From the NCBI GenBank assembly GCA_902826885.1, contig CADEGL010000013.1, positions 17,869-77,887 of the forward strand: a DNA stretch of 60,019 bases. The letters are read 5' to 3'. Origin of the DNA: an uncultured Alphaproteobacteria bacterium (GTDB lineage Bacteria; Pseudomonadota; Alphaproteobacteria; CADEGL01). Numbering within the stretch: the first letter of the stretch is position 1; each line of letters begins with the position of its first letter. Positions 1 through 60,019 of the stretch are shown piece after piece. A model generated the notes under the pieces. The model searched no databases. It saw only the letters and a list, made by a program, of their open reading frames with translations, and had not been told where the DNA came from. A program made the translations under genes and the position numbers.

Positions 1-717
1 GTGGACGACAGCGCGCTGCGCCGCGGCCGCGCCACCGCCAACGCGGTGTGGGGCAACAAGGCCAGTGTGCTGGTCGGCGATTTCCTGTTCAGCCGCTCGT
101 TCCAGCTCATGGTCGAGGATGGTTCGCTGTCGGTGCTCGACATTCTTTCCCGCGCCTCGGCCACCATTGCCGAAGGCGAGGTGCAACAGCTCGTGACCGC
201 CAACGACACGGCAACCAGCGAGCAGGCCTATCTTGAGGTTATCCGTTGCAAGACGGCGGCTCTGTTCGCCTCGGCCTGCCGGATCGGCGCGGTCGTGGCC
301 GGCCGTCCCCGCGTCGAGGAAGAAGCGCTGGAAAGCTACGGCCTCAACCTGGGCATCGCCTTCCAGCTGGTCGACGACGTGCTCGATTATTCGGCCGCCC
401 AGGCCACCTTGGGCAAGACCGTGGGCGACGACTTCCAGGACGGCAAGATCACCCTGCCCGTTATCCTGGCCTTCCGCCGGGGCGACGACGAGGAACGCAG
501 CTTCTGGCGTCGCACGCTGGAGGACATGAAGCAAGACGAAACCGACCTGGCCAGCGCCATCGCGCTTATGGAGCGCCATGGCTCGCTGCGCGACACGGTG
601 GAACGGGCACGCCATTACGGCTCCATCGCCCGCGACGCCCTGGGCATCTTCACGGACGGCCCGGAAAAGGCCGCCTTGCTCGAAGTCATCGATTTCTGTA
701 TCGACCGCGCCTACTAG
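1..717 (+). CDS. ispB: Polyprenyl (octaprenyl-type) diphosphate synthase, C-terminal part
   Basis: The reading frame is open from base 1, so the N-terminus lies outside the window. The first visible residues (VDDSALRRG) look like the end of the first Asp-rich motif region, and the second Asp-rich motif is seen as LVDDVLDY near residue 122, followed by the GDDFQDGK stretch. These are the substrate- and Mg-binding sites of trans-isoprenyl diphosphate synthases, cytosolic enzymes that make the side chain of ubiquinone. About 238 of the usual 320-340 residues are present. The gene ends at TAG just before the tRNA-Pro gene. Chain length (octa-, nona- or decaprenyl) cannot be read from this fragment. 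Confidence 0.93.
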   Translation: MDDSALRRGRATANAVWGNKASVLVGDFLFSRSFQLMVEDGSLSVLDILSRASATIAEGEVQQLVTANDTATSEQAYLEVIRCKTAALFASACRIGAVVAGRPRVEEEALESYGLNLGIAFQLVDDVLDYSAAQATLGKTVGDDFQDGKITLPVILAFRRGDDEERSFWRRTLEDMKQDETDLASAIALMERHGSLRDTVERARHYGSIARDALGIFTDGPEKAALLEVIDFCIDRAY

Positions 718-786
718 GGCGCAGCGGCCCGGCGTGGTTGCGACCCCGGGGCTTGGGCGCTATATAACCGCCCTGCCAGCCGAAAT

Positions 787-863
787 CGGAGTGTAGCTCA
801 GCCTGGTAGAGCACTACGTTCGGGACGTAGGGGCCGGAGGTTCAAATCCTCTCACTCCGACCA
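787..863 (+). tRNA. tRNA-Pro (anticodon CGG)
   Basis: A full cloverleaf can be drawn: acceptor CGGAGTG pairs with CACTCCG, D arm GCTC/GAGC, anticodon stem CTACG/CGTAG with loop TTCGGGA (anticodon CGG at 821-823), and T arm with TTCAAAT. The 3' CCA is encoded (861-863). It reads the CCG proline codon. Confidence 0.96.
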
Positions 864-904
864 TTTCGCGGTCGATTGGCCAAGCATCCAAATTAAGATC
901 TGTG

Positions 905-1174
905 TCAGCGCGGTGGAGACGGTCCGTCACCGGGGTGCCGGATCACGTCGTCTTGGCGCAGCTTCGCCGCGATCTCGGCGTCGGCTTGCGCGGCCGTGCG
1001 CGGCTCGATGCCCGTTTCGGGGCGCCGGCTGCGGATCAGCAGGGCGTGAACGACGGCAACGGGGAAAACGAGCAGCGCGTAAACGAACCATAAGGCGCCC
1101 GAACGCCCCTTGACCGCCGCGACCATGGCCACGAGGCCGGCCAGGACGAACGCCCCGAGCAGCCACGCCATCAT
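905..1174 (-). CDS. Small membrane protein of unknown function (89 aa)
   Basis: The protein starts with two hydrophobic segments (about residues 3-20 and 27-46) separated by a short basic turn (KGRSG), followed by a hydrophilic, charged C-terminal tail. I do not recognise a family. Its ATG at 1174 lies only 1 nt after the stop of the 70-residue gene upstream (stop ends at 1176), which suggests the two are translated together as a small operon. The hydrophobic pattern is coherent and the spacing tight, which supports a real gene, but there is no motif-based function. Confidence 0.55.
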   Translation of the reverse strand: MMAWLLGAFVLAGLVAMVAAVKGRSGALWFVYALLVFPVAVVHALLIRSRRPETGIEPRTAAQADAEIAAKLRQDDVIRHPGDGPSPPR

Positions 1175-1175
1175 C

Positions 1176-1388
1176 TCAGGCCGGGTCGATCGCCAGAATC
1201 TCGCGGATGATCGTGTGCAGCTTGCGGTGATCGCGGATGGCCGTCGTCACATCGACATCCGAATAGCGCTCCTGATCGGTGCGAAAAAGGCGCCAATTCT
1301 CAGCCATTTTGCGGATGCGCGCGCGCTCTTTGCCGTCGACCAAGACGGTGAACTGGGTGGGATTGTCGAAATGCAACAGGATGGTCAT
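1176..1388 (-). CDS. Hypothetical 70-aa protein
   Basis: A short soluble protein beginning MTILLHFDNPTQF and ending EILAIDPA, with many charged residues in the second half. The frame is open far upstream, but the ATG at 1388 is the first residue of protein-like composition; the upstream part is Arg/Ser/Pro-rich in the way antisense reading gives. No clear Shine-Dalgarno sequence precedes it. The next gene starts 1 nt beyond its stop, so the pair probably forms an operon. Family unknown. Confidence 0.5.
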   Translation of the reverse strand: MTILLHFDNPTQFTVLVDGKERARIRKMAENWRLFRTDQERYSDVDVTTAIRDHRKLHTIIREILAIDPA

Positions 1389-1506
1389 GGGAACAAAACC
1401 GTATTCGTCCCCGCGGGTTCCATAATTCGGCACGGGAAATGACCAATTTCCAGCGCGCTCGCACAACGTTGCCCCGTTTCCGGAACATCGCACCCCCGGC
1501 ACCGGT

Positions 1507-2004
1507 TTGCTTTTTGTGGACACGACGATCAAGCGCGACGACCTAGACAAGGAGGCGGAGCACCTCCTGGAGGAGGCGCGCATGGTCCTGCCGGGCATCC
1601 AGGCGTTATTCGGCTTTCAACTCATCGCGATCTTCAATCAGCGTTTCGTCACGGACCTTTCGCCGGTGGAACAGCGGCTGCACCTCGCGGCCCTGGTCCT
1701 GGCCGCCCTGGCGGTCGCGCTCGTGATGACGCCTGCGGCATATCACCGCCAGGCGGAGCCCGGTCAGGTTTCCCGGCGCTTCATCAAGCTGGCCACGCAT
1801 CTCATCACGCTCGGCATGCTGCCGCTCATGCTCGGCATAGGGCTCGATACCTATATCGTGTCCCAGCTCGTGCTTCACGATCCGGCGGTAAGCGTGACCA
1901 TCGCTGCCGGAATTCTGATCATCCTAGCCTGCTTGTGGTTTATCTGGCCCCGCTGGCGGAAAGGAACCCGCTCGAACGGCGCGGGGTTGCACAAGCATCC
2001 CTAG
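1507..2004 (+). CDS. DUF6328-like four-helix membrane protein
   Basis: The protein has an acidic amphipathic start (DDLDKEAEHLLEEARMVLPGIQALFGFQ) that is characteristic of DUF6328 proteins, and then four hydrophobic segments at about residues 60-78, 95-112, 125-140 and 130-148. Function of the family is unknown; members are often mis-named as antiporters. The start is either TTG 1507 or GTG 1516; neither has a strong ribosome binding site. The following disordered-protein gene starts 18 nt after its stop. Confidence 0.7.
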   Translation: MLFVDTTIKRDDLDKEAEHLLEEARMVLPGIQALFGFQLIAIFNQRFVTDLSPVEQRLHLAALVLAALAVALVMTPAAYHRQAEPGQVSRRFIKLATHLITLGMLPLMLGIGLDTYIVSQLVLHDPAVSVTIAAGILIILACLWFIWPRWRKGTRSNGAGLHKHP

Positions 2005-2021
2005 AGCCACAGGAGTCATCG

Positions 2022-2318
2022 ATGGGCCAGCAACAGCCGACCAAGACAGCCAGCAAGCCAGGCCTCAATAATCCCGGCGATATGAGCCAAGGTGATTTAG
2101 GTTCGCAAGGTGCGCGCCGTGGGGCGAAAGGTGCCGGCGGCAAAGCCGATGTGCTGGCGACGCCCCGCGATCGCGAAGAAGAAGAAAAGACCGGCGAGCT
2201 AGGCGGCGGCCAGCGCAGCAGCGCGGACGATAGCGATATCACCAACGTCGGCGGCTCGTCCTCCGGTCGGCGTGGCGAGCGCGGACGCGCTCGCACGCAA
2301 GGCCGGCACTCGGACTAA
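2022..2318 (+). CDS. Intrinsically disordered 98-aa protein
   Basis: The ATG at 2022 is preceded by AGGAG at 2011-2015, a good ribosome binding site. The product is almost entirely Gly, Ser, Arg, Lys, Glu, Asp and Gln with no hydrophobic core, so it is expected to be disordered. It lies 18 nt after the DUF6328-like gene and is followed by a UUCG-loop terminator, so it ends a transcription unit. Proteins of this composition are often stress-induced in alphaproteobacteria, but that is inference; no family is recognised. Confidence 0.65.
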   Translation: MGQQQPTKTASKPGLNNPGDMSQGDLGSQGARRGAKGAGGKADVLATPRDREEEEKTGELGGGQRSSADDSDITNVGGSSSGRRGERGRARTQGRHSD

Positions 2319-2331
2319 TAACTCAACCAGG

Positions 2332-2364
2332 AAAAGACCCGCAGCTTCGCTGCGCGCGTCTTTT
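2332..2364 (+). terminator. Intrinsic terminator with UUCG loop
   Basis: AAAAGAC..CGCAGC pairs with GCTGCG..GTCTTTT around a TTCG tetraloop, with T residues on the downstream arm. It stands 13 nt after the stop of the disordered-protein gene. Confidence 0.8.
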
Positions 2365-2486
2365 CGCCACGGCGTGATGCTTTTACCTGCGGGCCACCGG
2401 CCTGCGCCATCTGTGGTAGCGCGGTGCGCGTCAAGTTGACCGGCGCGACGTCCGAAACAATCCGGTTTCGGAAGAGTTCATTCGCC

Positions 2487-3401
2487 ATGTCGACGCTGAG
2501 CGCCTCCATCGCCCGCGCACCCCAAAACCGCATGCGCGGCTTTATGTACGGCGCCGGCGCAGGGTTGGCGGGTAGCCTGGGCGGGATCTCGATCCGGCTC
2601 GTTGAAGACGCCACGCTCTGGCAGATGGTTGCCTTCCGCTATGCGACCGTGGCTGCCTTTGTCTTCCTGTTCTGCTGGTACGAACACCGGCGCCGCGTTT
2701 TACGGGCCTACGCGGCCATTGGCTGGACGGGCGTGATCGCGGGGTTTCTGCTGGCGTGCCATCACCTGGCTTATGTCGCGGCCATGCTGGGCACGACAGT
2801 GGCCAACGCGGCCTTTGTTCTAAGCACCACGCCGGTTTTGTCGGCGTTGCTCGGCATCGTCACCATCAAGGAGCGCGTCCGGCCGATGGGCTGGCTGGCC
2901 ATCGTCGGAACCATGGCGGGCGTGGGGGTGATGGTCGGCGGCGGATTGAGCGGCAAAGGCCTGTTCGGCCTGGGCATGGCGTTCCTCGCTGCCCTGGCCT
3001 TCGCCGCTTATGTGGTGCTGGTCCGCGCCTCGCGCCGTACGGACATGGTGCCATCGATGTCGGTCGGCGCCGTGCTGGCGGGCGCCACGGGCTTTCTATT
3101 CGCGGGAGGCGACCTGTCTGTCTCCGCGATCGACCTCGCAACCATGATGGCGCTTGGTGCTGGTCAGGCGGCTGTGGCTACGATCTTGATCGTCCTGGCG
3201 GCGCGGCATGTCCGCGCCGCGGAGGTCAATCTTCTGGTCATGATCGAGGCCGTGCTGGGTCCCTTCTGGGTCTGGCTCGCGGTCGGCGAAGAGCCGGGCA
3301 CAATGACGTTGTGGGGCGGCGCGATCGTGCTGGCGTCGGTTGTAGGCTTCGCGATCGTGAGCCTGACGGCTGCGGCGCAGGAATCGCGCACGCGCGCATG
3401 A
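2487..3401 (+). CDS. EamA/DMT-family transporter
   Basis: A polytopic inner membrane protein of about 304 residues with ten hydrophobic segments arranged as two EamA repeats, the classic drug/metabolite transporter layout. The frame is open from 2424, but the ATG at 2487 follows a purine-rich GGAAGAG at 2470-2476 and starts a sensible N-terminus (MSTLSAS), so I choose it. Substrate is unknown; DMT members export amino acids, nucleosides or drugs. The next gene begins 64 nt downstream on the same strand and encodes an amino acid-type oxidoreductase, so the two may be co-transcribed. Confidence 0.9.
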   Translation: MSTLSASIARAPQNRMRGFMYGAGAGLAGSLGGISIRLVEDATLWQMVAFRYATVAAFVFLFCWYEHRRRVLRAYAAIGWTGVIAGFLLACHHLAYVAAMLGTTVANAAFVLSTTPVLSALLGIVTIKERVRPMGWLAIVGTMAGVGVMVGGGLSGKGLFGLGMAFLAALAFAAYVVLVRASRRTDMVPSMSVGAVLAGATGFLFAGGDLSVSAIDLATMMALGAGQAAVATILIVLAARHVRAAEVNLLVMIEAVLGPFWVWLAVGEEPGTMTLWGGAIVLASVVGFAIVSLTAAAQESRTRA

Positions 3402-3464
3402 AGAGCGTTGCACCCCCGCTCTCCCGATCTATTCTGGCAACGGCACTCTCACGGGGACAATTCC

Positions 3465-4688
3465 ATGGCCGAGCGCTTCGACCTCGTCATCATCGGCGGT
3501 GGTATTCTCGGCATCTCGACCGCCTATCACGCGATGCGGATGGGATCGGTCTCGGTCCTGGTGTTGGAACGCAACCAGATCGCGTCGCAGGCCACGCCGC
3601 GCGCGGCGGCGCTCTTGACCCAGATCCGCTACAAGCCTTCTCAGCTCCACATGGCGCAACGCACCTTTACCGCGATCGAGGAGTTGCGCGCGGAACTGAA
3701 GGATGATTTCGGCCTGCGCCGGACGGGCAGCCTGCATATCGCGTCCACACCCGCGACAGAAACGCCGCTCAGGCTCCACGCCGAGGAAGCGCGCCAAGCC
3801 GGCGTGGAGATTGACTGGATCGATGCGAACGAGGCAAAGCGGCATACGCCTTGGCTCGATGCTTCCGGCGCCATGGCCATTGCCCTGACGCCAAGCGACA
3901 TGATCGCCGACCCGCATCTCTTCACCCATGCCTATGCCGCCGCGGCCCGCGCACGCGGCGCCGTGGTGCGGACCAACACCGCCGTCACAGGCCTGGTGCG
4001 CGAGGGAAGCGCGGTGCTCGGCGTAAAGACGGGAGCAGGCGAGATTCATGCGGGCGCCGTGATCGATGCCGCGGGCGCATGGGCCGGCCTGATCGCGCGG
4101 GAGGCCGGCGTCAACCTGCCAATGGCGCCGGTCTGGAGCCATTATTGGGTGACCGCCCCGGACGCGGGCTTTCCGCCCAACATGACCTACGTGATCTTGC
4201 CTGATGCGCGCGCCTATGTGCGGCCCGAGGTCGGTGGCGCCATCATCGGCCTGCGCGAACGGAAATCCCTCTCGCTCGACCCGCGCGCCCTGCCCGACGA
4301 CGTGGACGGATTGGTGCGCAACAGCGACGAGGAAGCCCATGCCATGCTGCTGGAGGGCGCGGGGCCGTTGCGGACCTATTTCCCCAGCCTCGACGCCCTT
4401 CACTTCGTCCGCTTCATGGCGGGCCTGTCGGCTTATACGCCGGACGGGGAGTTCGTGCTGGGGCCGGTGCCTGGCGCCGCACGCTTCTTCGCCGCGGCGG
4501 GGTGCTGCGGCTCCGGCATCGCCTGCTCGGGCGGCATCGGCCTGGGCGTCGCCGAGGCCGCCCTGGGCTGCATACCATCCTTCGACCTGGCGCCGTTCCG
4601 GCCCGACCGCTTCGGTGCGATCGATCCGTTCACACTCGCGTTCCGAGAACGCTGCGCCGCATCGCGTTCCGGCAAATTGTCCGGCTAG
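3465..4688 (+). CDS. FAD-dependent oxidoreductase of the DAO family
   Basis: The N-terminus carries the dinucleotide-binding motif GGGILG within DLVIIGGGILGISTAYH, followed by the family's ER..Q region (LERNQIASQ). The C-terminal part has the second FAD contact GCCGSGIACSGGIG. The 407-residue length suits glycine/sarcosine/D-amino acid oxidase relatives that oxidise secondary or D-amino acids. The ATG at 3465 is chosen because the preceding translated segment is unlike the family. It lies directly after the DMT transporter gene, which might move its substrate or product. The exact substrate cannot be told. Confidence 0.88.
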   Translation: MAERFDLVIIGGGILGISTAYHAMRMGSVSVLVLERNQIASQATPRAAALLTQIRYKPSQLHMAQRTFTAIEELRAELKDDFGLRRTGSLHIASTPATETPLRLHAEEARQAGVEIDWIDANEAKRHTPWLDASGAMAIALTPSDMIADPHLFTHAYAAAARARGAVVRTNTAVTGLVREGSAVLGVKTGAGEIHAGAVIDAAGAWAGLIAREAGVNLPMAPVWSHYWVTAPDAGFPPNMTYVILPDARAYVRPEVGGAIIGLRERKSLSLDPRALPDDVDGLVRNSDEEAHAMLLEGAGPLRTYFPSLDALHFVRFMAGLSAYTPDGEFVLGPVPGAARFFAAAGCCGSGIACSGGIGLGVAEAALGCIPSFDLAPFRPDRFGAIDPFTLAFRERCAASRSGKLSG

Positions 4689-4710
4689 ACCGGATCGCGC
4701 CGCGGCATCG

Positions 4711-7446
<2,736 letters not shown>

Positions 7447-7615
7447 CGCGATCACACCAGCCCGGTATACGTCAGTCAAATAAACGCATTATTCGGGCAA
7501 GATGAGCCAACGGCGAAACGGGCGCAATCGCCATCGCGCTCGAATGCGCTGGCAGGGGGCATAAACCGGCAAAGAATTTAAGCCTAAAACAGCCAGCGCT
7601 GCCTTCGGCATTGGC

Positions 7616-8272
7616 TCAAGTCTGTCTGGCCCTATCGGGATCGGTTACGCGCTGCATATAGGTGGCTTGGTCCGGCTTATAACGGTTCCAGATCCGCCGC
7701 AGCTTCGCGACCGGCTCGTCATGCCAGTCGACGCGCAAGTTGACCTCCGGAAACGGGAACTTCTCGGCAACCAAAAGCGCCGCCGAACGCAGCGGGTTGA
7801 CCTCGCTGCCGGCCTCGATGCCCGCATCCAGGGCGCGCAACAAGCGCTCGGCCAGCATGTCCTGCGGGTGCTCCATGAACCCGTCGATCATGGCCTTGGG
7901 CAGTTCTTTCCGGCGCAGAAGATTGCCGACGGCCACGCAGTTGGGCCCCGCGGCACCACCGCGCTCGGGCGAACAATCGTCTCCCGTGAAATGCGCGACC
8001 GCGCCATTACGGTCGACCGCCGCCAACTGGCGCCAGGACAGTTTGTGCCCCGTCTTCACCAACTCGTCGATAACCTGCTGCGCGGATTTTCCGGCCTTGA
8101 GAAGTTCGATGCCACGCAAGCCCAAACCCGGATCGGTCGAATGCTGACTCAGCACCGCACCCGTAGCCGAAAGGACGAACGGGCAGCGCGCGCCGACGCA
8201 AATGCTGCCCGTGGTGATGCCGATGCCGAAGGCGCCCGTGCGCTCGCAGCGCGCCGCAATGGAAAACGTCAT
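7616..8272 (-). CDS. DUF1028 family protein
   Basis: Starts MTFSIAARCERTGAFGI after a strong GGGAGG ribosome binding site and reads through the family hallmarks (GSICVGARCPF, SQHSTDP, GPNCVAVGNLL). DUF1028 proteins have an Ntn-hydrolase-like fold; their activity is not established. The 218-residue length is typical. It is the last gene of a minus-strand set after an MDR dehydrogenase and an amidohydrolase, 22 nt behind the latter, which hints at a role in breakdown of an amide or heterocyclic compound. Confidence 0.9.
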   Translation of the reverse strand: MTFSIAARCERTGAFGIGITTGSICVGARCPFVLSATGAVLSQHSTDPGLGLRGIELLKAGKSAQQVIDELVKTGHKLSWRQLAAVDRNGAVAHFTGDDCSPERGGAAGPNCVAVGNLLRRKELPKAMIDGFMEHPQDMLAERLLRALDAGIEAGSEVNPLRSAALLVAEKFPFPEVNLRVDWHDEPVAKLRRIWNRYKPDQATYMQRVTDPDRARQT

Positions 8273-8294
8273 GAAGTCCTCCCTTCAGGTCCCG

Positions 8295-9788
8295 TCATTG
8301 TGGCAGGCGCCGTTCGATATGATAAGGCGCGCGAGCCAGCCCAACGCAATAGCTGCCCACGGCGTCCTCCAGCAAGGCGGCAATATGCCGCGCCTCGGCG
8401 TTCAAGGCGCGCAGCGCGGCGACGCGCTCCTCCACGCGGCGGCGCACGCGTTCGAAATCGACATGCGGAAAGCGGCCGTGATCGAGCACCAAGCGCCCGC
8501 CGATCATCACGCTGTCCACCGCCGCGCCGTTCTCGGTCGAGACGATCTGGTTGGTCGGATCGTTGAAGGGCACGAAGTTCACGTGACCGAGATCGAGGAA
8601 AACGATATCGGCCTTGAAACCTGGCGCCAGCTGTCCGATCGCGTTCTCGAGCCCCATGGAACGCGCGCTGCCTTCGGTCGCCATGGCCAGAACGTCTTCC
8701 GATTTGAACCATTCACGGTAATCGGGCGACGCCACGCGACAGGCGAGCGAGGTCGTCCGCATGGCCAGGAACATGTTTTGCCCGTCCGCGCAGTGAGGCC
8801 CGTCGGTGCCGATACCAACCGCCACGCCCCGCGCGCGCAGCTTGCCCGCCGGCGCGATGCCGCAGCCCAGGCGCAGGTTGCTGCCAGGGTTGTGCGCGAC
8901 CGCGACGCCGTGATGCGCCATGCGCGCCATATCGTCGTCGTCCAGCCAGACGCCATGTGCCGCCGTCACATCCGGCCCGAGGAAGCCGATATCGTCCAGA
9001 TGGGCGGTCAGCGTCTTGCCGTAGCGGCGCAGGCCGCCCACGGCCTCGGCCTTCGATTCCGCGACATGCATCTGCAAGCGCAAACCCGCGCCCCGCGCCA
9101 TATCGCGACAGCCTAGGATGAAACGATCGCTGCAATAGAGCGGCACGGTCGGCGCCACGGCCAACGCGATGCGCGCGTCGGGGCTGCGCCAGCCGCGCAG
9201 CAGGTCCGCGACCGCGCGCAATGCCTGATCCGTCGGCGCGGCTTCATAGCGTTCGGCATGGGCGCGCAGCGGCGGCGGCAGCGATTCCAGAAGTCCCGGA
9301 ATGGCTGTGTAGACGCTGCGGTCGCCCACCATGGGCGCCAGCAGGGCGCGCACGCCGGCCTCCTCATAACCGCGCGCGGCGGCGTGGAAGCCGTCGACCG
9401 TCGGCAACGGATACTCGCCGAGGAGGTCATAGCAAGCCGTGGTGCCGGAACGAATCATCTCCAGCCCGCCTAGAAGGCAGGACAGATATTTGTCTTCGTC
9501 CGTGCGGTGGCCGTTAAGGTGGGAGCCCGCGTTGATCAGCGTTTCAAGCGTCCAACGGTCGCCCATGCCCTTGGCCAGATTGCCATTACCGTGGGTATGG
9601 GCGTTGATCAGGCCCGGCATCAAGAGCCGCCCGCCGGCGGCGATCACGATCGCATCGGCGGGCGCGGCCAAACCGGACGGGCCGATCTCGCGGATCGTAT
9701 CCCCGTCGACCAAAATGTCCCTGGCGAGTGCCGCATGGGACGCGGCATCGAGCACTAAACCGCCGCGGATCACCGTGACGCGCGCCAC
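8295..9788 (-). CDS. Amidohydrolase, cytosine deaminase/TrzN-like
   Basis: A cytosolic metal-dependent hydrolase of 497 residues. The metal and catalytic residues are visible: H64 and H66 in NAHTH, H241 and E244 in MHVAES, H278 in AAHGV and D329 in GTDG, as in the guanine/cytosine deaminase and chlorohydrolase branch of the superfamily. GTG at 9788 is the start, with AAGGAG just upstream. It sits 10 nt after the MDR dehydrogenase gene and 22 nt before DUF1028. The substrate is probably an N-heterocycle or amidine, but which one cannot be decided from sequence alone. Confidence 0.9.
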   Translation of the reverse strand: MARVTVIRGGLVLDAASHAALARDILVDGDTIREIGPSGLAAPADAIVIAAGGRLLMPGLINAHTHGNGNLAKGMGDRWTLETLINAGSHLNGHRTDEDKYLSCLLGGLEMIRSGTTACYDLLGEYPLPTVDGFHAAARGYEEAGVRALLAPMVGDRSVYTAIPGLLESLPPPLRAHAERYEAAPTDQALRAVADLLRGWRSPDARIALAVAPTVPLYCSDRFILGCRDMARGAGLRLQMHVAESKAEAVGGLRRYGKTLTAHLDDIGFLGPDVTAAHGVWLDDDDMARMAHHGVAVAHNPGSNLRLGCGIAPAGKLRARGVAVGIGTDGPHCADGQNMFLAMRTTSLACRVASPDYREWFKSEDVLAMATEGSARSMGLENAIGQLAPGFKADIVFLDLGHVNFVPFNDPTNQIVSTENGAAVDSVMIGGRLVLDHGRFPHVDFERVRRRVEERVAALRALNAEARHIAALLEDAVGSYCVGLARAPYHIERRLPQ

Positions 9789-9798
9789 CCATTTCTCC

Positions 9799-10857
9799 TT
9801 ACGGAACCACGGCGCAATGCTCGAAGCCGCCCGCGCGTTCGGGCAAAGCCGCCGCCGCGATGGCGTCGTTGGCCTGATCCAGGGAGAAGCGCCGCGCCTT
9901 GATGGTGCTCAGGTCGAGCGCGCCTGTTCCGATCAGCGCCAGGATGTCGGCGATGGCGCGGCGGGGAAACCACAGCGAGCCACGCACGACCAAATCGCGC
10001 ATCAAGAGATCGCCATAGTTGAGCGGAAGTGCCCCGCCGCCGCCCACCAAAACGGCGCTGCCGCCCGGTCGCAGCGCCGCGATGGCGGCGGTCAGAGCCG
10101 ACGCATCCTGCGTCCGTCCCATGCACTCCACCAATATGTCGGCGCCGCGCGCTTCCTCGGTCAGCTTGACCGGATCCGCCACGGTCACCGCCCGCACGTG
10201 ACGCGGCGCGAGGCTGTGCAACCGGGCAAGCACGTCCGCGCGGCGGCCCGCCGCGATCACGCGCCCGGCGCCCATGGCGAGCGCCAGCAGCACCGTGCTG
10301 ACGCCCAGTAGGCCCGTGGCTCCTGTAACCAGAACAGAGCGCCCTGCCTCGAAGCCGCCACGGCGCAGCGCCTCGTGTCCCGTGCCGATATGACCGAGGC
10401 GCGTGAGGACCGCAGGCTCGACGCCGTGACCGGCATCTCCCAAAGGCGTCAGGCATTCAGCGGGAAAGGCGGCCTTTTCGGCGAAGCCGCCGTCCGGCCA
10501 GCGCGCCAGTATGGCGGAGGCGGCCGGCGTAAAGCCGAAATAGCCGATAAAGGCGCCATCGGGCGGCGCGGTGAGATTGGCCGACGCGATATGAGGATCG
10601 CAATATACGCGCATACCGGGCGAAAGCCCCTGCACGTCCTTGCCGACCGCCTCCACCTCTCCCACCACGCTCATGCCCGGCACGAAAGGCGCTGGCGGCA
10701 TGGGATAACCGCCCGGGTCCGCCAGGATCGCCTTCATGGAGGGAGAAACGAAGGTCGCCAGCACGCGCACCACGACGGCGCCTGCGCCCGGCTTTGGATC
10801 GGCTATCGTTTCGAGCCGAAGCGGCTCGCCGTTGCCGTGATGTCGCGCTGCGCGCAT
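9799..10857 (-). CDS. Zinc-less MDR-family alcohol dehydrogenase/quinone reductase-like
   Basis: A 352-residue medium-chain dehydrogenase with a GroES-like N-terminal half and a Rossmann half (SVLVTGATGLLGVST, then GAGRVIAAGRR). The catalytic zinc Cys/His ligands of classical alcohol dehydrogenases are not present (the stretch FVPGMSVVGEVEAVG replaces the GHE region), so it is more like the quinone oxidoreductase branch. The ATG at 10857 follows GGAGGGG closely. It heads the group with the amidohydrolase and DUF1028 genes. It would oxidise or reduce an intermediate with NAD(P)H; substrate unknown. Confidence 0.87.
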   Translation of the reverse strand: MRAARHHGNGEPLRLETIADPKPGAGAVVVRVLATFVSPSMKAILADPGGYPMPPAPFVPGMSVVGEVEAVGKDVQGLSPGMRVYCDPHIASANLTAPPDGAFIGYFGFTPAASAILARWPDGGFAEKAAFPAECLTPLGDAGHGVEPAVLTRLGHIGTGHEALRRGGFEAGRSVLVTGATGLLGVSTVLLALAMGAGRVIAAGRRADVLARLHSLAPRHVRAVTVADPVKLTEEARGADILVECMGRTQDASALTAAIAALRPGGSAVLVGGGGALPLNYGDLLMRDLVVRGSLWFPRRAIADILALIGTGALDLSTIKARRFSLDQANDAIAAAALPERAGGFEHCAVVP

Positions 10858-11120
10858 GGCCCCCTCCGTCGTTGGACGAGAAGAAGCCTACCGGCGCGCG
10901 GCGGCCGCGTCACGGATGCTAGCGCAGTTCGCGATACGGCGTACGGCGAACCCGGACAACCTGACGGGGTTCACCCCACAGAATTTCCGAGAGGAACTGG
11001 AAGGCCAAAAAGAAACCGCGCATGTCATTCACCATTTTTTGAATGGTGAAATGATCGGCCCGCTCCCTCGGCCCTGTCTGTGATCGCGGTCACGGTCTGA
11101 AGCGCTTAGTTCGAAAGATT
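10858..11120. other. 263-bp gap with a hairpin and a possible 34-codon frame
   Basis: No convincing gene. A hairpin spans 11025-11054 (TTCACCATT against GAATGGTGAA around TTTT, extended by TCAT/ATGA with one bulge). It is not followed by a T-run on either strand, so it is not a standard terminator. On the minus strand a 34-codon frame (11023 to 10919) begins MRGFFLAFQFL right after the hairpin with GGTGA upstream; it could be a leader peptide or chance. The ribosome binding site of the MDR gene is at the 10860s. Confidence 0.4.
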
Positions 11121-11657
11121 CTAGGAAAAAAGATCGAGCTGCGACGGGCGCACTTGTTCCTTTGCCCGGATGTCCTGCTCGGGCTCGATCCGGCCGTCGC
11201 CGCGGATATGCAAAACCGTTAATCCCAGGCGCATGAGTGGCGGCGTCAGCAAGAACCGGCGGTGACAACGGCGTGGATCTTCCTCGGCGCACAGCACAGC
11301 CACCGGCTTTTCCGCCAGCGATGCGACCTGGCCAATGCCTTCGATGAAGGCCGGCCCGGATGCGACACGCGCCCAGTCCGGCTTGCCGTCCGCGCCCATC
11401 AGCGCGGGATCTCGCGGCCGCCCCGACAAACGGTCGCCGAGCCAGAGATAGTCGACCTCGCCGCCGACCAACGATTCCCTCAACCGCTCACGGTTGAACT
11501 GGGGGTTAAAGCGCGAAAACGGTTGGCCGCGCGTATCGACCACGAGCGCGATGCGATTCTGCACCAGGAGGTCCAGGAATTTCGGCCAGGCGTGGTTGGA
11601 ATGACCAATCGTGTAGATGGTGGCGCCGGATGTTTCCGTTCCGGCCGCCATCGTCAT
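11121..11657 (-). CDS. DUF488 family protein
   Basis: The family signature is present: an N-terminal YTIGHSN, then VVDTRGQPFSRFNPQFN, and CAEEDPRRCHRRFL towards the C-terminus with the two conserved cysteines. DUF488 proteins are small cytosolic proteins of unknown biochemical function. The ATG at 11657 overlaps the stop of livF in an ATGA, so the gene is translated with the transporter operon. What it does there is unclear; co-translation may only reflect genomic compaction. Confidence 0.9.
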   Translation of the reverse strand: MTMAAGTETSGATIYTIGHSNHAWPKFLDLLVQNRIALVVDTRGQPFSRFNPQFNRERLRESLVGGEVDYLWLGDRLSGRPRDPALMGADGKPDWARVASGPAFIEGIGQVASLAEKPVAVLCAEEDPRRCHRRFLLTPPLMRLGLTVLHIRGDGRIEPEQDIRAKEQVRPSQLDLFS

Positions 11658-12451
11658 GCGCCGAGGAACAGGCGGCCGACGTCGGGATTGGCCAAGAGGT
11701 CGCGCCCCGATCCGGCCAGAGCCACGCGCCCCGCTACCAGCACATAGCCGATATCGGCGAACTCCAGCCCCTTCTTGGCGTTCTGCTCGACCATCAAGAT
11801 GGTCTTACCGTCCTTGCGTTGCAGATCGGTCAATACTTCGAAAACGAGATCGATGTAGCGCGGTTCCAAGCCGATCGACGGTTCGTCGATCAAAAGCACC
11901 GCCGGGTCCATGATCAGGGCGCGCGAGATTTCCAGCAAGCGCCGCTCGCCGCCCGACAAGACCTTGGCGCGCTCGCCGCGCCGCTTCGCAAGCCGGTCGT
12001 AGCGGTCGAAGACGCGTTCCGCCGCGACCTTGGCATCCTTGGTGCCGGGCAGAAGGAACCCGCCCATCAGCAGATTCTCCTCGACCGTCAGATCGGGGAA
12101 AACGGAATTGTCCTGGAGGACATAAGCAATGCCGGCTTCCTTGAGCTTGCGGCTCGAAGACAGGCGCGTGATGTCCTTGCCACCGACGGAAATATGCCCC
12201 TCGAACACCTGGGCGAAACCGAACAGGCAGTGAAGAACTGTGGATTTACCCGCGCCGTTGGGGCCGATCAAACATAGGGACTGGCCACGGCCGAGAACGA
12301 GATCGACGCCGTGCAGGATTTCGGCGCGTCCGTAACCTCCCACCAGGCCTTCGATGCTGACGAACGGCTCGGCGGCCGCAACGGACGCCAGGCGCGCGCG
12401 GTCGGGCGCGGCATCGCGCGACAGGCCGAGCGCGACGGCCGCGTCGCTCAC
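11654..12451 (-). CDS. livF: Branched-chain amino acid-type ABC transporter ATPase, LivF
   Basis: ATPase with Walker A GPNGAGKST, Q-loop region YVLQDNSVFPDLTVEENL, signature LSGGERRLLEI and Walker B VLLIDEPSIGL. A roughly 29-residue extension precedes the ABC core, with GTG 12451 overlapping the livG stop in a GTGA. With LivG it powers uptake through LivH-LivM at the inner membrane. The substrate may be a branched-chain amino acid, urea, amide or aromatic acid; the family is broad, and the amidohydrolase group just downstream suggests an amide or N-heterocycle. Confidence 0.93.
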   Translation of the reverse strand: MSDAAVALGLSRDAAPDRARLASVAAAEPFVSIEGLVGGYGRAEILHGVDLVLGRGQSLCLIGPNGAGKSTVLHCLFGFAQVFEGHISVGGKDITRLSSSRKLKEAGIAYVLQDNSVFPDLTVEENLLMGGFLLPGTKDAKVAAERVFDRYDRLAKRRGERAKVLSGGERRLLEISRALIMDPAVLLIDEPSIGLEPRYIDLVFEVLTDLQRKDGKTILMVEQNAKKGLEFADIGYVLVAGRVALAGSGRDLLANPDVGRLFLGA

Positions 12452-13191
12452 GCCGCCCCCAGATAGGCTTCGAGCACGCGCGGATCGCGCTGAACCTGCT
12501 CGGGTGCGCCCTCAGCCAGGATTTTGCCGTGGGCCAGGCAATAGAGACGCCGGGCAAGCCGCATGATCACCGGCATGTTGTGCTCGATGACCAGCAGCGT
12601 GATGCCCAGCTCGGCGTTCGCGCGCTGGAGCCGGTCGACCAGGTTGTTGATCAGGGTCGGGTTGATACCCGCCGTGGGCTCGTCCAGCAGCAGCATGCGC
12701 GGCGAACGCATCAGCGCCATCGCGAATTCCAGAAGCTTCTGCTGACCGAAAGACAATTCGCCCGCGCGCAGATGGCGCTTTTCGTAAAGCCCCACGAATT
12801 GAAGCAAATCGTCGGCGCGCGCGGCCTCCCGAGGCTGAGACCGGCCGAACATGACCGCAAGGCCGGTTCCTTCCGGCGGCGCGCTGGCCAACATGTTCTC
12901 GATGCCGGTCATTCCCCGGAACACGCGCGTCTGCTGGAAGGTGCGCAGAAGGCCGAGCCGCGCGATCTGCGGTACGCGCAACTCGGTGATCTCGCGCCCG
13001 CCGAACCGGATCGAGCCCGCGTCGAGCGCATGGTGGCCGACGATGGAATTGAACAAGGTCGTCTTGCCCGAGCCGTTGGGACCGATCAGCCCCACGATCT
13101 CTCCCTCGCGCACCGACAGGCTGACGCCTTCGTTGGCGACGATGCCGCCGAAGCGCTTGGTCGCGTCTCGCACTTCAAGCAACGAAGTCAT
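12448..13191 (-). CDS. livG: Branched-chain amino acid-type ABC transporter ATPase, LivG
   Basis: The 247-residue ATPase has Walker A GPNGSGKTT, the LivG-type insert after QQTRVFRGMTGIENML, signature LSFGQQKLLEFA (a Phe in place of the second Gly, common in LivG), and Walker B MLLLDEPTAGINP. The ATG at 13191 overlaps the livM stop (ATGA); longer open frame upstream is antisense to nothing real and belongs to livM in another frame. It pairs with LivF as the second nucleotide-binding subunit. Confidence 0.94.
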   Translation of the reverse strand: MTSLLEVRDATKRFGGIVANEGVSLSVREGEIVGLIGPNGSGKTTLFNSIVGHHALDAGSIRFGGREITELRVPQIARLGLLRTFQQTRVFRGMTGIENMLASAPPEGTGLAVMFGRSQPREAARADDLLQFVGLYEKRHLRAGELSFGQQKLLEFAMALMRSPRMLLLDEPTAGINPTLINNLVDRLQRANAELGITLLVIEHNMPVIMRLARRLYCLAHGKILAEGAPEQVQRDPRVLEAYLGAA

Positions 13192-14222
13192 CGCTTGGCG
13201 CCTTCCACGGCCTGCCGCCCGAACAAGGACGGCCAGCGCTCGCGCGCATAGCCGAGCAGGCCCAGCGGGAAGAACAGCACGATGCCCACGATCAGAAGGC
13301 CCAATGCCACCCGCTGCCAACCTAGGAGATAGGTCCAGAACAGCTCCTTGAAGACGTGAAAGACGATGGCGCCGATCACCGGGCCCCACAGCGTCCCCTT
13401 GCCACCGAGCAACGCCATCAACACCATCCAGACACCGAAGGTGGCGCCGGAGAAGGCCACCTCGCGCGGTTCGATCAGCCCGTTCATGTTGCCGAAAATG
13501 GCGCCGGCAAGGCCGACGAAGAACGCCGATACGCACCAGGCCAAAACCTTGTTCCGCACGGTGTGGTGGCCCAACGCCTCGGCCTTGTCCTCGTCGTCGC
13601 GGATGGCGTTGAGCGCCAGACCGAAGCGCCCGGCATACAGCCGGCGCAAGACCAGGAACGTCACGATGCCAAGCGCGGCACAGAGCCCGTAGAAGAACAA
13701 CGCGCGCGTTTCGTAGGCGCCGGGGAAGACTGGCAGCAGGAAGCCCGATGCGCCGCCAACATACTCCCACGACGCCGCGAACTCGCCGCCCGCGATACCA
13801 AGTCCGAGTGTGCCGATGGCGAAGTAGTGGCCGCGCAAGCCCAGCATGCCGGTGCCGAGCAACGCCGCCACGGCCACGGCCGCGATAGGCGCCGCGAGAA
13901 TACCCAACGCCAAGCCCACGTAATATTGCTGCGGGGTGAAAGGATAAACACCCGTGCCCGAAGCCGCGGTGTAGGCGCCAACATCGTGGAACAGTCCGAC
14001 CTGGACGATGGCGCTGGCGTACATGCCGACGCCGAAGAACACCACGTTGCCGAAGGAGTTGTAGCCCATCTGGCCGCCCAGGATGTCCCAGGTCAAAGCC
14101 AGGATGATCATCACCCACAGAGTGGCGAACTGGACCGTGAGCGCGGGCACGACAAGCGGCGCCGCCACGGTCGCCGCCAGCAGCAGGGCCGCCAGAATCC
14201 GCCCGCGTCCGCGCGCGCTCAT
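13188..14222 (-). CDS. livM: Branched-chain amino acid-type ABC transporter permease, LivM
   Basis: A 344-residue inner membrane permease with nine to ten hydrophobic segments and the LivM motif region around GLALNAIRDDEDKAEALGHHT, the coupling helix that contacts the ATPase. It starts at ATG 14222, overlapping the livH stop as ATGA. The C-terminal tail is short and basic, so there is no fused ATPase as in some LivM proteins. Confidence 0.93.
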   Translation of the reverse strand: MSARGRGRILAALLLAATVAAPLVVPALTVQFATLWVMIILALTWDILGGQMGYNSFGNVVFFGVGMYASAIVQVGLFHDVGAYTAASGTGVYPFTPQQYYVGLALGILAAPIAAVAVAALLGTGMLGLRGHYFAIGTLGLGIAGGEFAASWEYVGGASGFLLPVFPGAYETRALFFYGLCAALGIVTFLVLRRLYAGRFGLALNAIRDDEDKAEALGHHTVRNKVLAWCVSAFFVGLAGAIFGNMNGLIEPREVAFSGATFGVWMVLMALLGGKGTLWGPVIGAIVFHVFKELFWTYLLGWQRVALGLLIVGIVLFFPLGLLGYARERWPSLFGRQAVEGAKR

Positions 14223-15118
14223 TTCAGGTACATCCGGCGCCGTTGCAGCCGCAAATTGCGCACGACCAGTACGACGACCAGGAATGAGAACACGAAGGCG
14301 GCCTGGAACTGCGTGCCGAAGATAAAGCCGACGAAGTTCTCGGCCGCGCCCACGCCCAGCGCCGCGCCGATCACGGCGCCCAAATTGCCAAGCCCGGCCA
14401 CGATCACGATCATGAACGAGCGCACCGTGTAGATGAGGCCCACGAAGGGCTGAAGCACGAAGATCATGACGATCAAGGCACCGGCCGCGCCGCAGATGGC
14501 CGCGTTGATGGCGTAGGTCGCGGCGTAGACCCGGTCGGTGTCGATACCGAGCGCCCGCGCCGCGCGCGCGTTCTGAGCCGTGGCGCGGATGGCCCGGCCC
14601 AACCGCGTCAAACGCAGGAAAAGCAACAACGCGCCGCCGATGACGAGCGCGAGCACAAAAGCCGCAACCCGCGTCTGAGCCACGGTGACCATGCCGTCCA
14701 GGAAGAACCAGGTGCCGAGGCCCGAATCGAGCGAACGCACGTCGGCGCCCCACACCAGGTTGATGAGCTGGGCGATCAGGATGCCAAGCCCGTAGGTGGC
14801 CAGGACGGAGATGAACAGGTCCTTGTCGACGATGCGGTAGATCACGCCGCGGTAGATCGCCCAGCCGACGACCAGCAAGGCCGCCGCGGCGACGGGGATG
14901 CAAAGAAATGGGTTCAGGCCCCACGACGCCGCGGTGAACGCGACATAGCCGCCCAGCACGACGAACTCGCCCTGGGTGATGTTGATGATGTTCATCACGC
15001 CCCAGACCAGCGCCATGCCATAGGCAGCCAGCGCAAAGATGGAGCCGACCAGGATGCCATCGAGCAGCACCTGCACGATTAGCGAAGGCGCGTCGAACAG
15101 CAGAAGCAAATTCGTCAT
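14219..15118 (-). CDS. livH: Branched-chain amino acid-type ABC transporter permease, LivH
   Basis: A 299-residue permease, start MTNLLLLFDAPSLIVQ, with about eight hydrophobic segments and the LivH features ALAAYGMALVWGVMNIINITQGEF (split here: family start GVMNIINITQGEF) and LGRAIRATAQNARAARALGID, the ATPase-contacting loop. It lies 36 nt behind the binding protein gene livK, with livM overlapping its stop. Confidence 0.94.
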   Translation of the reverse strand: MTNLLLLFDAPSLIVQVLLDGILVGSIFALAAYGMALVWGVMNIINITQGEFVVLGGYVAFTAASWGLNPFLCIPVAAAALLVVGWAIYRGVIYRIVDKDLFISVLATYGLGILIAQLINLVWGADVRSLDSGLGTWFFLDGMVTVAQTRVAAFVLALVIGGALLLFLRLTRLGRAIRATAQNARAARALGIDTDRVYAATYAINAAICGAAGALIVMIFVLQPFVGLIYTVRSFMIVIVAGLGNLGAVIGAALGVGAAENFVGFIFGTQFQAAFVFSFLVVVLVVRNLRLQRRRMYLK

Positions 15119-15154
15119 GGGTGGCGGCGCACCGAGCTCAGGCGGCGTGCCCGA

Positions 15155-16378
15155 TCACGGCGTCTTACGCGGATAGATCAGCTTGGCCGTCGCGAACTTC
15201 GTTGGCGCGACCACGACGTAATCGCCGTTCTGCACCTGATAAAGCATCATCGGCTTAGCGATGTTCTTGCCCGTGTCGTCGAACTTGATATGGCCGTAGA
15301 ACGTTTCCATGTCGGTCGCCGCGATGGCGTCGCGCACCTTCTCGGTGTCGAACGAGCCCGCGCGCGCGAAAGCATCGGCGAAGACAAGCACGGCGGCCGA
15401 GGACTCCGCTGCCTGGTAGGGTGCCTCGTAGCCGTAGGTCTTCTTGAACAGACTATTGTAATCGCCGGCCGAGCCGAACCATTTGTCCTTGTAGGACAGG
15501 GTCGGCGCCCATTGGGAGGCACACAGGATGCCTTCCGAGATGCCCTTGAACTTCTCGGCGATTTGCGCCGAGTCGCAATGCGTCATGGCGAACATGGGCA
15601 CGTCGATCTTGGCGTCGGCGACCTGCTTGGTGGCCGTGGCGGCGCCCGTGGCATGGCCGCTGGCCAGGAAGATATCGGGCTTCACGGCCTTCACGCGCGC
15701 CAGCGTGGCCGAAATGTCGGTGAAGTTGTCGGGCACCTTGTCGTCGATCACGACCTGCATGCCGTTCTTCTTCGCCGCCTCCAGGATGCCCGCGCGGACG
15801 TCGAGCGAGAACGCATCGTCACCCATGGCCATCGCGACCTTCATCGACGAGGGCTGCTTGCCTGTTTCCTTCCCCTTCTCGGCCAGCAGGTCCACGGCGC
15901 TGGACAGATACTGGTCGGACGTCGACAGCACGGCGAAAGCGTAGCGGTAGCCTTTGGTGAACAGCGAACGCGAGGCCGCGTTGGCCTGGATCATCGGGAT
16001 CTTGAACTTCTCGGTCACCGGGATGATCGCGGCGGTCAGCGGCGAGCTGTAGGGCCCGAGGATGAACTTCACGTTGTCCTGCACGATCAATCGCTCGACC
16101 AGGCTGGCCACGCGCTCGTTGCTGGATTCGTCGTCGTAAAGCTTGATCTCCAGCTTGTAGGTTTTGCCGCCCACCTTGATGCCGCCCGCGTCGTTGACGC
16201 GCTTCACGGCCAACTCGTAACCGTTTTTCGTGTGCTGGCCGTCGGTCGAGAACTTACCGGTCAGCGAGACCGCGGCGCCCACGACGATCGTGTCGCCCTG
16301 CGCTTGGGCCGCGGCCCCCGTGGCCGCGAAGGGAATGGCGGCAAGGGCCAGAAGCGTAGCGGCGAGCAGGCGAAACAT
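15155..16378 (-). CDS. livK: Periplasmic substrate-binding protein of the Liv transporter
   Basis: A 407-residue type 1 periplasmic binding protein. The chosen ATG at 16378 has GAGG eight bases upstream and opens a clean signal peptide (MFRLLAATLLALAAIPFAA, cleavage after GAAAQA). The mature part starts IVVGAAVSLTGKFS, followed by KNGYELAVKRVNDAGGI, the normal start of this family. A longer frame to 16441 would bury the signal peptide. It is the first gene of livKHMGF and determines substrate specificity, which I cannot assign; aliphatic amide, amino acid or aromatic ligands are possible. Confidence 0.94.
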   Translation of the reverse strand: MFRLLAATLLALAAIPFAATGAAAQAQGDTIVVGAAVSLTGKFSTDGQHTKNGYELAVKRVNDAGGIKVGGKTYKLEIKLYDDESSNERVASLVERLIVQDNVKFILGPYSSPLTAAIIPVTEKFKIPMIQANAASRSLFTKGYRYAFAVLSTSDQYLSSAVDLLAEKGKETGKQPSSMKVAMAMGDDAFSLDVRAGILEAAKKNGMQVVIDDKVPDNFTDISATLARVKAVKPDIFLASGHATGAATATKQVADAKIDVPMFAMTHCDSAQIAEKFKGISEGILCASQWAPTLSYKDKWFGSAGDYNSLFKKTYGYEAPYQAAESSAAVLVFADAFARAGSFDTEKVRDAIAATDMETFYGHIKFDDTGKNIAKPMMLYQVQNGDYVVVAPTKFATAKLIYPRKTP

Positions 16379-16467
16379 GGCGACCTCGTGCGTGAAGGCA
16401 GTAACCGGCCGCAGCCTAGCCATGGCGGTAAAAACCATCAACCACGGGCAAGGAGCTCGGCGTGAAT

Positions 16468-17847
16468 TTATTGAACGGACGTGTTGCTGCGCACAAACGT
16501 CAGGTAAGGCAGCCGGTCCAGGTAATAGGCCAGAACCAAGACCGCAGCGGCAAAAGACGTGAGCGCCGACAAGAAGTAACCGTAACCGTAATACGGGAAG
16601 CCCAGATGGAGCGTCATCAACGTGAAGCCCACGTTGGTGCCGAGTAAAACTGCATAGACCAGGAGCATCGGTTTCCGCAGATCGAAATAAGCCAGGAAAA
16701 CCGCCAGGCTGATAGTCAGGGCGTGGAAGAACGAGCCCAGCATGCCGATGCGCAGCATGCCGAGCTGCGACGCCGGCAGGCCGAACGAGGCGATGAAACG
16801 CGGCGCCAGGACGATGGCCAGGAAGGTTACGCTGCCCTGCAGCACCACGAGGTTGCGCAGGCCCCTCAACACGATCGACACGAGGCCGCGCTGGTTTTCC
16901 TCGATCTGGGCGAAAGTCGCATGGCGCTGAATATCGCGATAGAAACGCAGATAGCGCTCGAAGAAACTGGTTTCCACTGAGACGATGAAGCCCGCGATGG
17001 CAGGGACCACGGTCAGGTAGGCCAGGAACATGGCCGTGTCGTAATCGGGATACGAGATGAAACCGCTGACGCGCAGATCACGTTCGGGAGCGAACCACAT
17101 GACCCACTTGTCGGCCCAGATGGCCAGGTTCAGCACCAGCCCCGCGGCCGACAGCTCCCAAAAGCGCCGGAAGTAAGACAAGAAGGCGAAGGGCCGCTCG
17201 ACCCGGTACGGGTATTCGGACAAGAGCCGGGCGGCGAGCGCGAACAGGATGACGGCCAAACCGATCGTGAAGCCTAGCAACAAACCCGCGGCGCCCCAGG
17301 CTGGCGCGAGCAGGAGCGCCGCCACGCCCGCCGTCGCCATGCCGATGAAGAAGGCAAAGGTAATGGCGGCATAATCCTTGAGCGCGGTCAAAAAGATGCC
17401 AACCAACCAGACCCCCGTCACCACCATGTAATTGGCGACGGCCAGAAGCTGCATCGACGGTTCGGTGTCGATGTAGAGGAAGTAGAAACCGGCCACGACC
17501 GGGAACTGCGCCACGCACAGGATGCCGAGCGCGCCCAGAAACATGCCGACCACGCCGTCGACCTTCTTCAGGAATATTTGGTCCGCGAGATACCGCGTCG
17601 CGACCATCAGCACGGGTCCGGTACCGACCAAAGAGAAAGCGAAGTTGTAGATCACAACCAGCCGGAACGTGTTCAACTCCTCGATCGCCATCGAGGGCTC
17701 GGCCACGAGCGAAATACCCGCCAGCGACAGAACGGTGAACACCCAAGGGCCGGCCGAAACCAGCGCGGAGTGGGCGTAACCTTGAAGAATGCCGAGAAGA
17801 TCGTCCCGGCGCGCCAGCTTACGCAGTGCGAAGCCGATGCCCGCCAT
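16468..17847 (-). CDS. pelG: PelG, Pel polysaccharide inner membrane transporter
   Basis: A 459-residue polytopic membrane protein with about twelve hydrophobic segments. The N-terminus MAGIGFALRKLARRDDLLG is the typical PelG opening, followed by SALVSAGPWVFTVLSL. PelG is the MOP-family-like component that, with PelD, PelE and PelF, forms the inner membrane synthesis and transport complex. The frame is open to 17925 but only the ATG at 17847 gives the family N-terminus. It is the last gene of the pelD-led operon, 4 nt after pelF. Confidence 0.95.
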   Translation of the reverse strand: MAGIGFALRKLARRDDLLGILQGYAHSALVSAGPWVFTVLSLAGISLVAEPSMAIEELNTFRLVVIYNFAFSLVGTGPVLMVATRYLADQIFLKKVDGVVGMFLGALGILCVAQFPVVAGFYFLYIDTEPSMQLLAVANYMVVTGVWLVGIFLTALKDYAAITFAFFIGMATAGVAALLLAPAWGAAGLLLGFTIGLAVILFALAARLLSEYPYRVERPFAFLSYFRRFWELSAAGLVLNLAIWADKWVMWFAPERDLRVSGFISYPDYDTAMFLAYLTVVPAIAGFIVSVETSFFERYLRFYRDIQRHATFAQIEENQRGLVSIVLRGLRNLVVLQGSVTFLAIVLAPRFIASFGLPASQLGMLRIGMLGSFFHALTISLAVFLAYFDLRKPMLLVYAVLLGTNVGFTLMTLHLGFPYYGYGYFLSALTSFAAAVLVLAYYLDRLPYLTFVRSNTSVQ

Positions 17848-17851
17848 CGCC

Positions 17852-19387
17852 CTACTCCGCCGCTTTCGCGGCCGGCGCCGCATCGGGCATGGCGCGCAGC
17901 TCGTCGTACAGCGCGCCGTAGACACGCACCTGATCGACCTTATCGTAATAGCTACGCACGCGCTCGCGCATGGCCGCGCTGCATGAGAGATACCATTCGC
18001 GGTCGTTCAAAAGCGGCACACACGCGTCCGCCGTGGCCTTGGGGTTGGACAAGGCGGTCACGGCGCCGGCCGCGCCCAACCTAGGTGTCTCGCTGCTGCG
18101 CCCCATGATCAGTTCGCGGCAGGCGCCTACGTCGGTCGCCACGCTAGGGATGCCGCCGGCGCCGGCCTCGAGGATCACGAGCGGCATGCCCTCGGAAATA
18201 CTGGTCAGCACCTGCACGTCGATTTGGCCCAGGATGTCGTCCAGCTTCACGCGGCCGGTGAAGGTGATGGTCGAGCCGAGATTCATCTGCGCGACCATCT
18301 CGCGGCATTCTCGCGCATACTCCTCGTCCTCGTCGTCGGGCCCAATAATGCTCGCGCGCAGGTCGGGCACGCTGTCGCGCATCATCCCGCAGGCGCGAAT
18401 GAAGGTCTTGATATCCTTGATGGGGACAACGCGGCCGATCAGCGCCACGTGCGGCGGCGCGCCGCCGTCTCGGGGCGCCGCGCCCGGCGCCCGCACCTTT
18501 TCGTAACGCGCGAGGTCTATGCCGTTGGGGATGATGGACAGCTTTTCGCGCGGCGCGCCGTCGTCGAGCTGAAACTGCTGATTGCCTTCGTAGAGCGTGA
18601 CAATCTTCCGGCAGGCGCCATAGCAGGCGCGTGAATAGCTGGCGAAGGTATCGATCCACATGTCCTTCAGGCTGCGCTTCCAGATGTTGATCTGGAGACC
18701 TTCGGTTGACGCCTCCGACAACCAATCCGCCATGGCGATCTCGATACGGCGCTCATTGGTGTAGATACCGTGCTCGGTCACGATCGAAGGCCGTCCGGTC
18801 TCGACATGAGCGCGCGCGGCGAACAGACCGGCATAGCCGGTCGATACCGTGTGATAAACGCGGGCGGGCGGCATCTCGGCCAGGATGACCGAGAACAGGC
18901 CGCTGACGAGTGCGCGCCAGGACCAGAAATAATCGAGGAACGAACTTTCCGGATGGCTCGCCTCGTACATGCGGACCAGCATGTCCCACGCCAGCGGCGA
19001 GTTGAGCAGGAGGTCCCGGCCGATCGTGCCGCGATGGGGCGCCAGCAGCGCCATGACGGCGGCCACGTCGTCGAGCCCGCCCTTGGGCGACTGCAACCGC
19101 TCCAGCGGCGCTTCCAGCCTGTCGAACAGATGCGTGGCGCCTCGCATGCGCGGCGCGCCCAGCGGCATTTCCTGGATATAGATGTGGGTCAGCCCGCTGA
19201 CATTGGCGGGAAGCTGATAGCGCAGCTTGCGCTCTTCCTGCTTAGGCAGCAGCGAGACCAGATGGAACCGCAGGTGGGGATAGGACTGGATCAGGTCGTG
19301 CGCCCAGGACGACACGCCCCCCGCGACATACGGGTAGGTGCCTTCCAGGATCAGACAGATGTCAGGCGTTTCCCCGTCCGCGGCCAT
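17852..19387 (-). CDS. pelF: PelF, Pel glycosyltransferase (GT4)
   Basis: A 511-residue cytosolic GT-B glycosyltransferase. The N-terminal DICLILEGTYPYVAGGVSSW is the PelF signature with the Gly-rich loop; the C-terminal nucleotide-sugar site reads SEGMPLVILEAGAGGIPSVA with the E-x7-E-type motif. PelF polymerises the amino-sugar chain from UDP-activated precursors at the inner face of the membrane. The gene follows pelC by 10 nt and precedes pelG by 4 nt, so the trio is co-translated. Confidence 0.95.
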   Translation of the reverse strand: MAADGETPDICLILEGTYPYVAGGVSSWAHDLIQSYPHLRFHLVSLLPKQEERKLRYQLPANVSGLTHIYIQEMPLGAPRMRGATHLFDRLEAPLERLQSPKGGLDDVAAVMALLAPHRGTIGRDLLLNSPLAWDMLVRMYEASHPESSFLDYFWSWRALVSGLFSVILAEMPPARVYHTVSTGYAGLFAARAHVETGRPSIVTEHGIYTNERRIEIAMADWLSEASTEGLQINIWKRSLKDMWIDTFASYSRACYGACRKIVTLYEGNQQFQLDDGAPREKLSIIPNGIDLARYEKVRAPGAAPRDGGAPPHVALIGRVVPIKDIKTFIRACGMMRDSVPDLRASIIGPDDEDEEYARECREMVAQMNLGSTITFTGRVKLDDILGQIDVQVLTSISEGMPLVILEAGAGGIPSVATDVGACRELIMGRSSETPRLGAAGAVTALSNPKATADACVPLLNDREWYLSCSAAMRERVRSYYDKVDQVRVYGALYDELRAMPDAAPAAKAAE

Positions 19388-19397
19388 CGGCGTTCTC

Positions 19398-19973
19398 TTA
19401 TTGGGTTCCAGCGGCCAGGTATTGCACCATCAGCGCCGCGACGCTCTGCGCCGTCTCGCTCAGACTGCCGCGCTGGAGAAAACCACCGCCGATGCTGGAG
19501 CGCGTGGTTGCCCACATCACCGTGCCGTCGGCCCGCACCAGCCGCGCCGTGACACTGACCGTCGGCTCCTCTTTCAGCCCATGCTGATAGCGGTATTCCG
19601 ACACGCTGCCGATCAGCACCGCATCGACGCCCAGCGCCTTGGCCGCGGCGCCCGCGGCGGTGGCCTCTCCCAATTGGGACAGGTCGATGCGCGCTTCCGA
19701 GGCGCGGCGGCGGGCCTCGGTTTCCTCCATCAGCTTGAACAGGTTGCGAGCATAAAGTTCGCTGGCCGTCATCTGGGCCATGATGATGCCGGCGTTGGGA
19801 TCGGTGGAGAGATTTTCGAACGGCAGGATGGCCATGGTCATGCCCCGCTGAGGGGGCGCCGCCGCATTGATATAGAAGGGACTGGGCACGCCAGCGCAGG
19901 CGCCCAGGAGAAGAAGCAGCAGAGCGGCGGCGCCCTCACGCCAGCCGCCCGTTCGTCTCGTTTCACCCTTCAC
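19398..19973 (-). CDS. pelC: PelC, outer membrane lipoprotein of the Pel export channel
   Basis: GTG start at 19973 with AAGGGAGG eight bases upstream. The N-terminus is a lipoprotein signal (LLLLLLGAC, Cys26 as lipidation site). The mature 165 residues match PelC: ILPFENLSTDP, MTASELYARN, DAVLIGSVSEYRY, and SVTARLVRADGTVMW. In Pseudomonas PelC makes a dodecameric funnel under the PelB barrel. It sits between the PelB barrel gene and pelF, as expected for the export module. Confidence 0.93.
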   Translation of the reverse strand: MKGETRRTGGWREGAAALLLLLLGACAGVPSPFYINAAAPPQRGMTMAILPFENLSTDPNAGIIMAQMTASELYARNLFKLMEETEARRRASEARIDLSQLGEATAAGAAAKALGVDAVLIGSVSEYRYQHGLKEEPTVSVTARLVRADGTVMWATTRSSIGGGFLQRGSLSETAQSVAALMVQYLAAGTQ

Positions 19974-20033
19974 GCCGTGGCCTCCCTTTCAATCATATCC
20001 AATCTAGCGCGGCGGATCGGCGGCCGCCTCGTC

Positions 20034-21659
20034 TCAGAATCGCGTCAGAAGATAGAGTCCGTACCGGTTCACGATGTCTCCAGAACCGCGGCTCGTGGCC
20101 TTGGAATACAGGTAGTTCGCGCCGAATTCGAAGTCCGCCGTGGGCTCGTAAGACAATTCGCCGGTGAAGCGCGGACCCTTGGACTGTAGGTCCAAGCGGT
20201 CGAACTGGTAGCCGCCGGATACCGTGTAGCGCATGTAGTCGGTCACGAAGCCCGAGATCGTCGCCAGCGCTGAATGGATCTCGCGGCTGGTGATCGGCAG
20301 CGGCGAATACGCCTGGCCCTCGGAGTTGAAGAAGCTCTTGGTGCCGAACAGATACTCCGCGTCGATGTTGTAGGTCAGGTTGACCAGCGGCCGCGCCTGG
20401 ATCAGCGCATAGGTCAGATCAGCAATGGGTGCGACCGAATTGGTCACGTCGGAAATGCCCTTCACGCCATACCGATTGGCGGCCAGGAACAGCGAGCCCA
20501 CCAGCCGCTCCTCCTGGTCGAGGGCGCGCGAGTACTGGGCCTCCAGCCGGTCGCGCCGGCCATCGTTAGCCATGCCTTCAACATATTCCCAATAGGCGCG
20601 GTGGTATTCACCGATAAGGGCCATACGCTCGCTGTCCTGCCGCTTCTCGATGCGCGCGCTTGGACCCGCGGTGCCGGCGCCGGCCAGGATGCCGCCGCGC
20701 ACGAACAACCCCTCTTCATCGAAGTTCTGGCCAACATACACCTCCGCGCGCTGGCGCCAGCCCTGGAACGGACCCGCGTAGCCGTCGAGCTTCTGCACGT
20801 CCGGCGACCAGACCTCGCGAATTTCGTAATCGAACCCCGCCACGGTGCGCGAAGTGGGCTCGAACCAGCCCTGCTGGCGCGTGATGTATTGGGTATCCGC
20901 CGTGGAAATCACCTGCTTCGCGAAATCGACCCGGTATTGTGGGCCCCGGTCGTGCCGCGTCTGGGCTTGGGCCTGGATCACGTCCGCTTGGCCAGGCAAC
21001 AGCGCCAATGCGCGGTCATATTGCTCCAAGGCGCTCTGCCAATTGCCCAGCCGCTGCTCAATATCGGCAAAAAGGAGCGTCGGCTGCACATCCTTCGGAT
21101 TTTCGGCGGCCAGCTTTTCAGCATCCGGCCGTGCCGCCAGCGGTCCCTGGCTCTGCGCCTTGAGCTCGACCTCCAGCAACGCCAAGCGCTTATCCGTCTC
21201 GGGCGCAATGATCTCCTCTTGGCCCGCGCCCGTCATGACGATACGGATCTGCCGATCCTTGATCTCGATATCGTGAGTCACATCGCGCGACGCGCGCAGG
21301 AGGATCGTGTCATAGCCCTGTGTCGCGTTTTCCAGCCAGCCGTCCGTGTTGTCGGCCAGATCGACCAGCGTCGGCGCGCTTACCTCGTGCGGAAAGCGCA
21401 GCACGATCTCGCGCCCATCGGTCGAATAGTCGACGTTGGCCGATTCCGGCAGATCGATCGTGATGATGACCCGGTTAGCCTCGGTCTTGGTGGTGATGTG
21501 CAAGTCGCCAGCCGCCTGGGCCAGCCCCATCGACGGAGCGAACGTGGGCGAATCGGCGGCCAAAGCCACGCCTCCGGCGCACCCGGCGGCGCCCAGCGCC
21601 GCCGAGAACATCAGGGCGCGCAGGAGCGCGCTACTGGCTCTTGAGGACGCGTCGGGCAT
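20034..21659 (-). CDS. pelB: PelB C-terminal part as a separate outer membrane beta-barrel protein
   Basis: A 541-residue exported protein. Residues 1-35 form a signal peptide (LMFSAALGAAGCAGGVALAA). Residues about 50-145 are beta-rich and AMIN-like (DLHITTKTEANRVIITIDLP), not part of classical PelB. Residues about 175-235 carry one or two TPR-like helices (NWQSALEQYDRALALLPGQ). The rest alternates like a porin barrel and ends in YGLYLLTRF, the terminal aromatic typical of outer membrane proteins. In Pseudomonas this barrel is fused to the TPR part in one PelB. Its ATG overlaps the 3' end of the TPR gene by 29 nt, so translation is coupled. Confidence 0.88.
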   Translation of the reverse strand: MPDASSRASSALLRALMFSAALGAAGCAGGVALAADSPTFAPSMGLAQAAGDLHITTKTEANRVIITIDLPESANVDYSTDGREIVLRFPHEVSAPTLVDLADNTDGWLENATQGYDTILLRASRDVTHDIEIKDRQIRIVMTGAGQEEIIAPETDKRLALLEVELKAQSQGPLAARPDAEKLAAENPKDVQPTLLFADIEQRLGNWQSALEQYDRALALLPGQADVIQAQAQTRHDRGPQYRVDFAKQVISTADTQYITRQQGWFEPTSRTVAGFDYEIREVWSPDVQKLDGYAGPFQGWRQRAEVYVGQNFDEEGLFVRGGILAGAGTAGPSARIEKRQDSERMALIGEYHRAYWEYVEGMANDGRRDRLEAQYSRALDQEERLVGSLFLAANRYGVKGISDVTNSVAPIADLTYALIQARPLVNLTYNIDAEYLFGTKSFFNSEGQAYSPLPITSREIHSALATISGFVTDYMRYTVSGGYQFDRLDLQSKGPRFTGELSYEPTADFEFGANYLYSKATSRGSGDIVNRYGLYLLTRF

Positions 21660-24600
21660 AATCGTAGGACTTATTCTGCATCAGCGCGGTCACCATGTCC
21701 GCGCGTAAATCTTTATCGTTCGGGCGTTCGGCGCGCAGCGCCTCGAAGGCCTTCAGCGCCTCCTGCGTGTGGCCCAGCCGCTGCAGAATGTTGGCACGCA
21801 CCAGACGCATCTGGAAGCTGGGCTTGGCGACCGCATCGATGGCCTTCAGCGCGCGGGTATAGCTGGCCACCGCGGCGCCCTGCTGGCCGAGCGAGGAAAG
21901 CGTTTCCCCGAGCACGAATGCGGCCTCGTAATCGTCGGCCGGCCCGTGCGCGAAGTAGCGCGTGAGATAAAGCCGCGAGTCCTGATAGCGCTGGGCCGAC
22001 GCCGCGGCGATACCGGCGCCCCGCAGCGCGTCGCGGTCGTCCGGCGCCTGCGACAGGATGCGCCGATAGGCATCCAGCGCGGGCAGGGCTAGCCCAGCCT
22101 CGGACGCCGCGCGCGCCAGTTTGCGCAGAACGATGGGGCTGGTCTCTTTGGACAGGCGCTGGTCAAGCACCTGGGTCAGCTTGTCGTTACGCTTCAGGGA
22201 GGCAAGCGCCTGGATGTAAGCCGCGAAGACGGCGGCATCCATGGACGCCACCGGCCCCGAATCCTCGGCGATCTGGACCGCGCGCGCCGAGGCGCCGTCA
22301 TTGGCCAGCACCTCGAGCCAGGCCCCTTTCTCCGCGCCGCGTGCCTCGCGCGCGCGCTTCTCGAGCCAGTCGAGCTGAGCCGGCGCCGGGCGAGGCCCCC
22401 ATAGATAGAGAAGCTGTTGAACCTCCGGGCTGTCAGGCGGCTGGTCCTGGGCGAGCGAAAAGAAAATCTTTTCCGCCTGCGGCTTGCGGTTCGCGGCCAG
22501 CAAGCGGAAGGCACCGTCGCGACGCTCCGCTCGCGGCAAGTCCGCCCGGTCGAGACGCTTGGTCAGGAAATCGAGGTATTGCCCCTCCTGCCCAGCCTTC
22601 TTCGCCGCTTCCTCATACGCATAGATCCATTCGCCGCCATAGGCCTCGGCCTGTGCCTGAAGATAGGGCAGCGCAGCCGCCGCACCGCCGAGGTCAATCA
22701 GCGCGTAGATGCGATCCTCGCGCTCCTTGCGCGATAGATCGGGACGCGCCAATTCGGCCTTGAGGAAAGCGGCCAACTCGTCGTTGCGCTTGGCCTTCTT
22801 GGCCGCGTCGACATAGGTCCAAAACCAATTGCCCCGCTGGGTCCGCGCGAGGTTGGCCAACAGCGGCAGCGCCACGTCATAGGCGCCCGCGGTGACGAGC
22901 GCCGCCGCCACATCGCCGCGCTCGGTTGCCGTGAGAGAGGGATCGTTGATGCGCTTGGTGGCGTAGGCCACCAGCTCATCGCGCACGGGCGCGCCAGCCG
23001 CATACGCCTTGGCCAGCGCGGTCAGGTAAGTTGCCGCGATCTCGCGGTCGCCCGGCAACAGCGGACGCAAAAGCGGCAAAGCCTCCGCCGCACGTCCGAT
23101 ATCGGTCAGCGCTTGCGCGTAGATAGCCGTGTTGCGAGGCGACGCGGACGCCTTGTAGAGCCGCTCCGCCGCCGTGAAGGCCAGCTGGGTCTGCTTGGCG
23201 TCGCGCGCGGCGTAAAATAGGTCGTACAAGGTCTGCTCATCCAGCCCTCGCGCCTCATGAAGCCAATCGCGCACCGCGACGGTCTGGCCCGCGGCCGTCG
23301 CGACCAAAGCCCAGGCCGCGTCGGCGCGTGGCGATCTGCGCTGTAGACGCAGTTTGTCGAATAGAGCTGCATCAGCGGCCGAAGCGCCAAGCTGGATGAA
23401 CAACGAGGCCAGCGATGGAAGATCTCCGTCCGGCATTCGCGCATCTTCCGCCAAAGCCGCCGCCCGCCGGCGCGCGGCGGCTTTCTGGCCGTGGGTAATC
23501 TCGTAGCGCGCCAAGGCAATGGCTTCGCGCGGCGATAGCGACGGCATGGCCTGGGCGCGACGCACCCACATCTCGGCCTTCGCCGCGTCACCTTGCGCCA
23601 ACGCCAGCTCGGCCGCCACCATCGGCGCATCGATGAAGATGTCGTCGCCCACGGCGCGCGCCAGCGCGGCGGCGCGCGTCACGTCGCCGCCCATCAGCGC
23701 CAGTTCGATCAGGCCGGTGATGGTGGCGGGCTGCAATGCGTTGGGATTCACCCGTTCGAGGCCTTTAAAAGCGCGGTCACGGTCGCCGGATTCCACAGCC
23801 AGTTCGACATACGGCACATACATCGACTGCGGCAGGTGGCCTTCGTCATCCAGCTTCACCAGGCGCGCAAGCGCTTGGGTCGAGCGCCCGGCCGCGCGCT
23901 CGACCTCGATGACGTCGCCGAGCAGTTTTGGATCGTCCGAGGCGCGCGCCTCGAACGGCTCGATGAGATGCAGGGCGATGTCGGGCCGCCCGCGGACCAC
24001 GAACAGGCTGGTGATGGCGCCGATGGCGGAAGGGTCGGTGTTCCCTTCCAAGAAGGCCGCCGCGTATTTCTGCGCATCGTCCGCCCGATTCAGGTCCAAC
24101 AGGAGCGAACAAAGCAGTTCGATGCCGTCGTAATCGAGCGCCTTGGGGCCTTGGGCCGCGCGTTTCTCGAGCACAACCACCGCGTTGCGGTATTCGCCGC
24201 GTCCGGCCAGGAGCTTGCCGTATTCCGCCACTTCGAACGGCGTGGCGTCGGGGCGTTGGATCAGCCGCGCGAGGGTCGCCATCTGGCCGTCGCTGTCGGC
24301 ACGGTCGCGCTGCTCGTCCAGCACCTCGCGCAGACTTTCGCTATCGTCCTTCAGCTTGTCGATCTTCTGCAGTGTCTCCATGCGCCGGGAGATCTCTTGA
24401 TCCTGCGAATACGCGTCGGCCAGCCGGCGCAAGATCTCCGCGTTGTCGGGATAGGCGGCTTCGTAGCGCTGGAGCAAGCCGATGGCGTGCTTGATTTGCC
24501 CGAAATAGATGTAAACGTCGGCCAGCGGCACGACGATCGAAAGCGGCAGCGATCCGCCCTCAAGCTGCGCCTCATAGGCATCGCGCGCGGCGGCGAACTC

Positions 24601-24786
24601 GCGTCCCCGATGGTAGATCTCGGCCAGTTCCCGCTCGCGCGGGATGAGCAAATAAGCCACTACGCCTCCGATGAGCACGAGGCCGGCCACCACGGCGTAG
24701 AAGGGCCGCGCCAGGCGGTTGCGGGCTTTGCGGCGGGCGATGCGCGGGCGCGGCCGAACGGACGTGGCGGATCCAGAATCCGTCAC
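21631..24786 (-). CDS. pelB: PelB N-terminal part as a separate membrane-anchored TPR protein
   Basis: A 1051-residue protein with a basic cytosolic tail, one transmembrane helix (about residues 29-48, FYAVVAGLVLIGGVVAYLLI), and then about 1000 residues of helical repeats that read as TPRs (for example HTQEALKAFEALRAERPNDK at the end). This is the periplasmic scaffold of PelB, which in Pseudomonas binds PelA and guides polymer to the barrel. Here it lacks the barrel, which follows as the next gene. The start is GTG 24786. A gap of 120 nt separates it from the hydrolase gene upstream. Confidence 0.88.
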   Translation of the reverse strand: MTDSGSATSVRPRPRIARRKARNRLARPFYAVVAGLVLIGGVVAYLLIPRERELAEIYHRGREFAAARDAYEAQLEGGSLPLSIVVPLADVYIYFGQIKHAIGLLQRYEAAYPDNAEILRRLADAYSQDQEISRRMETLQKIDKLKDDSESLREVLDEQRDRADSDGQMATLARLIQRPDATPFEVAEYGKLLAGRGEYRNAVVVLEKRAAQGPKALDYDGIELLCSLLLDLNRADDAQKYAAAFLEGNTDPSAIGAITSLFVVRGRPDIALHLIEPFEARASDDPKLLGDVIEVERAAGRSTQALARLVKLDDEGHLPQSMYVPYVELAVESGDRDRAFKGLERVNPNALQPATITGLIELALMGGDVTRAAALARAVGDDIFIDAPMVAAELALAQGDAAKAEMWVRRAQAMPSLSPREAIALARYEITHGQKAAARRRAAALAEDARMPDGDLPSLASLFIQLGASAADAALFDKLRLQRRSPRADAAWALVATAAGQTVAVRDWLHEARGLDEQTLYDLFYAARDAKQTQLAFTAAERLYKASASPRNTAIYAQALTDIGRAAEALPLLRPLLPGDREIAATYLTALAKAYAAGAPVRDELVAYATKRINDPSLTATERGDVAAALVTAGAYDVALPLLANLARTQRGNWFWTYVDAAKKAKRNDELAAFLKAELARPDLSRKEREDRIYALIDLGGAAAALPYLQAQAEAYGGEWIYAYEEAAKKAGQEGQYLDFLTKRLDRADLPRAERRDGAFRLLAANRKPQAEKIFFSLAQDQPPDSPEVQQLLYLWGPRPAPAQLDWLEKRAREARGAEKGAWLEVLANDGASARAVQIAEDSGPVASMDAAVFAAYIQALASLKRNDKLTQVLDQRLSKETSPIVLRKLARAASEAGLALPALDAYRRILSQAPDDRDALRGAGIAAASAQRYQDSRLYLTRYFAHGPADDYEAAFVLGETLSSLGQQGAAVASYTRALKAIDAVAKPSFQMRLVRANILQRLGHTQEALKAFEALRAERPNDKDLRADMVTALMQNKSYDYARRVLKSQ

Positions 24787-24906
24787 GCCGTCACCCGCGC
24801 CAGCGACTGTCCTTGTTCTGCCAAGGCCCCATTCCTTGGGTTTAGACTAATTCGTTACACAATATATATGGAAAATCCGATCTAGGGGCTGCCCATGGGT
24901 GTTTGC
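24787..24906 (-). promoter_or_regulatory. AT-rich gap upstream of pelB, possible internal promoter
   Basis: This 120-nt gap between the PelA-type hydrolase gene and the PelB TPR gene contains the only AT-rich patch in the operon (CATATATATTGTGTAACGAA read on the minus strand, about 24855-24875). It could hold a -10 element, but no matching -35 is clear. An internal promoter is inference. Confidence 0.3.
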
Positions 24907-25770
24907 CTAGGGAGTTGGCTCTTTGATTAGGCGGTCCAGGTCAATGGTCGCCACGTAGGGATTGAATCCGTTGGCGCGCTGCTCCTTGTAAATGCGCTGA
25001 ATGCCGGCTGGATCGGTCGGCGACCAATAGTCCAAGGTCATCACGCGAAGCTCGGGCCGCCGCTTCTGGGCGTCCTTCAGGAACTTCACCTGGTCAAGGT
25101 AGGTCGTGCGATCGACCAGCTTGTAGGTCTTGGTCTTGAAGTCGTAATCGGCATAGACCGATTCTCCCAGCTCGAAATCGATATCGCGTTCGACCTTGGG
25201 CAACAGCGGATAGGCGCGGTTCATCATGATTGGAATAGCCGGATAGTTGCGCCGGATAGCGCGGACAAGCTGGGCGGCCGCGTCGGTGATGCCTTTGTAT
25301 TTTTTTGGCTGCGTCTGCTCCAGGTAGACGGGATTATCCAGTGTGTCGAGAAAGACGCCATCGAAACCGCGGCGCAGGAGCATCGGCACCAGTTCCTCGA
25401 CCACGAGCGCGGTCCAGCGCGGATCGCGAAGGTCGACGTAGAAGCTGCCCTTCCAGTTCGGATTCTCCTCACCAAGAATGCCCCAGCGCTTCACCTTGGC
25501 GAACCACGACCGGTGCGATTCCACCTCGCCCACGCTGATATAACCGAGCAGCACCTTGCCGCGCTCCGCCAACGGACGGAGCGGCGGGTGATTTTCGCTG
25601 TCGAGCACCAGAAGCGTGTACGGGTCGAACGCTTCCGGCGGCTCCTTATCGGCATAGTAGACGACCCAAGGCTTATCGCCCACACGCTGGCCCCAGCTTT
25701 CTGCCGCCGAGGCCGTGTGAAGGGGTGCCGAAAGAATCATGAGCGTAAGAATTATAAAACGGCAAATCAT
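24907..25770 (-). CDS. pelA: PelA glycoside hydrolase domain as a free-standing protein (GH114-like)
   Basis: A 287-residue secreted protein with signal peptide MICRFIILTLMILSAPLHTASA. The mature domain matches the hydrolase domain of PelA, an endo-alpha-1,4-N-acetylgalactosaminidase fold: LVLDSE, GYISVGEVESHR with the likely catalytic Glu82, and FDGVFLDTLDN with Asp142. It ends soon after the barrel, with no deacetylase attached. The ATG at 25770 overlaps the pelE stop as ATGA; the longer frame upstream is antisense-like. It would trim or cut Pel in the periplasm. Confidence 0.9.
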   Translation of the reverse strand: MICRFIILTLMILSAPLHTASAAESWGQRVGDKPWVVYYADKEPPEAFDPYTLLVLDSENHPPLRPLAERGKVLLGYISVGEVESHRSWFAKVKRWGILGEENPNWKGSFYVDLRDPRWTALVVEELVPMLLRRGFDGVFLDTLDNPVYLEQTQPKKYKGITDAAAQLVRAIRRNYPAIPIMMNRAYPLLPKVERDIDFELGESVYADYDFKTKTYKLVDRTTYLDQVKFLKDAQKRRPELRVMTLDYWSPTDPAGIQRIYKEQRANGFNPYVATIDLDRLIKEPTP

Positions 25771-26849
25771 GCAGCTTTCTCCGCCAGCCCCTCGCCGGCC
25801 CACAGCCGCACCATTTCGACTACGCGGATGGGGAATTGGTCGAGTTGCGCGACATCGCCGAGATGCGAATCGGCGAAGCGGCGAAGGTCGGAATAACGTC
25901 GAAGATGAAACAGACATTCCATATACCAAGGCGCCATGTTGGAAGTGAACAACCCGTCGCGCCGGCAGCGTTCCAGCACGGCAGCCGCGACATTGTAACG
26001 CTTGCGGCGAATGAGAAGGCGCGCCACGGCCAGGCGGACCGGCCCGTCGTCCGGCACAAGCTTGAGATATTTGAGGTAGGTGTCGAGCGCCGTCCGGCGG
26101 CTGCGCCGTTCGCGCAAGGGGTCGAGCAAGCCGGTCGCCGCATAGTCGTCGTTGAACTGGGCCACGGCCTTCAGCGCCTCGGGTGAATCCGGCGCGGCCC
26201 GGGCTGCCTTGTCCAGGGCAGTCGCGCGCTTCATGAAGTTGTTCTCGATCGTCGTCATCGACGTGGCCGCCTGGACGCGGATCGCGTTGTCCGTGTCGCG
26301 CAAGGCCATGCGCAGAGCCGGCGCGAAAACCGGGTTGAAGCCGCGCGTCATCACCGCGATGGCGATCTGCTTCTGCGCGCGCGTACCGTGCGACAGGATG
26401 TCGAACAAGGGGCCGATGCTGACCTCGCCCTCCTGTCCCGCGACGCGGTCGAGCAGCGAGGCCAAGCGGCGCTCTTCCTCGACCTCGTCCTCTGGAAACA
26501 AAGCGCGGTACCAGGCCTCGAAGCCCTGCGCGTCATCGGGGAATACCGCCCGCAAGATGAAAACCAACAGACTACCGGCGGCCCCCAACGGACCGAACAC
26601 GGCCGTGGTGATGGCCAGCAGCGCGAACAGAGGCGTCGACCGCCCGCCCGCGCGCCGATGCGCGAAGGCTGCGATAGCCAATAGCGCGACGACGACCAAA
26701 TGGCCCGCGAACACCAGAGCGACAGGCGCCATGCGCTCCAGCACCAAGATCGCGAGCAAACCTTCAACCGCGAACGAAAGGAAAGCGGCCGCTCCCGCGG
26801 CCAGCTCGATCCGGGACCGCGGTGCGACTTCAGCTTGCGTCGCGTTCAC
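25767..26849 (-). CDS. pelE: PelE, inner membrane TPR protein of the Pel synthase complex
   Basis: I place the start at GTG 26849, which has GGGAGG six bases upstream and lies 20 nt inside the end of pelD. The 360-residue product has two or three hydrophobic helices at the N-terminus (SFAVEGLLAILVL, LVFAGHLVVVALLAIAAF, FALLAITTAVFGPLGAA), an acidic linker, then HEAT/TPR-like helices (LDTYLKYLKLVPDDGPVRLA). This is the PelE arrangement; PelE binds PelD and activates PelF. The overlaps with pelD and the hydrolase gene imply coupled translation. Confidence 0.88.
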   Translation of the reverse strand: MNATQAEVAPRSRIELAAGAAAFLSFAVEGLLAILVLERMAPVALVFAGHLVVVALLAIAAFAHRRAGGRSTPLFALLAITTAVFGPLGAAGSLLVFILRAVFPDDAQGFEAWYRALFPEDEVEEERRLASLLDRVAGQEGEVSIGPLFDILSHGTRAQKQIAIAVMTRGFNPVFAPALRMALRDTDNAIRVQAATSMTTIENNFMKRATALDKAARAAPDSPEALKAVAQFNDDYAATGLLDPLRERRSRRTALDTYLKYLKLVPDDGPVRLAVARLLIRRKRYNVAAAVLERCRRDGLFTSNMAPWYMECLFHLRRYSDLRRFADSHLGDVAQLDQFPIRVVEMVRLWAGEGLAEKAA

Positions 26850-28254
26850 GCTTCGCCTCCCGCCGCTCGCTTTGATAGAGGGACTGGGTCGTGCTTTCAA
26901 AGCGCGCTTCGGGTGCTGCCTCGCGCAACTGCGTCCGCAGGGAGGTGCCCAACCGCTCCGCGGCTGCCGTCGCCGCGGCGGCAGCCATGTTGGGCAGCAG
27001 AACCACGTATGCGCCGGCCATTTCTTGTGAGAACGGCATCGCCGAGGCGCCAAGCGCCAAGCGCACCGCGGCGCTGACCGCACCGTGGATGGCGGCGCGC
27101 TCGTCGTCGGACAACTCCGCCAAGTTGGTGAACTGCAAACGGATCGCCGACAGGTCGAACCCCGCCCGCCGGGCCAGGGAGACCAGAAAATACTGCTGCG
27201 GTTCGAAATACTGCCACGGCATCACGTCGCGGCCCACGCTCAGCGCGGCTTCCGACGCTTGCGCCGCCTGGGCTACGGCCTTGGCATAGGCCGTGCCGAT
27301 CCAAACCGAAAGCGCGCGAAAATTCTCGACCGTGCTGACGTTGAGGTCGAGCAGCTCCAGCTTTTCGATCTTGAGCATACCGATGACGCCGCCGGTCTCG
27401 CCGTTGAGCAGAGGCCCGGCCAGGACGCCTTCCCTACTCAGTGCGGCCTCGTCGGCTTCGTTCGTGATGCAAATGACGCGTTTCTGATCGACAACCTCCT
27501 GATAGAGGGGCGAATGGGCATTGAAGGTTCGCGCGTAGCGATCCTTCGGCCCCCAGCCATCCTGAATGGCGGCCTCCAGCACCTCGTCGTTCAGCAAGAA
27601 GAGCGAGAATTTTTCCGGCGTCACGATGGAGCGGACCACATCGACAATGGCCAACAGCACCTCACCGGGATCGCTGCGCTCGATCAGGCGCGCCGTCTCA
27701 TAGGTGGTCAGGAAGGTGCGCAATTGGCCGACGACACGCACTTCCAGATTCTCCTTCACGCGCACCAGCCGGCGGTAAGCGTTGGAGAGTTGGGCCGAGC
27801 GCGCCCTCAACTCCTCGTAGCGGACCGACAGCTCTTCATGAGCGCGGCGATGGCGGGCACGGATTTCGCCCAGCGTCACGGCGGCCGCGAACCACAGGAC
27901 GGGCAGCTTCACCACGTCGAAAAGATGATCGTAGAAATCCTCGCCGACGCTCTGCGGTGGGATCGCTCCCATAAGAAATGCCAGGGTACAGCCGGCCGCG
28001 GCCACCATTCCCTCGGCCGTGCCGTACTGCACGGAAACCAGGAGGATCAGCAGCCAGAATGGATGGGGATGCGCGTCGCGGAAACGGGTCCCGTCCAACA
28101 CGAAGATATCGAGCGCCAGCGCGATAGCCAGGAACAGCACGATCTCGATGATCGCCGAGCGGCGAAAGCCGAAGAGAGTGGGGTTAGCCGGCCGCGCGGC
28201 AGCCGAGAGTTCGGGAGGCGCATCCGTCGCGGTGCCTTGGTCGTTGATGGTCAT
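26830..28254 (-). CDS. pelD: PelD, GAF/degenerate GGDEF regulator of Pel synthesis
   Basis: A 474-residue inner membrane protein with three to four N-terminal helices (about 33-53, 66-75, 80-98, 116-128), a coiled linker (135-175), a GAF domain (about 185-330) and a degenerate GGDEF domain (about 340-455). In Pseudomonas the last domain binds c-di-GMP through an RxxD site and switches on synthesis. Here the GGDEF-equivalent turn is MAGAY (412-416), and the position of RxxD reads ASAM (403-406); no RxxD occurs in the domain. It heads the pelDE-A-B-B-C-F-G operon and is divergent from the REC-Hpt gene. Confidence 0.9.
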   Translation of the reverse strand: MTINDQGTATDAPPELSAAARPANPTLFGFRRSAIIEIVLFLAIALALDIFVLDGTRFRDAHPHPFWLLILLVSVQYGTAEGMVAAAGCTLAFLMGAIPPQSVGEDFYDHLFDVVKLPVLWFAAAVTLGEIRARHRRAHEELSVRYEELRARSAQLSNAYRRLVRVKENLEVRVVGQLRTFLTTYETARLIERSDPGEVLLAIVDVVRSIVTPEKFSLFLLNDEVLEAAIQDGWGPKDRYARTFNAHSPLYQEVVDQKRVICITNEADEAALSREGVLAGPLLNGETGGVIGMLKIEKLELLDLNVSTVENFRALSVWIGTAYAKAVAQAAQASEAALSVGRDVMPWQYFEPQQYFLVSLARRAGFDLSAIRLQFTNLAELSDDERAAIHGAVSAAVRLALGASAMPFSQEMAGAYVVLLPNMAAAAATAAAERLGTSLRTQLREAAPEARFESTTQSLYQSERREAKRERDAS

Positions 28255-28357
28255 CGCTGAAACCGGCCCTCCCCTCTCTCTTGCGTGAGCATATAGACGC
28301 GCAGGAGGAGCGAGAAGCGGCGCTTTCGCCGCATTGAAGGGTCAGGACCGAGGGTTT
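28255..28357. promoter_or_regulatory. Divergent promoter region of the pelD operon and the REC-Hpt gene
   Basis: The gap between the divergent starts must hold the promoters of both units. On the plus strand TATAGA at 28292-28297 could be a -10. AGGAGGAG at 28302-28309 is a strong ribosome binding sequence, followed by a perfect GCGGCG-CTTT-CGCCGC hairpin at 28317-28332 and a TTG at 28334. Boxes for pelD are not clear. Confidence 0.45.
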
Positions 28358-29194
28358 ATGTATGTGAGGCCTTCGCGCCCGCCCGGCATGACCGAGATAT
28401 GGATTTGCATGAGCCCGACGCCCCCTGAAGACCTGGCCAAGACGAAAGGCGCACGCATTCTCCTGGCTGAGGACAGCACAACCAACCGCATGCTGGCCAC
28501 GGCCATCCTGAAAGGGGCCGGCTATCACGTCACGGCGGCGGCGAATGGGCGTGAACTTCTCAACGCTTTGCGCGCCGAGCCGTTCGATCTCGTGCTGATG
28601 GACATCTTCATGCCCGAGATGGATGGACTGCAGGCCACGGCCGCGGTGCGCGCCATGTCCGATGAGCGTGGCAAGATTCCGATCATCGCCATGACAGCCT
28701 ATGCGGTCGAAAGCGACCGCGAGAGTTGCCTGGCCGCCGGCATGAACGACTATGTTTCCAAGCCAATCCACAAGCAGGAACTGCTGCAGACCGTTGGACG
28801 CTGGCTGCTTGAGACCGGGCAAGTCGGCCGCGGCGAACGTCACGAAGCTCAGGAAGAAATCCTGAACCCGGCGGTACTCGATACGCTGGAGGAAGACACC
28901 GGCCACGACACCGCGGTCGAAATCGCTCACGCCTTCGTGATGGAAACGGCGGAGCGACTGGAACAATTGAGACAAGCGGTGGAAAAACAAGACTTCGCGG
29001 CCTTGGAGCGCGAGGCGCTAGCGCTCAAGACCGGCGCGGGCACCTTCGGCGCGACTCGGCTCCAGCGCAGCGCGGAGCAGCTTGAACTGGCTTGCCTCGC
29101 GGGCGACCAAGGACGCGCTCTGGAAGTTGTGCGCGCGCTGCCGAAGATCGCCCTAGCAGCCTGCAAGGCCCTATCGGCGCGTTATCCCCGCTGA
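28358..29194 (+). CDS. Response regulator with receiver and degenerate Hpt domain
   Basis: The receiver domain has the acidic pair EDS, phospho-acceptor Asp82 in [11 protein letters not shown] and the Lys in MNDYVSKPI. The C-terminal part (about 165-270) is an Hpt four-helix domain, but the phospho-acceptor position reads [16 protein letters not shown]: the His of AHALK is Leu221 (codon CTA at 29018). The receiver is intact; the Hpt cannot take part in phosphotransfer by its usual residue. The start may be ATG 28358, ATG 28409 or TTG 28334. It lies inside the Pel locus, divergent from pelD and convergent with the deacetylase gene, so it probably regulates Pel. Confidence 0.88.
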
Positions 29195-29200
29195 CGCCGT

Positions 29201-31519
29201 TCAAGCGCGCGGAACGAAGACCACCTCGACCCGGACATTCTCGATCCCGTGGGCACCTAGGTTGGCGCGCAGCACGCGCTCCACTGGCGTCGCGACCGCC
29301 TCGACCGTTTCCACCTGACGGTCGCCCTGCCACAACACAACGCGATAGCGGCCGGGCTTTGGCACCTTCCATGCCATCTCGCCGTCGCCAAAACCTTGCG
29401 CGGCGAACTCGAAGCGGTCGGTGCCGAGCTTCAGGCCCCAGATGCGCCAACGTGCTTGGATCAGGTAAGGCCGCGGCGCCTCGGACAGCATGTCGAGCCG
29501 CTCGGCCGTCCTGAGGGCGATGACGGGCGCGGGATGCGCGGCGTCCAACGCCACGTAAAGACTACCTTGATGGATGCGTTCGCCGATCACGCCTTCCGAG
29601 CGCGTGTAATCGACCGTTTTCGCCGTGGCGTGGTCAAAACGGATCGTCTGCAGCTCGCCCCGGTTCTCGACACGCCAGCGTCCGCCATCCAACGCGACGA
29701 GACGCGTATCGTAGAAACTGTCGGCGATAGCGGCAAAGCGGCTGGCGTGAACGGGGGTAACCTCCTGCTCGCGCACATAGTTCAGAATATGTTTCAACGC
29801 CTCGAGGCTGGCCGTCCGGTCGGCCGCATAGGGGTGGTAGTAGACGTTGATTGGTTTCACCCGGATCGGCATCTCGGTGTTCCGCAGCGTCTTCTCTAGA
29901 TGGCGGAAACCGAAAAATCGGTTGGACCACAGTTCGGTATAAGTGTTCTCGTTGCTGGTTGACGCATAGATCTGGCGTTGCTTGCCCACCGGCACGCCGA
30001 TAGGCGCGACCCAGGCATAAGACGGAAACTCGGGATCGAAACGTGTGTCGCCGCCGTTGATATTGCGCATACCCGCGGCGCGCGTGGCGGCAATCACCTC
30101 TTCCGCGGGCGAGGTGTTGCCCGACCATTGGTAGAGCATGACTGACTTGCCGCCTTCGGAGAACCGCTCGATGTAATCCTTGGCACCCTTGGTTTCGTTC
30201 TGCACGTCGTACGGCTTGACCGCATAGGCACGCGGCACGCGGTATCCCTTCAAGGATTCGCTCTTGAGTGCCGGATCGTCATCGTCATTGTTGACGCCCT
30301 CGCCCGCATTCCAACTCGACATTTGCCGCTTGTCGCGCGCGCGCAACGATCCCAGCAACCCGCCCAAGGACTGAGATGGACGCGGCGGATAGTATTTCAG
30401 GAACGGCCTTTCCTTCTCCGCCGTCCAATCGACGAAAAAGCCCCAATCGAAGGGATGGCTATAGCTGTGGTTCGCCATCTCGACATTCGGCAGCACGAAG
30501 ACACGACGCGCCACGCCCTGCATGGCCTCATCGCCGTACCAAGCAGGGTCGAGATCGGCCGCGATGGGCGCGACCGAGACCGGTAGCTCCGGGTAACCCT
30601 CGATGATCTCCTTGATCAGGACGTCCATCGAAAGCGTGGGCGGGTCCTGGGGATAGCGCTCGATCAGCGTGTAATTGCGCCAGCCGTCGCCGTCGATATG
30701 GCTGTAATACATGCGGCGGCCAGACAAGGTGGTGGTGTCTGGCTTAGGCAGGTCGTCGGTCCCGAAAGTGATGCGAAAGAATTCGAACGGGTTGATGAAC
30801 CAGGATCGCTTCTGCCGGTCATTGTTGAGATAGCGCGCGTATTCGGACGCCGCATAGCCGCCGGTCGGCGAGGTGACGATCAGATCCGCCTCGGTCGACG
30901 GATCGCCGTTGCGGCTGACGGAAAGGTGAATCTTGGCGCTGTTGCCCGCGACTTGAATACGGTCGAATTCGGGCAGGACGCCGGGCATCGGATATTCGAA
31001 ACCGCACAATTCCTTGTCGTAGACGGAAACCCGATAATCGTAGGTCAGATAGACGAATTCACCCGTCGAGCGCAGACCCATGAGACCGAGAAAGCGGTTG
31101 AGGCGTTCGCGCGAAAACGGTTGGCCATAGCGATTCACCTCGATACCGAACGAACCGACGACCACGAATTTCTTGCCCGAACGAAGCACGCTCTCCGCCC
31201 AGCTGATGTAGGCGTCCGGGTCCGGCACCTGTAGGCCGCGGAAGAACGTGAGAACGCCGCGCACATCGCCCATTTCCGACAAGGGCGGCAGAGGCCGGTG
31301 GATATCATGATAGCGCACGGTGAGCCCGAGATGGTTGAGCGGCATCTCGGCGAACTGATGGATGGAGCTAAGGCGAACCTTGGTGGCGGCGCCGTCATAG
31401 AGCGCGAGGATCACGCGCGGAACGGTCGCTTCGGCGGCGCGCGCTGGCACCGAAACAAGGGTGGCCCACGCGAGAATTACGATGGCCAGAATGCTGCGTA
31501 TGATCGAAATTGGCTTCAC
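29201..31519 (-). CDS. pelA: PelA deacetylase domain as a free-standing protein
   Basis: A 772-residue exported protein with signal peptide (SILAIVILAWATLVSVPARA). Residues about 35-260 match the Rossmann-like reductase-type domain of PelA; residues about 268-620 are the CE4-like deacetylase with SHIDGDGW (Asp276, Asp278) and NHSYSHPF (His351, His355) as metal and catalytic residues; the last 150 residues are beta-rich. The N-terminal hydrolase of Pseudomonas PelA is absent and is encoded elsewhere in the locus. GTG 31519 overlaps the stop of the epimerase gene as GTGA. It removes acetyl groups from the polymer in the periplasm. Confidence 0.9.
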   Translation of the reverse strand: MKPISIIRSILAIVILAWATLVSVPARAAEATVPRVILALYDGAATKVRLSSIHQFAEMPLNHLGLTVRYHDIHRPLPPLSEMGDVRGVLTFFRGLQVPDPDAYISWAESVLRSGKKFVVVGSFGIEVNRYGQPFSRERLNRFLGLMGLRSTGEFVYLTYDYRVSVYDKELCGFEYPMPGVLPEFDRIQVAGNSAKIHLSVSRNGDPSTEADLIVTSPTGGYAASEYARYLNNDRQKRSWFINPFEFFRITFGTDDLPKPDTTTLSGRRMYYSHIDGDGWRNYTLIERYPQDPPTLSMDVLIKEIIEGYPELPVSVAPIAADLDPAWYGDEAMQGVARRVFVLPNVEMANHSYSHPFDWGFFVDWTAEKERPFLKYYPPRPSQSLGGLLGSLRARDKRQMSSWNAGEGVNNDDDDPALKSESLKGYRVPRAYAVKPYDVQNETKGAKDYIERFSEGGKSVMLYQWSGNTSPAEEVIAATRAAGMRNINGGDTRFDPEFPSYAWVAPIGVPVGKQRQIYASTSNENTYTELWSNRFFGFRHLEKTLRNTEMPIRVKPINVYYHPYAADRTASLEALKHILNYVREQEVTPVHASRFAAIADSFYDTRLVALDGGRWRVENRGELQTIRFDHATAKTVDYTRSEGVIGERIHQGSLYVALDAAHPAPVIALRTAERLDMLSEAPRPYLIQARWRIWGLKLGTDRFEFAAQGFGDGEMAWKVPKPGRYRVVLWQGDRQVETVEAVATPVERVLRANLGAHGIENVRVEVVFVPRA

Positions 31520-32454
31520 CCCGCCGGTGCCAAGGAATCGAGGGTGACCTTGAGCCCGTCGCGCAGGAGCGTCTCCGCACGGACGCCCAGTTCCGCCGCA
31601 GCCTTGGCGCCATTACCGAGCGAAATACGGATATCTCCCAAACGAGCCTCGCCGAACTTGATCCGCGGCTCCTTGCCGCGCAGCTCGAACACCAGTTCCG
31701 CCAATTGCTTCACCGACGTCTGCTTGCCGGTGCAGACATTGTAGGCTTGGGCCGGATGCTTACCGGCGTTCGCCATGGCGGCCAAGAGTATCCGCACGAC
31801 GTCACCGACATAGATGAAGTCGCGCGTCTGGCCCCCGTCGCCGAAAATGGTCAGTTCCTGGCCGCGAATGACGCGGTCGGCGAAGATCGAGATCACGCCG
31901 GAATAGGGCGAGCGGGGATCCTGCCGTGGCCCGTAGACGTTGAAGAAGCGCAGGCCAATGGCGGGCACCTTGTGAACCAGCCATGCGACCCGCGCATGCA
32001 ACTCACAGCCCAGCTTATCCGCGCCGTAGGCCGAGATCGGCCGCACGGAGGAGGATTCTGTCAGGGGCATTTCGGGATTGTCGCCGAACACCGCCGCGGA
32101 CGAGGCGTAAACCACCGGCACGGGCGCGCCGGCCGGGCCTTTGCGGGCGGAATCGAAGACGTGGATCGCGCCACCCAAATTTACACGGTGCGTCCCCACC
32201 CAATCCTGGTTGCCGCGCTCGACCGATGCGATGGCGGCCAAGTGGAAACAGCCGTCCATCCCTGTCATCGCCGCGCGCACGGTGTCCGCGTCCGCCACGT
32301 CGCCGATCACGATCTCGGCTGCCTTCGGCGCGTTCTTGCGATGTCCGGTGGACAGATCGTCGAGAATACGCACCTGGTCGCCCCGTGCCACAAGCGCATC
32401 CGCCAAGTGCGAACCGATAAACCCGCAGCCGCCCGTGACGAGGTAGGTCGCCAT
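31516..32454 (-). CDS. pelX: NAD-dependent UDP-sugar 4-epimerase, PelX-like
   Basis: A 312-residue extended SDR with the NAD motif TGGCGFIG, DLSTGH, the Ser of YASSAAVFG and the catalytic YGADK (Y-x3-K), then LRFFNVYGPRQDP, which is the GalE/WbpP-type pattern. The ATG at 32454 has GGAGGG upstream. Its coupling to the deacetylase gene points to the Pel pathway: in some pseudomonads PelX interconverts UDP-GlcNAc and UDP-GalNAc for Pel. A general GalE-type role is the alternative. Confidence 0.85.
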   Translation of the reverse strand: MATYLVTGGCGFIGSHLADALVARGDQVRILDDLSTGHRKNAPKAAEIVIGDVADADTVRAAMTGMDGCFHLAAIASVERGNQDWVGTHRVNLGGAIHVFDSARKGPAGAPVPVVYASSAAVFGDNPEMPLTESSSVRPISAYGADKLGCELHARVAWLVHKVPAIGLRFFNVYGPRQDPRSPYSGVISIFADRVIRGQELTIFGDGGQTRDFIYVGDVVRILLAAMANAGKHPAQAYNVCTGKQTSVKQLAELVFELRGKEPRIKFGEARLGDIRISLGNGAKAAAELGVRAETLLRDGLKVTLDSLAPAG

Positions 32455-32578
32455 TTTTCCCTCCGTTTCGATCGACTGTCCGGAAGCACGGCAAATCTGT
32501 CAACCGAAGGAGTTGTACAGGGCTGCCCTTTCCGTTAAAGCCCGGCGAGGTTTCGTGCCCACCATGGAGCATTCTTCA

Positions 32579-32986
32579 ATGATGCGATTCGCCGCCATCT
32601 TTTTTTCCGCCGCCGCGCTTGCCATCTGGGCCGCGCCGCCCTCTCTCGCCGCAGGCGACGTGACCGCCGGCGAGAAAGCCTTCAAGAAGTGCGCGGTCTG
32701 CCACACCGTGGCCGCAGGCAAGACCAAGCCCACCGGCCCGAATCTTCTGGGCGTGGTCGGCCGCAAGGCGGGCAGCGCGGATTACAAGTATTCCGATGCG
32801 ATCCAGAAGGCTGCGGCCAAAGGCTTGATTTGGGACGAAAAGAATCTCAACGCCTATGTCGAAGATCCGAAGAAGTTTCTGGCTGAGTATACGGGCGACA
32901 CCAAGGCAATGAACAAGATGCAGTTCAGCTTGAAGAACCCCAAGGAGCGCGAAGACATCATCGCCTACTTGAAGTCGCTGAAGTAA
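32579..32986 (+). CDS. Class I c-type cytochrome
   Basis: The product has a signal peptide (MMRFAAIFFSAAALAIWAAPPSLAA is the leader region, cut before GDVTAG), one haem site CAVCH (Cys38, Cys41, His42) and a C-terminal axial Met114 in NKMQFSL. It resembles cytochrome c2/c550 electron carriers of alphaproteobacteria. The tandem ATG at 32579/32582 follows GGAG by nine bases; upstream starts would extend the signal peptide without an obvious reason. It is divergent from pelX, and a bidirectional terminator follows it. Confidence 0.92.
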   Translation: MMRFAAIFFSAAALAIWAAPPSLAAGDVTAGEKAFKKCAVCHTVAAGKTKPTGPNLLGVVGRKAGSADYKYSDAIQKAAAKGLIWDEKNLNAYVEDPKKFLAEYTGDTKAMNKMQFSLKNPKEREDIIAYLKSLK

Positions 32987-33005
32987 CTGTCACGCCCATG
33001 AAAAT

Positions 33006-33039
33006 GAAGCGGCGCCGGGATCGCTTCCGGCGCCGCTTC
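33006..33039. terminator. Bidirectional intrinsic terminator
   Basis: A perfect 13-bp inverted repeat, GAAGCGGCGCCGG against CCGGCGCCGCTTC with an 8-nt loop, flanked by AAAA on the left and GTTT on the right. It separates the convergent cytochrome c and aminotransferase genes and can serve both. Confidence 0.85.
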
Positions 33040-33056
33040 CGTTTCAGGGCACCCCG

Positions 33057-34394
33057 TCAGGCTGGCAGACGCCCGATCGCCGCGTCGACCGATTGGCCTA
33101 GCTTGTCGACAATCTCGTCTAGCAGCTCGTCCTTCAGATTGTACGGCGGCGCCAGGATGATGTGGTCGCCGTGCTTGCCGTCGATCGTGCCGCCCATGGG
33201 ATAGAGGATCAGGCCGCGCGCCATCATCTCGCGGTTGATCTCCTGGTTCAGCTTGTGCTTCGGGTCGAAGGTCTCCTTCGTCGCCCGGTCCTTGACCAGT
33301 TCGATGCACTGAAACAGGCCCCGGCCGCGGATGTCGCCGACATGGTGGTGATTGCCGAAGCGCTCCTGGAGCTTCGTCTCCAGCATGCCGCCCAAACGCC
33401 GCACATTGGCCAGGAGCCCTTCTTCCTTGATGACTTTCTGCACCGCCAAGGCGCCAGCGCAAGCCGCCGTATGGCCCATATAGGTATGGCCGTGCTGGAA
33501 GGAGCCGCTGCCCTTCGCGAAAGGCTCGACCACTTTCTCGCCGACCAGCACCGCGCCGATGGCCTGGTAGCCGCCGCCGAGACCCTTGGCCATGGTGAGA
33601 AGGTCGGGCGAGATGCCTTCCTGCTCGCAGGCATAGAGCGTGCCCGTGCGGCCCATGCCGCACATGACCTCGTCGAGGATCAGCAGAACGCCGTAGCGGT
33701 CGCAGATCTCGCGGATACGCTTAAAATAGCCAGGCACGGCGGGCAAGGCGCCCGCGGTGGCGCCGACGACGGGCTCGGCGATGAACGCCGCCACCGTCTC
33801 GGGGCCCAGCTTCTTGATCGCCGTTTCCAGCTCGTCCGCGACGCGGCGGCCATAAACCTCCTCGGACTCATCATCACGCTTGTCGCGATAGGCATAGCAA
33901 GGCGCGATATGGTGCGCGACGTCCAGCATGTACGGCTCGTACGGCGCGCGGCGCGCGAAATTGCCGCTGACGGAGAGGGCGCCCAGCGTGTTGCCGTGAT
34001 AGCTCTGGCGCCGCGCGATGACGTGATGGCGCTTGGGCTCGCCCTTCTCCAGGAAATACTGCCGCGCCATTTTGATCGCGGCTTCGGTCGCCTCGGAGCC
34101 GCTGGAGACGAACCAGACCTTCTCGAGCCCGTCGGGCGCGTCCGCGATCAGCGTATCGGCCAGCTTCTCCATCGGGTCGGTCGAGAAGAACGAGTTGGAG
34201 ACATAGGGCAGCTTGCCGAGCTGTTCAGTGATGGCGGCGATCACCGCCGGATGGTTGTGGCCGAGGCAGGAAACCGCTGCCCCGCCCGAACCGTCGATAT
34301 AGCGCTTGCCGTTCTTGTCATAGATGAACGGCCCTTCGCCGCGCACGGCGACGGGATATTCGTTGCGCAGATTGCGATGAAAAACGTGGCTCAT
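33057..34394 (-). CDS. Class III (omega) aminotransferase
   Basis: A PLP enzyme of 445 residues: YIDGSGGAAVSCLGH at the start, SSGSEATEAAIKMARQY, SYHGNTLGALS, LILDEVMCGMGRTG and the Schiff-base Lys270 in TMAKGLGGGYQ. This is the fold group I, class III pattern of omega-amino acid:pyruvate and similar transaminases. The ATG at 34394 has GAGGCG seven bases upstream and is preferred over the ATG at 34415. Substrate is open; no neighbour helps. Confidence 0.93.
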   Translation of the reverse strand: MSHVFHRNLRNEYPVAVRGEGPFIYDKNGKRYIDGSGGAAVSCLGHNHPAVIAAITEQLGKLPYVSNSFFSTDPMEKLADTLIADAPDGLEKVWFVSSGSEATEAAIKMARQYFLEKGEPKRHHVIARRQSYHGNTLGALSVSGNFARRAPYEPYMLDVAHHIAPCYAYRDKRDDESEEVYGRRVADELETAIKKLGPETVAAFIAEPVVGATAGALPAVPGYFKRIREICDRYGVLLILDEVMCGMGRTGTLYACEQEGISPDLLTMAKGLGGGYQAIGAVLVGEKVVEPFAKGSGSFQHGHTYMGHTAACAGALAVQKVIKEEGLLANVRRLGGMLETKLQERFGNHHHVGDIRGRGLFQCIELVKDRATKETFDPKHKLNQEINREMMARGLILYPMGGTIDGKHGDHIILAPPYNLKDELLDEIVDKLGQSVDAAIGRLPA

Positions 34395-34559
34395 AGTGGC
34401 GCCTCGGCGGCTCATGTTGGCGGGGCGCTCATACTATCGGCCTAAATTGGGCGGCACAAATCCCGCGAATTGCCGGGCTCCGGCGCCGCCGATATGATGC
34501 GCCACGCCGCGGGAAACACCGGTCCGGCGTCCCTGCCACTCGATCCAGCCGAGCACGCC

Positions 34560-35075
34560 ATGAACCTCAAGGACCATATCCGCGGCATCCCGGATTTTCC
34601 GAAGCCGGGCATCCTTTTCTATGACATCTCGACGCTGCTCTCGAACGCCAAGGCATGGCGCGCGACGGTGGATCAGATGGAGGCCGCCATCATGCCGCTG
34701 AAGCCGGACATGCTGGTCGGCATCGAGTCGCGCGGTTTTCTGGTCGCGGCCCCTCTGGCGTTGGAGCTGGGCTGCGGGTTCGGCATGGTGCGCAAGAAGG
34801 GCAAGCTGCCGGGCAAGACAATCTCCTTCAGCTACGCGCTGGAATACGGTACCGACACGATCGAAGTGCAGGCCGATCTGGTAAAGCCGGGCCAGACCGT
34901 CGTGGTGCTCGACGATCTGCTGGCCACCGGGGGCACGGCCGCCGCCGCGGTCGAGCTGTGCCGCAAGGTCGGCGCCACGGTGAAGGGCGCCGCCTTCATC
35001 ATCGAACTGGCCTTCCTCAACGGCCGGAAGAAACTGGACGTCCCGACCACCGCGCTGGTCAGCTACGACAGTTGA
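34560..35075 (+). CDS. apt: Adenine phosphoribosyltransferase
   Basis: A 171-residue cytosolic enzyme that makes AMP from adenine and PRPP. It begins [22 protein letters not shown] (family: IPDFPKPGI), has [13 protein letters not shown], and the PRPP-binding loop [12 protein letters not shown]. The frame is open to 34470, but family members start at the ATG at 34560. A short ATGGCCC/GGGCCAT hairpin overlaps its stop codon. Confidence 0.96.
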
Positions 35076-35387
35076 TGGCCCATCGGGCCATGCTGGCCAC
35101 CTCCAATTTTCGCATGAACGGTTAGGTTTTCCCCTGCTGGTTCTCCCTCTGCATTACAAAATGCAAGGTTGGCCGGTGCGTGCGAGACGGCAATCGAGAC
35201 TTTGAGAAGCCCCCACGCCGCCGCAGACGCCGCCGTTAGGGTCCGACCCCCGCCATAAAGCGCGAATTTCGCTCTCAAACCGACTAACCGGTTTGGATCG
35301 GCGCAGCCCGGCGCAATCTGCACCGGCGTCCCGAGCTAACTATCTGATTTGGCATAAATATTGCTCGAAATTTACTAGGTTTTGGCC
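35076..35387 (+). promoter_or_regulatory. 312-bp gap with a likely promoter for the sensor-kinase operon
   Basis: No gene is seen. A hairpin (ATGGCCC-atc-GGGCCAT) lies at 35075-35091 at the end of apt and another (CAAACCG/CGGTTTG) at 35276-35295. Near the right edge TTGGCA (35349-35354) and TTACTA (35372-35377) stand 17 bp apart, a plausible sigma70-type promoter, in the AT-rich stretch just before the sensor gene. Transcription would start about 35384, leaving almost no leader if the ATG at 35388 is used. Confidence 0.45.
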
Positions 35388-36026
35388 ATGATGAGGTCGG
35401 ATCGTGCAGCCAACGGGGCCAGCGTAAGCAGGATGTCGCGCCATCGTGCGAACCGATTCCTATCGGCGCCCTGCGGCTCTTTGAGCCGGCGGGACAGCCT
35501 GCTCGTTTTGTCCGCGGGCATCGCGGCGTGTTTCTTCGGCGGCATATCCGTGGCGCGCGCCACAAACGCCAGTGCGTCGGCCCCGCAAAACCTTCCGCGC
35601 CCGACCGGCACGATCGTGCTGTCGGTCAAAGGCCAGATTTCCAACACCAACGCGCCGGGCCGCGCCGACTTCGATCGTGCCATGCTGGAAGCACTGGGTA
35701 TTTCCAGTATCGAAGCCACCTCGCCATGGAGCGACGGACGCCGGAAATTCCACGGTGTTTTAGCCCGCGACGTGCTGTTGGCCGTGGGCGCCCAGGGACA
35801 GGTGGTTACGGCCACCGGGCAGGATGACTACTCGGTCGACATCCCTGCTTCCGACTTCATGCGCTATCCGGTCCTGCTGGCACTCCAGATGGACGGCAAG
35901 TACCTGCAACTGCGCAACCAGGGCCCGGTGCTGATTGTCTATCCCCGCGACGATTACACGGAACTGGCCACGCCTACGCTGACGCGCAAGTCGGTGGGAA
36001 TGCTGCGCGAGATCACTGTCCGATGA
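35388..36026 (+). CDS. Periplasmic SUOX-fold (molybdopterin oxidoreductase-like) sensor partner
   Basis: A 212-residue exported protein: an Arg-rich start, a hydrophobic segment (SLLVLSAGIAACFFGGISVA) and a mature domain of the oxidoreductase molybdopterin-binding type (TIVLSVKGQISNTN, RKFHGVLARDVLLAVGA, QDDYSVDIPASDF, GPVLIVYPRDD). The mature part has no cysteine, so the cofactor ligand of true sulfite oxidase-type enzymes is missing. Its stop overlaps the start of the hybrid kinase (ATGA). The likely role is ligand sensing in the periplasm for that kinase. Alternative starts at 35391 or 35433 are possible. Confidence 0.8.
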   Translation: MMRSDRAANGASVSRMSRHRANRFLSAPCGSLSRRDSLLVLSAGIAACFFGGISVARATNASASAPQNLPRPTGTIVLSVKGQISNTNAPGRADFDRAMLEALGISSIEATSPWSDGRRKFHGVLARDVLLAVGAQGQVVTATGQDDYSVDIPASDFMRYPVLLALQMDGKYLQLRNQGPVLIVYPRDDYTELATPTLTRKSVGMLREITVR

Positions 36027-39000
36027 ACCGCCTGGCCCGCTTTCGCGGCTATGGCATCCTGATTGCCGCCGGCATCATTTTCTCGATCAGCGTGTTCTTC
36101 AGCGTCGACAAGATGCTGAAAGAGCAGGTCGAGGTCAGCAAAGGCGAACGCGAGAACATCATCTGGGCCACGACACAGGCCGAGATCGAATTCTACCGTT
36201 TCCTCGGCGCGCTGACCAATTTGGCCCACGAGGAGCCGGGTGCGACACCAGAAGAAACCGTGCGGCGTTACGAGATCCTGCTCGGCAAGATCAATACCCT
36301 GCGCGAAGGCGCTTTCGCCCAGAACCTACGGGCGGTCGAGGGCGCGGACGCGCTGGTCGGTCCGGTGTGGGAAGCGTTGGAGAAGATCGAGCCTGCGATG
36401 AATTTCCTGCGCCGGGGCGACAAGCCGGCCATCGCCAAGATCCAGGCACAGGTTGAGACGCTGACCAAGCCCATGCACCAGCTTTCGAACCAGGCGCGCC
36501 AGGTCGATGACGCGGCCGGCGCCGATCGGCGGGCGCGCATCAAGGAAGTCTATGTCGAGTTGGTCGGCTATTTCATTGGCATCCTGGCCAGCGGCAGCAT
36601 CCTTGTGATCCTGCTGTTCCGCGGCGTCCGGCGCGCCCAACGGCTGCTCGAGGAACGCGAGCGCACCGAGGAACGCCTGCGCGAAAGCGAACAGCGCTTC
36701 CGCGACTTCGCATCGTCCGCCTCCGACTGGTTGTGGGACACGGACGACCGCTTGCGTTTCACGTATTTCTCGAAAGGCTATCTGGAACGTGTCGGCGTCA
36801 ACGCCGTTTCGATCCTGGGCAAGACGTTCGAGGAAATCGCGGTCGTCGAGCCGGACGACCAGCGCTGGATGGAGTTCCGCAGCCTGTTGGCGCGGCATCA
36901 ACCATTCCGCGAGTTCCGTTTGCAGCTTCGCACCACCGGTTCCGCGCCGCGCCACATCAAGGTTAGCGGCGTGCCGATCTTCGACAAGGATGGCAACCTG
37001 GTCAGCTACCGCGGCACGGGCACCGACATCACCGAACAGGTCGATGCCGAGCGCGAGGCCAATCGAGTTCGCGCGCTCTTGGGCGACGCGGTCGAATCGC
37101 TGGCCGAAGGCTTCATCCTGTTCGACCCCGACGACCGCCTGGTCCTCACCAACACGCGCTGCCGCAACATGTTCTCGGATATCGCCCATCTGTTTGAGCC
37201 GGGCACGACGTACGAGAACATCATACGTGGCGCGGTCGGCTCCGGCGCCGTCGCGGTGCCGGCCGGCATGGATGCCGAGGCCTACATTCGGGCACGCCTC
37301 GAACAACACCACAATCCGAAGGGCTCGCTGGAACAGCAACTGGCGGGTGGCGTGTGGATTCAAGTCAACGACCAGGTTCTCAGCAACGGATGGCGGGTCG
37401 GCACCCGCGTCGACATCACCGAAATCAAGGTCCGCGAAGAGGCATTCCGCCGCGAGGCTTTGATCTGGGAGCAGATGTACGACGGCGTGATGATCACCGA
37501 CCTGATGGGCACGATCACGAATTGGAACCCGGCCGCCCAAGCCATGTTTGGCTACACCTCGGACGAGATGCTGGGCCGCACCCCCGACTTCCTAAGCTCG
37601 AAGGACAGCGCCCAAGGGCTCAGCATCGAGATCCTCGAGGGCGTGGGCCATGCGGGCCGCTGGAACGGCGAGATGCGCTTTGTCCGCAAGAACGGCTCGG
37701 AAGGCATTTCTCAAACCGTCGTGGTGCCGCTGCGCAACGAGGCCAGCCAGCCGATCGCCGCCATCTGGGTTAACCAGGACGTGACCGAGCGCAAGCGTTC
37801 GGAAGAAGCACTGCGCACTGCCAAGGAGCAAGCCGAGTCCGCCAACATCGCCAAGTCGCGCTTCCTCGCCACCATGAGCCATGAAATCCGCACGCCCATG
37901 AACGGCGTGCTCGGCATGCTCGAATTGCTGCTCGACACCAAGCTGGCCGATGAGCAACGCAATTATATCGACACGGCGCGGAAGTCGGGCGAAGGGCTCC
38001 TGGTCATCATCGACGACATTCTCGACTTCTCGAAGATGGAGGCCGGCAAACTCGCGCTGGAGAATGTCAGCTTCGACCTGCGCGACGTGACGGAAAACGT
38101 CCTAGACCTTCTTGCTCTGCGCGCCCAAGCCAAGGGCATCGAGTTGTCCGCGTTCATCGACCCCGCCGTGCCCAAGCGGTTGCGCGGCGACCCGGGCCGC
38201 CTGCGCCAGATCATTCTCAACCTGGTCGGTAATGCCATCAAGTTCACCGACCGCGGTGGCGTTGGCCTAACGGTCACTTCGAAGGCGGGTATCGCAGGCC
38301 GAGCCTCTGTCCGCTTCGAGATCGCGGACACGGGTGTCGGCATCCCGGTCGAACGTCAAACCGAGATGTTCAGCGAGTTTACCCAGGCCGATCCTTCGAC
38401 GACCCGCAAATACGGCGGCACGGGGCTGGGCCTTGCCATCTCCAAGAAACTAGCCGAGTTGATGCACGGCGATATCGGCTTCTCCAGCGTGGCCAACAAG
38501 GGCAGCATCTTCTGGTTCACCGCCGAGTTCGACCGCCAGCCCGGCGTCGAGCAGCCCGAGCAGGAAGGCTGGGACGCCCGCATCGGACACCTGCGCGTTC
38601 TTGTCGTCGACGACAACGAGACCGCGGGGCGTGTCCTGGCCCGACGCTTGGCTGTGCGCGGCTTGATGGTCGATTGGGTTCAGGACGAGGATATCGCGCT
38701 GACTTCCCTGCGCAACGCGGCGTCCAAGGGCGAGCCTTTCGACGTGGCCATCGTGGATAAGACGCTGCCCGGCATGGGGGGAGAAGCGCTATGCCGCAAC
38801 ATCCGCGCGTCGGGTGACGTGGGCCGGCCCAAGCTGGTCCTGACCACACCTGTGTCACATCGCGAATCGACCGAACGAATCCTGACAGCAGGCGTTGACG
38901 TTCATATCCACAAGCCGATTCGCCAGCGCACCCTGATCGACACGTTCCTGGCCATCACGGGCCATGGTCCCATCGTCCGCCAACCCGAGTTGCCGTCCTT

Positions 39001-39943
39001 GCCCGACAAGCCAACCCCGGAAGCGCCCGTTACCTCTCCATCCGTCCAAGTGGCCGAGCCCGTGCGCGCGCGCCTGCTGTTGGCAGAGGACAGCAAGATC
39101 AACCAGGTCGTCGCCATCGCCATGCTGTCAAAGCTGGGCTACCAGATCGACGCGGTGGAGAACGGCCGCGAGGCACTGGAAGCCGTCCAGGCACGCGCCT
39201 ACGACCTCGTGCTGATGGACGTTTCGATGCCGGAGATGGACGGGCTGGACGCGACACGCGCCATCCGCGCCCTGCCGGGCGACGTGAGCCGCGTTCCGAT
39301 CATCGCCATGACGGCGCACGCCATGGAAAGCGACCGGGAGAAGTGCCTGCAGTCGGGAATGAACGACTATGTGCCGAAGCCGGTGAACCGGCAGAAGCTC
39401 TTGGACACGGTCGCGCGATGGCTGGGCGAACACTCGGACTCCAAACCCATCCGTGCGTCGGCCAAACCCGTGCCGCGCCCATCCGAACCGCCCAAACACA
39501 CCAAACCGACCGAACGTCCGCCTGCCATCAAACCCGCGCCTCTGTCGAAGGCCGCATCACCATCCGGCAATGTGCTGGACGAGACCGTGCTGCAACAGCT
39601 CCAGGCGGACACCAATCTCGAGATCATGCAAGACCTGATCCGCACCTATATCGCCGAATCGGCCGAACGGCTGAAGCGCATGGCCGCCGCCGCCGCCCAG
39701 GGCGACATCACGACGCTCGGCCGCGAAGCCCACGCGCTTAAGAGCAGTTCGGGCACCTTCGGCGCCGCCAAGCTACAGGAGCAGGCGCGCGCGCTGGAGA
39801 TGGCCTGCCGCGCGGGCGACGCGACCAAGGCGCTGGAACTGGCGAAGCCGATCCAACTCATGGCGGTGGAAGCATCGAAAGCCTTGGCCGTCCGCATCGG
39901 CGGGCCGAAGCAAGCCGCCGCGCGGCGTCCCACGCCGAACTGA
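36023..39943 (+). CDS. Large hybrid histidine kinase: sensor, three PAS, HisKA, two REC, Hpt
   Basis: A 1306-residue inner membrane kinase. Two transmembrane helices (about 9-28 and 182-202) enclose a helical periplasmic domain. Three PAS domains follow (about 225-345, 350-465, 470-590), then HisKA with His620 in [14 protein letters not shown], HATPase ([16 protein letters not shown]), REC1 with Asp912 (IVDKTLP), REC2 with Asp1066 ([11 protein letters not shown]) and an Hpt domain with His1237 ([12 protein letters not shown]). It therefore carries a full phosphorelay except the final regulator. The coupled upstream gene encodes a probable periplasmic ligand sensor. Its target is unknown. Confidence 0.94.
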
Positions 39944-39947
39944 TCCG

Positions 39948-40547
39948 TTAGCGAACTGGCTTGTCGCGCTTGCGCCCGGGGCCGATCGTTTCGCCCCAGC
40001 GCCGAACCGCTCCCGTCTCAATCCCGAACAGATCGAGCGCGCGGCCTAGCGTCTGATCGACGATGTCGGGCACGCTCTTGGGCCGTGCATAGAACGCGGG
40101 GACCGGCGGAAAGACGATCGCGCCCATTTCCGACAACTGCGTCATGGTGCGCAAATGTCCCGTGTGCAACGGCGTCTCGCGCACCAAGAGGACAAGACGG
40201 CGGCGTTCCTTGAGCGTTACGTCAGCCGAGCGGGTCAGAAGGTTCGACGTCACGCCGGTCGCAATCTCCGACATGCTGCGTACAGAGCAGGGCGCCACAA
40301 TCATCCCCTCGGTCTTGAACGAGCCCGAGGAGATCGCCGCAGCGATGTTATCGACGCTGTAAGCCGCGTCGGCCATGGCACGCACAGCGGCCACCTTAAG
40401 GTCCGTTTCGTGCGCCAGGGTCACCTCGGCGGAGTGCGTCATCACCAGGTGGCTTTCCACCTTGGCGCGGCGCAGAAGCTCCAAGAGGCGCACACCGTAA
40501 ATAACGCCGGAGGCGCCGCTGATCCCGACGATGAAACGCTTGGCCAT
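39948..40547 (-). CDS. ubiX: Flavin prenyltransferase UbiX
   Basis: A 199-residue enzyme that joins dimethylallyl phosphate to FMN to make prenyl-FMN, the cofactor of UbiD decarboxylases in ubiquinone synthesis. It starts MAKRFIVGISGASGVIYGVRLL, with the FMN-binding GISGASG, and has VAPCSVRSMSEIATG and RRRLVLLVRETPLH, all diagnostic of UbiX. It is convergent with the hybrid kinase gene, with only 4 nt between the stops. No ubiD is in the window. Confidence 0.95.
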   Translation of the reverse strand: MAKRFIVGISGASGVIYGVRLLELLRRAKVESHLVMTHSAEVTLAHETDLKVAAVRAMADAAYSVDNIAAAISSGSFKTEGMIVAPCSVRSMSEIATGVTSNLLTRSADVTLKERRRLVLLVRETPLHTGHLRTMTQLSEMGAIVFPPVPAFYARPKSVPDIVDQTLGRALDLFGIETGAVRRWGETIGPGRKRDKPVR

Positions 40548-40690
40548 TCAGGCTTTTTCCCGATCACGCGGCCCTTTTTCAGGCGGCGGCGGAGCCTATC
40601 CCAGGCCCCGGCAAGTGCCAAGAAGGGCGGCCTCGACCTCGCCCGCCGCACTGCCTTATCGTATCGGCAGATCGGAACAAGGAGGCAGCC

Positions 40691-41479
40691 ATGGCCACGA
40701 CGACGCTCGAACGCTCCAAGGACATCGCGATCCTGCCGGCGACCTACGATGCGGGCATCGGCCCCAAGGGCCACATCGGCTTTATCGCGCTGGCCAACGG
40801 CTACACCAGCGAACACGAAGTGGAAGCCATGCTGCCCAAGGGCGAGGTGGTGCTCTATATCAGCCGCGTCGCCAGCGACAACGTCATCAACCTTACCAAC
40901 CTGAAAGCCATCGAGAGCGACATGATGCGCGCGGCAGGCATGATCCTGCCGGCCGACACGCTCGACGTGATGGTCTATAGCTGCACCTCGGGCACGACGG
41001 CCTTGGGCGAGGACAAGGTGTTCGAGCGCATCCAGTCCGTGCGGCCGGGCGTGCCGGTCACGACGCCGATCACGGGCGCGCTGGCCGCCTTCCGTGCCCT
41101 GGGCGCACGCAAGGTCGTCATGCTGACGCCCTATATCTCCGAGGTGACGGCGGGCATGCGCGACTATATCGAGGGGCGCGGCATTGAGGTTCTCTCGGCC
41201 AGCAACTTCAACATCAGCCTGAATTCGGACATGCAGAAAGTGGCGCCCGAAGCCATCTATCAGGCCGCCATCACCATCGACCGGCCCGATGCGGACGCCG
41301 TCTTCGTTTCCTGCACGGCCTTGCGCACGAGCCCGGTGATCGACCGGATCGAACAGCGCCTGGGCAAGCCCGTGGTCACCAGCAACCAGGCCCTGGCCTG
41401 GCATGCCTTGCGCCTTGCCGGCTATGCCGAGCCGCGCGCCGGCCTGGGCCGCCTGATGACGCTGCCATTGCCCGCATAA
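40691..41479 (+). CDS. Maleate isomerase/Asp-Glu racemase-family protein
   Basis: ATG at 40691 follows a perfect AAGGAGG. The 262-residue product has the two catalytic cysteines of the superfamily in YSCTSGT and VSCTALRTS, and the phosphate- or carboxylate-binding [16 protein letters not shown]. It matches the maleate cis-trans isomerase, arylmalonate decarboxylase and EutA-like branch. Substrate is open between maleate-type acids and ectoine breakdown; no other ectoine gene is near. Confidence 0.87.
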
Positions 41480-41545
41480 CCCCTGTTGCGGGGAGCCGGG
41501 CCATAGGCTAATCCCTGGGCCGCGCCGGCGCCGCCGGATCAGGAC

Positions 41546-41564
41546 GACCGGCTTCGCGCCGGTG
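41546..41564 (+). other. Hairpin in the aspS leader
   Basis: ACCGGC-TTCGC-GCCGGT forms a six-pair stem about 45 nt upstream of the aspS start codon. No T-box or attenuator layout is recognisable; it may be only a GC-rich repeat. Confidence 0.3.
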
Positions 41565-41606
41565 CGGGCACGGCGCCTCGTTTTCCCAAGATTTCCGAGG
41601 TCGCGC

Positions 41607-43415
41607 GTGCACACCTATCGCAGCCATACCTGCAACCAATTGAAGGCGTCTGACGTCGATAAGGCGGCGCGCCTGTCGGGCTGGGTCCACCGCAAGCGCG
41701 ACCACGGGCAGCTTCTTTTCATCGATCTGCGCGACCATTACGGCATCACCCAGTGCGTGATCTCGGTCGAAAACCCTCTGTTCGAGAAGGCCAGCGCTCT
41801 CCGGCCCGAAAGCGTCATCAAGATCGACGGCACAGTCGTCGCGCGCAGCCCGGAGACGGTTAACAAGGAGCTCGCGACCGGCGAGATCGAGTTGAAGATC
41901 GAGGCGCTGGAGCTTTTGTCCGACGCCGAACCCCTGCCCTTCCCCGTCAACGCCGAACACGACTATCCGGAGGAGATGCGGCTCAAATACCGTTTCCTCG
42001 ACCTGCGCCGCGAATCGCTGCACTGGAACATTGTCCTGCGCTCCAAGGTGATCAGCAGCATCCGCCGCCGCATGACGGACCAGGGCTTCCTCGAGTACCA
42101 GACGCCGATCCTGACCTCGAGCTCGCCCGAAGGCGCGCGCGACTTCCTGGTCCCCTCGCGCCTGCATCCCGGCAAGTTCTACGCCCTGCCGCAGGCGCCG
42201 CAGCAGTTCAAACAGCTTTTGATGATGGCGGGGTTCGACCGATATTTTCAGATCGCGCCCTGTTTCCGCGACGAGGACAGCCGCGCCGATCGCTCACCGG
42301 GTGAGTTCTACCAGCTCGACTTCGAGATGAGCTTCGTGACGCAGGAAGATGTCTTCGCGGCCATTGAGCCCGTGCTGCACGGTGTGTTCGAGGAGTTCTC
42401 GACGCGTTATGACGGCACGAAGCGCCACGTCTCGCCCGCACCCTTCCCGCGCATCACCTATGCCGATGCGCTGCTGAAATACGGCTCGGACAAGCCCGAC
42501 CTGCGCAATCCGATCCTGATTAGCGACGTGACCGAGCCCTATCGCGGCGGCGGCTTCGGCCTGTTCGCGAAGCTCGTGGACCAGGGCGCGGTCGTGCGTG
42601 CGATCCCCGCGCCCGGCGCCGGCACGCAACCGCGCAGCTTCTTCGACAAACTGAACGCCTGGGCGCGCGAGCAGGGCATGGGCGGTCTCGGCTATATCGT
42701 CTACGAAAAGGACGGCGCCAAGGGCCCGATCGCCAAGAACCTGGAAGCCGATCGCGTCGAGACGATCAAATCGCTCTCGGGCGCCAAGGACGGTGACGCG
42801 GTCTTCTTTGTCTGTGGCAAGCCCGCCGATGCGGCCAAGTTCGCCGGCTTCGCACGCACGCGCTTGGGCCAAGAACTGAACTTGGTCGCCAAAGACCGCT
42901 TCGAGTTCTGCTGGGTGGTCGATTTCCCTATGTTCGAGCGTAACGAGGATACGGGCGGGATCGATTTCTCCCACAACCCCTTCTCCATGCCCCAGGGCGA
43001 GATGGACGCGCTGTTGAACAAGGACCCGCTAGAGATCAAGGCATTCCAATACGACATCGTCTGCAACGGTATCGAGCTGTCGTCGGGTGCGATCCGCAAT
43101 CACAAGCCCGAGATTATGTACAAGGCATTCGAGATCGCGGGTTACACCAAGCAGGATGTCGAGGAACGCTTCGGCGGCATGCTGAGCGCCATGAAGTTCG
43201 GTGCGCCGCCGCACGGCGGTTCGGCGCCCGGCGTCGACCGAATTGTCATGCTCCTGGCCGATCAGCCCAACATCCGAGAAATTATCGCCTTTCCGCTCAA
43301 CCAGCAGGCCGAAGACCTGATGATGCAGGCGCCCAACGTCGTCCCCGAAGCACGGTTGAAGGAACTCTTCATCCGTCTCGTCCCGCCGCCGGAAAAACCC
43401 GAGAAAAAGGGCTGA
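41607..43415 (+). CDS. aspS: Aspartyl-tRNA synthetase (probably Asp/Asn non-discriminating)
   Basis: A 602-residue class II synthetase. GTG at 41607 with GAGG six bases upstream begins the proper N-terminus ([12 protein letters not shown]). The OB-fold anticodon domain has [10 protein letters not shown]; motif 2 reads [24 protein letters not shown] region ([14 protein letters not shown]); the inserted GAD domain and motif 3 [13 protein letters not shown] are present. His33 in RDHG is the residue linked with relaxed tRNA choice in Pseudomonas AspRS, so it may also charge tRNA-Asn for GatCAB repair. Confidence 0.96.
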
Positions 43416-43433
43416 TTTTCGGGCTTTCTAAAG

Positions 43434-43455
43434 TATGCAACCAATTAGTTGCGTA
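43434..43455. promoter_or_regulatory. Operator 1 for the ArsR-type regulator
   Basis: TATGCAAC-CAATTA-GTTGCGTA is a near-perfect inverted repeat with the same half-site and 6-bp spacing as operator 2, centred 45 bp upstream of it and overlapping the proposed -35 box (TTGCGT, 43449-43454). Confidence 0.75.
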
Positions 43456-43477
43456 TATCCGCCGATTGGACTAAGAC
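43449..43477 (+). promoter_or_regulatory. Promoter of the SRPBCC-arsR operon
   Basis: TTGCGT (43449-43454) and TAAGAC (43472-43477) stand 17 bp apart. The -35 lies in operator 1, and the -10 touches operator 2, so repressor binding at either site would block polymerase. Confidence 0.55.
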
Positions 43478-43502
43478 ATACGCAACCAGGAGGTTGCGTA
43501 TG
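43477..43502. promoter_or_regulatory. Operator 2, overlapping ribosome binding site and start codon
   Basis: CATACGCAAC-CAGGAG-GTTGCGTATG is a perfect 10-bp inverted repeat. The spacer plus right arm contain the AGGAGG ribosome binding site (43488-43493) and the ATG start codon (43500). It is the best operator candidate in the window and fits ArsR-family dyads. Confidence 0.8.
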
Positions 43503-43949
43503 TCCGACCGTATCGAACAGAGCATCACCATCAAGGCGCCCGTCTCGCGGGTGTGGAAGGCGCTGACCGATTACCAAGAATTCGGCACGTGGTTCCGCGT
43601 GCGACTCGAGGGGCCATTCGTGGCGGGGCAAGCCGCGCGCGGGCACATCACCTATCCCGGCTACGAACATATCCGCTTCGAAGCGATCATCCGGGAGATC
43701 GAGCCTGAGCGTTACTTCTCGTTCACCTGGCATCCCTACGCCATCGACCCGAAGGTGGACTATAGCGGCGAGCCGCCCACGCTCGTCGAGTTCACCCTGG
43801 AAAAGACGGCGGAGGGCACGCAACTCCGCGTCGTCGAATCCGGTTTCGACAAGATCCCGAGCCACCGCCGTGACGAGGCGTTCCGCATGAACGAAGGCGG
43901 CTGGAAGGAGCAGATGGGCAACATCGCACGGCACGTCGAACATGCTTAA
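43500..43949 (+). CDS. SRPBCC/AHSA1-family protein
   Basis: A 149-residue cytosolic protein: ITIKAPVSRVWKALTDYQEFGTWF at the start (AHSA1 pattern VWxALTDxxxxxxWF), then GHITYPGYEH, and the C-terminal GGWKEQMGNIARHVE helix that closes the hydrophobic ligand cavity. The ATG at 43500 sits behind AGGAGG. Such proteins bind or modify hydrophobic ligands and often travel with an ArsR regulator; here the regulator gene overlaps its end by 8 nt. Ligand unknown. Confidence 0.9.
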   Translation: MSDRIEQSITIKAPVSRVWKALTDYQEFGTWFRVRLEGPFVAGQAARGHITYPGYEHIRFEAIIREIEPERYFSFTWHPYAIDPKVDYSGEPPTLVEFTLEKTAEGTQLRVVESGFDKIPSHRRDEAFRMNEGGWKEQMGNIARHVEHA

Positions 43950-44283
43950 CGCCGCGACCGTCCTGAAGACCAACGCCGTTGTCTTCGCCGCGCTGGGCGA
44001 TGCGACGCGCCTGTCTCTGCTGGCCAAGCTGACCGAGGGCGAGCCGCAATCGATCGCGCGGCTGACTTCGGGCACCAGGCTGACGCGGCAGGGCGTGACA
44101 AAGCACCTTCGCGTCTTGGAAGACGCCGGAGTCGTCCGCTCCATCCGTGTCGGCCGAGAAAGCCAGTTCGCGCTCGAGCCGAAGCCGATCGAAGACGTCC
44201 GGCTTTACCTGGAGCATGTCTCGCGCCAGTGGGGCCAGGCGCTGATGCGTCTGAAGACGATGATCGAGAGCGAAACCGCTTAA
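43942..44283 (+). CDS. ArsR-family winged-helix transcriptional regulator
   Basis: A 113-residue DNA-binding protein with the ArsR start VVFAALGDATRLSLLAKL, recognition helix LTRQGVTKHLRVLEDAGVV and the wing RVGRESQFALEP. It has no Cys-rich metal site, so it belongs to the non-metal branch that pairs with AHSA1 proteins. It overlaps the SRPBCC gene by 8 nt. The two matching palindromes upstream of the operon are its probable operators, implying self-control. Its TAA overlaps the stop of the convergent D-aminoacylase gene by 3 nt. Confidence 0.92.
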   Translation: MLNAATVLKTNAVVFAALGDATRLSLLAKLTEGEPQSIARLTSGTRLTRQGVTKHLRVLEDAGVVRSIRVGRESQFALEPKPIEDVRLYLEHVSRQWGQALMRLKTMIESETA

Positions 44284-45758
44284 CCCGCCATCGGCTGGTC
44301 GAGCGATTTGCGGCGCAAGGCGCGGCCGGCACGCGCGCCGGTGGCCTTGCCCTGCTCCCATGCGACGCGGCCATTGACCATTACCGCGAAGATTCCGGCC
44401 GCTGGCTGCATGGGCTTGTCGAACGTTGCGCGGTCGATGACCGTCTTCGGATTGAACAGCACCAGATCGGCGAAGGCGCCCGTCCGGACCACACCGCGGT
44501 CCTTAAGGCCGAAGCGGTTGGCCGACAGCGAGGTCATGCGCCGCACGGCCTCCTCCAGCGGGAACAGGCCCAACTCGCGCGAATAATGGCCAAGCACCCG
44601 CGGAAATGTGCCCCACAGGCGCGGATGGGGATGCTCGTCGTTGGGCAAGCCGTCCGAGCCGATCATGATGTCCTTATGCGCCATGATGCGGCGCACATCG
44701 TCCTCGTCCATGGCGAAGTAGATGCCGCCCGCCGGCTGCAGCCTTTGGACGGCCTCTTCCTGGCTGCACCCCATTTCCGCGGCCACATCCTTCAGGTCGC
44801 GGCCCGACACTTCGGGCATGGCCTTGGACCAGGCGACCAGGATCTTCTTGGAGCGCGGGATCATGTCCGCCGACAAGACGGTGGAAGACGCGGGATAGGG
44901 ATAGACGTCGGCACCCACCGGCTGCTTCGCGCGCGCGGCGTCGAGATGGGGCAGCGTCTCGCGCGAGCGGCCGAAATTCGGCGCGCCCGCCACTTTGTGG
45001 TGCGAGATCACGACCGGCGCCTGGACGGCACGGCCAATCGCGAAGGATTCGTCCATCGCGTCCAAGACCTTCTCCGCCTCGTTGCGCATATGGGTGGCGT
45101 AGAGCGCGCCATGCGCGGCCAAAAGCCCCTTCGACAGTTCGATCACTTCATCGGTCGGAGCATTGATCGCGATCTTGTAGGCGAGCCCCGTGGACAGGCC
45201 GATGGCTCCGGCGTCCAGAGCCTCTTCCAGCCCGGCGCGCATGCCACGAATCTCGCTGGCTGAAGCCGGCCGGTCGAAACGATCCATCACACCGGCGCGC
45301 AAGGTGGAATGGCCCACCATGGCCACGCCGTTGATCGCGGGCGCGTCCTGGTCCAGCGCATCCAGATATTTCGCGAAACTGTCGAAGCGCCAATGCCCCT
45401 CGCCCGCCAACAGGTCGAGCGGCGGCGGCGGGCGGCCCGGCGTCTTCAGCGGCGCGACCGAAACGCCACAATTGCCGACCACCACGGTGGTGACACCCTG
45501 GCTCAGCTTGGGCGTCATCTCGGGCTTGGACAGAAGGACGTAATCGTCATGGGTGTGAACGTCGATAAAGCCCGGCGCGACAACAAGACCCGCGGCGTCG
45601 ATCTCGCGCCCGCCCTTGGTGCGCTTGAGGTCTCCCACGGCCACGATGCGGTCGTCCGTCACCGCCACGCCGGCGTGCCGGATGGGGCCACCGGTGCCGT
45701 CCACGACGGCGCCGTTGCGGATTAGGATGTCGCAGCGTTCTGGTGCCTGGGTGGTCAT
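44280..45758 (-). CDS. N-acyl-D-amino acid deacylase (D-aminoacylase)
   Basis: A 492-residue amidohydrolase. Metal ligands are visible as GFIDVHTHDD, the bridging Cys of VVGNCGVSVAPL (about residue 96), HMRNEAE, ISHHKVAG and the catalytic Asp of IGSDGLP, the pattern of zinc D-aminoacylases that free D-amino acids from N-acyl forms. C-terminal FGLKDRGVVRTGAFADLVLFNP is also typical. It is divergent from the cyclase gene and convergent with arsR. No racemase or D-amino acid oxidase lies beside it, though a DAO-family gene is at the left of the window. Confidence 0.92.
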   Translation of the reverse strand: MTTQAPERCDILIRNGAVVDGTGGPIRHAGVAVTDDRIVAVGDLKRTKGGREIDAAGLVVAPGFIDVHTHDDYVLLSKPEMTPKLSQGVTTVVVGNCGVSVAPLKTPGRPPPPLDLLAGEGHWRFDSFAKYLDALDQDAPAINGVAMVGHSTLRAGVMDRFDRPASASEIRGMRAGLEEALDAGAIGLSTGLAYKIAINAPTDEVIELSKGLLAAHGALYATHMRNEAEKVLDAMDESFAIGRAVQAPVVISHHKVAGAPNFGRSRETLPHLDAARAKQPVGADVYPYPASSTVLSADMIPRSKKILVAWSKAMPEVSGRDLKDVAAEMGCSQEEAVQRLQPAGGIYFAMDEDDVRRIMAHKDIMIGSDGLPNDEHPHPRLWGTFPRVLGHYSRELGLFPLEEAVRRMTSLSANRFGLKDRGVVRTGAFADLVLFNPKTVIDRATFDKPMQPAAGIFAVMVNGRVAWEQGKATGARAGRALRRKSLDQPMAG

Positions 45759-45854
45759 CGCAGCCCTCGCTTTGCAGACGCCCCGATCCTAACGAAAGCC
45801 GCACGCCCTGTCGCGCCGCGACCTGTTAAAGTCGTGGACAAAGGGGAGAGCACT

Positions 45855-46907
45855 ATGGCCAAGCGGTGGAAGCATCGTCCCGAGGGATCGAACTGGGGCG
45901 AGTTCGGCGACGATGATCAGTTGGGACGCCTGAACTTTTTGACCCCCGAAAAGGTGCGCCAGGGCGTGGCCGAAGTGCGCGAGGGTAAAACATTCTGCTT
46001 GAGCCTGCCGCTCGACTATCCCGGCGGCAATGTTCTGAGCGCGGCGCGATTTCCGCCAGAGCTGCGCCCGACCTATTTCAAGAACGGCCGGCCGCGCATG
46101 AACTATCCGTTGGCGCGCGACAACGCGGCCTTCACCGACGTGATGTGCGACGATGCCGTCCTGATCCATCTCCAGTATTCGACCCAGTGGGATGCATTGG
46201 CGCATATGGGCGCCCTGTTCGACGCCGACGGCGACGGCAAGGCCGAGCGGGTCTACTACAATGGTTTCCGCGCGGACGAGCATGTCCATGGGCCGGTGTC
46301 ATACGAGAACGGCCAGGAGACGCCGGGTCACGGCATGGGCGCCAGGGCACTGGGCATCGAGACCATGGCGGAGACCTGCGTTCAGGGCCGCGCGGTGATG
46401 GTGGACCTGTTTCCCTCGGTCGGCCAGGCGCGCAAGGCGGTCGGCTACGATGGCATGATGCGCGCCATGGAGGCCGACGGCGTCACGGTCGAAAAAGGCG
46501 ACATGCTGTGCCTGCACACGGGCTTTGGCCGTGTGGTGTTGGAGCAGAACCGCAAGCCCGACGCGGAAACGCTGCACGGTTCCTGCGCGGTGCTGGACGG
46601 CTCGGACGCCAAACTGCTGCGCTGGATCACCGACAGCGGCATCTCGGTGCTGGTGACCGACAACTACGCCGTCGAGCATTACCACCGCGACTTCACCACG
46701 GCCCATGTTCATGGACCCTGCGCGGCCTATCCGCTGCACGAACACTGTTTGTTCAAGCTAGGGCTACCCTTGGGCGAGATTTGGTATCTGAGCGACCTGG
46801 CCGACTGGCTGCGCGCCCATAAACGCCACAAGTTCCTGTTGACCGCGCCGCCGTTGCGCCTGCCGGGCGCGGTCGGTTCGCCCGCGACCCCGGTGGCAAC
46901 CGTCTAG
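45855..46907 (+). CDS. Cyclase family protein (kynurenine formamidase-like fold)
   Basis: A 350-residue protein with a GGGGAGAG ribosome binding site before ATG 45855. The metal-site region reads YSTQWDALAHMG, a variant of HxGTHxDxPxH in which the first His is Gln, common in the larger cyclase subfamily. Later come HGMGARALGIETMA, LCLHTGFG and DNYAVEHYH. Members hydrolyse amides or lactones of unknown identity. The GNAT gene overlaps its stop by 1 nt. Confidence 0.87.
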   Translation: MAKRWKHRPEGSNWGEFGDDDQLGRLNFLTPEKVRQGVAEVREGKTFCLSLPLDYPGGNVLSAARFPPELRPTYFKNGRPRMNYPLARDNAAFTDVMCDDAVLIHLQYSTQWDALAHMGALFDADGDGKAERVYYNGFRADEHVHGPVSYENGQETPGHGMGARALGIETMAETCVQGRAVMVDLFPSVGQARKAVGYDGMMRAMEADGVTVEKGDMLCLHTGFGRVVLEQNRKPDAETLHGSCAVLDGSDAKLLRWITDSGISVLVTDNYAVEHYHRDFTTAHVHGPCAAYPLHEHCLFKLGLPLGEIWYLSDLADWLRAHKRHKFLLTAPPLRLPGAVGSPATPVATV

Positions 46908-47464
46908 TGGCGCAAAAGCCTCTACCTCCCGTTACGATCCGACCCGCGCGAAAGGCGGATTCGGCCGCTTTGGCGCGGATGATGAACCGCCTGCGCGCCC
47001 ATCACGGCAATCCGCGCGGCCGGGCCACCGGGGCCGCCGTGCGCCGCGACGGGTTCGGTGCAAAGCGCTGCTACGAGGTCCTGATCGCCGAGATCGGCGG
47101 GAAACCGGCTGGTTATCTCCTCTTCCACGATGCCTATGACCCGACCGAGGCCGAGCGCGGTTTCTACATGGCCGACCTGCATGTCGAGGCGCGAGCCCGG
47201 CGGCGCAAGGTCGGGCGCGCGCTGATGGCGGCGCTGGCACACGAGGCGAAGCGCCGCAAACGCGATTTCCTGTGGTGGATTTCGAACGGCTGGAACGACA
47301 CGGCTCGTGCCTTCTACGCCGATCTGGGCGCGGAGGACGAGCCGGTCGTGGCCCATGCCTTGTCGGAGCCAGCGCTCGCCGCGCTGGCCGCCGAGGCGGT
47401 CAAGCCTTCTTCGGCTTCTCTTCCTTCTGGGCGACGGGGCCGCCGGCTTCGCGCCAGGCGTTGA
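46907..47464 (+). CDS. GNAT-family N-acetyltransferase with an unusual C-terminal tail
   Basis: A 185-residue acetyltransferase. It starts at GTG 46907, inside the TAG of the cyclase gene, and has the GNAT order: VTIRPARKADSAALARMM, GYLLFHDAY, ADLHVEARARRRKVGRALM (acetyl-CoA loop) and NDTARAFYADLGA. The last 20 residues (Ser, Arg, Gly-rich) are translated from DNA that is antisense to the end of the rhodanese gene, suggesting loss of an earlier stop codon. Acceptor substrate unknown. Confidence 0.88.
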   Translation: MAQKPLPPVTIRPARKADSAALARMMNRLRAHHGNPRGRATGAAVRRDGFGAKRCYEVLIAEIGGKPAGYLLFHDAYDPTEAERGFYMADLHVEARARRRKVGRALMAALAHEAKRRKRDFLWWISNGWNDTARAFYADLGAEDEPVVAHALSEPALAALAAEAVKPSSASLPSGRRGRRLRARR

Positions 47465-47804
47465 AACCGCCCGAGATATGACTGACGGGCGAAAGCCCCA
47501 TGCGCTGGGCCACCTGGGTCGCCAATGCCGAGCGCCAGCCACTGGCGCAATAGAAGACGAAGCTCTTGCCCGAAGCGAAGATCTCCTTGTGATAGGGGCT
47601 CTCCGGGTCGATCCAGAACTCCAGCATGCCGCGCGGCGCATGGAACGAGTCCGGCACCACGCCCTCGCGCTGCAACTCGCGCGGATCGCGCAAGTCCACG
47701 AACACGGTGTTGGGATCGCCATGCTTGGCGACGGCATCCTTGGCGGAGATGGTGGTGATCTCCTTGTTCGCGTCTTCCAGCAGTTTCTTGTAACCGACCT
47801 TCAT
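47400..47804 (-). CDS. Rhodanese-like sulfurtransferase domain protein
   Basis: A 134-residue single rhodanese domain. VFVDLRDPRELQREG opens the fold, and the active-site loop is YCASGWRSALAT with Cys91 as the persulfide-carrying residue. It is cytosolic, without a signal. The 3' end overlaps the convergent GNAT gene by 65 nt. Likely a small sulfur carrier; no partner enzyme is near. Confidence 0.92.
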   Translation of the reverse strand: MKVGYKKLLEDANKEITTISAKDAVAKHGDPNTVFVDLRDPRELQREGVVPDSFHAPRGMLEFWIDPESPYHKEIFASGKSFVFYCASGWRSALATQVAQRMGLSPVSHISGGFNAWREAGGPVAQKEEKPKKA

Positions 47805-47890
47805 GGCGTCACTCCGTCTCCGATGTCCGGCCCGATGATCGCATGGGCCGCCGATGCGTCAAATCCATTCCGAAATATAAGGCGGATCGC

Positions 47891-49318
47891 TCAATCCGCC
47901 AGGCTGTCCGCGAACGCCGTGCGCAGCCGCTTTCGCAGTGCTTCCAAGCGGGCCGCCGCATAGGGTTCCGCCGGACCGCTGCCCCAGATGGGCTTTGGCC
48001 AGGCCCGGTCGGTGCGGTAGCGCGCCACGACGTGGACGTGAAGCTGCGAGACCATGTTGCCGAGCGCCGCCGTGTTCATCTTGTCGGGCGCGAACAAGGC
48101 CGCCATCACGCGCGACGCCAAGTCGATCTCGTCCGACAGACATGCGCGGTCGCGCGCCGATAATTCGTGAATCTCCCGGACACCCGCGCGTTGGGGCACC
48201 ATCACGAGCCACGGGAACGATGAATCCCGCGACAACAGAACACGGCACAGGCCGAGGCGGCAGATTTCGACCGTGTCGGCGGCAAGCTGCGGGTGAAGTT
48301 CGAAGCCCGTGCTGTTCGAAACCGCGCGACCGGCGCCCAACGTGCGTCGCGCCGAACGCCCGAGAATCCATCCTTCGACGCTGCGAATGGCGGGCGCTTC
48401 GGGCTCGCCTGTCTCGCGGCGGCCGAGCACGATGTTCAGCATACCGAAGACACCGACCGTGGCATCGAACGGATCTTCCCCCGCGGGCGCTTTGCCAAAC
48501 CCGTCCACGATCTGGCGCCGAAGCGCAGGCGAAATGCGCACGCCCGCTTTTCTGGCCCAGGCCAGCAGGATCGCGGCATTGGCGACCCTGTCCGCCTGGA
48601 CGCGCTTGCCGGAGTTTCCCGCCCCCGCACGGCGGCCGAAGCGCAGGCCGAGATGGCTATAAATCTCGCCTGGATAGGTCTCGGCCAGCACCACGCGCTT
48701 CGCGGCCAGCAAATCCTGAAGCGGCCCGTCGAACGGCCATAGCCCGATTTCGCGACGCCGGTCGCGCAAGGCCGGGGCGACCAGATCGCGCCAGCCCGCC
48801 AGGGCCGCCTTGCCCACCTGGTTGCCGCCCACTGTCCAAAAGATGGGGGCAGCCGCCGGCGGTCCGCGGTCGCAATGGCGCATCAGCTCGTCCCGGCTCG
48901 CCAGCCCGAGCCCAGCCAGAAGCTGCCCATAGGAGAAGTGCTGCCCGGACGGCGTCCGATCCGGATAGAAGGGCCGGTGGAGGCCGATCTCCTCCGGCTT
49001 GGCCGCGACACTATAGAAGTCGCGCCAAGCCCCCCGGCCGAACCCGGCCAGGGCGTCGATCATGTTGGTGATCCCGGCCTTGGCGGCATAGGCCCGGGGC
49101 AGACCGACCGGGAAGTCGAAGCCGAAGAAGACGCGGCCTTTCGGCCCGGCCTCGGCCAGAAGTCGCTCGATCAGATCGCCCGGTTCACCGACCAGACGCG
49201 GCGCATCGGCGACATAACGCCCGTCCGAACCTAGGCGGGCCACGACCATCCAGCGCTTGCGCGCATCGACGCTCCAATCCGCGTGCGCGACCAGATGGGG
49301 CAGCGCGGACTTCTTCAA
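47891..49318 (-). CDS. Fusion of an RNase H-fold DUF429-like domain with a HIT domain
   Basis: One continuous 475-residue frame. Residues 1-325 look like a DUF429-type domain: HADWSVDARKRW and FFGFDFPVGLP carry the acidic residues expected of an RNase H-like fold. Residues about 335-470 are a complete HIT protein: FELHPQLAADT, CRVLLSRDSSFPWLVMVPQR, NTAALGNMVSQLHVHVVARY with the HxHxx triad in QLHVHVV (first His is Gln). The HIT part has no internal start codon at its border. TTG 49318 overlaps the tartrate dehydrogenase stop. HIT enzymes cut nucleoside phosphate bonds; the joint role is unknown. Confidence 0.82.
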   Translation of the reverse strand: MKKSALPHLVAHADWSVDARKRWMVVARLGSDGRYVADAPRLVGEPGDLIERLLAEAGPKGRVFFGFDFPVGLPRAYAAKAGITNMIDALAGFGRGAWRDFYSVAAKPEEIGLHRPFYPDRTPSGQHFSYGQLLAGLGLASRDELMRHCDRGPPAAAPIFWTVGGNQVGKAALAGWRDLVAPALRDRRREIGLWPFDGPLQDLLAAKRVVLAETYPGEIYSHLGLRFGRRAGAGNSGKRVQADRVANAAILLAWARKAGVRISPALRRQIVDGFGKAPAGEDPFDATVGVFGMLNIVLGRRETGEPEAPAIRSVEGWILGRSARRTLGAGRAVSNSTGFELHPQLAADTVEICRLGLCRVLLSRDSSFPWLVMVPQRAGVREIHELSARDRACLSDEIDLASRVMAALFAPDKMNTAALGNMVSQLHVHVVARYRTDRAWPKPIWGSGPAEPYAAARLEALRKRLRTAFADSLAD

Positions 49319-50391
49319 GCGGTGCGCACCGCTTCGGCGATGGCCTTGCCCGCTTCAACCGTCGTGGCCTGGCCGCCCAGGTCGCGCGTGACCGGCCCGT
49401 CCGCCAGGGCTTGCTCGATCGCGCGTTCGACCGCCTGCGCCGCATCGGGATGGCCGAGATGTTCCAGCATCATGGCACCGGACCAGATCTGGCCGATGGG
49501 ATTGGCGATGCCCTTGCCCGCGATGTCTGGGGCCGAGCCGTGCACGGGCTCGAACATGGACGGGGTGGTGCCGTCGGGATTGATGTTACCGGACGGGGCG
49601 ATGCCGATGCCGCCGACCACCGCCGGTCCCAGGTCGGACAGGATGTCGCCGAACAGGTTGGAGCCGACCACCACGTCGAACCAGTCCGGATGCTGCACGA
49701 AATGCGCGGTCAGGATGTCGATGTGGTACTGGCTGGTCTTGATGCCGGGGTAATCCTTGGCCACCAGCGCGAAGCGCTCGTCCCAGTAAGGCATGGTGTG
49801 GATGATGCCGTTGGACTTGGTGGCCGAGGTGACGTGCTTCTTGGTCCGCTTGGCCGCCAGATCGAAGGCATAGCGCAGGATGCGATCGACGCCCTTCCTG
49901 GTGAAGATCGATTCCTGGACGACCATCTCCTCGTCCGTGCCGGCGTACAGGCGGCCGCCGATCTCGGAATACTCGCCCTCGACATTCTCGCGCACGACGA
50001 CGAAGTCGATGTCGCCTGGCTTGCGATCGGCCAAGGGCGACTTCACGCCCTTGAACAGGCGCACGGGGCGCAGATTGACGTATTGGCGCATGGCCCGGCG
50101 GATCGGGATCAAAAGGCCCCAGAGCGAGACATGGTCGGGCACGCCCGGCAGGCCGACGGCGCCGAGGAAAATGCCGTCGAAGCCGCTCAGCTGGTCCAGC
50201 CCGTCCACCGGCATCATGCGACCGTGCTTCTTGAAATAGGCACAGCTCCAATCGAGCGTCTTCCACTCGAACTCGACGCCGAACCGCGCGCCCGCGGCCT
50301 CGAGCACGCGCACGCCCTCGGGCACGACCTCCTGTCCGATGCCGTCGCCAGGGATGAGTGCGATGCGGTGCTTCTTCGCCGCCTTTGCCAT
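49315..50391 (-). CDS. Tartrate dehydrogenase/isopropylmalate dehydrogenase-family enzyme
   Basis: A 358-residue decarboxylating hydroxy-acid dehydrogenase: RIALIPGDGIGQEVVPEG, LRPVRLFKG, FVVVRENVEGEYS, and the metal-binding NLFGDILSDLGPAVVGGIGIAPSGN. The closest named type is tartrate dehydrogenase/D-malate dehydrogenase rather than LeuB, because of the WKTLDWSCAYF and LWGLLIPIRR segments. It oxidises (and can decarboxylate) tartrate or malate with NAD. It lies 42 nt after the SDR gene and overlaps the DUF429-HIT gene. Confidence 0.92.
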   Translation of the reverse strand: MAKAAKKHRIALIPGDGIGQEVVPEGVRVLEAAGARFGVEFEWKTLDWSCAYFKKHGRMMPVDGLDQLSGFDGIFLGAVGLPGVPDHVSLWGLLIPIRRAMRQYVNLRPVRLFKGVKSPLADRKPGDIDFVVVRENVEGEYSEIGGRLYAGTDEEMVVQESIFTRKGVDRILRYAFDLAAKRTKKHVTSATKSNGIIHTMPYWDERFALVAKDYPGIKTSQYHIDILTAHFVQHPDWFDVVVGSNLFGDILSDLGPAVVGGIGIAPSGNINPDGTTPSMFEPVHGSAPDIAGKGIANPIGQIWSGAMMLEHLGHPDAAQAVERAIEQALADGPVTRDLGGQATTVEAGKAIAEAVRTA

Positions 50392-50433
50392 GGATTCGTC
50401 TCGCTAGATTGGAGGAAACGCCGAAGGCCGGCG

Positions 50434-51192
50434 TCAGGTCATCGCCATGCCGCCGTTCACGCGCAGCGTGTGACCTGTGATGTAGGAGGCCTCGTCGGAG
50501 GCCAGGAAGACCATGGCGGATGCGATGTCGTCGGGCGTGCCGTAGCGCCCGAGCGGAATCATCTGCAGCGCCTTCTTGAGCCCCTTCTGATCCAACGTCG
50601 CGAACATCTCGGTCGCGATATAGCCCGGTGATACGGCGTTGATTGTGACGCCAGATGGCGCCGCCTCGACCGCGACCGCGCGCAGCATGGCCATGACCGC
50701 CGCCTTGGCCGCCGTGCAAGCCGACATCTTGTTGCTACCGCCGAAATCATAACGGTCGGCGATGATCGAACTGGCTGAAATCACCCGCCCCTTCTTCCGC
50801 TTCATCATGTGCGGCAAAGCCGCGCGGGTAACATAGAAGAACGGATCGAGATTGCTGTGGATCGCGCGCTTCCAGTCATCGTCGGTCGAATCGACGAAAT
50901 TACGCTCGATGATGATGCCGGCGTTGTTGATCAGGATATCCACATGCTTGAAGGACTTGAGCGTGGCCGAAATCAGCTTCTTCGCGCCCGCCGCGGTGCC
51001 CACGTCCGCTTGCACCACCACGGCCTTGCGGCCCAGCGCCTCGATCTCCTTGGCCACGGCCTTCGCCTTGGGCAGCGTGTTGCGGCAATTGACCACGATA
51101 TGCGCGCCCTCGCGCGCGAAGCGCAGCGCGATCTCGCGGCCGATACCGCGCGAGCTGCCCGTGACGATGGCCACCTTGTCCTTGAGCTTCAT
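50434..51192 (-). CDS. Short-chain dehydrogenase (FabG-like) with Cys at the catalytic Tyr position
   Basis: A 252-residue SDR with cofactor motif TGSSRGIG, NNAG and the Ser of VISASSI. At the catalytic site the usual YxxxK reads CTAAK: Cys159 (codon TGC, bases 50716-50718) replaces Tyr, while Lys163 is kept. The C-terminal VNGGMAMT is normal. If the base is right, classical oxidoreductase activity should be weak or absent. The neighbouring tartrate dehydrogenase and transporter-like genes are on the same strand and may form one operon. Confidence 0.88.
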   Translation of the reverse strand: MKLKDKVAIVTGSSRGIGREIALRFAREGAHIVVNCRNTLPKAKAVAKEIEALGRKAVVVQADVGTAAGAKKLISATLKSFKHVDILINNAGIIIERNFVDSTDDDWKRAIHSNLDPFFYVTRAALPHMMKRKKGRVISASSIIADRYDFGGSNKMSACTAAKAAVMAMLRAVAVEAAPSGVTINAVSPGYIATEMFATLDQKGLKKALQMIPLGRYGTPDDIASAMVFLASDEASYITGHTLRVNGGMAMT

Positions 51193-51256
51193 GTCGGTCT
51201 CCCCTGAACGGCGGGCATGTTAGCCCGGCTTCTTCCGGGGCGGCAATTCGCGAGGA

Positions 51257-52549
51257 CTAGAGCGCAAACAGCACGGCACAAGCGACGACCGACATGATCG
51301 CGCCCGCCGCGTCGCCGATCAGGCCGACAGCCAGGGCATGCCGCATCCGCCGGATGCCGACCGCGCCGAAATAGACCGCCAGGACATAAAAAGTGGTCTC
51401 GCTGGAGCCCTGGATCGTGCTGACCAAGTAGCCCAGATAGCTATCCGGTCCGATGGCCGGGTCTTGCAGCAGGGATGCCAGGTATCCGTATGCGCCCGAA
51501 CCCGAGAGGGAGCGCAGGATGGCCATGGACAAGGCTTCTGGCGGCAGGCCGAAGGCCTCGGTGAGGCGGCCGAGCGGCTGGATGAACAGGTCCATGGCGC
51601 CGCTGGTACGGAACATGCCGATCGCGACCAGGATGGCGACCAGATAGGGAATGATGCGAACCGCGACGTCGAAGGCGTCCTTGGCGCCTTCGATGAAGGC
51701 CTCGTAGACCGGAACGCCGCGCACCAGGCCGAACAGGACGAAAGCGGCCGCCACCACGGGTACGATCCACACCGTCATGGCCTTGCCGAACACCAGCATG
51801 GCCGGCACCAGCGCCAGCAGCACGCCAAAGGTCAGAATCGAAGCCCAGATGGGCGCCGCGCGCGTGTCGGTGAGGGTGGCGTCGAATGACGCCGCCGCCG
51901 GTTTCTCCACGGTCGCGGTCACGTTCGCGTCCGCGGCGCCGGGCACGACCGGGAACAGGCGTGCCAGCAGGATGGAAGCGGCAATGGCGATGATGGTCGC
52001 GCAGACGGTGGCGAAGATCGTGGTGGCGACGATGCCGGCGGGATCGGCGGAGCCGGCCGCCGCGCGCAATGCGATCACGGTCGTCGGCAGGATGGTGATG
52101 CTGGACGTATTGATGGCCAGGAACAGCACTTGCGCGTCGGTCGCCGTGCCCTTGCGCGGGTTGAGCGTGTCCAGCTCCTGCATCGCGCGGATACCGAAGG
52201 GCGTCGCCGCATTGCCAAGGCCCAATAAATTGGCGGAAAGATTGAGGATCATGGCGCCCATGGCCGGATGATCGGCGGGCACGCCGGGGAACAAGCGCAC
52301 CATCAACGGACGCAAGAGACGCGATAAAAGCCGCAGCGCACCGCCCGCTTCGATGACCTTCATCAGGCCGAGAAACAGCGCCATCACGCCGATCAATCCG
52401 ATCGACAGCGTCACCGCGTCGCCCGCCGCGGAGATCATGCCGCCAGCTAGCGCCTCCATCGGCGCCTTCCCTTCGCCGCTCCAAAGAATCTGCCGGATCG
52501 CTGCGGTCGCGAACGCGATCAGAATGAGCGCGACGAAGATGATGTTCAT
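51257..52549 (-). CDS. SpmA-SpmB-like nucleoside recognition membrane protein
   Basis: A 430-residue inner membrane protein that contains two Gate/nucleoside recognition domains: the first (about 40-190) with NLSANLLGLGNAATPFG (SpmA hallmark), the second (about 265-425) with SGSGAYGYLASLLQ and QGSSETTFYVLAVYFG (SpmB hallmark). In Bacillus these are two spore maturation proteins; a fused form is common in Gram-negative bacteria. It may transport or sense a small molecule. It begins a minus-strand run with the SDR, tartrate dehydrogenase and DUF429-HIT genes. Confidence 0.9.
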   Translation of the reverse strand: MNIIFVALILIAFATAAIRQILWSGEGKAPMEALAGGMISAAGDAVTLSIGLIGVMALFLGLMKVIEAGGALRLLSRLLRPLMVRLFPGVPADHPAMGAMILNLSANLLGLGNAATPFGIRAMQELDTLNPRKGTATDAQVLFLAINTSSITILPTTVIALRAAAGSADPAGIVATTIFATVCATIIAIAASILLARLFPVVPGAADANVTATVEKPAAASFDATLTDTRAAPIWASILTFGVLLALVPAMLVFGKAMTVWIVPVVAAAFVLFGLVRGVPVYEAFIEGAKDAFDVAVRIIPYLVAILVAIGMFRTSGAMDLFIQPLGRLTEAFGLPPEALSMAILRSLSGSGAYGYLASLLQDPAIGPDSYLGYLVSTIQGSSETTFYVLAVYFGAVGIRRMRHALAVGLIGDAAGAIMSVVACAVLFAL

Positions 52550-52618
52550 CCTGCGCTTCCCTTTGTTCGCGTGTGCATGTGCGCGTCGTGATACGCGTGA
52601 ATCATCATCGCGCGACGC

Positions 52619-52647
52619 AACGCGCGCGTTTGCGCGGCGCGTTTTTT
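52619..52647 (+). terminator. Orphan terminator-like hairpin
   Basis: AACGCGCGCG pairs with CGCGGCGCGTT around TTTG (one bulge) and is followed by TTTTTT at 52642-52647. It looks like a plus-strand terminator but no gene precedes it on that strand. Confidence 0.5.
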
Positions 52648-52686
52648 GTTTTCACGTCGTGTGTGGCGTCTGTCACGCTGTTCAAG

Positions 52687-52722
52687 AAATTTTCGAAACA
52701 TGCAACATTCATGTTGAAATTT
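52687..52722. promoter_or_regulatory. Palindrome in an AT-rich promoter region
   Basis: AACATG-7-CATGTT (52697-52715) is a perfect inverted repeat inside a longer imperfect one flanked by AAATTT on both sides. It lies at the left of an AT-rich stretch (52680-52760) that stands out from the GC-rich background and must hold the promoter of the lysine-rich mini-gene; TTGAAA at 52714-52719 is a possible -35. Confidence 0.5.
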
Positions 52723-52807
52723 ATCTTATTTTAGTTAATTTTCATTTTAACCCCATATCTTGTTCGTCGGCACAGGGGCCGCCGACTAGACCTTGATGGA
52801 GCCTAAA

Positions 52808-52885
52808 ATGGCAGCCAAGAAAAAGGCTAAGAAGCCCGCGAAGCGTAAGGCCGCGAAGAAGAAGACCGCGAAGAAGAAGATCTAA
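52808..52885 (+). CDS. 25-residue lysine-rich mini-protein
   Basis: ATG 52808 has GGAG six bases upstream; the product begins MAAKKKAKKPAKRK and consists almost only of Lys, Ala, Arg, Pro and Thr, ending KKKI and TAA. It resembles a single repeat block of histone H1-like C-terminal tails. It stands alone between an AT-rich promoter region with a palindrome and a very strong terminator, so it seems to be an independent, possibly highly expressed unit. It may bind nucleic acid. An in-frame ATG at 52796 would add four residues. Confidence 0.7.
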   Translation: MAAKKKAKKPAKRKAAKKKTAKKKI

Positions 52886-52898
52886 CACTTAGTTCCTT

Positions 52899-52936
52899 GC
52901 ATCGCCCGCCTTCGGAAGAAGGCGGGCGATGCTTGT
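52899..52936 (+). terminator. Strong intrinsic terminator with GNRA loop
   Basis: A perfect 15-bp stem, GCATCGCCCGCCTTC against its complement, closed by a GGAA tetraloop and followed by TTGT. It ends the lysine-rich mini-gene transcript. Confidence 0.85.
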
Positions 52937-53134
52937 AAATGGAATCGGAGTTCGAGCGTCCTCCTCCGGTTCTCTATCTCTCCCGAGCAACATCCTCCGG
53001 CATCACAGCGGCCTCCACGCGCGATGCCGTCCGCATTCCCGTCACGCGTTACGCAGCGCGGGTGCGAACGTGCGTACGCGTTCAGCGCTTAGGGATGAAA
53101 TCTCCACTCTATTCTCGCCTACGTTGTTCGCCGC
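52937..53134. other. Gap without recognisable gene
   Basis: About 200 bp between the mini-gene terminator and the promoter of the S24-type regulator. Short frames exist on both strands but lack ribosome binding sites and protein-like composition. Confidence 0.5.
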
Positions 53135-53151
53135 TATAGTCGTAAGACGAC
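53135..53151 (+). promoter_or_regulatory. -10 box and overlapping palindromic operator of the S24-type regulator
   Basis: TATAGT (53135-53140) is a good -10. GTCGT-AAG-ACGAC (53139-53151) is a perfect inverted repeat covering the expected start of transcription, 22 nt before the start codon. It suits self-repression by the downstream XRE-type protein. The -35 is weak. Confidence 0.6.
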
Positions 53152-53172
53152 CTTAACTGTCGGGACCCGCTC

Positions 53173-53814
53173 ATGAGCATCGGCCGGCGTATCGCGCACG
53201 CCCGTAAGGAAGCCGCTCTCAGCCAACAGGCTGTAGCGGACCGTTTCGCCATCTCCCGCGCGGCGGTGGCGCAGTGGGAAAGCGGCGATACCCATCCCGG
53301 CATGACGAAGCTGGAAGGCCTCGCGCAAGTGCTCGACGTACGACTGGAGTGGCTGGCTACCGGCAAGGGCGCCAAGCGGACGGGCGATACCGCTTCCTTT
53401 TCCGAGAACCAACGTACGGCGCCGCTCCTGTCTTGGGAGGCGTCGGCGGTCTGGCCGAGCCGCGCGAATCCGCTAGGTGGCGCGCCTCCGCCTCTCGTCA
53501 CGCAGGCGGAGACAGGCGCCCGTGTCTTTGCCCTGGCGATCGAGGACGAAAGCATGTCGCCGGAGTTCACGCCGGGGGACCATGTCATTGTAGACCCCGA
53601 CGTCATTCCTCAGGCCGGCGACTTCGTCGTGGCACGTTCCGCCGACGATGATGCGCCCGCCCTACGGCTCTATCGCGCGCTCGAACGCCACGATGGCGAA
53701 ATCGCGGAACTGGTGCCGCTCAACGCCGCATGGCCCACGCGCCAGATCGACCGGCGCCAACCGGGACGCCTGGTCGGCACGATGGTCGAGCACCGGCGCT
53801 ATCGCCGGTCCTGA
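53173..53814 (+). CDS. XRE-family repressor with S24 (LexA-like) peptidase domain
   Basis: A 213-residue regulator. The N-terminal helix-turn-helix (RIAHARKEAALSQQAVADRFAISRAAVAQWESG) is of the XRE type. The C-terminal S24 domain has the catalytic Ser127 in DESMSPEFTPGD, but the partner Lys expected 37-38 residues later reads ALRLYR, with Arg165. No clear Ala-Gly cleavage site is seen in the linker. It thus resembles LexA/CI-like repressors that may have lost self-cleavage. It lies alone, with an own palindrome upstream; no phage genes are near. Confidence 0.9.
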   Translation: MSIGRRIAHARKEAALSQQAVADRFAISRAAVAQWESGDTHPGMTKLEGLAQVLDVRLEWLATGKGAKRTGDTASFSENQRTAPLLSWEASAVWPSRANPLGGAPPPLVTQAETGARVFALAIEDESMSPEFTPGDHVIVDPDVIPQAGDFVVARSADDDAPALRLYRALERHDGEIAELVPLNAAWPTRQIDRRQPGRLVGTMVEHRRYRRS

Positions 53815-53816
53815 TC

Positions 53817-54386
53817 CTAGGCGCCAAACGCGCGCCACAGGGCGAGGATACCCAGCACGGCAAAAAGCGCCGCCGCGACGCGATGGATGATCTTGACCGG
53901 CAAGCGGTCGGCGAATTTCCGGCCCACCAGCACGGCCGGCACGTTGGCGATCATCATGCCCGCGGTCGTGCCGAGCACCACCGCCACCACATTCGGATAC
54001 TGCGCGGCCAGCGCCACGGTGGCGAACTGCGTCTTGTCGCCGATCTCAGCCACGAAGAACGTCAAAAGGGCCGCAAGGAACGGGCCGCGCCCATCGGCCC
54101 CCTTGGCCGCATCATCCGCTGAATCGGGGCGCAACAACCAGGCCGCCATGATCAGAAAGCCCGCGCCAAGCGCGGCATCGAGCCAAGGGCCAGCAAACAG
54201 ATCGCCGATCGAGGCGCCGGCTAAGCCGGCCAGCGCATGGTTGGCCAGAGTAGCGATCAAGATGCCTGCGAGCAGCGACCAGGGTCGAGCGGGGTATCTG
54301 GCCGCCAGCATCAAAGCCAAAAGCTGGGTGCGGTCACCGATCTCGGCGACCGCCACACCGGCGGTGGAAACAAGGAAAGCGTCCAT
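53817..54386 (-). CDS. UPF0016/GDT1-family manganese exporter
   Basis: A 189-residue inner membrane protein with six helices and the duplicated family motif: AEIGDRTQLLALMLA near the N-terminus and AEIGDKTQFATVALA in the second half, whose acidic residues bind the cation. The family (Gdt1, TMEM165, MneA/YebN-like roles) exports Mn(II). The ATG at 54386 is the first residue of the family; the frame extends upstream through the riboswitch leader. The manganese riboswitch just upstream supports the function strongly. It ends 2 nt from the convergent S24 regulator gene. Confidence 0.93.
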   Translation of the reverse strand: MDAFLVSTAGVAVAEIGDRTQLLALMLAARYPARPWSLLAGILIATLANHALAGLAGASIGDLFAGPWLDAALGAGFLIMAAWLLRPDSADDAAKGADGRGPFLAALLTFFVAEIGDKTQFATVALAAQYPNVVAVVLGTTAGMMIANVPAVLVGRKFADRLPVKIIHRVAAALFAVLGILALWRAFGA

Positions 54387-54427
54387 GGTGGCAGGCCTTT
54401 TGAGCCGAGCGGCGGATGGACCACGGC

Positions 54428-54470
54428 ATGGCCTCCCCTCCGCTCGACGTTCATCGCAGAGAGGCCACGC
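54428..54470 (-). promoter_or_regulatory. Expression-platform hairpin of the riboswitch
   Basis: Between aptamer and start codon, GTGGCCTC pairs with GAGGCCAT, enclosing a second short stem. There is no T-run, so control is more likely at translation or by Rho than by an intrinsic terminator. Confidence 0.5.
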
Positions 54471-54474
54471 CCAT

Positions 54475-54583
54475 GGTCTCGCCAAGGCCCGAAGGCTCCC
54501 ATGCGCCATGACGGCCGACGGCCGCCAAGTCTGTTGACGCATGGCCCGGTCGACGCCGGGCGGCTACTCCCCAAAGACGGAGG
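54475..54583 (-). ncRNA. yybP-ykoY manganese riboswitch aptamer
   Basis: Read on the minus strand, the leader of the UPF0016 gene contains CTTTGGGGAGTAGCC (GGGGAGTAG at 54564-54572) and, after a GC-rich hairpin (GCCCGG/CCGGGC), GCGTCAACA (CGTCAACA at 54532-54539), the two conserved Mn-binding loops of yybP-ykoY RNAs. The GGCGAGACC end motif lies at 54475-54483. About 90 nt of leader remain before the start codon, with a GTGGCCTC/GAGGCCAT stem as probable expression platform. This class turns on Mn export genes when Mn(II) is high. Confidence 0.92.
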
Positions 54584-54714
54584 TTTGATAGCCCTCGCGG
54601 CCGCGCGACGCAAGCCCGGCCGGATCTTATACCTATGCTTAATGGCAGGTCCGGACAGCCTGGCCGCGCCCTACCTTATTGATCTCCGGGGGAACTGTTC
54701 AGGAGGAGACGGCG

Positions 54715-54816
54715 ATGAAACGCCATGCTTCCGACCCGAGCCCGAGCCGGACCGCGGCCCTTTGGGCCTCCCTCTCCATCATGTTGCTGTCCCTGGCGTT
54801 CGCCGCGGCGATGTAG
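54715..54816 (+). CDS. 33-residue single-helix membrane peptide
   Basis: ATG 54715 follows GGAGGAG (54702-54708) with ideal spacing. The peptide has a charged start (MKRHASD) and a hydrophobic C-terminal helix (LWASLSIMLLSLAFAAAM) ending in TAG, and an intrinsic-type hairpin follows at once. It is divergent from the Mn riboswitch transcript. Small size, strong translation signals and a clean helix suggest a real small membrane protein; link to Mn export is speculative. Confidence 0.6.
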   Translation: MKRHASDPSPSRTAALWASLSIMLLSLAFAAAM

Positions 54817-54820
54817 ACGC

Positions 54821-54853
54821 GCGAATGCTCCGGTTTCTAGAACCGGAGTTCGC
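54821..54853 (+). terminator. Hairpin after the 33-residue peptide gene
   Basis: GCGAA-tg-CTCCGGTT-tctag-AACCGGAG-TTCGC forms a long stem 5 nt after the stop codon. The T-run is missing, so it may need Rho or serve as an RNA end. Confidence 0.6.
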
Positions 54854-54874
54854 CGCGTGTCTGCTTGGACAGGG

Positions 54875-54950
<76 letters not shown>

Positions 54951-55062
54951 GAGCCCGTGAATTCCATGCCGCTCGGGTGGCAGGGAGGCAGGCATATAGC
55001 ACCCGCCCTCCGGTTTGTGAACCCTCGCGATAGGCTTGGAAACAAGGCGGAAATCCAGCGCC

Positions 55063-56229
55063 TCAGAGGCCATCCATGATGGCGCGGCGGCCGATGCGGA
55101 CGTCGCGGTGGACGCTCACGCTGAGCACCAAGCCGAAGCTGAACATGAGCGTCAGCATGGCCGTGCCGCCATAGGACAGAAGCGGCAACGGCACACCCAC
55201 CACCGGCACCACGCCCATGACCATGGCCACATTGATGAAGACGTAGAGGAAGAACAGCGCCATCAGCCCGGCGGCCAAAAGGCGGCCGAACTGGCTGCGG
55301 CTTTTGAGCGAGACGCTGATGCCCTGCACCACGATCAGAAGATAGAGCGTCACCAGGACGAGCCCGCCGATCATGCCGAATTCCTCGGCATACATCGTGA
55401 AGATGAAATCGGTTTGCTTCTCGGGCAGGAAGTTCAGATAGCTCTGCGTCCCTTCCATGTAGCCCTTGCCGAAGATGCCGCCCGAACCCAGCGCGATCTT
55501 GGATTGGAGGATGTGATAGCCCGAACCCAAGGGATCGCGCTCGGGATCGAGGAACGTAAGGATGCGCCGGCGCTGGTAATCATGCATGAACTCCCACGCC
55601 ACGGGTGCGAGGGCACCGACCGCGGCGACCGCGGCGCCGAAGACCCAAACGCGCAAACCAGCCAGAAACGCCATGGCCGCCGCCGCCATCATCAACATCA
55701 TGGCCGTGCCCAAATCGGGTTGGCGCATCACGAGGGCCACCGGGACCAGCACCATGCCGATGGGCGCCAGGAGGTTGACCGGCCGGTTTACGTCTTCCGT
55801 TCCCAGGCCGTGGAAATAGCGCGCCAGCGCCATCACCAACGCCACCTTCATGACCTCGGACGGCTGAATCTGAAAAAAGCCGAGAGACAGCCAGCGCTGC
55901 GCGCCCATGGCCCCCATGCCGACCACCTCGACCGCGGCCAGAAGGAGCATCGCGAAGCCGTAAAGCACATAGGCCGCCTTGAACCAGAAACGGATATCGA
56001 TCACGCCCACGACTGTCATGATCGTGAGGCCGACGGCGAAGCGGGTCATCTGACGCACGGCCCAGGGCTCGAAGGAACCACCCGCCGCCGAATACAGGGT
56101 GGTGAAGCCGATGGTGGCGACCGCGCAGAGCAACAACACCAGAAGCCACCGGAAATGCCAGATCTTTTCCGGCCAGCTTAACGATGCGCTGCCCAAATCC
56201 CCCGAACCCAGGAACGTCTCACGTTGCAT
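55063..56229 (-). CDS. rodA: RodA, SEDS peptidoglycan glycosyltransferase
   Basis: A 388-residue polytopic protein with ten helices. Family motifs: HFRWLLVLLLCAVATIGFTTLYSAAGG start region (short marker GFTTLYSA), QPSEVMKVALVMALARYFH, QPDLGTAMML, and the C-terminal PLLSYGGTAMLTLMFSFG. RodA polymerises lipid II glycan chains with PBP2 in the elongation machine at the inner membrane. ATG 56229 overlaps the mrdA stop by 11 nt; the longer frame is antisense-like. It is the last gene of the mreB-mreC-mreD-mrdA-rodA run. Confidence 0.95.
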   Translation of the reverse strand: MQRETFLGSGDLGSASLSWPEKIWHFRWLLVLLLCAVATIGFTTLYSAAGGSFEPWAVRQMTRFAVGLTIMTVVGVIDIRFWFKAAYVLYGFAMLLLAAVEVVGMGAMGAQRWLSLGFFQIQPSEVMKVALVMALARYFHGLGTEDVNRPVNLLAPIGMVLVPVALVMRQPDLGTAMMLMMAAAAMAFLAGLRVWVFGAAVAAVGALAPVAWEFMHDYQRRRILTFLDPERDPLGSGYHILQSKIALGSGGIFGKGYMEGTQSYLNFLPEKQTDFIFTMYAEEFGMIGGLVLVTLYLLIVVQGISVSLKSRSQFGRLLAAGLMALFFLYVFINVAMVMGVVPVVGVPLPLLSYGGTAMLTLMFSFGLVLSVSVHRDVRIGRRAIMDGL

Positions 56230-58090
56230 CGCCCGAGCCTCCCGCCACCGGCGTGCGCGGCTTGGCCGATTCGCGCTCCTGGACCAGGCGCATGACGTCG
56301 CGCGCAATGGGCGCGGCCACGCGCGAGCCGCCGCCGCCATGCTCGACGATCACGGCGCAGGCATAGCGCGGCGCGTCGACCGGCGCGAAACAGACGAACA
56401 ACGCGTGGTCGCGCTGGTTCCACGGCAACTCCTCATTCTTGAGCACGCCCGTGTCGCGTTCGCGTTGGGTGATGCGGCGCACTTGGGACGTGCCGGTCTT
56501 GCCGGCCATGGCCCATTGGGGCTCGACGATACGCGCGCCATAGGCCGTACCGCCCGGCACGTTCACCACGCCGTCCATGCCGCGGAACACCAGTTCGAGC
56601 GAGGGCGTGGAGATGCCGAGCGGCTCGGCGGCTGGAACCGGCGCCACTTCGTCCGGATCGATGCCCTTGATTCCGCGCGTCAAGCGCGGCTTCACGGAGA
56701 AGCCACCATTGGCGATACGCGCCGCCATCACGGCCAACTGTAGCGGCGTGGCCAAGAGGAAACCCTGCCCAATACCGGCGATCAACGATTCGCCCTGGTG
56801 CCAAGGCGCGCCGAACGTGGCGCGCTTCCATTCCTGGGTCGGCACCAGGCCGCGGCGTTCGCCCGGCAGGTCAATGCCGGTCAACTGGCCCAGGCCGAAA
56901 CGCTTGGCCATGGCCGCGATCCGGTCGATGCCGACGCGCCGCGCCGTCTCGTAGAAATAGACGTCGCAGGAATGGCGGATCGCTCCTTCCATGTTGAGCG
57001 AGCCGTGACCTTCTTTCTTCCAGCAATGGAAGGTGCCGTCGCCGAATTGGTAGCTGCCGTCGCAGAAGACGGTGTTGGACGCGTTCGCCGTGCCCGCCTC
57101 CAACGCGGCCAAGGCCACCATCATCTTGAAGGTGGAGCCCGGGGCGTAGGTACCCGCGATGCTCTTGTTGATCAGCGGAGCCTTGGGATCGCGCATCAGC
57201 GCACGCCACTGCTCGCCCTTGATGCCTTCGGTGAAATGGTTGGGATCGAAACCCGGTTTGGAGGTCATCACGAGAACCTCGCCGGTTTTCACATCCAGCA
57301 CGACCACCGAACCGCTTTCCTCGCCCAAGCGCTCATAGGCGAAGCGTTGGACCTCCAGATCGATCGCCAGCGCCACCTCGCGCCCCGGCTCGCCATCCTC
57401 GCGCGACAGCTCGCGCACGACCCGTCCGACCGCATTGACCTCGACTTCCAAGGCGCCAGCCTCTCCACGCAGCGCCAGATCGTGCCTCTTCTCGATGCCG
57501 TCCTTGCCGACGGGAAAGTTGGGCAGGGTCAGCAACGGATCGCCGTCCTGATCGGCCTCCGACGCGGCACCGACATAACCGAGCGTGTGGGACAGCATGG
57601 GACCATAGGGATAGAAGCGACTGCGCCCCACTTCGATGGAAACGCCCGGCAGGTCGGGGGCGTTTACCTCCACCCGTGCCACGTCCTCCCAGGACAGGTT
57701 CTCGCGCACCAAGAGCGGCATGAAGCGCCGGCTGCGTTCGATCTCACGCAACAACCGCGTCCGTTCGGTATCGCTCAGCTGCAGCACGATGGACAAGGCC
57801 TCGACGCTCGCGCGCGCCTTACCGGCTTTCTCGGCCACCAGCATGACGCGGTAGTTCTGCCGCGTGATGGCCAGGGGTTCGCCGAAACGGTCGACCAGGC
57901 GGCCACGCTGCGGCGCCAGGAGCTGGAGATTGATGCGATTGTCGTCGGCCAATGTGGCGTAGCGATCGGCATCCATGACCTGGAGCTGATAGAGCCGGCC
58001 GGCAATGACCACCATCAGCGCGACCTGACCGCCCAAGAGGATCGTCGCGCGGCGCGTAAAGGTCTTGTAGCGGTCGGCGTCGCCGCGCAT
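56219..58090 (-). CDS. mrdA: Penicillin-binding protein 2 (elongation transpeptidase)
   Basis: A 623-residue class B PBP. One N-terminal anchor (ATILLGGQVALMVVIAG), a dimerisation domain with NRINLQLLAPQRGRLVDRFG (family: N..R..APRG.I.DR.G), and the transpeptidase domain with Ser319 in GSTFK, RHSCDVYFYE in the SxN region and KTGTSQ. It cross-links peptidoglycan in side-wall growth with RodA. It is 1 nt from mreD and overlaps rodA. Confidence 0.96.
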   Translation of the reverse strand: MRGDADRYKTFTRRATILLGGQVALMVVIAGRLYQLQVMDADRYATLADDNRINLQLLAPQRGRLVDRFGEPLAITRQNYRVMLVAEKAGKARASVEALSIVLQLSDTERTRLLREIERSRRFMPLLVRENLSWEDVARVEVNAPDLPGVSIEVGRSRFYPYGPMLSHTLGYVGAASEADQDGDPLLTLPNFPVGKDGIEKRHDLALRGEAGALEVEVNAVGRVVRELSREDGEPGREVALAIDLEVQRFAYERLGEESGSVVVLDVKTGEVLVMTSKPGFDPNHFTEGIKGEQWRALMRDPKAPLINKSIAGTYAPGSTFKMMVALAALEAGTANASNTVFCDGSYQFGDGTFHCWKKEGHGSLNMEGAIRHSCDVYFYETARRVGIDRIAAMAKRFGLGQLTGIDLPGERRGLVPTQEWKRATFGAPWHQGESLIAGIGQGFLLATPLQLAVMAARIANGGFSVKPRLTRGIKGIDPDEVAPVPAAEPLGISTPSLELVFRGMDGVVNVPGGTAYGARIVEPQWAMAGKTGTSQVRRITQRERDTGVLKNEELPWNQRDHALFVCFAPVDAPRYACAVIVEHGGGGSRVAAPIARDVMRLVQERESAKPRTPVAGGSGDAT

Positions 58091-58091
58091 C

Positions 58092-58607
58092 TCAGGCGTT
58101 CGCCAAGAACGCGCGCTGCACGCGGATCAGAAGCCACGCGAGGCACGGATAAAGCACGAGGGTCAGCGTGAGCTGGATCACCGCGGGCTCCATGCGGATG
58201 GGCGCGTCATAGAGCAGCGACGCCACCAGCCAGCTCACGATGCCCGCGCCCAGGATGACCAGCATGAAGACGACCCAGGCGACGGCGAAGCCCTTGCCCG
58301 CGATCATGCGGCGGCGTGAACGAACCAGGCTATGCACCAGCAGAAACAAGAGCGCGTTGAGGCCGAGCGGCGCCCCTGTCAGCACGTCTTCCAGGACCCC
58401 TACGAGGAACACCGCGCCGATCGGCATCAGATCGGGCCGGTAAAGCGCCCAATAGTAGATCGCCATCAACGGAACCAGCGGCACGATGCTACGATAATCG
58501 GGCACGGGCAGCGGAATCGCATTCAAGACGACCAGCATCACGGTGATGACAAACGGCGCCACGTGCCGGGTGGCACGGTCGAGCCGGTGCCAGAACGCAT
58601 TGTTCAT
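58092..58607 (-). CDS. mreD: Rod shape-determining protein MreD
   Basis: A 171-residue membrane protein with five to six helices (FVITVMLVVLNAIPLPVPDY, LVPLMAIYYWALYRP, PIGAVFLVGVLEDVLTGAPLGLNAL and so on; GVLEDVLTGAPLGLNA is the MreD hallmark). It joins the cytosolic MreB filament to the wall synthases. ATG 58607 overlaps the mreC stop as ATGA. Confidence 0.93.
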   Translation of the reverse strand: MNNAFWHRLDRATRHVAPFVITVMLVVLNAIPLPVPDYRSIVPLVPLMAIYYWALYRPDLMPIGAVFLVGVLEDVLTGAPLGLNALLFLLVHSLVRSRRRMIAGKGFAVAWVVFMLVILGAGIVSWLVASLLYDAPIRMEPAVIQLTLTLVLYPCLAWLLIRVQRAFLANA

Positions 58608-59479
58608 GGTCGTGCGGGGGTGCGAGCCGTCACCGAGGGCAGCGGCGCGTCGGTGCCAAAATCGACGAGGCGCAAATACTCCAGGCGGTCGAAATTGACG
58701 TAGGGCAAGATCCGCACCTCACCCGTCGCGACCGTGGCGACCACGCCCACGGGCAAGCCCGGCGGGAAGATACCGCCATGGCCCGAGGTGACGATGCGGT
58801 CGCCCGGCTGGGGAGACGCCTCGACAGGCAAGAAGCGCAACTTCGGGCGCTCGGAGTTGTCGCCCATCAGAATGGCGGGATAGCGCGTCGATTCGATGAT
58901 GATCGGAATGCGCGAATTGATGTCGGTCAATAGGAGGACGCGCGCCGATCGGTGACCGACCTCGGTCACGCGACCGGCCAGACCGCTCCCATCGACGGCG
59001 GCCTGGCCCTTGCGGACGCCTTGGTCGTCGCCGACGTTCACGATCACGCTGCGGACATAGGCCGTGCTGGAATCCGAGATCACCCGCGCCGAGACAAACT
59101 GGCGGGACGACGGCGGCACATAGTTCAACATGCTGCGCAGGGAATTGGATTCGGCTTCCAAATCCCGCGCGATCTGCTGCCAGCCGCGCAGACGCTCGTT
59201 CTCCTCCCGCAGCCGGTCGTTCTCGACGCGAAGCGCCGCCAGCTGGTGGACATAATCGATCATGTCGCGCACGGTCGCCGCCGGACGCGACAAGGCGTCG
59301 AGCACGGGCGCGAAACCGTCGGTGATCGTGGTGCGGACGCGTTCGGCGAACTGAGCATCGGCGCGCCCGAGGATGATCATGCCCGCGGACAAGAACAGCA
59401 GCGCCAAGAAGGCGAACCGCTGGGCCGCGGCGCGCACGGGAGTCGCGAATCGGATAATCGATCCGGCCCGGTATCTCAC
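58604..59479 (-). CDS. mreC: Rod shape-determining protein MreC
   Basis: A 291-residue bitopic protein: anchor helix (FAFLALLFLSAGMIILG), coiled coil (about 85-115, LRVENDRLREENERLRG) and the periplasmic beta domain with GDDQGVRKGQAAVDGSGLAGRV (hallmark VRKGQAAV). It activates PBP2. I choose GTG 59479 because GGGAGG lies eight bases upstream; GTG 59488 would overlap that site. Confidence 0.94.
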   Translation of the reverse strand: MRYRAGSIIRFATPVRAAAQRFAFLALLFLSAGMIILGRADAQFAERVRTTITDGFAPVLDALSRPAATVRDMIDYVHQLAALRVENDRLREENERLRGWQQIARDLEAESNSLRSMLNYVPPSSRQFVSARVISDSSTAYVRSVIVNVGDDQGVRKGQAAVDGSGLAGRVTEVGHRSARVLLLTDINSRIPIIIESTRYPAILMGDNSERPKLRFLPVEASPQPGDRIVTSGHGGIFPPGLPVGVVATVATGEVRILPYVNFDRLEYLRLVDFGTDAPLPSVTARTPARP

Positions 59480-59528
59480 GCTTGGCACCTCCCTCGCGGC
59501 GCCGCCCTCCGGCGGCGTTCAGCGTTCG

Positions 59529-60019
<491 letters not shown>

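Follow-up and report, generated by a model that had tools for sequence, protein, structure and literature searches.

A complete split-type Pel locus with a rearranged gene order and a probable loss or replacement of c-di-GMP control in an alphaproteobacterium

Results

Organization of the locus

Pel is a widespread matrix polymer that is known mainly from the fused-gene system of Pseudomonas. In the stretch of DNA analyzed here (60,019 nucleotides in length, referred to as the window), a complete Pel locus occupies positions 16468–32454. All ten components, namely PelX, the deacetylase part of PelA (PelADA), PelD, PelE, the hydrolase part of PelA (PelAH), the TPR and barrel parts of PelB, PelC, PelF, and PelG, were identified by profile, solved-structure, or fold matches (Table 1), which bears out the first-pass annotation, where every core Pel function had been considered identifiable. 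Ten ORFs follow each other on the minus strand, with a single plus-strand ORF placed between PelADA and PelD, and two co-directional units, X-ADA and D-E-AH-TPR-barrel-C-F-G, flank this divergent gene that encodes a REC-Hpt protein. Every pel ORF of the window is full length, neighboring genes show stop–start overlaps, and each split half carries a signal or an anchor. Searches of Pfam and NCBIfam name PelF and PelG outright and find GH114 in PelAH, GAF in PelD, TPRs in both PelB parts, and an SDR epimerase in PelX; the probability that ten such matches would be adjacent by chance is negligible.

Table 1. Features of the pel locus and of a related kinase gene, in window coordinates
Feature	Position	Strand	Description and main matches
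PelX	31516..32454	-	UDP-GlcNAc/GalNAc C4-epimerase-type SDR; best PDB match 6wjb (1e-68); Epimerase PF01370
PelADA	29201..31519	-	Mixed alpha/beta and CE21 deacetylase portion of PelA without hydrolase domain; own signal peptide
REC-Hpt protein	28334..29194	+	PF00072 (8e-29), PF01627 (1.5e-10); convergent with PelADA, divergent from PelD
Divergent region, pelD/REC-Hpt gene	28255..28333		79 bp, from gene coordinates; presumed to hold both promoters
PelD	26830..28254	-	TM helices, GAF, degenerate GGDEF
PelE	25767..26849	-	Inner-membrane TPR protein; weak TPR/HEAT (Pfam)
PelAH	24907..25770	-	GH114-type hydrolase part of PelA; PF03537 (2.7e-22); own signal peptide
PelB TPR scaffold	21631..24786	-	N-terminal membrane anchor; TPR families (Pfam)
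PelB barrel	20034..21659	-	Signal peptide, N-terminal beta domain, TPRs, outer-membrane barrel
PelC	19398..19973	-	Outer-membrane lipoprotein; lipobox LLGAC
PelF	17852..19387	-	GT4 glycosyltransferase; NF038011 equivalog, 473 bits (cut-off 100)
PelG	16468..17847	-	Inner-membrane flippase-like; PF16933, 422.5 bits (cut-off 29) over 452/452 positions
Hybrid histidine kinase	36023..39943	+	PAS-HisKA-HATPase-REC-REC-Hpt (Pfam); Hpt His intact

Individual components

The structure 6wjb, matched by PelX, is PelX of P. protegens. The stop of the PelX gene overlaps the start of PelADA, whose sole PDB match is PelA (9cgy, 2.2e-51), with residues 35–682 aligned on chain residues 257–832. All seven CE21 catalytic and metal-binding residues are kept in this alignment (equivalents of H526, D528, D530, H600, H604, E723, and H761). 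In PelA, D528 serves as the base, H526 is activating, D530, H600, and H604 are metal ligands, and H761 is the acid, with E723 as its partner (PMC12022489). PelAH corresponds to the endo-alpha-1,4-N-acetylgalactosaminidase domain of PelA; its best PDB matches are likewise PelA structures, 5tcb (1.9e-17) and 5tsy, aligned over chain residues 14–269, and the catalytic Glu is preserved (E218 equivalent, the residue altered in the variant structure 5tsy). The start of PelAH meets the stop of PelE in an ATGA overlap; the true starts are probably 25770 for PelAH, 26849 for PelE, and 17847 for PelG. The signal peptides of PelAH, PelADA, and the barrel, as well as the anchor of the TPR protein, were recognized by reading the sequence. 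Homologues in the position of PelE were found as 17 ORFs of the first survey, and the PelE profile picks out the gene flanked by pelD and pelF in canonical loci of the gamma/beta type. The best matches of PelC are the PelC structures 5t11, 5t10, 9h80 (PelC chain), and 5t0z, with values of 1e-8 to 2e-7.

The genes of the barrel and of the TPR scaffold overlap by ~29 bp in different frames. Single-sequence phmmer searches against the PDB matched no structure of PelB or PelD, and both were reached by folding. The AlphaFold model of the barrel (pLDDT 87.9) has PelB in 9h80, the cryo-EM complex PelBC, as its top match by both programs used, with a Z score of 30.6 over 355 residues at 16% identity, residues 156–541 being superimposed on PelB residues 803–1191. 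A cellulose or PNAG exporter was rejected as the identity of the barrel, with Z scores of 23.6 for BcsC and 24.4 for PgaA against 30.6 for PelB. When better matches to unrelated export systems were sought, the barrel, PelAH, and PelADA all proved closest to Pel proteins. Among the matches listed, the sequence profile of the barrel found TPR proteins only, and at the thresholds used neither the TPR nor the barrel profile reached canonical PelB by sequence. The identity of the TPR scaffold therefore rests on its position and on eight other loci, in which one ORF aligns with the scaffold in its N-terminal half and with the barrel in its C-terminal half.

Distribution of the split genes

PelA and PelB had been described in the first-pass annotation as two genes each, and this is true of the window, where every half has its own export signal and where the genes of PelAH and PelADA are parted by the REC-Hpt gene, PelD, and PelE. 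In the survey, 21 of 385 alphaproteobacterial genomes carry PelG. Both parts of PelA are visible in six other alphaproteobacterial loci of the survey set, and all six encode them as two genes; with the PelAH and PelADA profiles, none of the alphaproteobacterial loci showed a fused PelA. This absence is not a blind spot, since the same profiles find both parts on one ORF (~900–1000 aa) in 12 of 13 canonical gamma/beta-type loci. Two-gene PelA is also present in a further set of loci outside Alphaproteobacteria, including the family of a Magnetococcales genome. Of 51 loci, 43 have a split PelB and eight a fused one, the latter being five acidobacterial loci and three in MAGs that bear the labels Rickettsiales or Alphaproteobacteria. 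Some of the counted loci are near-relatives, so that these counts do not represent independent events; several of the relatives are MAGs of doubtful name, such as ‘Rhizobium sp. Q54’. Two split-type loci of Chromatiales (Gammaproteobacteria) have two tandem PelC-like genes (L120, 4339–5624, and L123, 4397–5838).

The fused genes of Pseudomonas are the one observation that would favor sequencing or assembly errors, with frameshifts breaking a single pelA and a single pelB. The chance of this is next to nil, and the explanation is refuted by the separation of PelAH from PelADA by PelD, PelE, and the regulator, by the signals that each half carries, and by the recurrence of the same splits in dozens of genomes, some of them from isolates of Azospirillum. 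In the PelG tree, all loci with fused PelA (Pseudomonas-type) fall into one clade (SH-aLRT 100), with split PelA opposite, which corresponds to one change; the PelG trees are quick trees of a single protein. From this tree and the locus survey it follows that the splits of PelA and PelB are real but mark a deep branch of Pel rather than this genome.

Gene order in the family

The order X-ADA-[regulator inverted]-D-E-AH-TPR-barrel-C-F-G is found in the family of the window genome, as compared with the usual X-AH-ADA-TPR-barrel-C-D-E-F-G. The order barrel-D-E-F-G was seen in 55 loci and D-E-F-G in four more, and in that set only the window places D-E before the barrel. Two genomes from other genera of the same family share the arrangement. 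In G002, one contig carries X-ADA-[REC-Hpt inverted]-D-E-AH-TPR and a second one C-F-G, and in G004 the locus is spread over three contigs (X-ADA-[REC-Hpt inverted]; D-E-AH-TPR-barrel; barrel-C-F-G). Their proteins are mostly 46–70% identical to those of the window, with 34–40% for the PelB parts. The four PelG proteins of the family form one clade, with SH-aLRT values of 100 in one tree and 99 in the other. Since the rearranged order and the insertion are common to three genera that form a single PelG clade, they are old and stable. The gene order, the inserted REC-Hpt gene, and the loss of RxxD in PelD described below are traits specific to the family. The proposal of a variant Pel machine with a non-canonical order in an alphaproteobacterium is supported by these data; of the unusual features, the order and the inserted regulator are stable, being found in three genera, whereas the splits are no local trait but usual in the Pel loci of Alphaproteobacteria and Magnetococcales and in some others.

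PelD and the c-di-GMP binding site

Most of the best eleven Foldseek matches of the PelD fold are PelD chains, and VIA-align ranks PelD chains level with other chains that carry GAF or GGDEF. On the basis of a profile match to 3ign, a c-di-GMP-binding cyclase (DGC), the RxxD motif of alphaproteobacterial PelD lies on the I-site. In the window, the alignment shows this motif replaced by GASA (residues ~402–405, ~27040–27051), so that PelD lacks the mark of the c-di-GMP receptor mode. The motif is gone in all three family members, being replaced by GSSS in G002 and lost in G004. Of 61 surveyed loci, 44 have RxxD, 10 have another sequence in its place, and seven lack the GGDEF domain altogether; on the tree, the losses of the I-site or of GGDEF amount to at least six changes. 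A search with PF16963 (PelD_GGDEF) was uninformative, giving zero matches in the window genome and in every control alike.

In the seven loci without GGDEF, which belong to the Telmatospirillum group, Dankookia, and Paeniroseomonas, PelD stops after GAF and PelE is directly next (L084, L087, L089, L092, L097, L100, and L106). In loci L054–L057 (Minwuia and Kordiimonadales IMCC3096), the I-site reads SPMV, the barrel ORF is ~750 aa long, and neither parts of PelA nor a separate gene for the TPR scaffold were detected beside the barrel-D-E-F-G block. One GGDEF protein is detectable in the window genome and one in its genus mate, compared with 5–35 in 15 further alphaproteobacteria that have Pel. 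The data do not support a strict link of I-site loss with a small number of GGDEF proteins, as Minwuia-type genomes without RxxD have 7–12 GGDEF proteins.

The inserted REC-Hpt gene

The first-pass annotation had placed a plus-strand regulator between two minus-strand units; the gene is indeed there, but its product is a REC-Hpt protein in which the domain search found no DNA-binding domain. The gene has the same position and orientation in loci L124 and L125, and in G002 it carries a frameshift. The aspartate of REC is present in both pel-locus REC-Hpt proteins whose sequence covers it, while the phosphorylatable histidine of Hpt is changed to leucine in all three genera (Leu229 in the window). 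Along its length, the protein shares 43% identity with the C-terminal tail of the hybrid histidine kinase encoded further along the window, where the Hpt motif reads REAHALK, as compared with REALALK in the pel-locus proteins of the three genera. Judged by this similarity, the REC-Hpt protein is a detached paralogue of the tail of the kinase, and the kinase is a candidate partner.

Short REC-only proteins adjoin pel genes elsewhere in Alphaproteobacteria (L011, 17493–17894; L035, 2548–2946; L040, 5321–5749), so that an association of receiver proteins with split-type Pel may be common. Another hybrid histidine kinase, whose sensor domain is of the MHYT type, is encoded on the minus strand at 4711–7479 of the window, past the genes of a branched-chain amino-acid ABC transporter that come after pelG.

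Discussion

Comparison of the window with known Pel systems reveals the same functions, the same active-site residues of the enzymes, and the same PelBC-type exit through the outer membrane as in pelABCDEFG of P. aeruginosa (with pelX in some pseudomonads). However, PelA and PelB of P. aeruginosa are single proteins encoded in the order A-B-C-D-E-F-G, whereas in the window each of them is split and the genes are reordered. The split-type loci of Azospirillum, Telmatospirillum, Rhodovibrio, and Magnetococcales resemble the window in having separate PelAH and PelADA, as well as separate TPR and barrel genes, but follow the order (X-)AH-ADA-TPR-barrel-C-D-E-F-G, mostly retain RxxD in PelD, and lack the inverted REC-Hpt gene that the window has between ADA and D. 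A search of the literature found no description of split Pel in Azospirillum or Rhodospirillales. In the Gram-positive system (pelDEADAFG with a separate pelAH in Bacillus cereus and streptococci), PelA is also split into hydrolase and deacetylase (PMC7112168), although there is no outer membrane and neither PelB nor PelC, unlike in the window. Fission of pelB in aquatic thermophiles and a rearranged pelA in Nitrosospira are already described as events in the available part of PMC7112194; the loci treated there belong to other lineages, and that part does not describe the combined split of PelA and PelB or the order and regulator of the window.

The general Pel pathway consists of synthesis by PelX, PelF, and PelDEG, modification by PelA, and export by PelBC. 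In the window, PelX would supply UDP-GalNAc for polymerization by PelF, the chain would pass the inner membrane via PelD, PelE, and PelG, and in the periplasm it would be partially deacetylated by PelADA and trimmed by PelAH. From its anchor in the inner membrane, the TPR protein would then hand the polymer to the separate TPR-barrel protein, which would sit within the ring of PelC lipoproteins in the outer membrane. We infer that the product is the Pel polymer (partly deacetylated alpha-1,4-GalNAc), that the pathway is active, that the split halves join into the same export path, and that control by c-di-GMP via PelD has been lost. Taken together, the component matches, the conserved catalytic residues, the full-length ORFs, the gene order shared by the family, the lost I-site, and the single GGDEF protein make it very likely that the locus encodes a complete, working split-type Pel machine in which this control was lost or replaced.

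In P. aeruginosa, PelD has a working RxxD site, and R367, D370, and R402 are required for c-di-GMP binding and for Pel (PMC2170427), whereas PelD of the window has no RxxD. The motif defines a mode of control and not the Pel system as such, because it is absent from streptococcal PelD too; as the latter has no GGDEF domain, the loss of c-di-GMP control has a precedent (PMC7112168). The domain loss in the Telmatospirillum group, Dankookia, and Paeniroseomonas is like that of streptococci, but occurs in Gram-negative bacteria. Control through the I-site of PelD thus appears to be lost in the window, with the REC-Hpt protein as a candidate replacement; c-di-GMP might nevertheless be bound by PelD through other motifs.

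A polymer other than Pel, made by a related but distinct exopolysaccharide system with Pel-like parts, seems quite improbable. The split-type branch of PelG is far from the Pseudomonas type (branch lengths 2.27 and 0.81), and the literature search found no described polymer of a split-type Gram-negative Pel system, yet PelF passes the equivalog cut-off, PelX and both enzyme parts of PelA are kept together with their catalytic residues, and Gram-positive Pel, with a PelA that is likewise split, reacts like Pel (PMC7112168).

Decay of a locus that is still intact by sequence has somewhat more in its favor, but is also unlikely; the c-di-GMP site of PelD would then have been lost because Pel is unused. 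In another genome of the same genus (G001), a deletion of ~9 kb joins a cytochrome c gene to residue 336 of the PelB TPR protein (locus L008 on G001:C10, 6995–10964, corresponding to ~23780–32745 and 20034–21659 of the window), the barrel gene is interrupted by two in-frame stops, and PelADA was found nowhere in the genome, although PelF and PelG are still 96% identical. The deletion and the stops mean that Pel is dispensable in this close relative, and the scarcity of GGDEF proteins in the window genome also fits decay. In the window, however, the ORFs are all full length with their catalytic residues kept, and the loss of RxxD is common to three genera in which gene order, enzymes, and REC-Hpt gene have all been retained.

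A working Pel machine is therefore the reading that we prefer, in which the REC-Hpt protein would possibly stand in for the lost I-site control of PelD. We can speculate that in this family a phosphorelay rather than c-di-GMP gates the export of Pel, with the signal of the REC-pseudoHpt protein being read by PelD or its GAF domain, but such a specific scheme is tentative and on balance doubtful.

The deep second branch of Pel, with two genes for each multidomain protein, tells which links between domains Pel can do without, and it suggests that the PelA and PelB fusions of Pseudomonas may be derived. The repeated loss of the c-di-GMP site of PelD among Gram-negative Pel loci, together with a signaling gene fixed in one locus, makes Pel control independent of c-di-GMP testable outside streptococci.
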